In this document: positions 1 through 64,000 of the stretch, one piece after another | Layout of the letters: each line of letters starts with the position of its first letter | How positions within the stretch are numbered: the stretch's first letter is position 1 | NCBI GenBank assembly: GCA_009829735.1 | Contig: CM020618.1 | Location: 34,200,894 to 34,264,893 of the forward strand | Reading direction: 5' to 3' | DNA: 64,000 nucleotides | Source: Pyropia yezoensis | Taxonomy: Eukaryota; Rhodophyta; Bangiophyceae; Bangiales; Bangiaceae | The notes under the pieces: model-generated | Told to the model about the DNA's origin: nothing | Database searches by the model: none | Seen by the model: only the letters and a program-made list of their open reading frames with translations | Translations under genes and position numbers: made by a program

Positions 1-96
1 AATTCAGCCGGCCAATAGAATGTGACCTCTCTGATAAAGTGGGGACCTGGTGCCGAGCTCTCGGTGAGGTGGAAACCACCAACCAGGGAAACCACA

Positions 97-149
97 GCCT
101 TCGTTCTTTGGCGGCCAAAGAACGAAGGCAGGTGCCAAAGAACGAAGGC
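97..149. repeat. Perfect hairpin plus third repeat copy
   Basis: A 15-bp stem (97-111 against 115-129) closes a 3-nt loop. A third copy of the right arm follows directly at 134-149. Bases 1-32 also resemble 4855-4886 (about 27 of 32 matches by eye), so this is probably the end of a dispersed repeat. No gene is visible from 1 to 350. Confidence 0.6.
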
Positions 150-349
150 AAATGAGCCAATCAGATTGAAGGAATGCGGCATCGACCGTGCCAGGTGTCC
201 CCCCGCCACCACCCCGCTCCCCTCCCGCCACCGCGCCCCCCCCCCCCCCGCGGCAGGGCGTGGCTGCGCCCCCCCCCCCGCCACGCTGCGCCGCCGTCCC
301 CCCGGCCGCGTCGTCCCCCCCCCCGGCCGCGCCCACCGCCGCCGTCCCC

Positions 350-502
350 GCGCAGTGGGTCTAAAACCGAGTACCTACATTTCCGTGCAAGACGGCCCTC
401 AGGGGGTCGTGAGGGCCTGCTTACAGAAGCCGACCCTCCCACAGAGGCCGTAAAGGCCATCTTGCACGGAAATGTAGGTACTCGGTCTTAGACCCACTGC
501 GC
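350..502. mobile_element. MITE/foldback element with ~40-bp TIRs
   Basis: Two almost perfect inverted arms of about 40 bp (353-393 and 459-499) begin with GCGCAGTGGGTCTAA and enclose about 65 bp of non-coding sequence. The ends resemble the terminal repeats of the larger element at 55543-57204 (GCGCAGTG start). No clear target-site duplication is visible in the GC-rich flanks. The likely nature is a small non-autonomous DNA transposon; the superfamily is not determinable by eye. Confidence 0.7.
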
Positions 503-1145
503 CGGCCGCGCCGCCCGCCCCACCGCCCCCCCCCCCCCCCCGACTGCGCCGCCCGCCACCGCGGGCTTCCCCGGCCACCCTCGCCTCCGCCCCTGCCCCC
601 GCCGCCGTCGGCAACCCTGCCATCGCTGCCGCCACCGCCGCCGTCCCCGTCCGGCCTCCGCTGCTGCCGCCGGTCACTGGCCGCCGCCACCGCCGCCCCC
701 ACCCCCGCCGCCGCCGGCCGCCGCTACCGCCGGCCGCCGCTGCTGCTGGCTGCTGGTCGCCGCCGCCGCCCGCCACCCCCCTCCGTGGCCGCCGCCCGCT
801 GGCCGCCGCCCGCCGCCCGCCGCTCGCCGCCCGCCGCCCGCTGGCCGCCGCCCGCCGCCCGCCGCTCGCCGCCCGCCGCTCGCCGCCGCCGGCCGCCGCC
901 GCTGCCGTCCGCCGGCCGCTGTCGCGGGCGGCCGTCGCCGGCCGCCGCCGCTGCTGGCTGGTGGCCGCCGCCGCCCCCCGCCGCTCCCCCCGCGGCCGCC
1001 GGCCGGCCGCCGCCGCCGCAGGCGGCCGCCGCCGCCGCAGGCGGCCGCCGCTGGCCGCGGGCGGCCGCCACCGCTGCCGCCGCCCGTGGACCGCCGCCAC
1101 TGCCGGCTGCCGGCCGCCGCCGCTGCTGGCTGCCGGCCGCCGCCC
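503..1145. repeat. CCG/GCC-rich low-complexity block
   Basis: Nearly pure C and G, dominated by CCG/GCC triplets, including a 42-bp unit repeated in tandem around 790-880. Long open frames exist on both strands (Ala/Arg/Gly/Pro only), as expected from the absence of A and T, and are not believed to be genes. Confidence 0.8.
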
Positions 1146-1148
1146 TTA

Positions 1149-1174
1149 CAGCCCTTCTCTGTATGAGACTCCGT
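1149..1174 (+). repeat. 26-bp dispersed repeat, copy 1
   Basis: A 26-bp segment identical to 10571-10596, both lying at an edge of GC-rich low-complexity sequence. Possibly the terminus of a repeat family. From 1175 to 1750 nothing else is recognised. Confidence 0.6.
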
Positions 1175-1752
1175 AGGTATCCCACCCACCCAGATGTGCT
1201 ATCTACGTGCTTGCGATGTCGCATTGATGCTTTACCGGCACGGTATCCAGACCAGTGTCTGCCGACGGATCGACGAGCTTCTCGCTGGCACTTTAGACGA
1301 GCTAGCGGAGCAGTAGCACCGTTTTGGCCATGGAGGGCGCGGGGAAAGAGGGGGTGGAAGGGGTAGAGGGCAAGCGATCTCTCTGAGAGCCCTCCCCCCG
1401 CCCTAGCGGGTGCCGATTCAGGTGTTGAGGGCCTCCGTCCCAAGGTGCCACGCGACCGCAGCAGACTTCGATGCACGGTGCGCTCCTCCGCATTCCTTGG
1501 CCCTGAAACATGCGTCTGGCGTTGACTGGGCTACTCATGCGGGTGGACACCTCTGAACAATATCGAAAAACATACGAGCCACGACCCCGCAGCGCTTGCA
1601 CCGGCGCGTCTCAAAAGAGCGCTCCGCACGCTAGCAGCGACCCCAGTGGACATGACATACAAAAGCGGCAAGGTGGCGAGGGCGATCGCTCAGGAAGCAG
1701 AAGCGACGAAGTATACAGGGGCACCTGCGGGAGAAGGGAGCCGCGGATCACA

Positions 1753-2574
1753 CTAATCTACTTTTGCAAACGCCTCGCGCATGAACTTCTCTGTATTCTG
1801 CAGTCCATACCAGTCGTTATCCTTGCAGCTCGTCGTTAATTCCTCCCCCTTGTACCCGGCCAGTGGCCACTTGCCAAGGGGCAGCCCCTCGGTTAGGCAC
1901 GCGTCAAAATCGATCAGCACAGCCCGGTCATCTTCAGAGACCACGATATTCTGCGGGTTGACGTCGTTATGGCAGTACCCGAGCCCGTGCAAGTGCTTCA
2001 GGGCCGCCCGCACGTCGCGGACCACCTGGTCGATGTCAAGAGGGCGATCCGTCTGCTTGCACCGGATGGTCAGGTCCTCCTCGTGCTCCTCGATGGCAAG
2101 GCCCACAACCTGGGTGCCCTTGACGACGCATCCGTAGTACTTCACGATGTGAACATGGGGGCTGTTCTTCAAAACCTCGTACACGAGAGCCTCAGACTCC
2201 AGGTACTGTTGATGTTCCTTGCACATGACTGGGTCCCCGATCTGGAGAGGACCCAATGTCTTGACGTAAACGTTCGTGCCCAGGGTGTCAGGCGCTCGGG
2301 TGAAGATCGTCGCGTCAAACTTGAAGCATCCTTGCTCCAGGTCAACCCATGCCGGTGGGCCGTTCAAGTGGCCAGGCTGAGCCTTGGCACTCATCAAATC
2401 CTTCAACCTCTTCTGCAATTCCTTGCACTTCCGCCACTCGTTCACGTCCAGGTCCGGTTCAGAGACACGCAGGAAGTAGGAGTCTGAACCGAGCTCGTAG
2501 ATGATGCAGATGTCGACGATCGCCTTCGTCGTGGGGTCTTTGTTAACCGCTGTCCACGACACAAACGGAAGCAT
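1753..2574 (-). CDS. Protein-kinase-like protein
   Basis: The ORF encodes 273 residues from the first in-frame ATG (2574). The frame stays open upstream to 3138 but there contains only Ala/Arg/Pro-rich sequence and no other ATG, so the shorter start is preferred; an upstream exon cannot be excluded. The C-terminal half is a protein-kinase C-lobe. A catalytic loop H-N-D-V-N-P-Q-N lies at about residues 202-209 (Asp 204, Asn 209). The metal-binding DFG is replaced by D-F-D at about 222-224, and a later D-W-Y-G-L resembles subdomain IX. A V-Y-V-K motif and a following E-x-E-A helix could supply the ATP-site Lys and alpha-C Glu; no Gly-rich loop is obvious. The domain is short, ends soon after subdomain IX, and is intronless as seen. 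It is the only convincing single-copy host gene here. The substrate is unknown. Confidence 0.75.
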   Translation of the reverse strand: MLPFVSWTAVNKDPTTKAIVDICIIYELGSDSYFLRVSEPDLDVNEWRKCKELQKRLKDLMSAKAQPGHLNGPPAWVDLEQGCFKFDATIFTRAPDTLGTNVYVKTLGPLQIGDPVMCKEHQQYLESEALVYEVLKNSPHVHIVKYYGCVVKGTQVVGLAIEEHEEDLTIRCKQTDRPLDIDQVVRDVRAALKHLHGLGYCHNDVNPQNIVVSEDDRAVLIDFDACLTEGLPLGKWPLAGYKGEELTTSCKDNDWYGLQNTEKFMREAFAKVD

Positions 2575-3369
2575 GATGATGGGCGCCTGCCACGGGAATC
2601 TTCCAACCGCGGGCCACAGCGGAAGTGGCAGCCTGCGGCGCACTAACGCCGGCGGCGGCGGCAGCAACGGACCACAGAGAGCGGCGGCGGGCCGTGCGCG
2701 ACGACGGCAACGAATGGTAGCCCCGTAAGGCGGGCAGCAGCCACAGAGACGAGCAAGAGCAGCAGCGCTGGGCCGCCTCGCACCGGAGCCGGGAGTGACG
2801 AACACGGCCAGCACTGCGCCGTGGACAGCAACGGCCGCGGCGGCGGCGGCGGCGGCGGGCAGCTCCGAACCGTGGCCGGAGCCGGGGCGGCAGCGGTGGC
2901 TAGCACCGCGACGCTCACGTCGGAACGCTCCGCAGTGTGAGGGTGACAGCGGAGAGAGGCAGGCGGGGGTCCCAGTAATATAACACTGGGAAGGGGGCGG
3001 GGGGTGGTGGGCGCGATCGCAATGGCGCGCGGCGCGGCGGGGGGAGATGCTGGCAAAGGGGCCAAGCAGAAAAGGAGGCGACGGCCCACCGAGGATAAAC
3101 CAGGAGAATAGCGCGGTGGCACCGAGCCGGGATAACACCAGCCTTGACGGACGGGCATTTTACGGTCAAGGAGGGTTGCTTTCTTGGGGAGGTGTTGGCA
3201 CGGCGGGGGTGGGTTCAGTATATGGTTAAACGAGTCCATCTCGAGGCTGAATCCACCAATGAATCGAGGGTCACACAGGGGGGGGTTCGACGTTTACCAC
3301 GGAGAAATCCAAGCACTGGCGGGGGATAAGAGACCCTCTTCAATCGCCGCATTTATATGAGGGGTGGTC

Positions 3370-4690
3370 CCAGATACGATGTGGCATGTGGCGAAGCGAT
3401 TGTGGCAAGCTTTGGCGTGATCTCATTGGCTATTCTTTACCTGGGCCATCCCGGGATCTCGCCACAATCGCGCGGCCGCAGCCGAGTGGCTTGTGGCGAA
3501 AGCCATGTGGCGCCACATTGTGGCAGACGAGCCCGTGCAGTTTCTCACGTCTTCACGCCCAGACCAGTTGCTGCAAAGAGGAACTTGGAAAGTCCTCCAC
3601 GATCCTGAAGGCGTCGGGCCGTGTCTTGCGCGCAGGCCGCGCCGCCGCCGCCGGGTCTCTGCGCGCCCGCTCCCCGCCACTGTGCGCCGCAGCTTCTTTT
3701 GCCTGCCGGTCGTGTTGTCTCTTCCCGCCACAGTTCAAGCGCCGCCAAACGTCACCTATGATCCTGCGCAGGACAAGGCCGTTATGATGGTATGGCTGCA
3801 GTGAGGGGGGGGGTGGGTGTTCAGGCGGGGGTTGGCGGAGGGGGGGCGGGGGCGTGGGGGGGCGGGTATTCCTACTCAGGTAAATGATCATATTATTGTA
3901 CTGCAGCTTGTCACAAAGGTCCAGGTCTGAGAATGTCCCGGAACGACCTCGTGGTTGTGGCACCCGGTTTGTGGCGCCACAATCGCTTCGCCACACGCCG
4001 CCACGAAGTCTCGGACCACCTCTGAGGGGCGTTCCGAGACATTGTCGCGGCGATGTGGCGAAGCGATTGTGGCGCCACAAACAGGGCGCCACAACCATCA
4101 AACCGTTCCGAGACATCCTCGCACTCAGACCTTCATGGCAACGCGCAGTACATTAATTAAACCAAAAATGAGAGCGAGAATACAGCCTGCCCACAGCTCA
4201 TGTTCTCTCCGAGGCGTGTTCAGGCGTATGCTGACGTGCGGGTTGGCAGGAGATGGCGGCCCAGCAGTGGTGAAGAGGACGCAGCATCGCTGGTGGCAAC
4301 CTTGCTCAGGGGCTCGTGGGCGCTTCGACTGAGGCGGAATCATATGGCGAGGGCCAGAGGGCGAAAAAGAGGCTGCGGGGCGCTCCGTCGTCGTCGACTA
4401 CGCAGATCGGTCATGCCGCCGGCAGGGGCCTTCAACAGTTCTGAATTCCTCGTCTACACGACCAGTCCGTGTGTGAAGTCCCAAAGACAAATATGGGCTC
4501 GACTGCCACATTGTGGCGCCACATTGCTTTCGCCACAAGCCACTCGGTTGTGGCGCCACGTTTGTGGCGGCGGCCCCCGGTGCCCCGCTTCGGAAGCAGC
4601 CAATCAAATCACGAGAAAGCTCGCCACAATCGCCTCGCCAGACGCCACGTCGTGTCTCGGCCATGTCTGACATCCACTGACGTGGCCCAG
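3370..4690. repeat. Large nested foldback rich in GTGGCGCCAC
   Basis: Outer arms of about 250 bp (roughly 3378-3620 and 4420-4670) are diverged inverted copies, each with GTGGCTTGTGGCGAAAGC and GTGGCGCCACA. They flank an inner, cleaner foldback (3888-4160). The palindrome TTGTGGCGCCACAA and its relatives recur many times. No ORF in the region looks coding. The arrangement looks like a foldback transposon or nested MITEs. Confidence 0.65.
3888..4160. mobile_element. Inner foldback element, ~125-bp arms
   Basis: The left arm (3893-4005) and right arm (4055-4160) pair over almost their whole length. They share ATTGTACTGC-like ends, a GGTCTGAG block, TCGGAACG and GTGGTTGTGGC, with the GTGGCGCCACAATCGCTTCG core perfectly mirrored. 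The loop is only about 50 bp. The flanks show no certain target duplication. Confidence 0.65.
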
Positions 4691-5301
4691 GCAGAGCCAC
4701 AATGTCCGTCTGGGGCCTCACAGTTTCAGGCCCGTTCCAAGAAATCGGAGGCAATCACGCTCTTCCGGTGCGATCATACGTCGATTTAAGCCCCAATCGA
4801 CGCCTACCGCTTGATCCCCTCAGGATCGGGTGCCTTGCACATACGAGATTCCCAATTCAGCCTGCCACTAGAATCTGACGTCTCTGTTCACGTGCTCGAC
4901 CTATCCTGGCCGTACCTGCTAACGGATGGCCCGCAGCGCAGCAAGGTCGTCGTGCATCAGCCTATGGAATCCTTGGGATTACACTAGGTTACTTCACGAT
5001 AAAAAAATCCTGCAGGTTTTTTCCGAAGCATACGGACACCCGCGGGGCACAAGAACATGAGCAAACGAATATACGGTCGAGAGAATTTCTCACAAGTGGT
5101 CGGATCTGGGTAGCCTCCAGAAAGCGCGAGAGGGGCCCCCCAACGCCCTCGGGGGTGCGGAAGGCAGACAAGCGGGGGGGGGGTGCGGCTGGCAGACAAG
5201 GGGGGGAGGGTGCGGCAGGGCAGCAGCGCGGGGGTTTTTCCGCACCCCCCCCCCCGCGCTGCTGGGGGCGCATCGGAGGATCCTCCCCCTGCACCCCATC
5301 T
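4691..5301. other. Intergenic, no gene seen
   Basis: It contains a diverged copy of the window's first 32 bases (4855-4886) and G- and C-homopolymer-rich stretches around 5155-5265 that form imperfect inverted repeats with a GGGTTTTTCCGCACCCC core. No coding sequence is recognised. Confidence 0.5.
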
Positions 5302-5754
5302 ATTGCAGTTCTCCCAATTTTGTCCCATGTGGACAAGAGCAAGAGCAAACTGTGCTTGACCAATGATATGACTCAGATGCTGCCTCTCTGGCCAATGACT
5401 GCTTTGCATGAGGGTCCGTTGTTGTACCAACAGTGTGATCGGGGATTCTCACGGGATTTCTGACCACTTCGAGGGCAGAACAAGCACCGGCTGAGCGCTT
5501 CGCACTGTTCTTGACAGATAAGACCTGAGATAAAGGGCCAACCGGCGAGATCGGACGAAAAAACAAGAGTGTTTCGACCAACCAGCGTTCGTTGCGAGAG
5601 CAGTTGTGGCCATAGCCAATCATCAGCTTCTTCCGACAGACGTGTTGCAGCACGCCATTGGTAAGCCCTCTGCTGCCAGCATGCGATTGGCCCTTGCTCT
5701 TGTACACTTGCTCTTGCTCTTGTCCACATGGGACAAGATTCGGAAAACTGCAAT
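5302..5754. mobile_element. Foldback element with ~65-bp terminal arms
   Basis: The first and last about 65 bp are inverted copies (starting ATTGCAGTT and ending AACTGCAAT), both containing GTCCCATGTGGACAAGAGCA or its complement. Weaker pairing continues to about 120 bp inward with CCAAT-rich sequence. There is no coding potential in the 220-bp centre. A non-autonomous DNA element is likely. Confidence 0.65.
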
Positions 5755-6360
5755 ACCTTTGACATTCCCCGTGCCCCCATTCCACCTGCCCCATGCCCGC
5801 CCCTCCCCCCGGCCTTTCCCTCTGTCCCCCTCCCTCATTCCCCTCTGCCCTCCTCCCGCCTTCCCCTCCCCCCCCCCCGACCGGCCGACGTGCAGGTGGG
5901 AGGGAGCGCGCCCAAGGGCAGGTGGGGGCGCCTCCCCTCCACCTTCCCCTTGCCCCGCCCTGTCCTTCCCTATTGCCCCCTTGCCGCCTTCCCCTCCACC
6001 CCCCTTCCTGCCGTCGCCCAATCCCATTCCCACCCGTGGACCTCATGCTATCAAGTGCAGCCATCACCGCCGCTGCACCTGCCCCTCCTATACTTCCCGT
6101 CGCCCCCTTTGCCTCAAGCCCACCCAGTGCAGGCACCTTTTTCACCCCTCCCGCCGCCCGCAGGTACGCGCCGCGCCACCCAGCCCTTCCGCAGCCACCC
6201 TTCGTCAGCCTCACTCCCATGCACCCTCCCTTCATGTCCTGTGCTGTCCTTGCGCCCACGGAAAGCGAAGCGTCCACCCGCCTCCCGCACCGCCTCAACC
6301 ACTACCCGCCCCTGGAGGGGGCCTGGGGCGCGCTCGCCCGCGCCTCTCAGCTAGGAACTT
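5755..6360. repeat. Pyrimidine-rich tract
   Basis: About 600 bp are strongly C+T rich on the plus strand. The resulting Pro/Ser/Leu-rich open frames, present in all three plus frames, are composition artefacts. A TATAAAA motif at 6384-6390 follows, but no gene was recognised downstream of it. Confidence 0.6.
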
Positions 6361-7600
6361 CTCGTATGAGCGGCTTTTCCTCCTATAAAAAGCATACTTA
6401 TCTCTCCTAGGGCCATCCCCATCACAAGCCTCTTGAGGCGGGGGATGCGGTAAAAACGGGGGGGGGTGCGGTTTTTTCCGGCCGGATCGTTTTTATCGTG
6501 AAAACCCCCCCTTCTGCGCCGCACCCCCCGGCTTCTCCAGGGGTCCATCCAGCGTTTTCGTGAGTCAACACGGGGAGAATGTGAGCCACGAACAAAACTA
6601 TGTGACGAATTCAAAGAACCGAAAACTTGGGCAGATTTCTCCCCCTACGGTTCCGCACCGGAACTTGCGGTCGTGAAACAGCCTACTTGCACCTCATGAC
6701 CTCGACCACCGTAAATTTTGACACGAAATATACATATAGTATTGACTTTTGGAACACATGTTGGCCTCGGGTAGGTTTCGAATAGTCACCTCCCGTCACC
6801 GTCTTGCCACCTGGGCTACGCCCAACTGTCCGCCCCCGCACCCATCCCCTCTCTCACTATCCATTTGGTCCATTCTCGCGCTCTCCATCCACAGGCAACC
6901 CAGTCGCCCCCCCGCTTCACACATCCGGGGAGGCTCCCGTTCTCCCGCCACCCCTCCGAGAGGCGTTGGCACATCCGCAGCTATAAGTACGTATGAGTTC
7001 AGACAGCCACCGACCAAGGCATACCCCGGCAGCGGCTGGTAGTCCCTTGCAACCAGCCCTCCAGGAACTCCCTCCGTCTCTTCCCCACATTTGTCCCCTC
7101 TCACCCATCCCCCTTCCCCCCTCCTCCAAGCTGTTCCCAAAAGTCATTCCAACCCGCCCTACGCGCCGTAGGACAGCACCTTGCCGCCGTTGAGAGACTG
7201 CATCTGCCACTCCGTCAGCACCACCACCCCCGATTCGAGGAGCGCGCGGCCGAGGCGAGCCAGCTGTGCCTGGATCGCCGTGATGACCTCCCCCCGGCAT
7301 AACCCAGGTGACGCCTTCGGAGCACGGCGGCGTCGTCAGCTTTTGCCAGGCGGCGGGATGGCCTCGACCCACGCCAACACACCCCACGCCCCCGCTCCGC
7401 ACAAATCCTCACCTTTTTCTAAATTGAAAAGCACCCCACCCCCTCCCCTCGCATCGTTCTCCTCGAGTCATCAGCGAGAGCTGCCCGAGAAAGCCGCACG
7501 CCGACGCCGCCATCAAAGGCCGTTCATAAGATGGCGCCCCCTCCTCACCCCCTTAGCGCTCCCTCTCCACCATGGTATGTATCCACTATAGTGCTCCTCT
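6361..7600. other. Intergenic, no gene seen
   Basis: Mixed-composition sequence with short G- and C-runs (6450-6530) and many short open frames without recognisable motifs. Nothing can be supported as a gene. Confidence 0.4.
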
Positions 7601-7825
7601 TGGATGTCCAAAAATGTCAGTCCTACACGCCGCTCTCTTCACCGCATGCCAGAGAGATACATGGCGAGCAGGAAATACTCAAATATGTCCATGTTTTCAG
7701 ATGACACGGGAAGCTCTAATCAAAATTCAAATACATCCCTAATCCAAGCACAAATCTCGTATGTGCATGTCACCCAAGCCTCCCCTCACGCGCAATCCCG
7801 GGGATTTGCGGTCTCCCCAGGTCGA

Positions 7826-7985
7826 ATGACTGTAGACTTTTCCCGGCTGATGATTGGCGGCGCGAGGGTGCAAAATCTCCCTGATGATCTGGTGCAGTCC
7901 TTCGACGGTTGTCCCCACACAGGGGATCTTGTCATGATTCACACAGGTCGTCTTGTCCAGCGCAGTGGTGCTTTAAGGGAGGTTC
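7826..7985 (+). repeat. Diverged direct repeat, copy 1
   Basis: About 150 bp matching 8779-8925 in the same orientation, sharing TCCCGGC-GATGATTGGC, GCGCGAGGGTGCA, TGATGATCTGGT and CACA-AGGTCGT blocks. The pair brackets the 8153-8273 foldback, suggesting ends of one decayed repeat unit. Short open frames here (7604-8170) have no recognisable domain. Confidence 0.55.
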
Positions 7986-8152
7986 AGGAAAACGCCCTAA
8001 ATCGGGTTTGCGGGTTGCGGATGCGATTGTGGACCCCCTGTCACAGTACCGTCCGACCGAGCATTCTCTATTTTTTTTGCGTACCTTCTGTGGCCGTTTC
8101 GTCGGGCGACGTGCGCTGCATACGACCATCACGTGAAGCACCATGCGCTGTG

Positions 8153-8273
8153 CTACTGTGCTTCCTGTAAAAGGTGGATGTTGAAGGTACCTGAGGTGAG
8201 GGATCCATTCGTCCAGACAGCGATTTTCATCACCTTCACGTACCGTCAATATCCATTTTTTACAGGAAGCACT
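8153..8273. repeat. Foldback with ~43-bp arms
   Basis: Arms at 8159-8200 and about 8226-8268 are inverted copies (GTGCTTCCTGTAAAA start) separated by about 25 bp. Weaker complementarity extends outward towards 8100 and 8340. Confidence 0.6.
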
Positions 8274-8778
8274 ATACAAGAGCATTTAACGCGGCAGGGC
8301 GTATGTCTTCCGGCCATCACCGTCGTGTGCGCCCCACAGCAGCTGTCAAAAAAGACCCGCAGAATACTGTGGAAACGAGAAACCCGCTGTGAAAGGGGCC
8401 TAAAACCGCGCATTTTTCAGGTGGATGTGCTAGACGTTAAAAAGTGCTGATTGGCTGATAGTCGCCCAGTCATCAAGACAAGACCGCATGCTGAGTTTTT
8501 ATTGGTTGATCCTCGCGAGGTCGTTACCCAGAGCCTTCCCGCAAACGTGTGCTCCTCAAAGTTCTGCATAGGGCCCGCAGCGTTTGCGCAAAAACCGAGA
8601 AAAAACGGCGTGCCACGGCCATCCGCGAACCGCCTGTGGACTCTCCTGAGAGTCCATAAACAGGACAAAACGGGCTCTTTCTGCAACTCGCTTCAAGAAC
8701 CACTGCGCAGTGGGGCGGTGGCTGGTCGCCTCGGCGCGCGTGCAATACTCGGGCGCCGAGACTCGTTTGATGAAGGAG

Positions 8779-8925
8779 GCCAGACTACTCCCGGCCGATG
8801 ATTGGCAGCGCGAGGGTGCAGCTCTCCATGATGATCTGGTTTGGTCCAGAGGCTGAAAAAGACTTCACCCGAGATTGTGTGATGGTTCACATAGGTCGTG
8901 TCGTCCAGTGGGAAAGTGCCGGCAC
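8779..8925 (+). repeat. Diverged direct repeat, copy 2
   Basis: Second copy of the 7826-7985 segment, with scattered substitutions and a short replaced stretch in the middle. No coding sequence is evident between the two copies. Confidence 0.55.
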
Positions 8926-9139
8926 GTCGCCTCCGCGCTGGTGCAGCACTGAATAGATCGTACCGGGCTGTTCGCTGCGCTGAGTGCGAGGCCTACATAA
9001 AGGTGGTCATTGCGCGCGACATGCGCCTGCACCCGAACTCTTCAGCACACAGACTCCTCTGCACCCACGCCACCCACCTGCGACCTACACTAGCCTGCAC
9101 CCACACCAACTGGCACCCACACCACCGTCTCCATCTGCA

Positions 9140-9828
9140 TGTAGTTTACGGGCGCCATGGGTGCACGTGCGCTTGCATCTGCATGCACCAAGACTGTGGC
9201 GTTCTGGACTTTGGAGACAGGCGGGCCCTCGGTGAGGTGACTTGGGACCCGGCCGGCAGCGGTACGTGGAACCCTACGCTGGCAGGGGATCCTTGGCCAG
9301 GTGGCCCGGTGTTGTGGCGACACACCCGGAGTCCTGATTGGCCCAGCCGACTGGAGGACTTGCCCGCGTTGTGGGCCTGCTGACCCTCTGTCATTTACTT
9401 GATTTTCGTATTTGTTTTCCATGCGTGATTTCGTGTCTTTCCCCTTTTTACCCACTGGGGTTTCTTCTGGGGATTGACATTTGTGTGTGGGGGGATTTTC
9501 GCTTGCTTTTCGATAGTTGGCCCGGTGAGTGGGCGATGCCTTCCTGGCATTAGGCCCACTGGGGGGCGCCCTCTGGGGGCCCCGCTCGGGGCCCCTGGAG
9601 GGGCCAGGGGGGAGGTTCTTGAGGGTAGCTCCTGGGTCTCCCCGGGGCCATCTTGTAAAATCAACAGTGCTTTGGGTTCTTGCTCCCTCGGGCTTTTGTC
9701 CTTGTTACCTTTACCTCTGACGGGGTGGGCGAGGGGACCACGCTTGGACTCTTACCTGTTCCTTCCTGGCCAGTCTGTGGTTTCCTGTGTGTGGTGGTTG
9801 AGGGGTCCGATCGGGCCTTAACGTTACA
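9140..9828 (+). mobile_element. Solo family-C-type LTR
   Basis: From about 9195 to 9828 the sequence matches the family-C 3' LTR at 58587-59313 in the opposite orientation. Shared blocks are GACTTGGGACCCGGC, GATTTCGTGTCTTTCCCC, GGGGATTGACATTTGTGTG and ATCTTGTAAAATCAACAG. A TGTAGTTTACGG at 9140 and ACGTTACA at 9828 give plausible TG...CA ends (about 690 bp). No target duplication is seen. No gag or pol lies nearby, so this is a solo or heavily diverged LTR. From 9829 to 10570 nothing else is recognised. Confidence 0.65.
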
Positions 9829-10570
9829 AAGACCATATGTACCCCAGTGTACAAGACGACCAGGTCTGGCCGAGCGACTTCCACCGTCGACCACTTGGTG
9901 GACTGCGGAGATAAGAAATGCCCTACATCGACTTCCGCCATGAGCCAGTGGACATCTACGACAAGATGTGGCACGCGCGCACGGCGTCAGGGTGCTGCGC
10001 CGGGGTCCGACAGGGAGGCTCCCAGAGGTAGCTCGCACGTCAAGAAACACGGTTTCCTCGCTTAGCTGTTCTCTGGCTCGGCACAAGTTTGTAGTGTAGC
10101 GTAAGCCAGTTTTCTCTGGGTGTGTGATCATTGTGGGGTCGGGGGGGGGTTGAGGCTTGCGATGCTCTGCTTGCATGAGTCAGTCGGTTCTGCACGTATA
10201 GCTGCTGATGCAATCTTGATTGTCAATGGTCTCATTTGCACGCGATGACCGCTCTGACTCTTCGATAGCTGCTTATACACGCCAACAGCATGTGTATCCT
10301 GCCAGCCTGCGCAGGTGTGCGGGAGTAGCTATAGTGGTAACCCCACGCTGCTGGTGTGGCGAGGCTCTACGAGCAGGGAGAGAGTGCTTCCGAGTGTGTC
10401 TCCAAGAGCAGTCCTATGGCCCTGGCGTACGGCAGCCCCCTTCATGCTCGTCAACTCCGCATCCGCCACTGCCGCCATAGCCGTCGCTATGGCAGCTGCC
10501 GCCTTAGTCGGTGCGGCAACGTGAGATGTGAACAGTATGGCTGCCACGAGCAACTCCATCACCACCCTTC

Positions 10571-10596
10571 CAGCCCTTCTCTGTATGAGACTCCGT
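10571..10596 (+). repeat. 26-bp dispersed repeat, copy 2
   Basis: Identical over 26 bp to 1149-1174 and in the same orientation; GC-rich sequence follows here, whereas it precedes copy 1. Confidence 0.6.
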
Positions 10597-12760
10597 CCCA
10601 CCGACGGCCCCCACGGCCGGCGCCACATCCGTCCGCAGGCGACGGGGCGTGCACCAAGCGAACGGCTCGGTGCGGCCACCATCCCGATGGGCCGTCAGGC
10701 CGGCAATCGGCGTCGTGCCGGCCGCAGCTATACACACCAAACGCCCGGCAGTAGACGCGGGTCAACGGGTCCACGTCCCTGCAGCCAACGGCCCCCAACC
10801 CTGGCACCCCTGGCCAGTCACTTGCGGCTCTCGAGAGGACTTAGACGCCTGCCGCGGCCACCGTCACCGCCCCAGCGGTGGATCTGCGAGCGACGGCGTC
10901 GACGGCGGCGGAGACTACGGCGGGGGTGGTGGCGAGCGTGGCGGCCACCGCCGGCACGACGGACCGGACGGTCGCCGCAGCGGGAGCGCTGCCGCCGCCG
11001 CCAAAGCGCTGCCGCGGCCGCGTGCGGCGGCTGACCAGTCCGCGTCGTGGCCGGGTGCAGCAGCGGCAGCGGTGACGGCCGCCTCCACTGCGACCGCCGA
11101 AGACAACACCGCCGCCCGCATCGCCGCCCGCCGGCGGTCTTAAGCGGGGTTGACCGAGGCCGGTGCCCGCAGCACGCGGGGCAGCTCGAGTTTGTCGGGC
11201 CAGTCGGGGCTGCTAAAGCTCCCGTCCGACGTTGATGACGCCGCGTCGCTGCGCGACGCATCCGATCCAAATGCGGTCCGGGCCCTCTCCTGCACCCCCC
11301 TGGCCGCCGTTGGGCGGGTCCGGGATTTTCCCCCTCCGCGATTTTTTCATGCCCCCGCTGCAACGCTACGGTCCCACCCGAGGGGGGGCCGTGCAATGGC
11401 GTGGGACACTGAGCGGCGGGGACGCCGCGCACTTCGCAAGAGACGGGCGCGCGGGAGGAGGTGGGTGGAGGGAGCCACCGCGGCCAGCCGTGGGTGCCGT
11501 GCGGGGCGGCGGGGGGGAGCGGCGGCCGTGGACTGCTGGGTCCGAGGTGACATGGCGGACGTGGAAACGGTGGCAGCGGACGCACCGGCGTGTCGGGCGC
11601 GGCCTTGTGGTGGCCTCAGCAGATGGCAAGACTGGGCGGGGGTTAGGTACTGCGTGGAGAGGCAACGAGTGCCACGGGCGGCAAGGTGGAATACGGCGCG
11701 GGGGTGTGTCTGGCGGATTAGATCCCAGTGCCCATGTCGATGCAGGGGGAGGGGGGAGGGCGGGTGGGTACAGTTCGGGTGCCCGCTCAACCCCCCCCTC
11801 CTCTCCTCTAGCCCACCCTACCTCTGGCCCTGCCCGACTCAGCCTAGTCCCGGTGGGGGAGGCGGGGAAGAGGCAGGGTGCAGGGTGTGGCTTGGGGGGT
11901 GTAGCCGAAGGGCGCCGAAGTCCCGACAAGAAGAGGCTCGGCGGGGGGGGGGGCGGGGTGGGCAGCAGGCGGCGAGGGAGGAGCTATAGGAGGACCATCT
12001 GGAGGGGCCCGTCCGCCACGGGAGGGATGTCAGGCGTGAGTGGGCGGCCTTGTGTGTGGGGGCTGCGGGGGAGCCCGGAAAAGTATGTGAGAGGGCGAAG
12101 AGGGGCGGTGGGAGGCGACGGGTAGCAGAACAGACCTTCCACGTCCCCCCCTCTACGCCCTCCGTCAGGGCAGCTGCAGTCACCACTGCTGCTGCGGACC
12201 GGTTGTCGACGTCTGCCTCACCTCGCCTTCTCCGCTCCACCTCCAACCAGCGCACCCTCCCACCAATATTCGAATACCACACCGACTCCGGGTTGGCGGC
12301 GGCGGCCCAACAGGCCACGCCGTCTGTATCGTCGGCCGACGCAGTCGAAGGCACCTCTTCCGTCTTCTCCCCGTCGTCGGGCAAGGCGTTCTTGTAGTCG
12401 TCGCTGCCTTCGCTGGCGTGGTCCTCGTTGCCATCCCGGCGGCCAGAGGCAGGGGTGGGCGCCCCGAGGAGGGCGTCGTAGCCTGAAGGAGGGATGCCCG
12501 CCAAATGCAGCGTCGGCCATGACCATGGCAGCGCGAAAAGTGGAGGAAGGCGCGCCGTGTTCCAGTGCAATGATGGCGCGTTGCCTTTCTTCACTGTGGA
12601 CCAGGCTGGTCCAACGCCGTGAGCTTAACGGCCCTAAACACACTCGGAAATCCCGACTTGATCGCCCGCCCATCGGTCGGGTCGATCCCACTCGCAGATC
12701 TAGCTATGACACGCTGTCCCACCGCGGGAGCAGCGGGGTCGGTCTAAACATACCCCAGGG
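10597..12760. other. GC-rich intergenic sequence
   Basis: Very GC-rich with long overlapping open frames on both strands, mostly Arg/Ala/Gly/Pro. One minus frame (12594 down to about 12100) has more balanced composition, including an acidic Asp/Glu/Ser stretch, but has no ATG and no recognisable domain. It might be an exon or old transposon coding sequence and is left uncalled. Confidence 0.4.
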
Positions 12761-12762
12761 TA

Positions 12763-12785
12763 TCCCTCAACACTCTCCCTCGACA
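12763..12785 (-). mobile_element. Copia polypurine tract / 3' LTR start
   Basis: On the minus strand a purine run (GAGGGAGAG) is followed directly by TGTTGAGGGATACCC from 12772. This is the expected polypurine-tract to LTR junction just after the end of the copia pol remnant. The far end of the LTR could not be located. Confidence 0.5.
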
Positions 12786-12801
12786 GCGGAGCTCACGCTT
12801 G

Positions 12802-13746
12802 TTCATGCCTCCGCGTGTCCGACAGCGTTCACCCCCCATCCGTCTCGGAAGCGAGTGAACGCATCGCGCGGCAGCGCCTTGGTGAGTCCGTCGGCTAGTT
12901 TCTACGCCGTCGGCACGTACACCAAAACCACCTGCTGCTTTTCCAAGCAGTCACGAATGAGGTGGTAGCACACGTCCACGTGCTTGGTGCGGGGACTCAT
13001 CCCCTCATTGGTCGCCATGGCGAAACACGCCTGGTTGTCCTCGTGCAGGGTGACTGGTCCAGCGTACTTCCCCAGGTCGTCCAACAGACGACGCAACCAC
13101 CAACTTTATTTGACTCCCTCGGATGAAGCGACGTACTCCGCGGTTGCCGTGCATGTGGCTACGAGTCGCTGTAGACGGCTACACCAAGAGATGGCGACAC
13201 CGTGTAGGATGAAGGTGAATCCAGTGATCGACTTCCGCGTCATCTTGTCGTCGACAAAGTTGGAGTCCACCCAGCCCTCCATCTTCTTGTGCCTGTCATA
13301 GACAGTACGCATGTCGCGGGTGCCGGTTAGGTAGCGCGCGACCGCCTTTGCCTCGCGCCAGTCGCCCTCGGTAGGGCACGACATCCGCCGCGCCAGCTTC
13401 CCCACCCCCTACGCGATGTCGGGTCGCGTCTGGTTACTCAGGTACATGAGCGATCCCACCAGCTCCGCGAAATGGTTGCCCTTGGGAAGAGCCTTTACTG
13501 TCCCCAAGCACCGTCCCGGGGACCATTGGCGTGTGGTTGGGTTTGTAACCATCCATCTGGAACGTCTTGAGCAGGTCCGCGATGTGGCGGGGGTTGGCTA
13601 GTGCCATTTACCCCATCTCCTTGCCCTGCAACACCTGCATGCCTAAGAACCGCTTAACCTCCCCCAGGTCCCTCACCTCAATGTTCTTGGCGGTACGTCG
13701 CTTGACCTCCAGGACCGCATCGAGGTCGGGTCCGCAAGGAAGAATG
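12802..13746 (-). pseudogene. Ty1/copia pol remnant (RT end, RNase H)
   Basis: On the minus strand the translated pieces match copia polyprotein C-termini in order. D-L-G-E-V-K-R-F-L-G-M lies near 13650, and V-G-S-L-M-Y-L followed by T-R-P-D-I-A near 13440. W-V-D-S-N-F and T-A-E-Y-V-A-S of RNase H lie at 13150-13270, then E-D-N-Q-A near 13030, K-H-V-D-V near 12970 and A-D-G-L-T-K-A-L near 12880. Premature stops (for example near 13106 and 12902) and frameshifts show it is dead. The upstream half of RT is missing because a family-A LTR begins at 13747, right where the catalytic Y-V-D-D box should be; the 5' part is not found beyond that insertion. Confidence 0.85.
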
Positions 13747-14108
13747 TGTAGCACAATAGATATCCGTCGCACGTCCACTCTCAGTGAACACTCGCCAGGG
13801 GGGATTGCCACCAACGTCACCGGGAGGCCAAGGATGCTGTCCTTGGAGCGCAAGCCACGAGACCAAGATGGGAGCCCAAATGGGAGGGGTTTGTTGTTCT
13901 GCCATGGCCGGCGGTGGATTCGCCGCCGGCCCCCTCGTTATCAACCCTCGGAGATACCACTAACTACCCTCCGTCCCAAGATGCAAGTCCCTCTGGTCAT
14001 ATGTAACTCGCATATACTGTGACCAGTGTGGGCTCCCAAATTGAAAGTTGCGGGATAGACGTAGCCCCCCTAAATTAGGGTCGCAATACGGTCATCCATA
14101 TTGCTACA
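13747..14108 (-). mobile_element. Family-A LTR (copy A2, 3' LTR)
   Basis: A 362-bp LTR with TGTAGC...GCTACA ends, closely similar to the two 363-bp LTRs at 29414 and 39824. By comparison with the complete copy, the element reads on the minus strand, so this is the 3' LTR. A 9-bp-stem hairpin (GGCCGGCGG/CCGCCGGCC) lies in its middle. Its partner LTR and all gag-pol sequence are absent. Confidence 0.85.
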
Positions 14109-14692
14109 TATCCCCCCTGGAGATTCGGCCCGTCCTCGGGCCGATCCGCATTCGTTTTCCGAATGTAAGTGGTCACGCGACCGTTTACCAGTCAGGTGGG
14201 CTTTGCGCCCTCTCGCAACAGCCACCCCTTTTCGGGATGACATCAGGGGGGGGCCCCCCTCCGTATGGCGCCAAAGCGATCCGTTTTCCGGACCGTTGAA
14301 TTCCCGATACGGGTAGTGAGTCACGACCCCCTCCCCTTTGGGGACGGGTTGTAAGCGTATCCGCCACCAGTCATCTGGTGGTAGGGCAGCCCTGCTCGTG
14401 TGAACGAGTGGGCGTGTGGCTACCCGCTTTTCGCGGGGGCGGTTGCGGGTTGACCCGCCCTCAAGCCTCCCGTGTGGGGCGTGGCCCCGGCCCAGGTGCC
14501 TTGGTGGAGCGCGCTTGTAGCTCCGTGTGGCGCGGGTCGTCCCGCGCCCCCGTGTCGCCCCTCATAGGGGTTTCGGTGGTCATAAGCGCGGGTACCCACG
14601 CTTCCCCGGCTCATTTCGGTCGTCACACCGTGCCGGGTCTTAGCCGGCGACGGCATGTGGGTACGGGGGACCCCTGCCACCCCGGCTTCATC
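14109..14692 (+). promoter_or_regulatory. Hairpin-dense leader of antisense gene, A2
   Basis: Non-coding sequence between LTR and antisense gene, homologous to 29777-30367. Short GC-rich stem-loops occur every 30-50 nt, for example CCACCAG-TCAT-CTGGTGG, CGGCCCG-TCCT-CGGGCCG and GCGCGGG-TCGT-CCCGCGC. Several stems are kept while loops differ from the A1 copy. It presumably holds the antisense promoter and 5' UTR, but no TATA box was identified. Confidence 0.5.
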
Positions 14693-17181
14693 ATGTCCGA
14701 CCCCGAGGTACTCGGGGAGGAGGAAGACCTCTTCGTCCCGGAGGAGATGGAGGACGACGCGCCGGTCGGTCCGACCCCGGGTGCTTCCTGGCCAGTTCTT
14801 TCGACAACGACACGCCGGTGGCCGTCCGTTTGTCGACCGGAGGACTGTCGTCCGTCTGTAGCGGCACGACGGCGCCGTCGGTTGGCAGTCGACCGCGGGT
14901 GGCTGCTTCTACTCCTTCTCTTCCGGCTGCCCAGGTGGGGCCTGGTGCCGTTGCCGGCGCGGCCATGCTTCCTGATGGTACTTCCGGCGGCGGTGGAGGC
15001 GTTTCCCTGCCGGCTCCGGCGGGGCAAGGTGGTCCGAGTGTCCGTCCGCCACTCCCTCGAGACAGGGCGGGCGTTGAAGTGGGTGGTGGTGGCGGCGCCT
15101 CGCCCAGTGTGGCGGGTCAAGATGGTGCGGGTGCCCGCACGGCCGGCGCTCCGGCCCTGGGGACTGTACCCGTGACTTCTCCGTCCGAGGCGGGGGCAAC
15201 GCCGACGGGTGGTACCGGCGACGGTACCTTACCCGTGGTGCCGCGGGTGTCGAGCGGTCAAGACGCTCCTTATCCGATGGCGGTCGACACTGGGGGTTAT
15301 TCCGTGCGGGCGCCCACCCTTCTCCTTCCTACCCGACCCCGCGCTCCTGCGCCGGTGTCTCTACCCGTCGGTGTCCCGCCGACGCCGGCGCTTCTTCCTG
15401 GGCCTTCTCGGGTTGCCCCGCTTGGTGGCAGCGCCGGTTCATCCGGTGGCGGTGTCGCCTCGCTTGGTGGCGACGACGCCTCTGCGGTGGGACACCCCCT
15501 GATGTCGGTCTCCGAGATGGTGGCTCGGGTACATCGCCTGACCGTTCCAGAGTCGATGGACTCTGGCGGTCGGATGCGGGTGGACTTCCACCCGCCGGGC
15601 TACCTCGGAGGTATCTCCCGTCCGGTCCCGCTGGGCCCTTGTTGGGAGCGGGAGTTGGCTCGGCTGGTCGCCCAGCCGGTCGCCTTTCGCGTCGAGCATC
15701 ATTGGATTCTGAGTCAGCCGGATGACCGGCATGCTCAACTCTGGCGTACCCGGGTCGGGCGGCCTGAGGTTGCCCTCCATCCCGCCTTCGGGGCGTGCGA
15801 CTTGGTCGCTCCCGCGCTGCCGCGGGAGGTGGATTACCCCGCTGGTGCTTGTGGGGTGGCCGCATCGCGGACCCCCGTGGCGTTCGGGCGGCTTGTCCCT
15901 GGGACCAATCGGTATCCCGGTTTGGATTACTACCCGGGGGACCCCCCGTATCTGTGGCTGACGCCGGCCTTCCCGCCCATGGCTGGACTGAAGTCGGCGT
16001 CGAGCTGGCGTCGCAGCCATGGTGTCATGGCGGACCCATTTCGCACTGATATAACGTGCGCGTTGGAGACCGGTAACGGTCGTGCTCCAGTGTACACTCT
16101 GATGCGCCCGCCTGGGTGGCAAGAGGGGTGGGAGCCCACCCCGGCTTCCCAGTTTGACACCGGTCCCTGCCTTCGTTACTTCGGCAGTGTGTTGGCCGCT
16201 CGGCCTACGCATGTGCTGCAGGGTGTCTTCACCCTGGAGGTTACCCTCGGGCAGGTCTCTTCCTTGCTGCAGTCGGCTCGCCGACAGGGCAGGCTGTTCC
16301 ATCTTCCGACGGGCGTCCGTCGGCACCTTGGGGAGGTAGGCGTTACCGCCATTGCTGAAGGGATGGATCTCACCCGTGAGCTGGCGGCGCTGGTATCCGT
16401 TCACGATGCCGTGAACTGGTCGGCGGTGGCGACCTTGCCTCCGTTTCGGGACGCGCAGCCGGGAACGCTCCCGCTGCCTCGTCACTCGCTCCGTATCCGC
16501 CGAGTTATCTCGGGGGAAGATGGATACCAAGGGTGGGCGTCCACCGAGTCGGTTCCCGACCTGGGTATTCCCGTGGTCCTTCCTGATCCTCTCCAGGAGA
16601 TGACCCCCTGGTTCTGTAACCCGACCCCTGTGGGTCGCCGTCGCCGTGAGTGGGATTCCACCGGTGGGGGCCGTGAGACGTATCGCCGTCGTGCCGAGTT
16701 CCGCCGGGTTACCGGTGGCCGTTATGCCCAGGAGTCTGGTGCTTCGTCGCGGCCGTACCGTGCTCCGTACCCGGCACCGCCGGCGCCGCCGGTGGCTGTG
16801 TCCTCACCTCCGGCTCCGACTCCAGTCCCTCCGGTTGCGCCGGTGGCTTCGACGGGTCCCGTCATGCCCGACGGGGGTCCCCGTTTGTGGTATGGGGGAG
16901 TATCCGCCCTTATCTCTCGTGAGTTTTCGGGGGCGCCCCCGGTTAGCTGGGGGGATATACCCCCTGGTGGTGCGGTGGTAGGTACTGCGCGTTGCCTCGA
17001 CTGGGTGCTCACCCGCCTCCAGATGGCTCTGGAGTCTGTAGAGGCTGGTCACAGCACTCTTCTGGAGCTCTGCACTGAGGTAACTCAGGCGATTGACCGG
17101 CGTGAGGTAGCCGACCGCTGGAGCTCGGATGTGTACGCGGCGACGCGTGACTGGCCCCCTTCTACTGACGCCTTTTGTTGA
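14693..17181 (+). pseudogene. Family-A antisense ORF (aORF), copy A2, frameshifted
   Basis: Homologue of the intact 789-aa aORF at 30368-32737. The ATG at 14693 opens an acidic N-terminus, but a one-base shift between about 14760 and 14782 moves the rest into another frame. From 14782 (in-frame Met at 14818) the frame is open to 17181. The N-terminal third is Pro/Ala/Gly-rich. The conserved core follows: H-H-W-I-L-S-Q-P-D-D-R-H, then Y-F-G-S-V-L near 16177, then H-L-P-T-G-V-R-R near 16302. The Pro-rich C-terminus is followed by a short conserved tail. There is no signal peptide or membrane segment. Function unknown. The gag-pol half of this element is missing; homology ends just after the stop codon. 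Confidence 0.7.
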
Positions 17182-18680
17182 ATCAACGCGAGAGCGACAA
17201 AAACGAATACAACACCTGTCAGCCGAACAGCACATTCATATCCGCTGTACTTGCGGTTTCTGGGTAGCAGTCATGGCAATGGGCATGCAGTCTTCTGTCG
17301 CGCGCTCAGAAACGCACCAATGGTTCAGTGCTCCAGGATGCTGGATCTAACGAAATCACAGGGCATTCATTTCGGCATCGATCGATCTGCCGATGCAAAT
17401 GTGGTTGGATTTTTGTGATTCAACAGGAATCTGTAATCGAGCCGCCTGCTGACACAAAAGGCAGACCGGGTACGTGTCGTACGAAAATTCATTGCTTAAG
17501 CTTCGAAACATGTTTCCAGCGCGCGGGGCTTGTACATATTGACGAGGCTAAAACTTCTTGTTGGTGAAGCAAGATTGTGTCCTCCTTAAATTTTGGAGGA
17601 CTCCCTATTCATTGCGCTCTTAAAATAGTATTGCTGACTGCAGAATTCTGTCCTGAAGAACCGAGACTGCCTCTGTCAGACGGCTTTCACCTAAGCAGAT
17701 ACTCCGCTGGGACCGACTTACAGACCGATGTTAGCCCTCAGCGTGGAATCGCCTCTTCTTTTCTTCACATGTCCAGCAAAACAAATGCTTTTGAGGAGAT
17801 CTCCCCGCGAAGTGCTCCTGACAGTGAAAACGTCCTCAAGCTTCCGACAAGAATGAGTTGGAATCAGTTGTGATCTTCTCTCGCCCGGGTTTCGACAATA
17901 TGGTTGAGTTGTCAAGCAGCTGATATTGCTGTTTAGCCAATGAGCTGGCCGTACTTTTCAGAACCATTTTTTACGGCTCGCTCTGGATTCACCTGCGGAG
18001 GATTCCGAAAGCAGCAATACCACGTTGATATCCCAACTGGATCGGGGATTACTGGCATATCTATGTGGATGGTATCATAGGCACTGTTAATATGAAAACA
18101 AAAGTTAGTTTTTCAGCAATAGAGTCTTCTATCAATACACATGCGTACCAACACATTCGCCGCAAAATATACATGCGTGTCGTTTCTTTCATGACGCGCA
18201 TCAAGTGATCTCGCGGTGGAATTATTGACCAATGAGAGGCCAAGACGAGTGCCCCTGTTCCGAACCATTCCTGGATCTGATGGCTATCCACGTTGGTGAC
18301 GGGATCATGTCCTTGTAGCGTTCGTCCACTGGACCTGCGGGCCTGCCCCTCGGAGCGTGTCTTCGAGAGAGGCCATCAGAAGATTCTCCCGTGAGGTCCA
18401 GCACCCATCAGAAGCGCCCCTGCGAGCCACCAGGCCTCTTCGCTGACAAAAAAGTCACCTTTCCAAGTTAACCCAGGAATCGCATTAGTTCATCAAAAGA
18501 TTTGGTCCCCGTGCTGAGCCCGGCCAGCCGAATTCGAGCGCTCCCCCCGTCCAAGCCTAGATTAGGACATGCCCGGGTGGCGTAATGCTCAAGGGGCAGT
18601 AATTTATTAAATATGCTCTCTAGGCTTTTTTCCTAATCACAAGGGCGCAAAAGGACAATCACTAGGCTGGATGGCCCACT
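17182..18680. other. Lower-GC intergenic sequence
   Basis: Composition drops abruptly to near-balanced AT/GC directly after the antisense gene, marking the breakpoint of truncated element A2. Only short open frames without motifs are present. No RNA gene or transposon end was recognised. Confidence 0.45.
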
Positions 18681-19480
18681 CATGTGCATCGAGACTGCGA
18701 CGCAGCCTGCAGAGCATATCCAAGTTTTGCCTGGGCCGTGGATTGCGAGGCATCGGGGGGGGGGGAGGCTCTCCAGGTCAGTTTCGGCATGTATACTTCA
18801 TGGCGGACGTGCGACATGAAAGTAGATACGCACCCTGACCCCGAACCGCAACCCTCACCTGAAAGGCGTATTAAGCGCGCCGAAGGCAATGAAGTCGATT
18901 GCGCCCCAGACGCGCACATCTCCTGCTTGCACCGTCGCAGTAGGCGACGCGCGGCATCGGCTGACGGTCCTGCCGCGGGTGAGTGGAAGGAGGCCCCCTC
19001 CTCCCATGCTGTTGGTGGCGTACGGGCAGCCATCCTGGGGGGGGGTGCCGGCGCTGGCGGGGCCCACACCCCGGGGCTCACCCCACCAGCAGTGCACTTT
19101 GAGGATTGGAGCGTGGGATGGCGCCCCCGTTGGTTTGTCTCGTAACGGGCTGGCTGACGAGTGGGAGGGGTAGCGTTCCCCCCCCACCAGCCCTTTGAGG
19201 CTGGAGGTCTGAAGCCAGGGGAAGGGAGCACCGGCCGTCGTCGCGACGACGGGTAAGGTGGTAGTGTCGTCGGTCCTGCCGCAGCAACTGCTACGCGTCG
19301 ATGTGCTCCCTGCCCTCCTCCTCGCCCGCCCCCCACCACTTGCCTAGCGCCACTTCCCCGCCCTCCGCCCTGCGACCGGCAAAGGTCGTGGGTACAGCGG
19401 CAGTGGCAACGGCCGCTGCCGCGGCCGTTGCGGCCACCACCCCCCTCTTTCCCGTGCAAGGCACCCCCCCCCCCCTACGG
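18681..19480. other. Intergenic, no gene supported
   Basis: GC-rich sequence with overlapping open frames on both strands (minus frame 19459-18680 is longest) that lack recognisable domains and are mostly low complexity. Confidence 0.4.
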
Positions 19481-19488
19481 GAAAATTT

Positions 19489-19690
19489 GGGCGGGATATC
19501 TCGGCAGTGGCTGGTTATCCTGGCCCTGGATCGGCTGGACTTTGACAGGCTGACATTGCTCCTCAGCGATCGAGATGCCTAGATATCCCGCCCGATATGC
19601 CATAATAACCAGCACAGTCCCCCTGGATAACCTGGCTCTAGGTGTCTAAATATCAAGCCACTGTTGCCGGGGAAAGTCAGGTTATGCGGA
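19489..19690. repeat. Complex palindrome cluster
   Basis: An 18-bp near-perfect inverted pair (19489-19506 and 19576-19593, core GGGCGGGATATCT) is overlapped by a second looser inverted pair (CGGCAGTGGCT...GGTTATCC at 19502-19520 and GGATAACC...AGCCACTG at 19624-19663). Probably a small foldback element. Confidence 0.5.
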
Positions 19691-19849
19691 AACGTTGTTT
19701 GTTCTCACGGCCGACGCTTCTTTATCAACACTTGGTATGTTTTTATAATTTCCCCGCGAGGCGACGAAAAAATTCGTCCTCCGATCGGGGAAGCCCAGGA
19801 ACGGGAACCTCACCGCTCGTGGGAACGGGCCCAGGCGATGGCCCAGCAG

Positions 19850-21050
19850 CTACTTGTGACGACCCCGGTCCATCCGCCTGCGCAGGCGCCGTCGGAGCAA
19901 CAGAAGAGGGCGGCGCCGAGGCGACCACCGCAGGCGCAGCCCAGCCAGCCGCACTGACACCCTCCGCGTCCCCCGGCGCAGCCGCCGAGCGCGCAGCGGC
20001 GGAGGGGGGCTTCGCTGCGACGGACTCAGGCGGGGCCCAAGCGCCCCAGTACGCAGACGTGTCGTTCGCAAGTAAAACTGCCGATGCCGCTGCAGGCAGA
20101 AGATGCCACGCGCCACTCCCAGGCGCGGCCACCGACCGCACGGTGAAGTCGACCCGAGGGGGGATGGGTGCGCCAGGTGTGGCAGGCCAGTCAGCCCAGG
20201 TGGCGTACGCGCCGTACTCCGGCACGGCCGCCGATGAGACTGCAGGCGTGGGGAAGGTGATGGCGGCCGCTGTCGGCGCCGGCCAAGCAGCCCTGGTGCG
20301 ACCGGTCCGTTCCCCAGGCGCGGTGGCCGACCAGCCGACGGGCGCGAGAGGGGGTGAGCGAGGGGCGGCGGCCGCCGACGAGGGTTCCTGGGCGGTCTGA
20401 TTGCCACCCCCTGGCGCGACCGCCAACTAAGGAGCGGAGTCTTGAGGCAGGTGAGGGACGGCAGCGGGCGCCGGCCCAGAACCCCCCAGGACGTCGGCAC
20501 CGCCGCTGCGCGCGACCTACGACCAGAGAGAGGGCCATAGGCCGCGGAATGGGGCGCCGGCCAGCGCGGGCCAAGCAGCCCGGGCAAGGTTGGCACCACC
20601 CACCCGTGCGACCGCCAACAGATCAGCGGGGGCAATCGGAGGGTTGCGAGCGCTAGCGGCAGCAGGCCACGCAGCTCGAAAGCGCCGGCAGTGCCCCCCG
20701 ACAAAGATGCCGGCCGGACAGTGATGGCGAGGGGGAAATGGGGGGCGCCAGCGGGCGCCGGAAAACCATCTCGCTGGACACGGGCGACAGCCCCCGGCAT
20801 GTCCCCTGACCTTTCTGCTGGGGCGAGGGGAGGATGGGGGGCACCAGCGGGCACCGGCCGCGCAGCTCGCAGGGCGTCGACACTTCCCCCGTGTCCAGGC
20901 GGGAGCGGGAAGGTGGTCGGGAAGGGGAGGCAAGGGGCCCGCAGCCAGCAAAACAGCTCTTCCATCGCCGGCGACTCTCCCCGACGTGTCCGCCGATCGG
21001 ACCAGCAGAGGGGGGTGAAGGGGGGGGGCAGCGCTGGCTGGCACCTGCGA
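19850..21050. repeat. Degenerate ~96-bp tandem repeat array
   Basis: Related segments recur at about 20129, 20226, 20325, 20418, 20511, 20608, 20695 and 20804, spacing 87-109 bp with a mode near 96. Each holds a G-C-G-A-C-C-like start and a GGCGCCGG-like middle. 96 bp is 32 codons. In one minus frame three successive 32-residue units begin S-L-V-V-G-R-A, S-L-V-G-G-R-A and R-L-V-G-H-R-A. Whether this is coding cannot be settled; frames shift along the array. Confidence 0.6.
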
Positions 21051-21056
21051 AGGAGC

Positions 21057-21506
21057 TCAGGTTGTGTCGGCCCCACACCCAGGCCCGCCCCCAGCCCGGA
21101 GAGCTTGGCCGAGGGGGGAGGGGGGGGGACCAGCAGTCATGGGTTGTGTGTGAAAAGCAAGAGAGGGGGCGCTCGGCGCAGGCTGCGGGGCAGACGCCGA
21201 CGGGGCGGCGGGTTGCGTCCTGGCGATGCCGTTAGACAAGTCGCAAGATTGCCCCATAAGTAAGCGAGCCAGTAGAGAGCAGGGACCCCTTCTCGCAATG
21301 CAAACTGTTAAATGGGCGTCGGCGGCCTCCACAGTGCGAATAGCCGTTTCCATCTGCCTGTCAGAGTTGTTACAAAACGACTTTCCTGGCAAATGCACCC
21401 TGGCCGCCGGCACCACCTTCGACAGGTGATCTTGGTTATTCTCAGTGATTCCCAAAACGAAGTCGTACACATTGTTCTTCGCGATGGCCTTCTTGAGTGC
21501 GGCCAC
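21057..21506 (-). CDS. Hypothetical protein fragment
   Basis: A minus-strand frame whose first about 95 codons have balanced, protein-like composition (helix-forming stretches with A-L-K-K-A-I, then N-N-V-Y-D-F-V-L-G-I-T, then H-L-S-K-V-V-P-A-A-R-V), followed by a Pro/Ala/Ser-rich tail. There is no ATG at the start and the frame is open further upstream, so it is likely part of a longer or spliced product or an old transposon gag. No family recognised. Confidence 0.3.
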   Translation of the reverse strand: MAALKKAIAKNNVYDFVLGITENNQDHLSKVVPAARVHLPGKSFCNNSDRQMETAIRTVEAADAHLTVCIARRGPCSLLARLLMGQSCDLSNGIARTQPAAPSASAPQPAPSAPSLAFHTQPMTAGPPPSPLGQALRAGGGPGCGADTT

Positions 21507-22221
21507 CGTCCGGTGGTGCGTGCTGGCTTCCGATCTGTAGAAGCCTCTGCGCCCTCAGGGCGCCTGCGCGACCGGCGTGCGAGCCCCCGACCCCGTCTAG
21601 TCCCAGACGGTCGAGGCAGCCGCACCCAGACCGAGAGTGACGGCGCGAGAGCAGCAGGGACGATTGCAGGGACGCCAGCAGCAGGGGCAAAGGCGGCGGC
21701 GCCCGCCGCAGGGGGGATGGCGAGGGCATCTACAGCAGGGGAAGAGTCAGCGACGCCTCTTGCAGCACGTGGGGGAGCGGCGACGCCCACAGCAGGGGGG
21801 GGGACGGCGACGGCTGCGGCAAGGGGGGCGACGCCCGCTGGAGGAGGGGCCGTCTCCACATGTCCATGGGGGGCTGCTCGAACAGGATCTTGACGGGGGA
21901 TAATCCCCGCCGGAGAAGTGGTTAGGGCTGCCCCTGAAGAAGGAGAAGGGAGGACGACCCGTGCATCAGTCACCGAGGGAGTGGCTCGAGGAGGGCGGAG
22001 GAGGGTAGCGATCCCCGCAAAAGCGGGTGGCGGAAAAGGGGGAGCACGAAAGGATGAAGGGGCGGCAACTGGAGGAGGAGGAGTCGCGGCGAGGAGTGGG
22101 GGTTGCCGCGCCCCAGAAGGAGAATGAGGAGCTGCGGCGCCTGCCCGATTGATCTCCAGATCTGCTGCCGCAGCAGCTGCGGCCACCAGTCCATTGACTG
22201 AGAAAAATAAATTGAGGTGCC
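21507..22221. other. Ala/Pro-rich open region beside B1
   Basis: GC-rich sequence with a long minus frame (22186-21308) rich in Ala and Pro; it could belong to the same unknown gene as 21057-21506 or be a composition artefact. It ends at the 5' LTR of element B1. Confidence 0.35.
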
Positions 22222-22690
22222 TGTGGCAGTATTAACCCCCAGGTAGGGGGGCAACACGTGCCATGCAAGGGGCGGCAGGCCACTAGCCTGATCCGTTCCT
22301 CCCCCTGCATTTGGGTCCATATTCCCTAAGTTTGGGATAGTTAGCTTAGTAGTAAATCCAACTTGGATTTGAGGGTTTTCTGCATTTATCGTCTTGAATT
22401 TTCGTGTGGCCCGGTGGGCAGGTGCTGGGGTGGGAGATTCTGAGTGGCGAGATTCTGAGGGGACCCTGGGGGGATAAGGGGAGGGACAGCGGGGCTTGGC
22501 CCTGCGTCCCCGTCCCGACCAAGAAACTGTTGGACCACACACCATCCACTTGTTTGTCCGTGGGGGGTTTGCCCCACAACAGGGATAGAGTGTGTGCGAC
22601 TTGCACTTCTTCCGGTTCCCCCGACACGGGAGGCAGCCCTTGTACACCGCCCCAACTTGGGTGCCGTGTGTGCAAGTGGTTTTTGCCACA
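22222..22690 (+). mobile_element. B1 5' LTR
   Basis: 469 bp with TGTGGCAG...TTGCCACA ends. Its complementary strand is open throughout in one frame containing a Cys-rich stretch (C-L-P-C-R-G-N-R-K-K-C), shared by all full copies of this LTR. Confidence 0.9.
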
Positions 22691-22692
22691 TT

Positions 22693-22710
22693 TGGGGGAG
22701 CAGCAGGGGA
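22693..22710 (+). promoter_or_regulatory. B1 primer binding site
   Basis: Two bases after the LTR comes an 18-nt tract matching the PBS of families A and B (TGGTGGAGCAGCAGGGGA, here with one T-to-G change). It would pair with a tRNA 3' end TCCCCTGCTGCTCCACCA. The tRNA identity was not determined. Confidence 0.65.
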
Positions 22711-22809
22711 CAGAGGTAAACTTTACCTTCGGGTGCACCCGGGTGTAGGGGGCCCTCTGTCTCAGAGGAACGGTGGACTTGGACCGTGTCATACGGATCG
22801 TCAGCCAAC

Positions 22810-24756
22810 ATGGCTAGTTCGGACCCCCCGTCGTCCGGGGAGTACACGGGTGACGCACGTACTTCAGTGCCTTTGAATACTGGTGAGACACAGGTGGGTT
22901 TACCTGGGGTCGCAGAGGGACTAGAGGTCCCTCAAGCCAGCAGGACTGGAATTGTGGGCGGGCAACAGGCCACCCCGACTCAGTCGGGAGCTCGCTCGGG
23001 TGACACTTCTGATGTGGGTGGGCCGAAGTCTGGCCACCGTGTGGTATACTCAACGGGAACGTCCCAAGGGGTGAGGACTGTCCCCGCGGGTTCCACTCGG
23101 GTTGGAGCCAACTTTGGCTTGGAGCCGTCGCCAACTAGGCTGTCGGAGGACGGCGGACCTCCGTTGGTCGGCGATGGGCTCGCGCCCAAGCCCCCGGTTG
23201 AGACCCCTGAGGAACGTGGTTACCCCTCAGGTGGACACCCGGAGGCGGACCATGACTCAACTGGAGTCGTCAATCCACTCCTCGCGGAAACTGTCCGTCG
23301 GGAGGCGACCAATGTGTTGCGGCAGACTTTGCCGGACCTGGTGGTCACGATGACGAATACTATTCTGAATCAGATTGTGGCGAGCTTGCCAGATGGCCTT
23401 AATGTCCAGACCGGATCGGGGCTTTCGAGCCCGCGGGCGCAGGGGGAATCTCCCCTTACGCCTATCTCGGGGCGCCCCAAACAGGGGGCGACACCTGTGA
23501 CTCCCAGCGAGGGAGCCACACCATACTCGGTGTAGCATACGCCCTTGATGGGGGAGCTCCCCCCGGCAACGCCGGCGGCTACACCAAGCGCGCCGCGCCG
23601 GACTACAGGCACTGAGGGTGAACTTACCCCAGTGCCACAGCGGCTGTTGCCTCAACGTGAGGTGCCGCCCAAGGTCCAGGTAGCCAACCCGGTCTACCAG
23701 AGGATCTTTGATTGTGAGACCTACGCCCTCCACAACAAGTCGGTGGCGTATGGTCCTGACCAGGCCCGAGCCATGGGCCGTGCCAAGAAGAATGCACTTC
23801 ACTCTTTTGGGCTCAAAGCGGAGTGGGATGGAACTCCCCCCCTCCGTGTCTTTGAGTTCCTACGTCGTTTCACAAGAGCCTGTGACGACAATGCCATAAA
23901 TGAAGGCATGGCTTTTTACATTCTACAGGAGTTTACGAAGGGAGACCTGCGGACAGAACTTATGTCCGTCATGCCCAGCTCCTCAAGTGGAGGCGCTGGG
24001 GAGGTGACGTCCTATTTGGAGCTCGCCAACTGGTTGTTGAGGGCCATGGTTGATGAAGCGGCGCTGGCTTCTCAAGTCGAGGAGTTTACGCAAGCCCATC
24101 AGGGAGAGGCGAAGGACGAGTTGTCCTTTGTGGAGCGAGTCCGTAAGCTCAACAATCTTTGTGGTTTTCTTCATCCACAAGCTGTGGTGAGGAGTCGGTT
24201 TGTGGAGGGACTCCATTGGTCAGTCCGGATGGAGACCCGGGAGCATAACACTGCCCGGGTGACCCTGGCCGAGTTGGCTAGGTTCGCCTACCGCAGAGGC
24301 GAGGCCTACCGCAAGTTGCGGGAAGAACAACGCCAGGAGCGTCAGGCCGAGTTGGCCAAGGAACGGGAGGAGGCGCGCCGAGCCAGAGAGTTGAGAGAGG
24401 CTCGCCGAATCCGTAAGGAGAGGGTGGTAGCTGCCGTGGGAACTTTCCAGGGTACCTCTTCGTCTTCCCCAGTTGGGAAGACCCCTCCGGGAACTGATAA
24501 TCGGTGTTGGAACTGCAACTCCGATGGACACTGGGCATATGATTGCCCCAAGTTGAGTAAACGCATCCAACAACTTGTTAGGAATGCGAGTAAGAAGTCG
24601 GCTACGAACGAAGTACGTTCACGCCGCGAGGGTGGGTCTCGACCGGTGGTGGCGGTCTCCACACCCTCGGCGGAGGGGGCGGACACGTCGTCCTCGGACT
24701 CGTCGTCTTCCCGTTCGTCCTCAGATTCGGACGCCAAGTCGGCGGGAAACGAATGA
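22810..24756 (+). pseudogene. gag: B1 gag, one in-frame stop
   Basis: Capsid/nucleocapsid precursor of a Ty3/gypsy element. From ATG 22810 it has a disordered Gly/Ser/Thr/Pro-rich N-terminus, then a helical capsid-like region (F-L-R-R-F-T-R-A near 23860). A charged coiled-coil-like Arg/Glu stretch (24300-24420) precedes a zinc knuckle C-W-N-C-N-S-D-G-H-W-A-Y-D-C at about 24506-24547 (CX2CX4HX4C). A Ser/Asp-rich end terminates in G-N-E. A TAG at 23533 replaces a sense codon of copy B2, so full-length product would require readthrough; the frame after it (Met at 23545) is open to the TGA. That stop overlaps the pol ATG as ATGA. Confidence 0.85.
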
Positions 24757-27700
24757 CCGTTGGAGCTGGTCGTCCGAAGCTCACAACGGCAGCCTCGGCC
24801 AAGTGGGTCAAGAGGACGAACCAACCGTGCCGGATACTGCGGCGACCTAAGGGAGTCCGCCCACCTCGGGTAGGACTCCCCAAGAACGAAAACCCACGTC
24901 GGGTCATCGCGGTGCTGACCGGTGAGAACTTCCAGGTGGCTGGACGGGTGCAACTTGCCCCCGGCCGCGCCTGTTGTGCCCGTATCGTACTTGATACCGG
25001 GTCAGGAGCCTCCTTGATACGCAAGTCGCTATTACCAAAGGAGGTGAAGCTCCAACGCTGGAGGTCTAAAGCTGACCATCTGATCGATATCAATGGTGCT
25101 GTACTTCCCAACGTTGGTGCCGTGACCCTACCAACTAGGATGGGGACGCATGAGGTCGACGTGACCTATGGAGTAGTTGAGAATATATCGGTACCCCTGC
25201 TTCTGGGTACCCCTTATGTTGTAACTCAAGTGCCTTTGATTTGTGGCCCTGAGTACTGGGTCAAGTTGATGAATGGGGACACCATCCCCATCCTTGGTAA
25301 GGGAAAGTCTGTGGCTCCTGTGACAGTCTCACAGTCGAAGCCTGTTTGCTCTGTGAGGGAAGGGTTTACTGCTACCCTGCGTTTAGCCCGTAAAGTCACG
25401 TTGCCCCCCAACTCGGTGGCGCACGTTGACGTTGTAACTGACTGTACGGGGAACGGGTTGGTGCACCCCTACCCCCGTCTTGCTCGCAAGCACCAAGTGC
25501 ATGCTGCCCTTGGCACGATGGACTCCAAAGTCGGAGTCCCGTGGAGAATCCAGGTTATGAACCTGAGCTCGTTGCCCAAGTACTTCAAGTCGGGAGCCAA
25601 GTTCGGCTATATCGACCAACACGAGGGACCGGTAGTAGCGGTCACCCTCAACGCGGGCGCGAGTAGCAACCCGAAGTCCGGAAAGGAGAAGCATCAAGCC
25701 GAGTCGGCCGCCTTTACCTGTCACTGTGGCGCCTACCAGTGCAAGCGTCTACCGTTTGGCCTGTGTAACGTGCCGGCAACTTTCCAGCGCGCCATGGACA
25801 TGATTCTGGCTGGAGTACGGTGGCAGATCTGTCTCGTGTACCTAGACGATATCATTGTGTTCTCCCAAAGTCCGGAGGAACACATTGGCCATCTTGGCCA
25901 GGTGTTCAAGCTACTTCCTGACGCCGGTGTGTCACTGAAGGCGAGTAAGTGCCACCTCTTCACTCAAGAGGTGGAGTACTTGGGACATGTTGTCCGTCCG
26001 GGGCGTCTCAGCGTCAACGAGAAGAGCTTGAGGGCCATCCGTAAGGCTCAGTACCCCCGGACCCAGACCCAGATGAGGAGCTTCCTCGGGATGTGTAACG
26101 TGTACCGACGTTTCACCAAGGGCTTCGCCAAGGTGGCGAAACCGTTGAATGAGTTAGTGAGCTCAACGCTACCGAAGAACCTGCCTCCCCCAAGTCGGGT
26201 GGAGCAGGAATCCTTTGAGACTCTTCGGGACCTTCTGCTGAAGCCCCCTATCCTGGCTATTCCCAGGTTGGGAGGCCACTACATCCTGGATGTGGACGCT
26301 AGCTACGACCAACTTGGTTGTGTGTTGCTTCAGCAGCAGCCGGACAAGGAGTACTTGCCGGTGGGATACTTCAGCAAGGGGCTGAACTCGGCCGAGAAGA
26401 ACTACGGAGTCACCGAGTTGGAAGGACTCGCAGTGGTGTGGGCGGTGACGTCACTTCGTCACTACCTGGAGGGTGAGAAGTTCCTCATCCGCTGTGACCA
26501 CCGCGCGTTGCAGTTTATCTTCGAGACGGACTGTACGAACACTCGTCTCAACCGGTGGAGGGTGCGACTGGCACCCTTCAACTTTGACATTGAGTACCGA
26601 CCTGGCAGGCAACATGCCCTTGCCGACGGCCTCTCTCGGGTACCTACCGAGGGGCTGGACACTAACCCAGTCGATGAGGACATCCCCATCGTGGGGGTAG
26701 TCATGCGCTCGGGTCAGGCGTTGAACCCCGAGGCGCCAGGGAACAAGAAGTACTTGCCCCTGTCCCTGGACGAGGTGGTGAAGGCCCAGGCCGAGGATCC
26801 CTTCTGCAAGTCGCAGAGGGATACACTGGATACGGTGGTTGAGACGCGCTTCTTTCTCGAAGACGATGGCCTCCTCATGAGGAGGGGGGTATTCCAGGGG
26901 ACCGAACAACTTGTCGTCCCCACATCCCTCAAGGACAGTATCCTTGAGAGGGAGCACAACGCTCCCACAGGTGGACACCCGGGGTCTAGTAAACTGTACG
27001 AGACCCTGAGGACCAGGTACTACTGGCCGTCCATGGTGGTGGACATCTACAGTTGGGTGGCTGCCTGCACAAGTTGTGCACAGAACCGTCTGATGGAACG
27101 GCGGCCTAGTACGGCTATGCTATTGTTCCCGGCCAAGGAGCCCTTCGCCGCGTTGGCGATGGACATCCTTGGGCCCCTGCCAGTGACCGAGGAGGGCAAC
27201 CAGTACCTCCTGGTCATCTGTGACCGCTTCACGAAACTTACGCGAGCGATCCCACTGGCAGAGATCACGGCCATGTCGGTCGTGTCAGCCTCCCTAGATC
27301 ACTGGGTTGCCGCGTATGGCATCCCAGATAGTACACTATCGGACAATGGACCGCAATTTGCGTCTGTACTGTTTGAGGGAGTGCTGGATATGTTGGGGGT
27401 TAAGGCAAACTATGCCACCCCCTACCACCCACAAACTAATGGGCAGGTGGAGCGCTTCAACAAAACTATTGTTAGGCAGCTGCGCCACTATGTGAGTGAG
27501 CACGTGAAGACGTGGGACCAATACATTTCTATTCTTACCACTGCCCACAATTCGCAGGTTTACTCATCTACAGGGGAAGTACCCCTCGCTTTTGTGACCC
27601 CCCGTCGTGTGCGGTCTATTGCCGTGCGGCGGTCGCTCCCAACTGGCGAGGGTAGTGGCAGTACGCCTACTCCTACTGAGAGTAAGGCGGAGTTCGCTGC

Positions 27701-28253
27701 TAGGCTGGAGCACCTCATCCCTAAAGTCAGGGCTGAGATGGACAAAGCACAAAAGCGCTACAAGCGTAGCTTTGACAAAAAGGTGCGCAATGCTAAGCAT
27801 GTCCCCGAGCAGGGTGACTGGGTGCTGGTACACTCGCACACCCCAACTGGGGGTAAGCTGGTATTCCAGACGAAGGGTCCGTACCAGGTCCTTCGTACTG
27901 ATGGGCGGCGCTTCACCATCGAAAGTGACGATGGGGTCCGCACAGTGAACGGACAGGACGTGGTCAAAGTTGCACCACCGCCTGCAGGCGACCCAGCTTG
28001 GGCGCGTGTGTTGGAAGCGTGGCGCCTCCCCTCACTGCCTGCGGCCAAACAGGGCCCGCAGGAGTACGTGTTCGATAAGTTCATCGACCACGGATGGGAT
28101 GAAGACACTGACCGCCTCATGTTGAGGGTGCGTTGGTTTGGCTACAAAGCCAAGGACGATACGTGGGAATATGTGGAGGACCTTCCTGCTGAGAAGGTCC
28201 GGGCGTACTGTGCCCGGAGTGAGATAGACCCTAACAGCCCTCCCTCAACGTGA
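24753..28253 (+). CDS. pol: B1 pol: protease, truncated RT, RNase H, integrase, chromodomain
   Basis: 1166-residue polyprotein starting at the ATG that overlaps the gag stop (ATGA, -1 frame). Aspartic protease motif L-D-T-G-S-G at 80-85. RT is incomplete: sequence goes from protease-linker residues (about 316) straight to the motif-B region (F-T-C-H-C-G, about 321-326). The fingers and the first catalytic Asp are therefore absent, although Y-L-D-D remains at 363-366. RNase H spans about 508-628. The integrase zinc finger uses H735, H742, C772, C775, and the catalytic core D804, D864, E900. A GPY/F-like segment follows, then a chromodomain at about 1103-1155 (V-R-W-F-G-Y...D-D-T-W-E-Y). Usual chromovirus pols are 150-200 residues longer. 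Copy B2 has the same deletion. It cannot encode a self-sufficient RT. Confidence 0.92.
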   Translation: MTVGAGRPKLTTAASAKWVKRTNQPCRILRRPKGVRPPRVGLPKNENPRRVIAVLTGENFQVAGRVQLAPGRACCARIVLDTGSGASLIRKSLLPKEVKLQRWRSKADHLIDINGAVLPNVGAVTLPTRMGTHEVDVTYGVVENISVPLLLGTPYVVTQVPLICGPEYWVKLMNGDTIPILGKGKSVAPVTVSQSKPVCSVREGFTATLRLARKVTLPPNSVAHVDVVTDCTGNGLVHPYPRLARKHQVHAALGTMDSKVGVPWRIQVMNLSSLPKYFKSGAKFGYIDQHEGPVVAVTLNAGASSNPKSGKEKHQAESAAFTCHCGAYQCKRLPFGLCNVPATFQRAMDMILAGVRWQICLVYLDDIIVFSQSPEEHIGHLGQVFKLLPDAGVSLKASKCHLFTQEVEYLGHVVRPGRLSVNEKSLRAIRKAQYPRTQTQMRSFLGMCNVYRRFTKGFAKVAKPLNELVSSTLPKNLPPPSRVEQESFETLRDLLLKPPILAIPRLGGHYILDVDASYDQLGCVLLQQQPDKEYLPVGYFSKGLNSAEKNYGVTELEGLAVVWAVTSLRHYLEGEKFLIRCDHRALQFIFETDCTNTRLNRWRVRLAPFNFDIEYRPGRQHALADGLSRVPTEGLDTNPVDEDIPIVGVVMRSGQALNPEAPGNKKYLPLSLDEVVKAQAEDPFCKSQRDTLDTVVETRFFLEDDGLLMRRGVFQGTEQLVVPTSLKDSILEREHNAPTGGHPGSSKLYETLRTRYYWPSMVVDIYSWVAACTSCAQNRLMERRPSTAMLLFPAKEPFAALAMDILGPLPVTEEGNQYLLVICDRFTKLTRAIPLAEITAMSVVSASLDHWVAAYGIPDSTLSDNGPQFASVLFEGVLDMLGVKANYATPYHPQTNGQVERFNKTIVRQLRHYVSEHVKTWDQYISILTTAHNSQVYSSTGEVPLAFVTPRRVRSIAVRRSLPTGEGSGSTPTPTESKAEFAARLEHLIPKVRAEMDKAQKRYKRSFDKKVRNAKHVPEQGDWVLVHSHTPTGGKLVFQTKGPYQVLRTDGRRFTIESDDGVRTVNGQDVVKVAPPPAGDPAWARVLEAWRLPSLPAAKQGPQEYVFDKFIDHGWDEDTDRLMLRVRWFGYKAKDDTWEYVEDLPAEKVRAYCARSEIDPNSPPST

Positions 28254-28334
28254 GGGAAGGCCGAGCAACAGTGCCAAGAGAGTGCTTCAAGTCGAAGTGG
28301 TACGCAGAGTGGCTTTTAACTACAGCCCTAACCC

Positions 28335-29408
28335 TTACACTCTCACAACAAAGGCAGCTGCCAACGAGGCATGCATGCTAGACTCTCCAACCCCACGGTC
28401 CTCGCCCTCACGTGGAGGCGAGCGGCGAGACCCACGCCGATAACGGTCTCCACTCGTTGGAAGGGGCGGCGGCTCCAAGTCGGAACCGTCGCGCCCTTCA
28501 CGGTCGCGCAAGTGGCGCCGACCGTGGCTACTCTTCTGCCTGGTCTTGCGCGCAAGTTTGCGAAGCAGACGCCGGGACCGACTCCGACTCTGACGGAGTC
28601 GAGGACTCCGAGACGGAGTAAGACAACTCGTCTTCCGACACGGAGGGAGAGCGCCGCGAGTGTCGGCGACGACGGCGAGGAGGCGAGTATGCCCGGCTCG
28701 CGCGACGTTTGCCACGCCCAAGTGGAGCTGGCTGGGCCATAATAGCCCCAATGCGAGCCAACTCGGCTGTCATAAACTCCGCCACCGACTCGCAACTCGC
28801 GGTCGCCACTGCAGTACGAACGCGCTCCTCAAGTTGAGGAATCTCGGAACTTTGGAGGGTTGCGGTCGACGCGGCCAACCAGGAAATGGTGCGCACCAAC
28901 GTGGTGATCATCATCTCTGAGTTTAGAGGCGTGGGCGGTAACACCAACTTGGGGTATACCGTCAGGAGGGTGGCCCCCAAGTTGGGGGACACCGGGGTGG
29001 ATGACTCCACGGCCACGCTAATCGGGATGTTTCCGTGAGGCTGGAAAGGAACAGGAGGAAGCGGAGGGGCACGCCGAGGTGGCGGAACCCGGGTGTAACT
29101 GCGACCCCGACTTGGGGCCCCCGCAGTGGGTTGAGTCATATGGTCATCATGTGAGGGCACCGCCATAACTATGGCCTTGTCCGGGGGTGGCGCAGTGTGG
29201 CGATCCACCCCCGGGGCATACGGGTAGTCCCCGATGCCCAACCCCTCTCGTAGGACCACACGGCCGTCGTGAAGTTCACGAGCGACCCACACGAACTGGC
29301 GAAGTGCGCCATCGTCCTTGGGCCCACGAGTGGGGCGGCGCAACTTGTGCTCAATGCTCTCCCACTCGATAAACTTGTGGAGGCGGAGCATCTCCTCAAG
29401 AAGAGTGA
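28335..29408 (-). pseudogene. B1 antisense ORF, C-terminal part
   Basis: C-terminal two-thirds of the family-B aORF, opposite to gag-pol and converging on pol with about 80 bp between the stop codons. It continues the N-terminal part at 40187-41087, separated by the family-A insertion. It encodes the region beginning with L-H-K-F-I-E-W-E-S, a Pro-rich middle, and an Arg/Ser-rich C-terminus. An extra base near 28574 relative to copy B2 frameshifts the last 80 codons. The intact homologue is at 44787-46760. Confidence 0.75.
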
Positions 29409-29413
29409 GTTGT

Positions 29414-29776
29414 TGTAGCACAATAGGAATCCGTCGCACGTCCACTCTCAGGGAACACTCACCAAGGGGGATCGGCACCAACGTCACCGGGAGGCCAAGG
29501 TTGCTGTCCTTGGAGCGCAAGCCACGGGACCAAGATGGGAGCCCAAATGGGAGGGGTTTGTTGTTCTACCTTGGCCGGCGGTGGATTCGCCGCCGGCCCC
29601 CACGTTATAATCCCTCGGAGACGCTACTAACTACCCTCCACCCCAAGATGCAAGTCCCTCTGGTCATACGTAACTTGTAGATACCGTGACCAGTCCGGAC
29701 TCTCAAATTGTAAGCCAAGGATTAGAAGTAGCCCCCCTAACATTAGGGTCACAATACGGCCAACCATATTGCTACA
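29414..29776 (-). mobile_element. A1 3' LTR
   Basis: 363 bp, TGTAGC...GCTACA ends. On the element strand it is preceded by a G-rich polypurine tract (29777-29791). It contains the 9-bp-stem hairpin GGCCGGCGG/CCGCCGGCC also present in the other A LTRs. Confidence 0.95.
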
Positions 29777-30367
29777 TATCCCCCCCTTAGATTCGGCCCG
29801 TCCTCGGGTCGAGTTGCATTCGGGATACCGAATGTAAGTGGGTCGCGTGACCGTTTACCAGTCGGGTGGGGCTTTGCGCCCCGTCGCGACAGACGCCCCT
29901 TTTCGAGGTTGCCTGAGGGGGGTGCCCCCCTTTGTGCGGTACACACACGATCCGTTTTCCGGACCGTTAAATTCCCGATGCGGGTTCTGTTCACGACCCC
30001 CCTTTCCGAGGGGTGGTGCAAGCGGATCCGCCACCAGGTGTCTGGTGGTAGGGGAGCCCCTCTCGTGTTACCGAGTGAATGGGGGCGGCCGCTCCCGCTT
30101 TTCGCGGGGGCGGTTTCGGGGTGAACCCCTCTTGGTTGCCCCGTACGGGGGTGTGGCCCCGGCCCGCCCAGGTGCCTGGGTGAAGCCCGTTCGTAGCCTC
30201 GTGGAGCGCGGGTCGACCCGCGCGCCTGCGGCGCTTCTCGTGGCCGTTTGTGGTCATAAGCGCGGGCGCCCGCGCTTCCCTGGCTCGTCCGCGCGAGCGT
30301 TCCTCGTACCGGGTCGAGCCGGCCTCGGCTTTTCTGCAAGGGGCGCCCCTGCTACCCCGGTTGCACC
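29777..30367 (+). promoter_or_regulatory. Hairpin-dense leader of antisense gene, A1
   Basis: About 590 bp from the LTR edge to the aORF ATG, with little coding character. Stem-loops include CATTCGG-GATA-CCGAATG, CCACCAG-GTGT-CTGGTGG, CCCGC-TTTTC-GCGGG, and the perfect palindromes GCGCGGGTCGACCCGCGC and AGCGCGGGCGCCCGCGCT. Its first bases act as the polypurine tract of the sense element. It is expected to contain the antisense promoter and 5' UTR; on sense genomic RNA the same stems would lie just inside the 3' LTR. Confidence 0.6.
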
Positions 30368-32737
30368 ATGTCGGACCCCCAGGTACCCGGGGGCGAGGAC
30401 GACCTCCTGCCTGAAGAGGGGGAAGAGGTGATGGTGGACGACGTTCCCGTCTCCGCCACCGCCGCCGAGTGCTTCCTAGCGAGCTCGTCGGAGGACGAGG
30501 ACGACCGGGTGACCGTTCGTGTGGCCCCGGAAGGCGCGCCGGGCGGGTTGTCGTCCGTGTGTAGCGGCACGACGGCTCCGTCGGGTGGTGGACAACCGCG
30601 TGCAGCGGTTGCTTCTACCGCTTCTCCTCCGGCGGCCCGGATGGCTTCTGTCGCCGGTACCGGCGTGGCTCTACCTCAAGACGGTGTCGCCGGCGTGGCG
30701 GATGGTGGTGGCGGCACCCCGGCCAGTCCGGCGGGTCAAGACGGCGCGGGTGCCCGCCCGATTGGTGTGTCCGCTGCGGCGGGTAGCGGATCTACCCATG
30801 CTGCCCCCGTGGTACCCACGTCGGGTCCGGGTGGCGGCGATGCTCTGCCCGCGGTGCCGCGGGCGTCTGGTGGTCAAGGTGGGTCTACACCGATGGCAGT
30901 GGACTCCGGTAGTTACTCCGGGCGGGCGCCCGCCCTTCTTCTTCCTCCTCGGCCGCGTGCGACTCCGGCGCCGACCCCTCTTCCGGTGGGGCATCCCCCG
31001 GCGCCCCCTATTCTTCCTGGTCCTGCCCGGGTTGCCCCGTTGGGTGGCGGCGTCGCCGTGGCGGCGGGTCAACCCGCCATGTCGATGCTCGACTTGGTGG
31101 CTCGGGTTCGAGGCCTGACTGTGCAAGAGTCAATGGAGTCCGATGGGCGGATGCGGGTGGACTTCCACCTGCCCCATCCCCGTGGAGAGTCCTCCCGGCG
31201 CGTCAAGGTGGACCCGAGTTTGGAGCGGGAGTTGGTGCGGCTGGTCAACCAGCCGAACGCGGTGCGGGTGGAACACCATTGGATCCTGAGTCAGCCGGAC
31301 GACCGGCATGCGCAGCTCTGGCGCACCCGGGTGGGACGGGGTGTGGTCTACCTCGACCCCGCCTTCGGGGTATGCGACCTGATTGCCCCCGCGTTGCCGC
31401 GGGAGATTGACTACCCGGCTAGTGCTCGGGGGATTGCGGCGGCGGCGGAGCCGGTTGCGTTTGGGGAGACGGTGGGCAGTACCGGTCGGTATCCCGACTT
31501 TGATTACTACCCGGGGGTATCCCCGTATCTGTCGTTGACGGCTCCCTACCCGCCTATGGCGGGGTTGAAGTCGGCGTCGAGCTGGCGACGTAACCATGGT
31601 GTCATGGCGGATGCGTTTCGCACGGATATAACGTGTGCGTTGCAGACCGTCAACGGTCGTGCGCCGGTATACACTCCCGTGCGCCCGCCGCTATGGCAGG
31701 AGGGGTGGGAACCCGCCCCTGCTTTCCGGTTTGACACCGGCTCCTGTCTCCGATACTTCGGGAGTGTGTTGGCCTCCCGGCCGGTCCACCCGTTGCAGGG
31801 TACCTTCACCCTTGAGGTTACCCTCGGGCAGGCGTCCTCCTTCTTGCTGTCCGTCCGCCAGCAGGGGCGCCTGTTTCATCTTCCGACGGGTGTCCGTCGG
31901 CACATCGCGCAGTTGGGCGTGGACCAGATAGCTGCCAAGACCGGGTTGGCCCGGGAGTTCGAGGCCCTGCTGGCTGTTCACGATGCCGTGAGCTGGGCTG
32001 GGGTGTTGGCCCTTCCCCCGTACCGGGACCCGCAGGCTGGGGCTACCCCCTTGCCTCGTCACTCGTTGCGTATCCGGCGTACTCAGCCGGGTGAGCCTAG
32101 TTGCCATGGGTGGGCGTCCACCGAGGCCGTTCCTGACCTGGGTATTCCCATGGTTATCCATGACCCTCTTCAGGTCCTTGCCCCGTGGTTCGGTAACCCG
32201 ATACCGGCGGCGGTTGGCCGTCGTCCCCGAGAGTGGGGCTCTGCGGGTGGGGAGCGTGAGGTGTCCCGTCGTCGGGCGGAGCCCCGCCGGGGTTACGGTG
32301 GAGCCCCTTCGGTGGGGTCCTACCGGGCCTCATATCAGGCGCCACCGGCTCCGGTGGTGGCCGTGTCGGCTCCTCTGGCTCCTCTGGCTGCGCCAGTGTC
32401 CGCTCCCGCCCCTGTCATACAAGACGGGAGCCCCCGTCTCTGGTATGAGGGCGTTGACGCCCTTCTTGCCCGCGCAATGCGAGAGGGTCTCTCTGTTAGC
32501 TGGGGGGATATCCCCCCAGGTGCTGCGCTGGTTGGGTCAGCGCGTTGCTTCGGTGGTGTGCTTGATCGCCTCCAGAAAGCTTTGGAGGACGTGGAGGCTG
32601 GCCGCAGCACCCTCGTCCAGCTATGCACCGAGGTAACTCGGGTGATTGACCGTCGTGAGATTGCCGACCGGTGGAGCACGGAGGTATACGCGCTTACGCG
32701 TGAGTGGCCTCCCTCGGGCAGTTGGTCTACCCACTGA
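30368..32737 (+). CDS. Family-A antisense ORF (aORF), intact, 789 aa
   Basis: Intact antisense gene located where some retroelements carry env, but on the opposite strand to gag-pol. The ATG at 30368 is preceded by CACC. The N-terminus is acidic (residues 9-45 rich in Glu/Asp), followed by a Ser/Pro/Ala/Gly-rich disordered region to about 230. A folded-looking core at about 250-620 contains V-E-H-H-W-I-L-S-Q-P-D-D-R-H, L-K-S-A-S-S-W-R-R, Y-F-G-S-V-L (463-468) and L-P-T-G-V-R-R (505-511). A Pro-rich linker and a short helical tail end it. There is no signal peptide or transmembrane helix, so it is not an obvious envelope protein. The frameshifted copy at 14693-17181 and distant counterparts in families B and C argue that it is a real gene. 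Function unknown; nuclear or nucleic-acid-binding roles are speculation. Confidence 0.85.
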   Translation: MSDPQVPGGEDDLLPEEGEEVMVDDVPVSATAAECFLASSSEDEDDRVTVRVAPEGAPGGLSSVCSGTTAPSGGGQPRAAVASTASPPAARMASVAGTGVALPQDGVAGVADGGGGTPASPAGQDGAGARPIGVSAAAGSGSTHAAPVVPTSGPGGGDALPAVPRASGGQGGSTPMAVDSGSYSGRAPALLLPPRPRATPAPTPLPVGHPPAPPILPGPARVAPLGGGVAVAAGQPAMSMLDLVARVRGLTVQESMESDGRMRVDFHLPHPRGESSRRVKVDPSLERELVRLVNQPNAVRVEHHWILSQPDDRHAQLWRTRVGRGVVYLDPAFGVCDLIAPALPREIDYPASARGIAAAAEPVAFGETVGSTGRYPDFDYYPGVSPYLSLTAPYPPMAGLKSASSWRRNHGVMADAFRTDITCALQTVNGRAPVYTPVRPPLWQEGWEPAPAFRFDTGSCLRYFGSVLASRPVHPLQGTFTLEVTLGQASSFLLSVRQQGRLFHLPTGVRRHIAQLGVDQIAAKTGLAREFEALLAVHDAVSWAGVLALPPYRDPQAGATPLPRHSLRIRRTQPGEPSCHGWASTEAVPDLGIPMVIHDPLQVLAPWFGNPIPAAVGRRPREWGSAGGEREVSRRRAEPRRGYGGAPSVGSYRASYQAPPAPVVAVSAPLAPLAAPVSAPAPVIQDGSPRLWYEGVDALLARAMREGLSVSWGDIPPGAALVGSARCFGGVLDRLQKALEDVEAGRSTLVQLCTEVTRVIDRREIADRWSTEVYALTREWPPSGSWSTH

Positions 32738-33239
32738 GGAGTGCTATTGTTTGTGAGGGGGAGGGCCCCGGTAACCCTTCTGGTAGCCGGGTCGTAGTGA
32801 GTATAAACTCATCCCCAACGGGGGCATTGCTTGCTTCTGTTTGCTGCCCTGGGGAGTACCCCTTCCGGCTCAGTGGTGCCTTGCCTCCCGTCCAACTTCT
32901 TCCGGTTGGTTCATAATTTGGGAGGTCATCCTCCCTCACTTTGTGTCTTGGCTTGGGGAGGTCCTCCTCCCGTGTAGGCCTCCTAGTTACTTCGATATTA
33001 TCGGAGTTAGCCTTTACCTTCAAGTTAACTTATTAAGGTTCGGGTTTTGCTTAGTTACCTAAGCTTGACTCTACTTAGATGCCTAAGCTTGGTTCGACTT
33101 AGAAACCTAAGTCTGATTTGACTTAGAAACCTAAGTCTGATTTGACTTAGAAACCTAAGTCTGCCGTAACCATGTAACACCCTACTTAGTAGGTATAAGC
33201 CTCACCCCCCAACAGCCGAAGTCGGTGTCGGTTGGGTTG
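32738..33239. terminator. Convergent 3' region with hairpin array
   Basis: About 500 bp between the stop codons of the converging aORF (+) and pol (-). It contains the 24-bp hairpin array (33048-33163) and an upstream stretch of direct GGGGAGG-like blocks. It presumably provides 3' ends for both transcripts; no strong poly(A) consensus was recognised. Confidence 0.4.
33048..33163. repeat. Five 24-bp hairpin repeats
   Basis: CTTAG starts recur exactly every 24 bp at 33050, 33074, 33098, 33122 and 33146. The last three units are identical and fold as GACTTAG-AAAC-CTAAGTC; the first two have changed loops and partly changed stems but still pair (CTTAG/CTAAG). The array lies midway between converging genes. 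Confidence 0.85.
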
Positions 33240-36200
33240 TTACAGTAGGCGTCGTCGCCTCATGTAAGGCATGAGGAGTTGGCGGGGTATATTTGCCGCC
33301 TGTTCACAGGTGGGTGAGTCGTATCCGACCCACATCACCTTGACGTACCAGGGTCCTGGTAGGTTCGGGTCGGTGTGTCCGACCACGCTCTCTACTTGGT
33401 ATGGAATCCCATCCGGCCCCACCGGGTCATCTGACCGGTGGGTTGTAAGAGCTTCATGTAGCAACCCAGCCGGTACCGGCTGAGGCTGTTCCGGCTTCGG
33501 AGCAGGTGTGACATCGTTCACACTGATGCGTTGGATCTCCGTATCGGAGTGTAAGATAACAGAGTGGTCATCTCTGTGGAGAATCTGGTACGGTCTCTTG
33601 ACCGGTTGCATGAGCTTGTTCCCCCGGAACTTCTGGTGTCTGATGTAGACCCAGTCACCTGTCATCAGGGTAGCGTTGCGCACCCGTAGTCGGGCGTCGA
33701 AGTTCTTCTTGTATCGAAGTTGTGTTCTGTCAAGGGCACCCTTGAGCTTAGGAATCATCCACGATAGCTTGGCCAACCAAGCTAGGTGTATACGTTCGGC
33801 CGGTCGGCCCTTCGGTGTATCATACCGAGTGCACCTGCCTGGTGGCAGCGTCAGATTACCGACGCCCATCGGCATGACCCACTCCAGTGGGGCGATGTTG
33901 GTACTCCGATGTGGCCTGGCATTGTATGCCAGGGTGAGTACGGACAGGAGCCTGTCCCAAGTGTTCGTGTGCTCGGCCACGTAGCACTGTAGCATCTTAA
34001 CGATGGTGCGGTTGAACCGCTCGACCTGCCCGTTGGTTTGCGGGTGGTAGTCGGATGCCCGACGTTGTTCGATGCCGAACATGCCCAGGACCTTAGCGCA
34101 GAATGCTGACGTAAGGTTTGCTCCGTTGTCGGAGAGGAGTTGCTTCATGACTCCGTATGCACTGATCCAGTGGTCAACCACTGCGTTCATGATGGTGTAT
34201 GCCGTATCATTCGGGATGGCTGTCGCTCGCGACAGCTTAGTGAAGCGGTCAGACATGACCAGGATGTACCTGTTCCCTTCTTCCGTTACCGGAAGTGGCC
34301 CGAGTATGTCGATAGCGACTTGCTCGTTGGGCCCATCGGGTGGGAATAGCTTCATGGCAGACGCCTGCCTATGTAGACTCATGCGGTTACGTGCACAGGG
34401 GTGGCATCCCCTTACGTGGTCGACCACGTCGACGGCCATTGCTGGCCAGTAGAAGAACCTTCGCATTGCTGCGAACATACCTGAACCCCCCGGGTGTCCG
34501 GCTGTAGGGTTCTCGTGCTCTCGTTCCATGACGGCTTGCCGTAAGGAAACGGGAACCATGACTTGATGTCGTCCATCGGCGGGTGCCCCCCGGTATATGA
34601 GTCCGTCTTCGTTCTCGGAGAAGATGCCGGCCGTACCGGCCAGGAGGTTAGCGCGATGGCGTCTACAGTCATCGTCATTGGCCTGTGCCTCGCGGAAGTC
34701 CGCGAGGGTCAGTGGGCATGCTCGGTGTGCCATGGTATGGTCAACCATACCTTGGGTAGCGTTACCCACCATGCAGACCGGTACCACCGGGATGTCCTCG
34801 TCCACCGGGCGGGTATCCCCGCTCGGGGTGTCGAGTCGAGACAATGCGTCTCCGAGATGGTGGGTTGACCCAGCCTTATACACGGTACGGTAGTCGTGCT
34901 CGGCCATCTTCAGCCTCCATCGGGCTAGCCTCCCATGGCTATCGGAATCCTTGTCACCAAGGTTGAGGAGCCATCGTAGGGGTTCGTGGTCGGACCTCAC
35001 GATGAACCTGGAGCCCTCCAGGTATGGACGGAGCAGTTGCACTGCCCATATAACTCCGAGGCACTCACGCTCGGTGGCACTATAGTTACGCTCAGCCGGG
35101 TTGAGTGTCCGGCTGAAGTATCCTACCGGACGTAGGTCCGGGATAGCGTTATCGGAACCGATCAACGTCTCTCCCTGTAACAGGGTGCATCCCACTTGTG
35201 TATCGCATGCATCGACATCGATGACGAAGGTACCCCGTCTGTGCGGTAACGCAAGTACGGGTGGGGATAGTAGGGCTCGCTTCAGCGACTCGAATGCCTC
35301 CTCTTCGCTAGGCGAAGGGGGTTGGAGTACCTTGGGCAGCGTACTGCTCGTAAGAACCGTTAACGGTTTAGCTATCCGAGCGAAGTCCTTGACGAACCGT
35401 CGGTATACATTGCACATTCCCAGGATGCTCTTGAGCTGCGTCTGGGTGTTAGGGAACCGGGCATCCAGGAGTGCCCGGGTATTGGCTTCGAGTACCCCTA
35501 GATTACCAGGGGTTATCTGGTGGCCCAGATACTCGACCGTCTGTTGGAAGAAGGCGCACTTCTTCAGACGCAGGGTTACCCCGGCGTTCCTCAAGAGGGT
35601 GAGTACCTCGTCAACATGTTGCACATGGTCATCCATGTTACGCGAGAAGACGATGACGTCATCGAGGTACACTAGGCAGTTACGCCACTTCACCCCCGAC
35701 AGTATAATGTCGATAGCCCGCTGGAATGTAGCGGGGGCGTTGGACAATCCGAAGGGCATCCTTAGGAACTCGTACACTCCACTGTGACAGACAAATGCCG
35801 TCTTGGGGATATCCTCGTCCGCCACCGGGATCTGCCAGTATCCGGCATTGCAGTCGATGGTGGTAAACACCGTAGCTTCCCCCAGGGAGTCGATGCATTC
35901 ATCCATCCTTGGTAAAGGGTAGGAGACCTTCTTGGTAACTAAGTTGAGGCGTCGATAATCGATGCAAAACCGAGGGGTTTGATCCTTCTTCGGTACGATA
36001 ACGACTGGGGCACCCCACTCCGACATCGAAGGTCGTATCACCTTCGCTTCACTCATCCTCTTCACTTCTCCATCAACGATCTCTCGTTGCATAGGTCCCG
36101 CTCGGTGCGGTTGTGACCGGGCGGGGCGTGCGCCTGGTACCAGGTCAATACGATGTTGGGTTGCCCCAATTGTACCCAAGGCTCCGCCTGTCCACATGAC

Positions 36201-37406
36201 GTCATGCTTTCTTAACATCCGTCGTACCCCTTCGGCTACCGAAGGGGGCAGGTGGTCAAGGTCAGCCTCGGCCAGTGCCTTCAATGCTTCTTGGTCCTTC
36301 GGCGGAATATCCGCCGGTAATGATGGTCGACTAGGCTTCCCGTCATCGGGTTGCTGTCGCTCGGTGGTCTCGGCGACCGCCAGCACCTCAAGTGGTTCCA
36401 CTTGACCTTCCTTGTCAGGGGTAAGGATATCTCCTTCGTAGAGCTCGGAAATCCCGAGGATAGTTCGCTTCGGGAGGGTGACTGCCTTACGGCGATAGTT
36501 CGCCATCACAAGGAGGGACGACCCTCCTGATGGGAGGTCTATGAGACCGTTGGCCATGGTCAACCCATGGCGCTTGTACGTCCGCAGGTTGGACTTGACT
36601 CTGCAGATGCCTGCGAGGTCACAGTTAACCGGGAGGACTGTCTTCGACAACGGCTCAAAGCGAGTGCGCTTGGCCAACCGAAGTGTCTTCGGCTCGACAC
36701 TTGCGTACACCTCAGCCACGTTAACGTGGCTCCCTTTTAGCGTCAGGTCCCTGACGATAGCAGTGTGTCCTCGCTTCGTCCCGTCGGCTTCTTGAAGCTC
36801 GACGGTCCTCCGGCCTGGCCGGATTGCATCAACGTGAACGTTGATGAAGGTGCACCCCAGTATGCAGGGCACCGATAGGGTCTCACACACCAGGAAGTCG
36901 ACTTCCGTGGTGAGTTCCCCGATGGTCACCCGCAGCGACATCGCTGCGGTCGTACGAATGAGGCGACCATTCGCGTCCTTGATGGTGGGTCCCCGAGTCA
37001 CTCTGACTCGCGGAAGCCACTTGTCCGGGAGGGTATCCTTCCGGATGAGGTTGGGTCCAGCCCCTGTATCCAGTACAGGGTAGTACGATCGTGTCGACTG
37101 GGGGTCAACCCCAAGTGTGGCTGATACCTTGAAGATCTCCAAGGTAAACAGCACGTGGCCTACACCGATATCCGGTGTTGCTCGGGCATCCTGAACAGGG
37201 CCCTTGTCTGGTTCCATGTGACGGGGCTTCCCGTCCTCTCCTCCCAACCTTGGTGGTTGGTCATCAATCCCCTGACGCCGTGTCGTCGGGGCCGGAAGGT
37301 GTACCCGGGGGTTGATGCGGCGTCGGCTCAACCGCGCTCTCCGTGGGGCTTTCCCCGTGGTACTCCGGGGTGGCTTGCTTGGGTAACCCCAGCGCCCCCC
37401 GGTCAT
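33240..37406 (-). CDS. pol: A1 pol: protease, RT, RNase H, integrase, chromodomain
   Basis: 1388-residue polyprotein from ATG 37406, eight bases after the gag stop and in another frame. Protease D-T-G at 113-115. Complete RT at about 440-620 with Asp518 in motif A, L-R-M-P-F-G-L-S-N-A-P in motif B and Y-L-D-D at 580-583. RNase H at about 726-856 including R-S-D-H. Integrase zinc finger H964, H971, C1001, C1004; catalytic triad D1033, D1093, E1129. A GPY/F-like segment (V-K-R-P-Y) at about 1269-1273, then a C-terminal chromodomain at about 1336-1385 (V-M-W-V-G-Y). All catalytic residues are present, so this copy could be functional. It belongs to the chromovirus branch of Metaviridae. Confidence 0.96.
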   Translation of the reverse strand: MTGGRWGYPSKPPRSTTGKAPRRARLSRRRINPRVHLPAPTTRRQGIDDQPPRLGGEDGKPRHMEPDKGPVQDARATPDIGVGHVLFTLEIFKVSATLGVDPQSTRSYYPVLDTGAGPNLIRKDTLPDKWLPRVRVTRGPTIKDANGRLIRTTAAMSLRVTIGELTTEVDFLVCETLSVPCILGCTFINVHVDAIRPGRRTVELQEADGTKRGHTAIVRDLTLKGSHVNVAEVYASVEPKTLRLAKRTRFEPLSKTVLPVNCDLAGICRVKSNLRTYKRHGLTMANGLIDLPSGGSSLLVMANYRRKAVTLPKRTILGISELYEGDILTPDKEGQVEPLEVLAVAETTERQQPDDGKPSRPSLPADIPPKDQEALKALAEADLDHLPPSVAEGVRRMLRKHDVMWTGGALGTIGATQHRIDLVPGARPARSQPHRAGPMQREIVDGEVKRMSEAKVIRPSMSEWGAPVVIVPKKDQTPRFCIDYRRLNLVTKKVSYPLPRMDECIDSLGEATVFTTIDCNAGYWQIPVADEDIPKTAFVCHSGVYEFLRMPFGLSNAPATFQRAIDIILSGVKWRNCLVYLDDVIVFSRNMDDHVQHVDEVLTLLRNAGVTLRLKKCAFFQQTVEYLGHQITPGNLGVLEANTRALLDARFPNTQTQLKSILGMCNVYRRFVKDFARIAKPLTVLTSSTLPKVLQPPSPSEEEAFESLKRALLSPPVLALPHRRGTFVIDVDACDTQVGCTLLQGETLIGSDNAIPDLRPVGYFSRTLNPAERNYSATERECLGVIWAVQLLRPYLEGSRFIVRSDHEPLRWLLNLGDKDSDSHGRLARWRLKMAEHDYRTVYKAGSTHHLGDALSRLDTPSGDTRPVDEDIPVVPVCMVGNATQGMVDHTMAHRACPLTLADFREAQANDDDCRRHRANLLAGTAGIFSENEDGLIYRGAPADGRHQVMVPVSLRQAVMEREHENPTAGHPGGSGMFAAMRRFFYWPAMAVDVVDHVRGCHPCARNRMSLHRQASAMKLFPPDGPNEQVAIDILGPLPVTEEGNRYILVMSDRFTKLSRATAIPNDTAYTIMNAVVDHWISAYGVMKQLLSDNGANLTSAFCAKVLGMFGIEQRRASDYHPQTNGQVERFNRTIVKMLQCYVAEHTNTWDRLLSVLTLAYNARPHRSTNIAPLEWVMPMGVGNLTLPPGRCTRYDTPKGRPAERIHLAWLAKLSWMIPKLKGALDRTQLRYKKNFDARLRVRNATLMTGDWVYIRHQKFRGNKLMQPVKRPYQILHRDDHSVILHSDTEIQRISVNDVTPAPKPEQPQPVPAGLLHEALTTHRSDDPVGPDGIPYQVESVVGHTDPNLPGPWYVKVMWVGYDSPTCEQAANIPRQLLMPYMRRRRLL

Positions 37407-37414
37407 CCTTCCTC

Positions 37415-39598
37415 TTACTCGTTTCCCGCCCTTGGTAGGGTGCTGTCCGCCGGGACATCCGGCTGAGGAGGTGCCTCCTCGACGGCCAGTACTCCACCTG
37501 GAGCTGGCTGCCTACCCGGTGCGGGTCCGGGTGCTCTGGCGGGATACCCCCCGGTGGATGCCTTGCGTTGCGCCGCCGCCCGCCGAGACTCCTCGGGGAT
37601 GAGTGGGCAGGAAGACACCCAGTGCTGGGGATCCCCACACAACATACATCCGGACGTGCCGGTCCCCCCTTGAGTTCGCATCGGGGTAGCCCCGTAGCTG
37701 CGGTTGCCTCCCTCGGGCGCCCGAGTGCCTGCTCCCTGGTAGGCCTTGGGTCCTTGGGTCAACCGGAACATGGGCTCCCCCCACCGGTTGGGTCGGCCCG
37801 CAATCTGCGGAGGTGCCTCTGCGCGCACCGCCCATGTTGGCAAGGGTTGGTGAGGGTTACCCGTCACCGGGGCATACCCCGTAGTCCGCACATACGGGAC
37901 GCGCCGTCCCGCTCCTTCGTTGACCTGGAACTGGGTTCCAGCCGCGGCGATGCACGCTACCGTACCATGCTCATCAATCACCGGCGTCGCCGGTAGCAAC
38001 AGGTGGCCCTGTTGGTCAACTAGAGGTTCATCCTCGCCCGTAGGGGTATGTTCGGTCGCCACCAGTACTGGTGCGGCCTGAAGTTCCACCTTCTCTTGCC
38101 TCGGTACCGGGGTCAGACTGGGCTTGCCTCCCTCACCCTTGGGCTGTGAGGCCAGAGCACACTCCGGGTGTAGAACCCGGTAGGCGTCCCCCAGGGACTT
38201 GCACATATGCATCAGTCGACTGAAGTTCGTCCGTGCCGTGTTGGCGCCCCGTGCGGATATCCGCACGTAGTTGGGTACTCCTGCGAACAGGATGGCCCGT
38301 AGCTCCCCTTCTCCGAGGAGCTTCCCCAGCTCGTAGTCGAGCTCTTGAATCCGTCGTCCGAACATCTCCTCATCCTCCCAGCTCTGGGCGGTGGCAGTGC
38401 GCAGGGCCCGGTAGTGGTCCTCGCACTTGTCCTCACTGAGGTAACTGCTCAGCAGCTCCTTGAGGATCTCACGGTAATCCATTGGGGTGGCCGCGACCCT
38501 CATTCCCGGCATCGGGGATGCCTGGCGAAGGATGCCTCGCACCCGTTCATCAACAAAGAACGGGAAGATCTCCAGGGCCAGCCCCTCGTTAACGAGGGCC
38601 TTGTCCGCGGCTGCCTTGAAGCTAGTCAAGAAGCCGATGACTGCCAACGGGCGTCCGTTCGGCCCTCCGAACATAGGGACTCCCTTCATAAGGGTCTGCA
38701 TAGAACGGATCGCCCGATGCGACGTATTACGCATCGATTCCGATACGGTGGTAGAGCGGTCCTCCAAACGATAACGTTCCGGAGTAAGAACCGACCGGAA
38801 GACCTCGTTGACGATCTCCGTGTCAGCGTCCTGGATATCCAGTCGCTTAGCCAGTTGATGAGCAAACTCATCGGACTCCATCCGCTTCAGTAGGCTCGCA
38901 GTTACCTGCGCGGTCATAGCTTCCACCACTGACGGTGGTACTTCAGGCGTCGGCACCTCGGGAACCCGAGCTGGCTGGCCTCCTTCGTCGTGGGGGTACT
39001 GTGAGAGGGTACCCCCTCCCCCAATAACCGACTCTCCACCGGCGTAAGTATCCGCCGGGTCGTGTCCGCGGAGTCCGCTTCGGGTGCTCCGAGCGTATCG
39101 CTCCGTGTGACTCCGTTCCAACTCTGCCGACGAGTCGGATCCATACCCCATGGTGTCCGGGGGTTGTCCAGGAGTAGCAACACCAGGGTTGACCCTGGTG
39201 GACTCCGAAAGTAGTCCGGCCGGTTCAAACCGTACCGGTGTGGGAGGAACACGACGGGGTCCCGTCGTGTGGCGTGTTGACATCAACACTGCCATTGCGT
39301 CCTCCGTCCGATCTTGACGGGCGTCGAGCCCGGTGAACCGGGCCTCGATGCGGGCCAATGATGCCATCAGGGAATCCCCTGGTGAAGGAGGCGGCGGAGT
39401 GAGGTCGGTCGATGACAGTTGAGGCGGGCCCCCGCCTCCTGCCGTCCGAGCCGTGCCAAACGTCGATCCGGCACCGGAAAGCATTGGCGTCTCAATGTTG
39501 TCGATCGGGTTCCCGATCCCGGATCCCGTAGTCACCTCCGGGGTCGGCGTCGACGCCGATCCGTCATCTTGAACGTTCCCCGTCTCTTGGGTAGACAT
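37415..39598 (-). CDS. gag: A1 gag, 727 aa
   Basis: Structural precursor of the retrotransposon particle. Starts at ATG 39598 (the frame is open a few codons upstream without another ATG). A Thr/Ser/Gly/Pro-rich N-terminal third leads to a capsid-like helical region (F-L-T-S-F-K-A-A-A-D, then I-L-K-E-L-L-S-S-Y-L, then F-S-R-L-M-H-M-C-K). Near residue 650 there is a zinc knuckle C-M-L-C-G-D-P-Q-H-W-V-S-S-C (CX2CX4HX4C) binding genomic RNA, and a Pro-rich tail ending in G-N-E, the same last residues as family-B gag. The frame is intact. The pol ATG follows after eight bases, suggesting reinitiation or frameshifting rather than readthrough. Confidence 0.92.
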   Translation of the reverse strand: MSTQETGNVQDDGSASTPTPEVTTGSGIGNPIDNIETPMLSGAGSTFGTARTAGGGGPPQLSSTDLTPPPPSPGDSLMASLARIEARFTGLDARQDRTEDAMAVLMSTRHTTGPRRVPPTPVRFEPAGLLSESTRVNPGVATPGQPPDTMGYGSDSSAELERSHTERYARSTRSGLRGHDPADTYAGGESVIGGGGTLSQYPHDEGGQPARVPEVPTPEVPPSVVEAMTAQVTASLLKRMESDEFAHQLAKRLDIQDADTEIVNEVFRSVLTPERYRLEDRSTTVSESMRNTSHRAIRSMQTLMKGVPMFGGPNGRPLAVIGFLTSFKAAADKALVNEGLALEIFPFFVDERVRGILRQASPMPGMRVAATPMDYREILKELLSSYLSEDKCEDHYRALRTATAQSWEDEEMFGRRIQELDYELGKLLGEGELRAILFAGVPNYVRISARGANTARTNFSRLMHMCKSLGDAYRVLHPECALASQPKGEGGKPSLTPVPRQEKVELQAAPVLVATEHTPTGEDEPLVDQQGHLLLPATPVIDEHGTVACIAAAGTQFQVNEGAGRRVPYVRTTGYAPVTGNPHQPLPTWAVRAEAPPQIAGRPNRWGEPMFRLTQGPKAYQGAGTRAPEGGNRSYGATPMRTQGGTGTSGCMLCGDPQHWVSSCPLIPEESRRAAAQRKASTGGYPARAPGPAPGRQPAPGGVLAVEEAPPQPDVPADSTLPRAGNE

Positions 39599-39804
39599 AG
39601 TCACAATCAGTCAACCGACGTAACAATCACCACGAATAAGAGAGCGAGGGGGTAGATTGGGGAGAGTAGCAGTAGATCACAGTCAAAGGTAGAAACTCAA
39701 CACAATCGATCAGGTCGCAACACCACGAGTACAAGAAAAGGACCGGATCCCTATCCGTGTGCCAGGGCCGAAGACGGCGTCACCATAGGGGTGACAGAAA
39801 CCCG

Positions 39805-39822
39805 TCCCCTGCTGCTCCACCA
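39805..39822 (-). promoter_or_regulatory. A1 primer binding site
   Basis: One base inside the 5' LTR, the minus strand reads TGGTGGAGCAGCAGGGGA. It is complementary to a tRNA 3' end TCCCCTGCTGCTCCACCA, in which CCA, a 7-nt acceptor strand and CCCTG of a T-stem can be distinguished. The same tract is present in family B. Confidence 0.75.
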
Positions 39823-39823
39823 A

Positions 39824-40186
39824 TGTAGCTCAATAGGAATCCGTCGCACGTCAACTCTCAGGGAACACTCACCAAGGGGGATCGGCACCAACGTCACCGG
39901 GAGGCCAAGGTTGCTGTCCTTGGAGCGCAAGCCACGGGACCAAGATGGGAGCCCAAATGGGAGGGGTTTGTTGTTCTACCTTGGCCGGCGGTGGATTCGC
40001 CGCCGGCCCCCCCGTTATAAACCCTCGGAGACACTACTAACTACCCTCCACCCCAAGATGCAAGTCCCTCTGGTCATACGTAACTTGTAGATACCGTGAC
40101 CAGTCCTAACTCTCAAATTGAAAGCCAAGTATTAGAAGTAGCCCCCCTAACATTAGGGTCACAATACGGCCAACCATATTGCTACA
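39824..40186 (-). mobile_element. A1 5' LTR
   Basis: 363-bp partner of the LTR at 29414-29776, same ends, differing at about nine positions. The sense promoter of A1 is expected inside it. Confidence 0.95.
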
Positions 40187-41087
40187 GTTGTACTGATGAG
40201 CACCCCTCAGCAACTAGCTGAGGGGTGAGCTGTTCCAAACCGTGAATAAGCCGGAGGGGGAGATGCCAGAGCATTCTCCGCCGCTGAACACAATACACCC
40301 AGGTCGACATGACCTCGAGGAGCCACTGGGTGGCCAACATGGCCCACACCAGGTGATCAGGGCCAGCTGTCAACATGACGGAGCCGAAGTGGTCAAGCAA
40401 CCGTGGTAGCAACGCCGGGAACCCGTAGGGGACCTCAACTTGAGGCCACCACTCGGGCTTCTTCGGATAGTATTGCTCCTTACTGGCAGCAGACTGCTGA
40501 GGGAACTCAAGTTGAGCCAAGGTCACCAAATAGGGACCTAGCCGAAAGTCCTTCTCCATCCGCACATCAAAGTGATGAGTGTGCGGATCGGCCTCGTGGA
40601 GGTACGGTGGGCAAGTTGCCACAGCGTTCCACGTGAAGGTCGGCAAGTCGCCGGGACCCGGGATAGTTCCCCCGCGGTCCACCATGGCCTTGGCACGCTG
40701 AACGTCCTCAACCTCCTCATCGTCCAGGAAGGCAAACTGGTCCGTCTTAAAGCCGGCAAGGAACCCGACCCTACGGGGATACTTCTCCCGTAGGCGGTCC
40801 CATACCCGACCCATCGCTGTGCCAAGTCGGCCACAGCGAAGAACAGTCAACCCCTCCTCATAGAGAGGCCAAGCGGGGTAACACCACCGCCCCAAGGCCT
40901 CACGCGGGACAACTTGTCCCGCCTCCGGGGGAGATCCCGCCGTCAACCCAAAACCGGGTGACGCGGGAGTCCCATCCCCCGGAGCGATCGCAGAGTCCCC
41001 GCCGGAAGTCCCGGCGGGTGCTGCACCGTAGGTGGTGTCCTCCATACGTTCATCGAGGGAGTCCGTCTCCACCCCCGGGGTCGCCAT
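40187..41087 (-). pseudogene. B1 antisense ORF, N-terminal part
   Basis: N-terminal 300 codons of the family-B aORF from ATG 41087 (context GCCATGG), interrupted at 40187 by the family-A element. Contains an acidic start, Y-P-R-R-V-G-F, W-W-P-Q-V-E-V-P-Y-G-F, H-F-G-S-V-M-L and W-H-L-P-L-R-L. It is nearly identical to the start of the intact copy at 44787. The rest resumes at 29408. Confidence 0.8.
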
Positions 41088-41408
41088 GGCTCTCCCCAAG
41101 TTCTGGAGAGACGCTCTGGCTATCGCGGCACGAGACCCGCCTCGAGTTCAGGGGGACTCGGATCGTGGGTATACGGGTGGCCTCCCCAGCGTGGGGCGGC
41201 CCAGTGGAAGGTGAAGGGGAGGTGGTGGTGATGGTGAAGTGAGAACCGCGGAGAGCAAGCTGCCGAGTGGGCAAGCTTGAGGAGAGGGGCGGTCAACGTG
41301 ACCGCCTCCACATCCGCGTTACGTACTCGTTGGGGGACAGCAAGTCGCGCCCCAAACGCAGAGACGTGCGTTTACGCACCCCCTCACAGGGCCGACCGGG
41401 TCGGTCGG

Positions 41409-41425
41409 AACTGAGGAGAGGGGAC
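41409..41425 (+). promoter_or_regulatory. B1 polypurine tract
   Basis: AACTGAGGAGAGGGGAC immediately before the 3' LTR; the plus-strand primer site. The same tract is mirrored in B2 at 44449-44465. Confidence 0.75.
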
Positions 41426-41894
41426 TGTGGCAGTGTTGACCCCCAGGGAGGGGGGCAACACGTGCCATGCAAGGGGCGGCAGGCCACTAGCCTGATCCGT
41501 TCCTCCCCCTGCATTTGGGTCCATATTCCCTAAGTTAGGGATAGTTAGCTTAGTAGTAAATCCAACTTGGAGTTGAAGGTTTTCTGCATTTATCGTCTTG
41601 AATTTTCGTGTGGCCCGGTGGGCAGGTGCTGGGGTGGGAGATTCTGAGTGGCGAGATTCTGAGGGGACCCTGGGGGGATAAGGGGAGGGACAGCGGGGCT
41701 TGGCCCTGCGTCCCCGTCCCGCCCAAGAAACTGTTGGACCACGCACCATCCTCTTGTTTGTCCGTGGGGGGTTTGCCCCACAACAGGGACAGAGTGTGTG
41801 CGACTTGCACTTTTTCGGGTTCCCCCGACGCGGGAAGCAGCCCTTGCACACCGCCCCAACTTGGCTGCCGTGTGTGCATGTGGTTTTTGCCACA
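41426..41894 (+). mobile_element. B1 3' LTR
   Basis: 469 bp. Its first bases (TGTGGCAGTGTTGACCCCCA) resemble the 3' LTR of B2 more than the 5' LTR of B1. Confidence 0.9.
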
Positions 41895-43935
41895 GATGAC
41901 AGAGCGTACTGTGACTTCATCCGCTTCGCCCCTTCCGGCGGTGGGTAGTGGACCCCAGTTTTTTCTTTTGGCGGGGGCGTAGGATCGCCCTGCGGATGGA
42001 CGGACAACACCTGTGTGGGGGCTATCTGGGGGCAATGGGGGGGCGGTCGAGCCACCTGCCGTTTTATTGCCTGCCCGGGGCGGAAGAGGGGCATCTCCCG
42101 TGAGAGGCTGGCGGGGGACCCGTGTGGAGCTCCCAAAGGCTTTTGTGGGAGCTGTGGCAAGACCCACTCGCACACGCGGCACCCAAGTTAAGGCGGTGCG
42201 CAAGGGCTGCCTCCCGTGTCGGGGGAACCGGAAGAAGTGCAAGTCGCACACACTCTATCCCTGTTGTGGGGCAATCCCCCCACAGACAAACAAGAAGATG
42301 GTGTGTGGGCCAACAGTTTCTTGGTCGGGACGGGGAAGTGAGGCCAAGCCCCGCTGTCCCTTCCCGTATCCCCCCAGGGTCCCCTCAGAATCTCGCCACT
42401 CAGAGTCTCCCACCCCACCACCTGCCCACCGGGCCACATGAAAATTCAAGATGACAAAATGCAGAAAACCCTCAAATCCACGTTCGATTTACTACTAAGC
42501 TAACTATCCCTAACTTAGGGAATATGGACCCAATTGCAGGGGGAGGAACGGGTCAGGCCAGTTGCCTGGCGCCCCTTGCATGGCACGTGTTGCCCCCCTA
42601 CCTGGGGGTCAATACTGCCACAGCAGCGGCAGCTCGGATGTCTTGGAGTGTGTTCAGCGGGTGTGCGAGGCCCAAGGGGCGATGGGGGAAGCGAGTGTGG
42701 TGAGGCACACGTATCCCCCGGGCTGCCGAGACGGCGTGGTGCGAGGGGCAGCCCCCGAGGAAGTGGAGGTGGACGAGGAGAAGGGCACCTGCCGCCCCCC
42801 CTTTCACCGGCGACAGCTGCCAATTCATTAACTGCTCGGCGTGCCCCCCCGGCATGGCCTGCACTCCCACCGTGGCTGAGGTGGCGGTAAAGGCAAACGG
42901 ATTTTTCCGCAGCACCTTTGAGTGTCTGGTGGCCAAGGCGGCGGGGGAGGCCTGCACCCTCTCTGTCGCTGATGGGGTGTGTGAGGGCCAGGGTCTTTAC
43001 AGCGTCGGGGGGAGGTGTGCGGCTTCAACTGCGGGGGTCTCCCGGGGGGACGTGTGTCGGGGGGATGAAGACTACACGAACGGCAGCTGGTGTCTGGAGC
43101 CATCGACTGCTTGTCCCTCTCCCAGCCGGCCTGCGAGTTCAGCCGCGTCCCCTTGGAAAAGGCGTGTGGGGAGGCCGCTGCTACCTTTCGTGACGTGGCC
43201 ACCGGCCTGGTCTGCGTTAACGGAACCTGCACCGCCACAGGGGACGGGGAGGTGCCTGGCGCCGGGAAGGCCTGCGACCGGCCGCTCTGCATCCCCTGTG
43301 CGCCTGAAGTGGAGCAAGAGATGGGGGCGATGCTTTCCTGCAGGAATACCTCTTTTCTAGGACTGGGTAGGTGTGCGTGTGGGTGCGACCGTCAGGCAAC
43401 CTCTGCGGTGCAGAGGACGACCCAGTAGCTCTTGCTGTCTGCATTGGCATCACCTTTTGCTCAGGGGACATCTGCCGGTCGTCTGACGACGCTCGAGCGC
43501 CCCGCAATGCAACCTGCCGCAGTGACAAGGGGTGTGACCCGGCGGCTCCCCTGGTGTGCCGCGCCACGGCCTCTCGAGGTGAGGCCCCCCCCGTGTGTGT
43601 GATGGCCGCTACCCTTGGGGGCACCTGCTACAAGGAGCTGAACCAGAGTGGGGACCCCTCCACCCACTGCGTGGGGGGGCGTATGTGTGGACAAGGTGGC
43701 GGTGGGGGCCCGTGCGCCAACTCGCCCGAGTGTCTGAGAGGGGAGTGTTGGCCGGGCACCGGCGCTCTTGGGCCCACCAACCGGGCGTGGGTGGGGCTGG
43801 GGGCAGTCTGTACCACCGCCTCTGTCAAGCGCTAGAGGGGGCTCGCCTGCGGACCGGTGGGGGTGTGCGTCAAGCCGGAAGAGTGTGCCGGTGGGTGCCT
43901 TTTGTAACGAGGGGGGGGACTACGTGCACGCTGGC
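41895..43935 (+). pseudogene. Cysteine-rich host gene remnant
   Basis: Plus-strand frames carry repeated Cys-rich modules with spacings such as C-X5-C-X2-C and C-X6-C-X3-C, typical of secreted disulphide-rich proteins; no named family was recognised. The reading frame continues across the solo LTR at 42153-42622 (G-F-C-G-S then S-D-V-L-E-C), so the LTR sits in formerly coding sequence. A one-base shift lies in a C-homopolymer near 42795-42803, others near 43090 and 43370, and a TAG interrupts the frame at about 43834, after which Cys-rich sequence continues to a TAA near 43906. B1 and B2 insertions bound it on both sides. Sequencing error in homopolymers could explain part of the shifts, or unrecognised introns. 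Confidence 0.55.
42153..42622 (-). mobile_element. Family-B solo LTR in Cys-rich gene
   Basis: 470-bp complete LTR in minus orientation, no internal sequence. It is flanked by GGAGC and GCAGC, a likely 5-bp duplication with one change. A TGA (from CGA) interrupts the antisense frame that is open in the other full copies. Confidence 0.9.
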
Positions 43936-43979
43936 GAAGAAGCGGCAGCGTTTGCGCACAAGGCCACTGACTTCACAGA

Positions 43980-44448
43980 TCTGGCAAAAACCACTTACAC
44001 ACACGGCACCCAAGTTAAGGCGGTGTACAAAGGCTGCCTCCCGTGTCGGGGGAACCGGAAGAAGTGCAAGTCGCACACACTCTATCCCTATGGTGGGGCA
44101 ATCCCGCCACTGACAAACAAGAAGATGGTGTGTGGGCCAACAGTTTCTTGGTCGGGACGGGGACGCAGGGCCAAGCCCCGCTGTCCCTCCCCTTATCCCC
44201 CCAGGGTCCCCTCAGAATCTCGCCACTCAGAATCTCCCACCCCAGCACCTGCCCACCGGGCCACACGAAAATTCAAGGCGATAAATGCAGAAAACCCCCA
44301 AATCCAAGTTGGATTTACTACTAAGCTAACTATCCCAAACTTAGGGAATACGGACCCAAATGCAGGGGGAGGAACGGATCAGGCTAGTGGCCTGCCGCCC
44401 CTTGCATGGCACGTGTTGCCCCCCTCCCTGGGGATCAACACTGCCACA
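43980..44448 (-). mobile_element. B2 3' LTR
   Basis: 469 bp; the outer end is TCTGGC instead of TGTGGC (one substitution). Inner end GCCACA joins the polypurine tract. Confidence 0.9.
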
Positions 44449-44786
44449 GTCCCCTCTCCTCAGTTCCGACCGACCCGGTCGGCCCTGTGAGGGGGTGCGT
44501 AAACGCACGTCTCGGCGTTTGGGGCGTGACTTGCTGTCCCCCAACGAGTACGTAACGCAGGTGTGGAGGCGGTCACGTTGAACGCCCCTCTTCTCAAGCT
44601 TGCCCACTCGGCAGCTTGCTCTCCGCGGTTCTCACTTCACCATCACCACCACCTCCCCTTCACCTTCCACTGGGCCGCCCCACGCTGGGGAGGCCACCCG
44701 TATACCCACGATCCGAGTCCCCCTGAACTCGAGGCGGGTCTCGTGCCGCGATAGCCAGAGCGTCTCTCCAGAACTTGGGGAGAGCC
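44449..44786 (+). promoter_or_regulatory. Leader of family-B antisense gene
   Basis: 338 bp between LTR and aORF ATG. Bases 44449-44465 are the complement of the polypurine tract. They are followed by small palindromes (CCGACCCGGTCGG, GCG-TAAA-CGC) and a C/T-rich stretch. It presumably contains the antisense promoter; no TATA box seen. Confidence 0.45.
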
Positions 44787-46760
44787 ATGGCGACCCCGGG
44801 GGTGGAGACGGACTCCCTCGATGAACGTATGGAGGACACCACCTACGGTGTAGCACCCGCCGGGATTTCCGGCGGGGGCTCCGCGATCGCTCCGGGGGAT
44901 GGGACTCCCGCGTCACCCGGTTTTGGGTTGACGGCGGGATCTCCCCCGGAGGAGGGACAAGTTGTCCCGCGTGAGGCCTTGGGGCGGTGGTGTTACCCCG
45001 CTTGGCCTCTCTATGAGGAGGGGTTGACTGTTCTTCGCTGTGGCCGACTTGGCACAGCGATGGGTCGGGTATGGGACCGCCTACGGGAGAAGTATCCCCG
45101 TAGGGTCGGGTTCCCTGCCGGCTTCAGGACGGACCAGTTTGCCTTCCTGGACGACGAGGAGGTCGAAGACATACAGCGGGCCAAGGCCATGGTGGACCGC
45201 GGGGGAACTACTCCAGGTCCCGGCGACTTGCCGACCTTTACTTGGGACGCGGTGGCAACTCGCCCCCCGTACCTTCACGAGACCGATCCGCACACTCATC
45301 ACTTTGATGTGCGGATGGAGAAGGACTTCCGGCGAGGTCCCTACTGGGTGACCTCGGCTCAACTTGAGTTCCCTCAGCAGTCTGCTGCCAGTAAGGAGCA
45401 ATACTATCCAAAGAAGCCCGAGTGGTGGCCTCAAGTTGAGGTCCCCTACGGGTTCCCGGCGTTGCTGCCACGGTTGCTCGACCACTTCGGCTCCGTCATG
45501 TTGACGGCTGGCCCTGATCACCTGGTGTGGGCCATGTTGGCCACCCAGTGGCTCCTCGAGATGATGTCGACCTGGGTGTATTGTGTTCAGCGGCGGAGAA
45601 TGCTCTGGCATCTCCCCCTCCGGCTTATTCACGGTTTGGAACAGCTCACCCCTCAGCTAGTTGCTGAGGGGTGCTCATCAGTACAACTCACTCTACTTGA
45701 GGAGATGCTCCGCCTCCACAAGTTTATCGAGTGGGAGAGCATTGAGCACAAGTTGCGCCGCCCCACTCGTGGGCCCAAGGACGATGGCGCACTTCGCCAG
45801 TTCGTGTGGGTCGCTCGTGAACTTCACGACGGCCGTGTGGTCCTACGAGAGGGGTTGGGCATCGGGGACTACCCGTATGCCCCGGGGGTGGATCGCCACA
45901 CTGCGCCACCCCCGGACAAGCCCATAGTTATGGCGGTGCCCTCACATGATGACCATATGACTCAACCCACTGCGGGGGCCCCAAGTCGGGGTCGCAGTTA
46001 CACCCGGGTCCCGCCACCTCGGCGTGCCCCTCCGCTTCCTCCTGTCCCCTACCAGCCGCACGGGGACATCCCGATTAGCGTGGCCGTTGAGTCGTCCACC
46101 CCGGTGTCCCCCAACTTGGGGGCCACCCCCCTGACGGTATACCCCAAGTTGGTGTTACCGCCCACGCCTCTAACCTCAGAGATGATGATCACCACGTTGG
46201 TGCGCACCATTTCCTGGTTGGCCGCGTCGACCGCAACCCTTCAAACTTCCGAGACTCCTCAACTTGAGGAGCGCGTTCGTACTGCAGTGGCGCCCGCGAG
46301 TTGCGAGTCCGTGGCGGAGTTTATGACGGCCGAGTTGGCTCGCATTGGGGCTATTATGGCCCAGCCAGCCCCACTTGGGTGTGACAAACGGCGCGCGAGC
46401 CGAGCATCTTCGCCTCCTCGCCGTCGTCGCCGACGCTCGCGGCGCTCTCCCTCCGTGTCGGAAGACGAGTTGTCTTTCTCCGTCTCGGAGTCCTCGACTC
46501 CGTCAGAGTCGGAGTCGGTCCGGCGTCTGCGTCGCCAACTTGCGCGCAAGACTAAGCAGAAGAGCAGCCGCGGTCGTCGCCACTTGCGCGACGGTGAGGG
46601 GCGCGACGGTTCCGACTTGGAGCCGCCGCCCCCTCCGACTGGTGGGGAGCGTTATCGCCGTGGGTCTCGCCGCTCGCCTCCACGTGAGGGCGAGGACCGT
46701 GGGGTTGGAGAGTCTAGCATGCATGCCTCGTTGGCAGCTGCCTTTGTTGTGAGAGTGTGA
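44787..46760 (+). CDS. Family-B antisense ORF (aORF), intact, 657 aa
   Basis: Intact counterpart of the split B1 gene, convergent with pol (82 bp between stop codons). Start chosen at ATG 44787 (GCCATGG). Residues 1-70 are acidic and Gly/Pro-rich. A folded-looking region (about 70-390) includes W-W-P-Q-V-E-V-P-Y-G-F, H-F-G-S-V-M-L (233-239) and H-L-P-L-R-L (275-280), followed by L-H-K-F-I-E-W-E-S. The middle is Pro-rich with a helical segment at about 470-530. The last 130 residues are Arg/Ser/Glu-rich with R-R-R-R-R-R-S-R-R-S, like an RS domain or nuclear-localisation/RNA-binding tail. No signal peptide or membrane span. Function unknown; the Arg-rich tail suggests nucleic-acid contact (inference). 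Confidence 0.85.
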   Translation: MATPGVETDSLDERMEDTTYGVAPAGISGGGSAIAPGDGTPASPGFGLTAGSPPEEGQVVPREALGRWCYPAWPLYEEGLTVLRCGRLGTAMGRVWDRLREKYPRRVGFPAGFRTDQFAFLDDEEVEDIQRAKAMVDRGGTTPGPGDLPTFTWDAVATRPPYLHETDPHTHHFDVRMEKDFRRGPYWVTSAQLEFPQQSAASKEQYYPKKPEWWPQVEVPYGFPALLPRLLDHFGSVMLTAGPDHLVWAMLATQWLLEMMSTWVYCVQRRRMLWHLPLRLIHGLEQLTPQLVAEGCSSVQLTLLEEMLRLHKFIEWESIEHKLRRPTRGPKDDGALRQFVWVARELHDGRVVLREGLGIGDYPYAPGVDRHTAPPPDKPIVMAVPSHDDHMTQPTAGAPSRGRSYTRVPPPRRAPPLPPVPYQPHGDIPISVAVESSTPVSPNLGATPLTVYPKLVLPPTPLTSEMMITTLVRTISWLAASTATLQTSETPQLEERVRTAVAPASCESVAEFMTAELARIGAIMAQPAPLGCDKRRASRASSPPRRRRRRSRRSPSVSEDELSFSVSESSTPSESESVRRLRRQLARKTKQKSSRGRRHLRDGEGRDGSDLEPPPPPTGGERYRRGSRRSPPREGEDRGVGESSMHASLAAAFVVRV

Positions 46761-46841
46761 GGGTAAGGGCTGTTGTTAAAAGCCACTCTGCGTACCACTT
46801 CGACATGAAGCACTCTCTTGGCACTGTTACTCGGCCTTCCC

Positions 46842-49800
46842 TCACGTTGAGGGGGGGCTGTTAGGGTCTATCTCACTCCGGGCACAGTATGCCCGGACCT
46901 TCTCAGCGGAAAGGTCCTCCACATACACCCACGTATCATCCTTGGCTTTGTAGCCGAACCAAGGCACCCTCAACATGAGGCGGTCAGTGTCCTCATCCCA
47001 TCCGTGGTCGATGAACTTATCGAACACGTACTCCTGCGGGCCCTGTTTGGCCGCAGGCAGTGAGGGGAGGCGCCACGCTTCCAACGCGCGCGCCCAAGCT
47101 GGGTCGCCTGCAGGCGGTGGTGCAACTTTGACCACGTCCTGTCCGTTCACTGTGCGGACCCCATCGTCACTTTCGATGGTGAAGCGCCGCCCATCAGTAC
47201 GAAGGACCTGGTACGGACCCTTCATCTGGAATACCGACATACCCCCAGTTGGGGTGTGTGAGTGAACCAGTACCCAGTCACCCTGCTCGGGGACATGCTT
47301 AGCGTTGCGCACCTTTTTGTCAAAGGTACGCTTGTAGCGCTTCTGTGCTTTGTCCATCTCAGCCCTGACTTTAGGAATGAGGTTTTCAAGCCTAGCAGCG
47401 AACTCCGCCTTACTCTCAGTAGGAGTAGGGGTACTGCCACCATCCTCCCTAGTTGGGAGCGGCCGCCGCACGGCAATAGACCGCACGCGACGGGGGGTCA
47501 CAAAAGCGAGGGGTACCTCCCCGGTAGATGAGTGAACCTGCGAATTGTGGGCAGTGGTAAGAATAGAAATGTATTGGTCCCACGTCTTCACGTGCTCACT
47601 CACATAGTGGCGCAGCTGCCTAACAATGGTTTTGTTGAAGTGCTCCACCTGCCCATTAGTTTGTGGGTGGTAGGGGGTGGCATAGTTTGCCCGCACCCCC
47701 AACATATCCTGCACTCCCTGAAACAGTACAGACGCAAATTGCGGTCCATTGTCCGATAGTGTACTATCTGGAATGCCATACGCGGCAACCCAGTGATCTA
47801 GGGAGGCTGACACGACCGACATGGCCGTGATCTCTGCCAGTGGGATCGCTCGCGTAAGTTTCGTGAAGCGGTCACAGATAACCAGGAGGTACTGGTTGCC
47901 CTCCTCGGTCACTGGCAGTGGCCCAAGGATGTCCATCGCCAACGCGGCAAAGGGCTCCTTGGCCGGGAACAATAGCATAGCCGTACTAGGCCGCCGTTCC
48001 ATCAGACGGATCCGTGCACAACTTGTGCAGGCAGCCACCCAACTAAAGATGTCCACCACCATGGACGGCCAGTAGTACCTGGTCCTCAGGGTCTCGTACA
48101 GTTTACTAGACCCCGGGTGTCCACCTGTGGGAGCGTTGTGCTCCCTCTCAAGGATACTGTCTTTGAGGGATGTGGGGACGACAAGTTGTTCGGTCCCCTG
48201 GAATACCCCCCTCCTCATGAGGAGGCCATCGTCTCCGAGAAAGAACCGCGTCTCCTCCACTGTATCCAGTGTATCCCTCTGCGACTTGCAGAAGGGATCC
48301 TCGGCCTGGGCCTTCACCACCTCGTCCAGGGACAGGGGCAAGTACTTCTTGCTTCCTGGCGCCTCGGGGTTCAACGCCTGACCCGAGCGCGTGACTACCC
48401 CCACGATGGGGATGTCCTCATCGACTGGGTTAGTGTCCAGCCCCTCGGTAGGTACCCGAGAGAGGCCGTCGGCCAGGGCATGTTGCCTGCCAGGTCGGTA
48501 CTCAATATCAAAGTTGAAGGGTGCCAGTCGCACCCTCCACCGGTTGAGACGAGTGCTCGTACAATCCGTCTTGAAGATGAACTGCAACGCGCGGTGGTCA
48601 CAGCGGATGAGGACCTTCTCACCCTCTAGGTAGTGACGAAGTGACGTCACCGCCCACACCACTGCGAGTCCTTCCAACTCGGTGACTCCGTAGTTCTTCT
48701 CGGCCGAGTTCAGCCCCTTGCTGAAGTATCCCACCGGCAAGTACTCCTTGTCCGGCTGCTGCTGAAGCAACACACAACCAAGTTGGTCGTAGCTAGCGTC
48801 CACATCCAGGATGTAGTGGCCTCCCAACCTGGGAATAGCCAGGATAGGGGGCTTCAGCAGAAGGTCCCGAAGAGTCTCAAAGGATTCCTGCTCCACCCGA
48901 CTTGGGGGAGGCAGGTTCTTCGGTAGCGTTGAGCTCACTAACTCATTCAACGGTTTCGCCACCTTGGCGAAGCCCTTGGTGAAACGTCGGTACACGTTAC
49001 ACATCCCGAGGAAGCTCCTCATCTGGGTCTGGGTCCGGGGGTACTGAGCCTTACGGATGGCCCTCAAGTTCTTCTCGTTGACGCTGAGACGCCCCGGACG
49101 GACAACATGTCCCAAGTACTCCACCTCTTGAGTGAAGAGGTGGCACTTACTCGCCTTCAGTGACACACCGGCGTCAGGAAGTAGCTTGAACACCTGGCCA
49201 AGATGGCCAATGTGTTCCTCCGGACTTTGGGAGAACACAATGATATCGTCTAGGTACACGAGACAGATCTGCCACCGTACTCCGGCAAGAATCATGTCCA
49301 TGGCGCGCTGGAAAGTTGCCGGCGCGTTACACAGACCAAACGGTAGACGCTTGCACTGGTAGGTGCCACAGTGACAGGTAAAGGCGGCCGACTCGGCTTG
49401 ATGCTTCTCCTTTCCGGACTTCGGGTTGCTACTCGCGCCCGCGTTGAGGGTGACCGCTACTACCGGTCCCTCATGTTGGTCGATATAGCCGAACTTGGCT
49501 CCCGACTTGAAGTACTTGGGCAACGAGCTCAGGTTCATAACCTGGATTCTCCACGGGACTCCGACTTTGGAGTCCATCGTGCCAAGGGCAGCATGCACTT
49601 GGTGCTTGCGAGCAAGACGGGGGTAGGGGTGCACCAACCCGTTCCCCGTACAGTCAGTTACAACGTCAACGTGCGCCACCGAGTTGGGGGGCAACGTGAC
49701 TTTACGGGCTAAACGCAGGGTAGCAGTAAACCCTTCCCTCACAGAGCAAACAGGCTTCGACTGTGAGACTGTCACAGGAGCCACAGACTTTCCCTTACCA

Positions 49801-50342
49801 AGGATGGGGATGGTGTCCCCATTCATCAACTTGACCCAGTACTCAGGGCCACAAATCAAAGGCACTTGAGTTACAACATAAGGGGTACCCAGAAGCAGGG
49901 GTACCGATATATTCTCAACTACTCCATAGGTCACGTCGACCTCATGCGTCCCCAACCTAGTTGGTAGGGTCACGGCACCAACGATCGGAAGTACCCCACC
50001 ATTGATATCGATCAGATGGTCAGCTTTAGACCTCCAGCGTTGGAGCTTCACCTCCTTTGGTAATAGCGACTTGCGTACCAAGGAGGCTCCTGACCCGGTA
50101 TCAAGTACGATACGGGCACAGCAGGCACGGCCGGGGGCAAGTTGCACCCGTCCAGCCACCTGGAAGTTCTCACCCGTCAGCACCGCGATGACCCGACGTG
50201 GGTTTTCGTTCTTGGGGAGTCCTACCCGAGGTGGGCGGACTCCCTTAGGTCGCCGCAGTATCCGGCACGGTTGGTTCGTCCTCTTGACCCACTTGGCCGA
50301 GGCTGCCGTTGTGAGCTTCGGACGACCAGCTCCAACGGTCAT
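46842..50342 (-). CDS. pol: B2 pol: protease, truncated RT, RNase H, integrase, chromodomain
   Basis: 1166 codons, the same length and domain order as B1 pol (24753-28253), from an ATG overlapping the gag stop as ATGA. Protease L-D-T-G-S-G, RT beginning only at F-T-C-H-C-G with Y-L-D-D retained, RNase H, integrase (H735, H742, C772, C775; D804, D864, E900) and chromodomain are all present. Scattered substitutions distinguish it from B1 (for example Gln-Val-Glu-His instead of Gln-Val-Glu-Arg after the catalytic Glu, and Val-Pro-Trp instead of Val-Arg-Trp in the chromodomain). No stop or indel is seen. The identical RT deletion means it predates the two insertions. Confidence 0.92.
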   Translation of the reverse strand: MTVGAGRPKLTTAASAKWVKRTNQPCRILRRPKGVRPPRVGLPKNENPRRVIAVLTGENFQVAGRVQLAPGRACCARIVLDTGSGASLVRKSLLPKEVKLQRWRSKADHLIDINGGVLPIVGAVTLPTRLGTHEVDVTYGVVENISVPLLLGTPYVVTQVPLICGPEYWVKLMNGDTIPILGKGKSVAPVTVSQSKPVCSVREGFTATLRLARKVTLPPNSVAHVDVVTDCTGNGLVHPYPRLARKHQVHAALGTMDSKVGVPWRIQVMNLSSLPKYFKSGAKFGYIDQHEGPVVAVTLNAGASSNPKSGKEKHQAESAAFTCHCGTYQCKRLPFGLCNAPATFQRAMDMILAGVRWQICLVYLDDIIVFSQSPEEHIGHLGQVFKLLPDAGVSLKASKCHLFTQEVEYLGHVVRPGRLSVNEKNLRAIRKAQYPRTQTQMRSFLGMCNVYRRFTKGFAKVAKPLNELVSSTLPKNLPPPSRVEQESFETLRDLLLKPPILAIPRLGGHYILDVDASYDQLGCVLLQQQPDKEYLPVGYFSKGLNSAEKNYGVTELEGLAVVWAVTSLRHYLEGEKVLIRCDHRALQFIFKTDCTSTRLNRWRVRLAPFNFDIEYRPGRQHALADGLSRVPTEGLDTNPVDEDIPIVGVVTRSGQALNPEAPGSKKYLPLSLDEVVKAQAEDPFCKSQRDTLDTVEETRFFLGDDGLLMRRGVFQGTEQLVVPTSLKDSILEREHNAPTGGHPGSSKLYETLRTRYYWPSMVVDIFSWVAACTSCARIRLMERRPSTAMLLFPAKEPFAALAMDILGPLPVTEEGNQYLLVICDRFTKLTRAIPLAEITAMSVVSASLDHWVAAYGIPDSTLSDNGPQFASVLFQGVQDMLGVRANYATPYHPQTNGQVEHFNKTIVRQLRHYVSEHVKTWDQYISILTTAHNSQVHSSTGEVPLAFVTPRRVRSIAVRRPLPTREDGGSTPTPTESKAEFAARLENLIPKVRAEMDKAQKRYKRTFDKKVRNAKHVPEQGDWVLVHSHTPTGGMSVFQMKGPYQVLRTDGRRFTIESDDGVRTVNGQDVVKVAPPPAGDPAWARALEAWRLPSLPAAKQGPQEYVFDKFIDHGWDEDTDRLMLRVPWFGYKAKDDTWVYVEDLSAEKVRAYCARSEIDPNSPPST

Positions 50343-52758
50343 TCGTTTCCCGCCGACTTGGCGTCCGAATCTGAGGACGAACGGGAAGACGACGAGTCCG
50401 AGGACGACGTGTCCGCCCCCTCCGCCGAGGGTGTGGCGACCGCCACCACCGGTCGAGACCCACCCTCGCGGCGTGAGCGTACTTCGTTCGTAGCCGACTT
50501 CTTACTCGCATTCCTAACAAGTTGTTGGATGCGTTTACTCAACTTGGGGCAATCATATGCCCAGTGTCCATCGGAGTTGCAGTTCCAACACCGATTATCA
50601 GTTCCCGGAGGGGTCTTCCCAACTGCGGAAGACGAAGAGGTACCCCGGGAAGTTCCCACGGCAGCTACCACCCTCTCCTTGCGGATTCGGCGTGCCTCTC
50701 TCAACTCTCTGGCCTGGCGCGCCTCCTCACGTTCCTTGGCCAACTCGGCCTGACGCTCCTGGCGTTGTTCTTCCCGCAACTTGCGGTAGGCCTCGCCTCT
50801 GCGGTAGGCGAACCTAGCCAACTCGGCCAGGGTCACCCGGGCAGTGTTATGCTCCCGGGTCTCCATCCGGACTGACCAATGTGTGGCAGTATTGACCCCC
50901 GGGTACGGGGGCAACACGTGCCATGCAAGGGGCGGCAGGCCACTAGCCTGATCCGTTCCTCCCCCTGCATTTGGGTCCATATTCCCTAAGTTTGGGATAG
51001 TTAGCTTAGTAGTAAATCCAACTTGGATTTGAGGGTTTTCTGCATTTATCGTCTTGAATTTTCGTGTGGCCCGGTGGGCAGGTGCTGGGGTGGGAGATTC
51101 TGAGTGGCGAGATTCTGAGGGGACCCTGGGGGGATAAGGGGAGGGACAGCGGGGCTTGGCCCTGCGTCCCCGTCCCGACCAAGAAACTGTTGGACCACAC
51201 ACCATCTTCTTGTTTGTCAGTGGGGGAATTGCCCCACAACAGGGACAGAGTGTGTGCGACTTGCACTTCTTCCGGTTCCCCCGACACGGGAGGCAGCCCT
51301 TGTACACCGCCCCAACTTGGGTGCCGTGTGTGTAAGTGGCTTTTGCCACACAATGGAGTCCCTCCACAAACCGACTCTGCACCACAGCTTGTGGATGAAG
51401 AAACCCACAAAGATTGTTGAGCTTACGAGCTCGCTCCGCAAAGGACAACTCGTCCTCCGCCTCTTCCTGATGGGCTTGCGTAAACTCCTCGACTTGAAAA
51501 ACCAACGCTGCCTCATCAACCATGGCCCTTAACAACCAGTTGACGAGCTCCAAGTAGGACGTCACCTCCCCAGCGCCTCCACTTGAGGAGCTGGGCATGA
51601 GGGACATAAGTTCTGTCCGCAGGTCTCCCTTCGTAAACTCCTGTAGAATGTAAAAAGCCATGCCTTCATTTATGGCATTGTCGTCACAGGCTTTTGTGAA
51701 ACGACGTAGAAACTCAAAGACACGGAGGGGGGGAGTTCCATCCCTCTCCGCTTTGTGCCCAAAAGAGTGAAGTGCATTCTTCTTGGCACGGCCCATGGCT
51801 CGGGCCTGGTCAGGACCATACGACACCGACTTGTTGTGGAGGGCGTAGGTCTCACAGTCAAAGATCCTCTGGTAGACCGGGTTGGCTACCTGGATCTTGG
51901 GCGGCACCTCACGTTGAGGGAACAGCCGCTGTGGCACTGGGGTAAGTTCACTCTCAGTGCCTGTAGTCCGGCGCGGCGCATTTGGTGTAGCCGCCGGCGT
52001 TTCCGGGGGGAACTCCCCCGTGAAGGGCGTACGCCCCATCGCGTATGGTGTGGCCCCCTCGTTGGGAGTCACAGGTGTCGACCCAGTTCGGGGCGACCAG
52101 AGATAGGCGTCAGGAGAGATTCCCCCTGCGCCTGTGGGCTCGAAAGCCCCAATCCGGTCTGGACATTAAGGCCATCTGGCAAACTCGCCACACTCTGATT
52201 CAGAATAGTATTCGTCATCGTGACCACCAGGTCCGGCAAAGTCTGCCGCAACTCATCGGTCGCCTCCCGACGGACAGTTTCCGCGAGGAGTGGATTGACG
52301 ACTACAGTTGAGTCTCGGTCCGCCTCCGGGAGTCCACCTGAGGGGTAACCACGTTCCTCAGGGGTCTCAACCGGGGGCATGGGCGCTAGCCCATCGCCGA
52401 CCAACGGAGGTCCGCCGTCCACCGAAAGCCTAGTTGGCGACGGCTCCAAGCCAAAGTTGGCTCCAACCCGAGTGGAACCCGCGGGGACAGTCCTCACCCC
52501 TTGGGACGTTCCCGTTGAGTGTACCACACGGTGGCCAGACTTCGGCCCACCCACATCAGAAGTGTCACCCGAGCGAACTCCCGACTGAGTCGGGGTGGCC
52601 TGTTGCCCGCCCGCACTTCCAGTCCTGCTGGCTTGTGGGACCTCTTGTTCCTTTGCGACCCCAGGTAAACCCACCTGTGTCTCACCAGTATTCAAAGGCA
52701 CTGAAGTACGTGCGTCACCCGTGTACTCCCCGGACGACGGGGGGTCCGAACTAGCCAT
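50339..52758 (-). pseudogene. gag: B2 gag, frameshifted and split by LTR
   Basis: Homologue of B1 gag, from ATG 52758. A one-base deletion near 52075-52085 relative to B1 breaks the frame. Downstream of it, from 52072 to the stop at 50339, the frame is open even though a complete 469-bp family-B LTR sits at 50882-51350, because LTR plus 5-bp duplication is 474 bp (158 codons) and the LTR's complementary strand has no stop. The zinc knuckle C-W-N-C-N-S-D-G-H-W-A-Y-D-C and the G-N-E end are present. The stop overlaps the pol ATG. Confidence 0.85.
50882..51350 (+). mobile_element. Family-B solo LTR inside B2 gag
   Basis: 469 bp, ends TGTGGC...GCCACA, with perfect 5-bp duplication CAATG at 50877-50881 and 51351-51355. 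It lies opposite in orientation to B2 itself, and gag homology resumes exactly after the duplication. Confidence 0.95.
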
Positions 52759-52857
52759 GTTGGCTGACGATCCGTATGACACGGTCCAAGTCCACCGTTC
52801 CTCTGAGACAGAGGGCCCCCTACACCCGGGTGCACCCGGAGGTAAAGTTTACCTCTG

Positions 52858-52875
52858 TCCCCTGCTGCTCCACCG
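52858..52875 (-). promoter_or_regulatory. B2 primer binding site
   Basis: Minus strand CGGTGGAGCAGCAGGGGA two bases inside the truncated 5' LTR; matches the family-A PBS except for the first base. Confidence 0.7.
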
Positions 52876-52877
52876 AA

Positions 52878-52920
52878 TGTGCCAAAAACCTCTCGCTCAC
52901 GCGACACCCAAGTTGGGGGC
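52878..52920 (-). mobile_element. B2 5' LTR, truncated
   Basis: About 43 bp of the LTR's 3' end (TGTGCCAAAAACC...CACCCAAGTTGGGG on the plus strand), then unrelated sequence. The sense promoter of B2 is therefore lost. Confidence 0.75.
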
Positions 52921-53090
52921 GAGCTTCCACCAGCCCGCACAGAGGCCCCGAGAAGGCCCCACGATGAAACTCTCGAGAGCCTGACAACGATGCCTCCAGG
53001 TCCCTTCTAGAAAATTCTGGAACAAGAGCGGTGCTGCTCCTTTGAATGCCAGCCGCGCCCGACGCGTTCAGTCCAATCCGTCCCGACCAC

Positions 53091-53740
53091 TATATAAATG
53101 GTGCCTCCGACCACCCAACTTGCCTATCCCTCCCGTCTCCCAAGTTACTCGCACACGGCACGCGGTCCAAACCTCGCCATGGACGCCCGTACCCCGCCTG
53201 TCACTTTAAGCGGTGATTCGGACACCGAAGAACCGCCGCCCGACCTCCCCCGCCACCCCCTCGGAGCACCCCCCCTCGTCCCCCGCCACGCTTGCGTGCC
53301 CCTCCTTCCCCCCGAGCCCCTCCAAGTCCCCGCATCCACCCTCACCCCGTCGGCTGTCCAACCCTCCCCCGCCACCCGCCCGGCGCGCCCCCTCGCCACC
53401 TCTCCCCCCTTTTCCTCCCACCGCCCCCGTTCCTGGGCTTCTTCACCGCCCCGCGCGCTCTTGCACGCTTGCACAATGTCGCGGAAGGGTTGTGTCCGCC
53501 GCTGCATTTTATCGTCATCGCTCAAGCAAGCGCGCCCGCTTGGACAACGAATCGATGAGTGATCAGTCAAGGGATCTACTAGACGCAGACAGTGCCGAAG
53601 GGTCAAGCCCTCCGGGACCAGGATACAGCCTCAGTTCCATCCCCGACGAGGAAACCACGCCGTCGTTTACCCCGACCTCTGATGACGACGACGGCATTTG
53701 GCTGCCTAGTGTGGAACGCGATGCTCGAGATGTTGGGTAG
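53091..53740 (+). other. Possible partial gene with TATA box
   Basis: TATATAAA at 53091 lies about 90 bp before ATG 53179 (CGCCATGG). The frame from there begins acidic (S-G-D-S-D-T-E-E) and becomes Pro-rich to 53562. In another frame, sequence from about 53480 to 53740 looks coding (S-K-R-A-R-L-D-N-E-S, then P-S-F-T-P-T-S-D-D-D-D) and ends in a stop. This could be a frameshifted or spliced gene or the N-terminal part of a transposon protein. No domain recognised. Confidence 0.35.
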
Positions 53741-53889
53741 ATTGTTGAACGTCAAGGTGATCGAAACTCTCAGCAAGCGGTTTACGAGCCATAAGTGCGC
53801 GTCCGCCAGACTGTTGCTGTGAATGAGGTGCACGTGCCCACGGCGGCTTTTATTGAAGTTACTCACGACATTGTGTTCTACACTACCAT

Positions 53890-55081
53890 TGATTCGTCCT
53901 CTGGACCCACTTGGCCGAGGTTGCCGCTGTGAGCTCCGGACGACCAGCTCCAGTGATTACTCGTTTCCCGCCGACTTGGCATCAGAGTCAGAAGGCGAAG
54001 GGGGGGACGACGAGTCCGAGGACGACGTGTCCACCTCCTCCGCCGAGGGTGTGGCCACAGCCACCACTGGCCGCGTACTCCCCTCGCGGCGCGAGCGTAC
54101 TTCTCTCGTTGCCGTCTTCTTGCTTGCATTCTTAACAAGTTGATGAATGCGTTTACTCAACATAGGGCAGTCGTACGCCCAGTGTCCATCAGCGTTGCAG
54201 TTCCAACACCGATTCTCCGTTCCCGGGAAGGTCCTCCCGATTCGGGAACTCGAGAGCCTGCCTTGGGAAGCTCCCACATCGGCTACCACCTTATCCTTAC
54301 GGATTCGGCGTACCTCCCGTAGCTCTTTGGCTTTGCGAGCCTCCTCTTTCTCCTTGGCCAACTCGGCCTGCCGTTCCTGGCGTTGCTCATCTGGCAGCCT
54401 GCGGTAAGCCCCCCCTCTGCGGTAGGCGAGCCTGTCCAACTCGGCCAGTGTCGCCCGGGAGGTATTATGCGCCCGGGTCTCCATACGGACCGACCAACGG
54501 AGACCTTCCACAAAGCGACTCTTCACCACAGCTTGTGGGTGAAGAAAGCCACAGAGATTGTCAAGCTTACGGACTCGGTCCGCAAAGAACAACTCGTCCT
54601 CATTCTCCTCCTGGTGCGCGTGCGTAAAATCCTCGACTTGAGAAGCCAACGCGGCTTCATGAACCATAGCCCTCACTAACCAGTTGATGAGCTCCAAGTA
54701 GGACGTCACCTCACCAGCTCCTCCACATGAGGAGCTGGGCATGACGGACATAATTCCGTCCGTCGGTCGCCCTTGGTGAATTCCGCTAGCATGCAGAAAG
54801 CCATGACTTCACTTATGGCATTGTCGTCACAGGCTTTTGTGAAACGACGTAGAAACTCAAAGACACGGAGGGGGGGAGTTCCATCCCACTTTGCTTTGTG
54901 CCCGAAAGAATGAGTTACGTTTTTCTTGGCACGGCCCATAACTCGGGCCTGAACAGGGCCATACGCCACTGACTTGTTGTCCAGGGCGTAGGCCTCACAG
55001 TCAGAGATACCCTGGTAGACCGGGTTGGCTACCTGGATCTTGGGCGGCACCTCACGTTGAGGGAACAGCCGCTGTGGCACA
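53890..55081 (-). pseudogene. gag: Orphan family-B-like gag fragment
   Basis: About 1.2 kb homologous to the C-terminal 400 codons of family-B gag, diverged from both B1 and B2. Capsid-like region (F-L-R-R-F-T-K-A), Arg/Glu-rich helix, zinc knuckle C-W-N-C-N-A-D-G-H-W-A-Y-D-C and the G-N-E end are present. Only one frameshift is seen (about 54754, a one-base deletion). The pol start is mutated and homology ends a few bases beyond. No LTR or pol flanks it, so it is either a truncated insertion or a captured gag. Confidence 0.8.
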
Positions 55082-55118
55082 GCCAATGCTTATCAAGCTT
55101 CTTGCGTACCTGTTAACT

Positions 55119-55319
55119 TTAAGATAACAGATCGTCATCCTCAGCAACATCACGGAGATGCCTGAACTGGGGCTTTGGCAGCATGGTCCCGCCCACGATC
55201 TTGGCAGGTGGGGAAGACTTTGACCAGAGCTCAGCATCGGTCGCGCCATGCTTCTGTGCTTTCTTGTATTCCACCGTGCAGCGTACTTGATCGTTCCATG
55301 CCAGCCAGCGTCCATTCAT
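55119..55319 (-). CDS. Small hypothetical ORF
   Basis: 66 codons from an ATG at 55319, balanced composition (W-L-A-W-N-D-Q, K-A-Q-K-H-G-A-T-D, ending D-D-D-L-L-S). It lies in lower-GC sequence between the gag fragment and the TIR element. No family recognised; might be an exon. Confidence 0.25.
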   Translation of the reverse strand: MNGRWLAWNDQVRCTVEYKKAQKHGATDAELWSKSSPPAKIVGGTMLPKPQFRHLRDVAEDDDLLS

Positions 55320-55542
55320 GCAAGATAGTCACTGCGAGCAGCTCGTTTTTTGTTTTGACAGAGTGGGAATGTTTTCCGTTGAGCACATTATGTCATCAAG
55401 ACATCAAGCTTCACACAAGAACAGCTGAATGCAACTGATATCTAAATCCCAAGGAAGAACAGATGCGCGCAGCCGATTCCAGTTCTGTAAAGAAGGAAGA
55501 CGGTTTAGACCCGCGGCGTTCAGCATGACAAGGTTTCCCTCT

Positions 55543-57204
55543 GCGCAGTGCGGCTTAAAGCGGTGTCACGGAAGCGGCCCGATTTCGTGCTCAGATCTGT
55601 TGACCATCTCTTCCAACCGCTCCGTAAGGTATGCTGGAGGCCTACAATTAGCTTTCCTTTTTGTACGACTTGTTCGGGACGGTTCCGCGAGGAGGCCACG
55701 TTCTCACTATACACGACGTGAAGCGTCATCACCAGGCCTCTCTGGTGATGTGCTTTGAGCACATGGCCGTCGTGCAACTATACTGCTCGGCAAATTTGAG
55801 CAAGTAGACAGAAAGAGAGCTAGCACAAACTAGCAAAAAAAAGAGCAAAACCATGCAGCTTCGCGCAACAGATTTGACAATATGTCATGGTTAAGGTAGT
55901 GCCTGTTCCAGGCTTAGCAGAGATTACTGACTCGCTGGCGATGACCAATGCCGCGTTCTCATGTCTGCAGAGGCCGCGGCCGGTCAAGCGGAATCTGATT
56001 GCGTAGTCTCATTGTCTCCAACTGTGACCTAGCCTGTATAAATCTATTTCCATTTCCAGAATCTCACCTTGAATGAGATGCGTACTTGTGCGTCAGCACC
56101 TGCCACCTGCAGCTAGCTGCAGCCGCCTACTTGAGCTGCCTAGCTTCTGTTGCTTCCGCTTAGTCTGTGAGTGACCAAGATTCAGCTGCACTTCTGTGTG
56201 GGCCTCAGCGATGGCTGCTCAACCCTTCTCCTTCTCCCGACAGGTAGTGCCGCCGTCCCCGCCAGTTACGGGGCAGCCTCCTGGGAACTGGCGGGCAAGG
56301 CAATGACGCTAAGCCCGCCCGGCGTGGACCTCGGCGACAGCACTACGACTGCCGCGACACCAGGAAGCACTTGTGCCACGGGGCGAAATGAAGATCGGCA
56401 GAAGAGCTTGGCCGTCAGGACTAGTGCACAGACGACGAACGGATAGGCGGACAAGAATGTCCAGACGGGCAGCATGATTACTTTTGTAGACGAGGGAGAG
56501 GGACGACCGGGATGAGGTCCGGTAGCAACAAGACCACCCTTTCTCACACCTCCTACAACTCAAGCAAGGTATAGTGCGCGCAAGTGAATCGAACTCGGGG
56601 GGGGTTGCAGCCGACAACTCTTGTGGGCGCGTCGCTGGTTCGGGAGATGAGTGGAGTGGGAAAGGGGGGGGGCTGCGCAAAGGGACCTGCGCATGGTGGG
56701 TGCTTAGGACAGGGGGGTGGCCTTTTGCCCTTGAGGCGACGTGTCGGCATGGTTGTTCTTCGAAGAGAGTGCACAGTGTGAAGCACAAGTTCGTCACATG
56801 GGTCGTTTTCCTCCAGCGAACTATTTTCTCGGGACTCACTAAAGCCGAGATAGTCCCAGAAAGCAGCCCAACTGTGCCGATCATTCTATAACTCGTACAA
56901 AGACGATTGGCACTTTCTCAGTTAAACCTATTGTCAGGGGATTTGTGTGACGTCCATGGCGGTACGTAGTCGGCATGTGCAAGGACCCTCATGATTTCAT
57001 TGGGTGACAAGCCGTCGGAGATGTGTACTCTCGTCCGGGGACAACAGCTTTTCTTGCGCGTTTGAGCAAAAATTCTGTTGGTTTGTACAGATTGACTTTC
57101 TTAATCTTACAACTGTGCTGAGGCGACCGAGCAAGTCTGAGCAAAGTAAAACAGGCCCGAGCAACGATTCCGTGACACCGCTTTAAGCCGCACTGCGCTG
57201 TAGA
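55543..57204. mobile_element. 1.65-kb TIR DNA element, non-coding
   Basis: About 32-bp terminal inverted repeats start GCGCAGTGCGGC and contain TTAAAGCGGTGTCACGGAA (left from about 55544, right to about 57203). The interior has lower GC, a TATAAAT at 56037, and only short open frames. No transposase was found inside. The start sequence is shared with the small element at 350-502. No target duplication could be assigned. Confidence 0.65.
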
Positions 57205-57665
57205 AGCACCCGTCTGCCGTTATGCACATACCAGCCACTGGCCGCCTCACCGTTCCAAGCTCCACACCACCACTTCTCCGCCTCCCTCCCGAGCCCTTTC
57301 ACTCCGCGATTGAGCTCCACTACCCCCTGCCTTTCCCAGCCGCTCCATCCCACTCTTGCGAGCTCCCCTCTGGTCCCTCAAGAGCTACTCCCTTCCACAT
57401 TTTCCAGCCATTAGAGAGTTTTTGTTGGTATCGCGTGGGTACTTCGTGGGCACGTTCAGTGCCTACTTTCCTTACAGTTGGGTCTACCCACGTGGGTAAA
57501 GAGCCGTGGTTTTGTGGGAATCTCTTCGGTCGACGGTAGCTACTTGTCCGACCAACACGCGCCGCTAGCACCACTCCACGCTGTCGCCTCCCTGGCTCTC
57601 TCATTCTGACCCTTCCTCGTTCTGTGCGTCCTCGCAGGTGCTGGTGTTCTTCTTCCTGTACGGCG
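57205..57665. other. Upstream of transposase, no gene called
   Basis: C/T-rich sequence with an open frame at 57222-57539 (Pro/Ser-rich) and no domain. It may be the 5' UTR or promoter of the transposase at 57666. Confidence 0.35.
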
Positions 57666-58586
57666 ATGGTCTCTATCAAGGGACAGAAGCTGCAGCGATG
57701 GATTAAGCGTCGCAAGGCGCTCGACCGTCGCCCGCTGGTTGGCCACGCCCTTGGCAACTCCCGGGCCGAGCTCTTCTCGATTGTGAATGCCTTCCGACAC
57801 GCACGCAAGGAGGCTGCTCTCCTTCGCTTGCGTTCTTTGCGTTTGCGAGCACACTTTTTCAATCTCAACGCGTTCTCCTCGGACCAGTCCCTTGCACTTT
57901 TTCGGTTTCTTCCGCAGGACGTCGGTCGCTTGACAGATCTTCTGCATATTGATGTATCTTTTGTTCATCCTTCGTACCATGTCTTGCCCATTGAGTGCTT
58001 GTGCATTGTGTTGCGGCGTTTGGCTTCGCCTGCTCGATGGTCTGACCTTGAAGACCAATTTGGTTGTAGCAGGTCAGCTCTGTGCACCATCTTTTATGCC
58101 ACGATTGACATGCTTTCGGTGAAGTGGGGTCACTTATTGTCTGAATGGAGAGATTATTTCATGCGTCAGCGCGCGGCTATGTACTCGCAATGCATTGCTG
58201 ATGCTGGCACGTCCCTTGACCGGTGTGTAGGTTTTATTGATGGTACTGCTTTGTTTGTGTCCAGACGTGGTGGTGCTTGCAGAGGGCTTGCTACAGTGGC
58301 CACAAGCGCAAGCATGCCGTTAAGTTCCAGAACGTTTTGATGCCGGATGGGCTGTTCTTTCACATGTACGGACCTTTGAAGGGGCGCCGTCACGACATGA
58401 CCCTATATCACGAGTCGCAACTGGACGAGACGCTTTCCGAGGCGCTCACGATTGACAGGCACCTATTTCACCCCTACGGCGATGCTGCTTACGTGCTCCG
58501 TCCATGGCTTCAAACTGCGTTTGACGGTCTCCTCACACTGCAGCAGGAAGCTCACAACGACTCAATGAAGGTTCCAAGAGCATCGG
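57666..58586 (+). pseudogene. PIF/Harbinger-type DDE transposase, broken
   Basis: From ATG 57666 an open frame to 58340 encodes an N-terminal helical region, then a helix-turn-helix-like segment (W-S-D-L-E-D-Q-F-G-C-S-R-S-A), then F-I-D-G-T, the first catalytic Asp of DDE_4-type nucleases. A one-base shift near 58262-58276 moves the continuation to another frame: Y-S-G-H-K-R-K-H, Y-G-P-L-K-G-R-R-H-D (second Asp region), then G-D-A-A-Y-V-L-R-P-W-L. The frame reaches V-P-R-A-S-V, just before the usual V-E-x-x-F-G with the catalytic Glu, where the family-C LTR starts (58587). The transposase is therefore dead and its C-terminus is displaced beyond the window. Confidence 0.82.
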
Positions 58587-59313
58587 TGTAGCGTAATGGA
58601 ACCCAGGTTCCCGAAACCACAGACCACAAACACTCACACAGAGACCACAGTCCGAAGCCCAGGAAGAAACAGGTAAGAGCCCTTGCTGATCCACTCGCCC
58701 GCCACGATACGAGGCAAAGGTAAGCAGGACAAAAGCCCGAGGGAGAAGGAACCCAAAGCACTGTTGATTTTACAAGATGGCCCCGGAGAGAACCCCGGAG
58801 CACCCCTCAAGAACCTCCCCCCCTGGCCCCTCCAGGGGCCCTGAGCGATGCCCCCAGAGGGCGCCCCCAGCGGGCCAAGTGCCAGCAAGCCACCGGCCGC
58901 TCACCGGGCCAACACACGAAGAGCAAGCGAAATCCTCCCACACACAAATGTCAATCCCCGAAAAAAACCCAGTGGGAAAAAGGGGAAAGACACGAAATCA
59001 CGCAAGGAAAATAAATGCGAAAAATCAAGCAGATAACCCGAAGGTTAGTATGCCCCCAACCGGGCAAGTCCTCCGTTCCGGGGGGACCAATCAGGGCACT
59101 GGGCGTGTCGCCACTGCCCCGGGCCACCGATCGGGGATCCCAAGCCAGCGCGTGGTTCCACGTAACGCTGCCAGCCGGGTCCCAAGTCAGTCTCCCGGGT
59201 CCCGACGGTACCTGAGGGCCACAACGCCACATGGCCCCCTCACTAGGGCCGAGCGTCCCGCCGGCCAACAGGGAAACCGGGGAGAGGGACTGCAAAGGAT
59301 CCTATAGGGTTAC
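58587..59313 (-). mobile_element. Family-C 3' LTR
   Basis: About 727 bp with TGTAGCGTAATGG at the outer end and GGTTACA at the inner end; homologous to the solo copy at 9140-9828 in inverted orientation. It cuts the Harbinger-type transposase. The inner boundary is less certain, as the adjoining sequence is not clearly purine-rich on the element strand. Confidence 0.7.
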
Positions 59314-59807
59314 ACCAGCGTCACAACGAACGGGACGTGGGGCCAGTGTCTGGAAACAGGGTCCCCCCCCCCCCGACAAGTGTCTCGAGGCAGAGGGTCC
59401 CGGGCAGACTGACCAGGGCGGTACGGGAGAGGCGAGGGCCACGCACAGGGTAACGAGGGGGGTGTGGCGCAGCCCGCGCCGGCCGCCCGCCTGCATTCCT
59501 CCTCCCCTCGCCCTCCCCATGTGGCGCTCGGCCCCTGGGGTGGGTGAGGAGGCGTAGGGATGTGGACGGGGGCTGGCGGCACACGGGCGCAGCCTGGGTT
59601 CCGTTAGAGTGGGGGCCCAGGGATAACAGGGCCCTCACGGGCTCCCTCGTTCCCCGCGACCGGGACCCCAACGCACCATCTTCCCCGCTACGCTTCCCCG
59701 TGGGCGCCTCAATCGTTCCCTCTACCCTTTCCCCTTCCCAACGTTCCCACGCACCCGTTCCACCTGGTACCCCACCTCCCCTCACCGTGTCCCGTTACCC
59801 CGTCCCC
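59314..59807 (+). promoter_or_regulatory. Presumed leader of family-C antisense gene
   Basis: About 490 bp between LTR and antisense ATG, GC-rich with C- and G-homopolymers. By analogy with families A and B it should contain the antisense promoter. No motif is specific enough to name. Confidence 0.3.
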
Positions 59808-61582
59808 ATGGAGCCCGGCCGCGCCGCGACGAGCGCGTCGGCTGGCAAGGGCTCGACGGTTCCTGGCGGTCCCAGCGTGCCTGTGGGTACGGCGGTACCT
59901 GGGGCCCAAGGCGGTCCCCTCGGTCAAGGTGCAGCGGATCAAGGGGCTCCCGGAGGTCAAGGCGTACCGGTCGCGGGATCAGGCGGGGACTACATGGAAT
60001 AAGAGGAACGTGGTGCGGGTAAAGCGTACGTGACGGTTCATGGCATGGTACCCGAAGACTTCGGTCCCGAGACGGTCACCGCAAGGCGCCGGGAAGAGGC
60101 CCGCGGTTGGGTCACCGGTACTCTGGCTCATAAGGTCCTTCGGGTCGTGGACGGGTCCTGTCCCGGGAACGCGTTCCGGAAGCAGATGACCGCTATGGTC
60201 CAAGCTCGGATCCCTGTCAATGCCGGTCGGTCCCAGTCGATAACGGTGGTCCGGCACGCGGGAGAAGTCGGGTACGTGGAGCGGTTCAAGAGTATCCGGG
60301 ACGAGGTTAACAAGGAGACCCTTCCTGCGGCCCCGGGTCCCGACTACATCGTGCTTCCATCTCCCTACTTGGACCCTACTTCCTTCAAGCCGTCCCATGG
60401 GGACCTGGTGATCAGTCGGCTCCATCGGGACAAGAACGGGATCCTTGTCGGCTGGCACCAGCAAGAGTTCCCGAGTTGCCCGGCTGCCCTCCGTGGGCTC
60501 CACTACCTCCGGGTACCCCACTGGTTCGGTCACGTCGAGGTTCCTTTTGGGGCCCTGTTGGAACTACCCCCTGTCCAGTGCTACTTCGGGGACCTCCTTC
60601 GTGCTGAGGACCCCTTTGCCTGGTTCGTGTTCCGGACCGAGTGGGCCACGAACTGTGCCCTTTACACCCTGGAGCGGGCCCGTGGTTCCGGTGAGATGTG
60701 CCTTCTTCCTCGTCTCCTTCGGACCTGGATCGACCGTGTCGGGGTCCCCGATATCTGTAAGTGTCCCGGTGGCGTGGACGAGGGAGCAGCACGGGACCTC
60801 AAGGCACTCATGGTTCTTAGTGACCTGGTGGTCGGGGCCCCTGAGCTCCGTACAGGCTTGGGTCAGGCGGCCTCCAACAGCAAGGACCGTGCTTCCTACA
60901 TCCTGGTACGGTTCGAGACCCGGGACGGGACCTGGGCGGCGCAAGTGGACGAGGACCTGGCTCCCTTGGACCTTCCTTACTCGACGGACATCTTGGACGC
61001 GCGAAGTTTTAAGGGCCCAAGGACGGGAACGTGGGTCAGTCGGACGAGATTGTGCCCGGGAGTGGGTCCGGTGGACCTGGTGCCCCCGGTGCCCCTGGTG
61101 CCCGGTCGTCGGGCTCCCTTGTTCAACGTGACCCTGCGCTGGGAAGCCGTACCGTCTACGTGGCCAACTTGTTGGCCCTTGGCGAGGTACCCGATGAGGA
61201 ACTTCGGGACCTTGAGGGAAACCTGGCTACCTCGACGGTTCTGGGGCTCCGTAGTTTCTTTGGCGGGTCCGCGGACGTCTTGGCCCATGCTCACGTGGGG
61301 CCCTTGCTCTCGGCTTCCCTCCATACTACGGTCAACATTGGGTCCCGTGTAGCCGAATGGACCCGGGTCCAGGCGGGTTCCTCGACGCCGGACTACAAGG
61401 GCCTGTTGGCGATCGTGGACCGTAATGGTATCCGTGGAGACCTGGGGTCAGAATTGGCCACGGCCGAGGAGGAGACCCGTAAGAGTTGGCATGGGGTCCG
61501 TGAGGGTTCCCGGGTCCGAGGTCGGGATGATATGGACCAAGACACTGACCCTCGTGCCGAGAGCCGGGCCCGTTACCAGTGA
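59808..61582 (+). pseudogene. Family-C antisense ORF (aORF), degenerate
   Basis: Third antisense gene, convergent with family-C pol (about 416 bp between stop codons). From ATG 59808 it has a Gly/Ala/Pro-rich start, an in-frame TAA at 60000, then a long open frame containing G-M-V-P-E-D-F-G, V-E-V-P-F-G (also in the family-B protein), Y-F-G-D-L-L (259-264) and C-L-L-P-R-L-L-R (298-305). A one-base shift near 61025-61031 moves the end to another frame (Y-V-A-N-L-L-A-L-G-E-V to the stop at 61582). The acidic/charged C-terminus lacks the RS tail of family B. The copy appears inactive. Confidence 0.7.
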
Positions 61583-61998
61583 GTCACACAGAGGGGAGGG
61601 ACCCGAGGGACCATGGATCGTTCTTGCATGTGATTTTGATTCAAGGAGTCGTAAAGTCTCTTTGTTTGTCAGCTCCCTTGGGACCCCTTCTTCAATGTTG
61701 ACCATAGGGACCTCCTTCCTACTGAGCCGCAAAACTGGTTCAAAGGGACCCATACCAGCCCAGACGGGAAAATGGGGAACTAAAGGGAGGGAACGGGGGG
61801 GTTCATATCCAAGGGGAAAGAAGTAAATCTCCATTCAAAAAAAACCATTATCAATAAAACCCCTCCCATGGAGTAGATGTTTTCCCAACCTACCCAAGTT
61901 GAACCCCTGACCTCCTTGTTGATCCCTCCCAATGACTTGTCCCATAGTTCGTTCCATTGACGGACCATCAGGCCTGCCTTTGTGTTTCCCCTTCAGGG
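61583..61998. other. Convergent 3' region, family C
   Basis: Lower-GC sequence between the stop codons of aORF and pol, containing AATAAAA (61854-61860), a plausible polyadenylation signal for the plus-strand transcript. No tandem hairpin array like that of family A. Confidence 0.4.
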
Positions 61999-64000
61999 TC
62001 AATAACGGGACCACAGATCCGCACCCGGTTCAAGGTTCCATGGCCACACGGCATAGATAGCCTTAAAGGGTTCCAGTAATGCCACGGTCTCTTCCTCCCG
62101 CAGTGGGGGTTCGGTACCAACACGTTCACAGTACTGAACAACTTTAGCCCTGTCGAACTTATGGCACGGTTCCCATGTGTCCTTGGACTCTGAGTACCCC
62201 CACCAGCGGACCAGGAGCCATAGGTTCCCATCACTGTCCCGGTCATGCCCCACAAAACGTTCCCAGACAAAAGGGGTGCCTGAGTCTTCGTAGTCCATAG
62301 GTACAACCGGGTCTTGTGGCCCGTGTAAACGGGACGTGGAGTCAGTGTGTCCAGCAGGCGTGGGTGCCCGGGCCACATGGTCACTGCTTACCCTGTCACG
62401 GATCCCCTCAACAAGAACCGTGAATGTGTGCCCGTCCCGGTCCACGATACGATAGGGACCCTTGACCTTCTGGTCCAACTTCTGCCGGCTGTCATCATTG
62501 GTATCAACGTAGACCCAGTCCCCGATACGTAGGGCCTCGTCGGCCGGAGTGACCCGCTTGTCGTACCCTCTCTTGTACCGCTTCTGTGCCAGGTCCAAGT
62601 TCTTACGTACCGTAAAGGCCAAGTTCCTTAGATGGGCCCGTCTCGCCTCTCGGACCTGTCGCGCGGTACCAGTGAGCTCCTTAGGGTACGGGGAGACAGG
62701 GATCTTGTCCAGGGCAAAGGTACGGACCCGGTCAGGGGTCACGAACTCAAACGGAGCCACACCGGTACTCTGTTGGGGCCTCGTGTTATAGGCAACCGTG
62801 AGCACGGAAACCAACTCGTCCCAATGGTCCTGATGGTCCTCAACGTACGTGCGGAGCTGGGCCACTATGGTACGATTAAACCGTTCTACTTGTCCTTGGG
62901 TCTGGGGATGGTACGTGGTGGAAGTAACATGCTTGATCCCAAGGAGCCCGCAAACGCCACGGAAGTATGTAGACGCTAACTGGGGCCCATTGTGCGTTAG
63001 TAAGGTCTCCGGGGGACCATAGGAAGGCACCCACGTATCCAGAAAAGCCGAGGTCACCACTGCCGCGTCCTGGCTGCCAAGGGGAACCACTCGGGACAGC
63101 TTGGTAAACCGGTCCACAATGACAAGAAGGTACCGGTTCCTGCTGACAGTCCAGGGTAAGGGGCCCAAGACGTCAAGGCACACGTCCTTGAAGGGCTCCG
63201 TTGCAGGGAACAGTTTGAGCGGGTTGGTCCGCCGTCTCCCTTGGACCCTGCTCTTGGAACACGAGGTACACTTGGAAACAAAGGCGTGCACATCTGCCAC
63301 CATAGACTCCCAGTAAAATACCCGCCTCATAGAGGTATACATCTTGTTCATGCCTGGGTGCCCTGCATGTCCCGGTTCATGTTCCAAGCTCAGGACCTCT
63401 TGTTGTAGGGCCTTGGGGACCACGATCTGGACCGCTCGGTCAAGAGGAGCCAATCGTACCAGTAACCCTTCTGGCGTTTCCCCGTACCTTGAGGTCACGT
63501 TCTGGTCCATCTCTTTCCGTAGTTCCTGGCAACGCTGGTCCTGACCTTGGGCCTCGAGGATCCTGTCGACTGTCAGAGGAGGGTACCGTGTGCCTGTCTT
63601 AAAGTTCGGCCGGGTCCAACAAGTAACAAAGATAGCCAAGGTCAACAACGAGGGTATCTCATCAGGTATAGGGCCCCTGTCGTATCCCGTGGTATCCAAG
63701 CGTGACATAAAGTCCGCTGCGTGATGATGTTGCCCGGGACGGGACTCAACGGTATACTGGAACTCTGCCAGCCGAAGGCGCCAGCAGGCCAAACGTCCAT
63801 AGGCCCCGTCCTTATGTATCATCCACTTCAGTGCCGTATGGCCGGTTCGTACCACAAAGCGTGTCCCGTCAAGGTATGGTCGTAACAGAAGCAGAGCCCA
63901 AACAACGGCAAGACACTCACGTTCCGTGGTACTGTAGTTACACTCAGCCGGAGTCAGCACACGGCTCCAGTAACCCACGGGCTTGTAGGCCCCGTCCCCT
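61999..64000 (-). CDS. pol: Family-C pol, C-terminal part (RNase H, integrase, chromodomain)
   Basis: The frame is open from the stop at 61999 to the window edge; protease and RT lie outside. RNase H (Y-S-T-T-E-R-E-C-L) carries T-G-H where families A and B have (S/C)-D-H, so a catalytic Asp is lost (codon 63841-63843). The integrase zinc finger (H-E-P-G-H-A-G-H, later C-T-S-C) is present. The first catalytic Asp is in V-C-L-D-V-L-G-P-L-P, but the second reads T-H-N-G-P-Q instead of S-D-N-G-P-Q (codon 62992-62994). E in G-Q-V-E-R-F-N is kept. A GPY/F motif (V-K-G-P-Y) and a C-terminal chromodomain (V-R-W-W-G-Y...D-T-W-E-P) follow. The two substitutions predict an inactive copy despite the open frame. 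Confidence 0.9.
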   Translation of the reverse strand, partial: GDGAYKPVGYWSRVLTPAECNYSTTERECLAVVWALLLLRPYLDGTRFVVRTGHTALKWMIHKDGAYGRLACWRLRLAEFQYTVESRPGQHHHAADFMSRLDTTGYDRGPIPDEIPSLLTLAIFVTCWTRPNFKTGTRYPPLTVDRILEAQGQDQRCQELRKEMDQNVTSRYGETPEGLLVRLAPLDRAVQIVVPKALQQEVLSLEHEPGHAGHPGMNKMYTSMRRVFYWESMVADVHAFVSKCTSCSKSRVQGRRRTNPLKLFPATEPFKDVCLDVLGPLPWTVSRNRYLLVIVDRFTKLSRVVPLGSQDAAVVTSAFLDTWVPSYGPPETLLTHNGPQLASTYFRGVCGLLGIKHVTSTTYHPQTQGQVERFNRTIVAQLRTYVEDHQDHWDELVSVLTVAYNTRPQQSTGVAPFEFVTPDRVRTFALDKIPVSPYPKELTGTARQVREARRAHLRNLAFTVRKNLDLAQKRYKRGYDKRVTPADEALRIGDWVYVDTNDDSRQKLDQKVKGPYRIVDRDGHTFTVLVEGIRDRVSSDHVARAPTPAGHTDSTSRLHGPQDPVVPMDYEDSGTPFVWERFVGHDRDSDGNLWLLVRWWGYSESKDTWEPCHKFDRAKVVQYCERVGTEPPLREEETVALLEPFKAIYAVWPWNLEPGADLWSRY

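Follow-up and report, generated by a model that had tools for sequence, protein, structure and literature searches.

This locus raises the question of why retrotransposons of three families should each carry a long reading frame on the strand opposite to gag and pol, whether that frame is a gene, and what its product might do. In the window, which is the whole 64,000-nt stretch of DNA analysed here and is occupied by nested Ty3/gypsy elements, five copies of the antisense gene are found across three families (A1 and A2, B1 and B2, and C). The antisense frame is, almost beyond doubt, a selected protein gene that is inherited with the element.

The complete element A2 lies on the minus strand at 29414..40186 and is delimited by its LTRs and by a 5-nt TSD, GTTGT, at 29409-29413 and 40187-40191. 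Its 3' LTR (29414-29776, minus strand, 363 nt) and 5' LTR (39824-40186, minus strand, 363 nt) share 97.5% identity, and between them lie gag (37415..39604, minus strand), which is related to B1 gag at 26% identity, and pol (33240..37406, minus strand), with protease-like, reverse transcriptase (RT), RNase H and integrase regions (Pfam). A 24-bp tandem repeat array (33050-33163) separates this pol from the A2 antisense ORF. A2 is inserted in B1 (22222..41894, plus strand; 5' LTR from 22222, 3' LTR to 41894, pol at 24753..28253 on the plus strand), for which no TSD was seen at the element ends, and it splits the B1 antisense gene in two; the split copy of the initial annotation is borne out by GTTGT flanking 29414-40186 on both sides. 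The second B element, B2, has its 3' LTR at 43982..44448 and its pol at 46842..50342, both on the minus strand. Lone B-type LTRs are present at 50882-51350, where the LTR interrupts B2 gag, and at 42153-42623, and a piece of a third B-like gag with a zinc knuckle (53889-55080) is 84.5% identical to B1. Element C enters across the right edge of the window, with its gag outside and its pol, from RNase H onward to the window edge, at 61999..63978 (minus strand). The probable 3' LTR of C (58587..59231, minus strand) has a right end placed by similarity to 9195-9791, an inverted stretch of 82% identity, and a left end placed by its termini only. A1, related to A2 but truncated, extends from 13747 to about 17163 and has a single LTR (13747..14108, minus strand, the sole one found for it). 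In positions 1-22200, tblastn found no gag or pol of the A, B or C type (C gag, being outside the window, gave no query). Of the ORFs scanned with Pfam, one alone looks like a host gene, a protein-kinase-like ORF at 1753-3138 on the minus strand.

The assignment of these elements to the chromoviruses, as proposed in the initial annotation, holds in part. Above the Pfam cut-off, RVT_1, RT_RNaseH, Integrase_H2C2 and rve are found in the pol of A, B1 and B2, and RT_RNaseH, Integrase_H2C2 and rve in that of C, whose RT would fall outside the window; the best PDB match of B2 pol is Ty3 Gag-Pol (E 1.4e-78). LTR termini of the TG..CA type, PBS-like stretches and purine-rich stretches are present in A2, B1 and B2, and a TSD in A2 only. 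This order of RT, RNase H and integrase, together with the LTRs, PBS and polypurine tracts, speaks for the assignment, but the chromodomain (PF00385) matches of B1 (9.4e-4), B2 (0.058) and C (8.5e-5) are all below the curated cut-off, and none was found in A pol at E<=1, the end of which is chromodomain-like by eye only. It is likely from these sequences that A, B and C are chromovirus-type Ty3/gypsy elements, and a likely home for them would be Chlamyvir, which passages of two papers describe as an algal chromovirus clade (PMC3350952, PMC6317226). The PBS-like stretches of A (39800-39823) and B (22692-22720) are near-identical, with GGAGCAGCAGGGGAC common to both, so that the two families may use the same primer tRNA.

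The position and orientation of the antisense gene are identical across families A, B and C. It starts 330-591 nt from an LTR in all five copies, the LTR of C being the probable one; its direction is toward pol in A2, B1, B2 and C and away from the LTR in A1, in agreement with the earlier description of an arrangement convergent with gag-pol across three families. The further statement that a long ORF occupies the interval from pol to the 3' LTR in each family stands in that all five copies of the gene are present, two of them, A2 and B2, as an intact ORF; A1 and C are not single ORFs. In A2, the intact ORF lies at 30368..32737 on the plus strand (789 aa from ATG), with the conserved core that is common to B and C at 31475..32047 (plus strand); in B2 it lies at 44787..46760 on the plus strand (657 aa from ATG), with its core at 45168..45776 (plus strand), and ends 81 nt from the pol stop. 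The A1 gene (14693..17181, plus strand) had been taken as one ORF, but a 4-nt difference near A2 position 30454 puts ATG 14693 in another frame than the long open one at 14818-17181 (787 aa), and its homology with the A2 gene stops near 17163, about 5 codons upstream of the A1 stop. The same correction applies to C (59808..61582, plus strand), which is broken, with ATG 59808 followed by a stop at 60000, a long frame at 60030-61352 that holds the conserved core (60237..60899, plus strand), and another frame at 61031-61582. The two parts of the B1 gene, both on the minus strand, are an open N-terminal part of 300 codons (40188..41087) and a C-terminal part (28338..29409) with a 1-nt insertion relative to B2.

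Several lines of evidence show that this frame is maintained as a protein gene. The longest stop-free runs are 825 codons in A2 and 677 codons in B2, and in 1000 dinucleotide shuffles of each the maxima were 497 and 470, with 0/1000 reaching the observed length for either ORF; among 23 overlapping segments of 3463 nt elsewhere in the window, the longest stop-free run was at most 468. Between A1 and A2, dN/dS is 0.36 over 732 codons of a protein-guided alignment and 0.397 in a second computation (718 codons; bootstrap 95% 0.33-0.49), and between the two parts of B1 and B2 it is 0.243 (300 codons; 0.12-0.47) and 0.321 (356 codons; 0.17-0.61), near the value for B1/B2 pol (0.256; 0.16-0.38). For the true frame, every bootstrap value stayed below 1, both for pol and for the three antisense sets. 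Read in frames +1 and +2, the antisense gene yields dN/dS of 1.0-2.4 with stops present, and the opposite-strand frame with common third codon positions gives omega of 0.32-0.48 but contains 8-19 stops, a low omega that pol echoes in its corresponding opposite-strand frame (0.365, with 26-27 stops). In the leader, which served as non-coding control, omega was 0.66-1.17 over six frames, the lowest being 0.664 (0.44-0.98), which barely excludes 1. Synonymous sites of the A1/A2 ORF are about 55% identical (pS 0.45), and 11 of the 13 indels between these copies are multiples of three, the other two being the A1 frameshift and the truncated end, as against 1 of 10 indels in the leader. The dN/dS of 0.24-0.40 with the frame kept, which covers the two copy pairs A1/A2 and B1/B2, the triplet indels and the length beyond shuffles thus identify a protein gene; together with the frame-specific protein homology between families described below, they rule out a chance open frame, as had been argued from the five copies. 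The pattern that the initial annotation named as refuting its claim, dN/dS near 1 with the frame not conserved, is not what these two copy pairs show.

The homology between the antisense proteins of the three families is an addition beyond the claims of the initial annotation. The proteins of A, B and C are homologous over a core of about 190 residues, with 20-27% identity between families (shared columns) and 13 invariant columns over five rows, including PYL, FG and LP. With seg filtering, blastp gives E values of 1e-8 (B2-C), 7e-6 (A2-B2), 2e-5 (A1-B2), 0.002 (A1-C) and 0.005 (A2-C), and in local alignments of the core, all five between-family pairs tested outscore all 2000 shuffles (z 7.9-18.2). 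A frame control with three pairs and 300 shuffles per frame gives z of 7.6-18.5 for the coding frame and at most 4.6 for the other five frames; non-coding frames reach 3.2-4.6 in three cases, with the top value of 4.6 in B2-C on the opposite strand, and in A2-C frame -2 has a raw score above that of the coding frame, yet a z of -0.2, its shuffles scoring equally. Pol identity between families is 38-40% over 615 shared columns and A-B gag identity is 26%; the divergence of the antisense protein between families is like that of gag, which fits a gene inherited with the element and changing at about the rate of gag. It follows from the homology that a single antisense gene was probably already in place when families A, B and C separated. 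The presence of a homologous gene in three families whose pol is only about 40% identical suggests that an antisense gene of this kind can belong to a Ty3/gypsy lineage, here a chromovirus-type one, over the long term rather than being a family-specific oddity.

The A2 leader, from the 3' LTR to the start of the antisense ORF (29777..30367, plus strand), has a polypurine tract on the minus strand at the LTR and is presumed to be the promoter or 5' UTR of the antisense gene. It is 76% identical to the A1 leader (14109-14692), compared with 89% for the LTR and about 55% for synonymous sites of the ORF, and contains conserved blocks and several conserved hairpin-like inverted repeats. Plus-strand RNA folding of the leader was stronger than in shuffles, with z of -5.1 in A2 and -4.7 in A1 (0/100 shuffles each) and -2.05 in B2 (4/100 shuffles). 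This conservation and folding fit a functional promoter or leader, but the region also borders the sense polypurine tract, so its signals are not proof of a promoter. A splice-donor-like hexamer, GTAAGT, occurs at A2 29834 and at the aligned A1 site, and a spliced antisense leader is possible.

The intact copies encode a protein of 657-789 residues. Judged by eye, its composition includes stretches rich in Pro and Arg, and its N-terminus in family A is rich in Gly, Pro and Ala. None of the Pfam matches of the antisense proteins reaches the cut-off, those to DUF6214 (E 0.04-0.05) and RGS12_usC (0.19) being treated as chance, and neither NCBIfam nor the PDB gave a match at E<=1. Rfam gave 0 matches at gathering thresholds. 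AlphaFold2 gave two models of low quality (mean pLDDT 35.8 and 49.7), with helices of moderate confidence only in core residues 101-180 (block means 58-86). At E<=10, Foldseek with the model of pLDDT 49.7 listed 24 matches in the PDB and 51 in the viral set, none of which reached E<=0.001.

Antisense accessory genes are a known niche of LTR retrotransposons. Passages of a review describe antisense ORFs between pol and the 3' LTR in the plant elements Grande (gene23), RIRE2, Retand and PvRetro13 and in the fungal element Boty, and state that plant aORF-3R are conserved to a degree like gag-pol, that the Grande antisense ORF has its own promoter and encodes a nuclear protein, and that it is not known what the antisense extra genes do in plant LTR retrotransposons (PMC7264820). 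The ORF of families A, B and C is like the aORF-3R class in lying between pol and the 3' LTR and in being conserved across copies, and the resemblance to Grande and Retand drawn earlier is confirmed for this antisense slot, as the review describes it (PMC7264820). Retand is described in part of another paper as a non-chromovirus with a TRP28 domain in 97% of clusters (PMC11963269), unlike B and C, whose pol ends are chromodomain-like (sub-threshold); TRP28 (PF04195) gave no match at E<=1 or <=10 among the Pfam models searched, with HMMER filters dropping most matches above 0.1. Boty, or BcGypsy1, of Botrytis, a fungal Ty3/gypsy element with the antisense gene brtn (passages of PMC7264820 and PMC8365987), is similar by description only. 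In REM1, a chromovirus of the green alga Chlamydomonas reinhardtii, the reverse frame is described in a passage of another paper as a truncated integrase with only GPY/F and chromodomain (PMC2774666), unlike A, B and C, which carry GPY/F-like (by eye) and chromodomain-like parts in the sense pol, and no Chromo match was found in the four antisense proteins scanned. A reverse frame in an algal chromovirus thus has precedent in REM1. The authors of the original REM1 study reportedly proposed a regulatory role for this frame. Besides REM1, no antisense ORF in an algal chromovirus was found among the matches listed, from a literature coverage that leaves out most subscription journals. The word 'antisense' is absent from the main text of the two Chlamyvir papers (PMC6317226, PMC3350952), the main text of the review contains no 'chromovir', 'alga' or 'REM1' (PMC7264820), and in the relevant passages of an Ectocarpus TE paper 'antisense' refers to small RNAs (PMC12477816). 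Judged by its sequence, the A/B/C antisense protein family is apparently new.

The reading that we favour, and hold to be somewhat probable as a whole, is that these are ambisense chromovirus-type Ty3/gypsy elements whose third gene, beside gag and pol, lies on the opposite strand, converges with pol and is transcribed separately from a putative promoter in the leader or LTR that would read inward. Separate antisense transcription would allow the protein to be made without genomic RNA. The product would be an accessory, probably nuclear factor that acts in control of sense transcription or in entry and integration of the DNA copy, a role comparable to that proposed for Grande gene23; taken by itself, the proposal of a nuclear or regulatory accessory role stands at about even chances. 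A basic stretch in B2 (12/20 K/R from residue 534) and the lack of a transmembrane-like segment in A2, B2 and the C frame (Kyte-Doolittle) agree better with a nuclear protein than with an envelope protein; an NLS-like pattern is found in B2 only, with none in A2 or C. A broader proposal, which we make tentatively, is that an entire algal chromovirus clade is ancestrally ambisense, with a third gene of new core and its own antisense promoter, kept since before the A/B/C split for nuclear control of expression or integration.

A different role for the protein, which appears unlikely but is the foremost of the alternatives, would be to counter silencing by the host, whether through RNA interference or at the level of chromatin. 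Sense and antisense transcripts of an ambisense element can overlap and thereby yield dsRNA, so that the element would gain from a silencing blocker; the convergent layout, with 81 nt between the B2 antisense ORF and pol stops, is consistent with this, as genomic RNA from LTR to LTR would cover the entire antisense gene. Anti-silencing factors commonly show constraint within families and fast divergence between families, which is the pattern seen here, but no Pfam family resembles the antisense protein at a score above the cut-off.

It is improbable that the gene encodes a structural or envelope-like particle protein that is antisense by happenstance, as its size and its location between pol and the 3' LTR, where env usually lies, might suggest. 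Against this, the Kyte-Doolittle mean over 19 residues peaks at 1.53 in A2, in a Pro/Ala stretch, at 1.13 in B2 and at 1.14 in the frame of C, with no transmembrane-like segment in any of them, and plant env-like ORFs are in sense orientation, as passages of the review state (PMC7264820). No relation to gag was detected either, with hhalign probabilities of 0.5% and 0.1%. An origin of the protein from gag or pol was rejected: at E<=1, blastp linked it to none of the pol proteins of A, B and C, and to gag only through a 17-residue match in B1 (E 0.40).

The position outside gag-pol and the lack of a detectable gag or pol relation would also be expected of a host gene captured by the ancestor of families A, B and C, which we consider quite improbable and which concerns origin, not function, and is compatible with the accessory-factor reading. 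No relative of the antisense protein was found in viral contigs (searched with the protein and its alignments) or in prokaryote genomes, both poor sources of algal elements, in a search confined to these two collections; no pol relatives were confirmed in the viral contigs either.

Hardly credible, and already refuted as a sole explanation, is a role for the antisense RNA by itself, with the open frame arising as a side effect of high GC. Although the GC content of 0.65 and 0.63 lengthens chance ORFs and the leader of family A shows strong structure (z -5.1 and -4.7) and 76% identity against an ORF pS of 0.45, the ORF length exceeds 1000 shuffles twice, omega is 0.24-0.40, indels fall in triplets, and the protein homology across families is strongest in the coding frame. 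The LTRs of A1 (13747-14108) and A2 (29414-29776) are 89% identical, against a 45% synonymous difference in their antisense ORFs, which may reflect LTR constraint or exchange.
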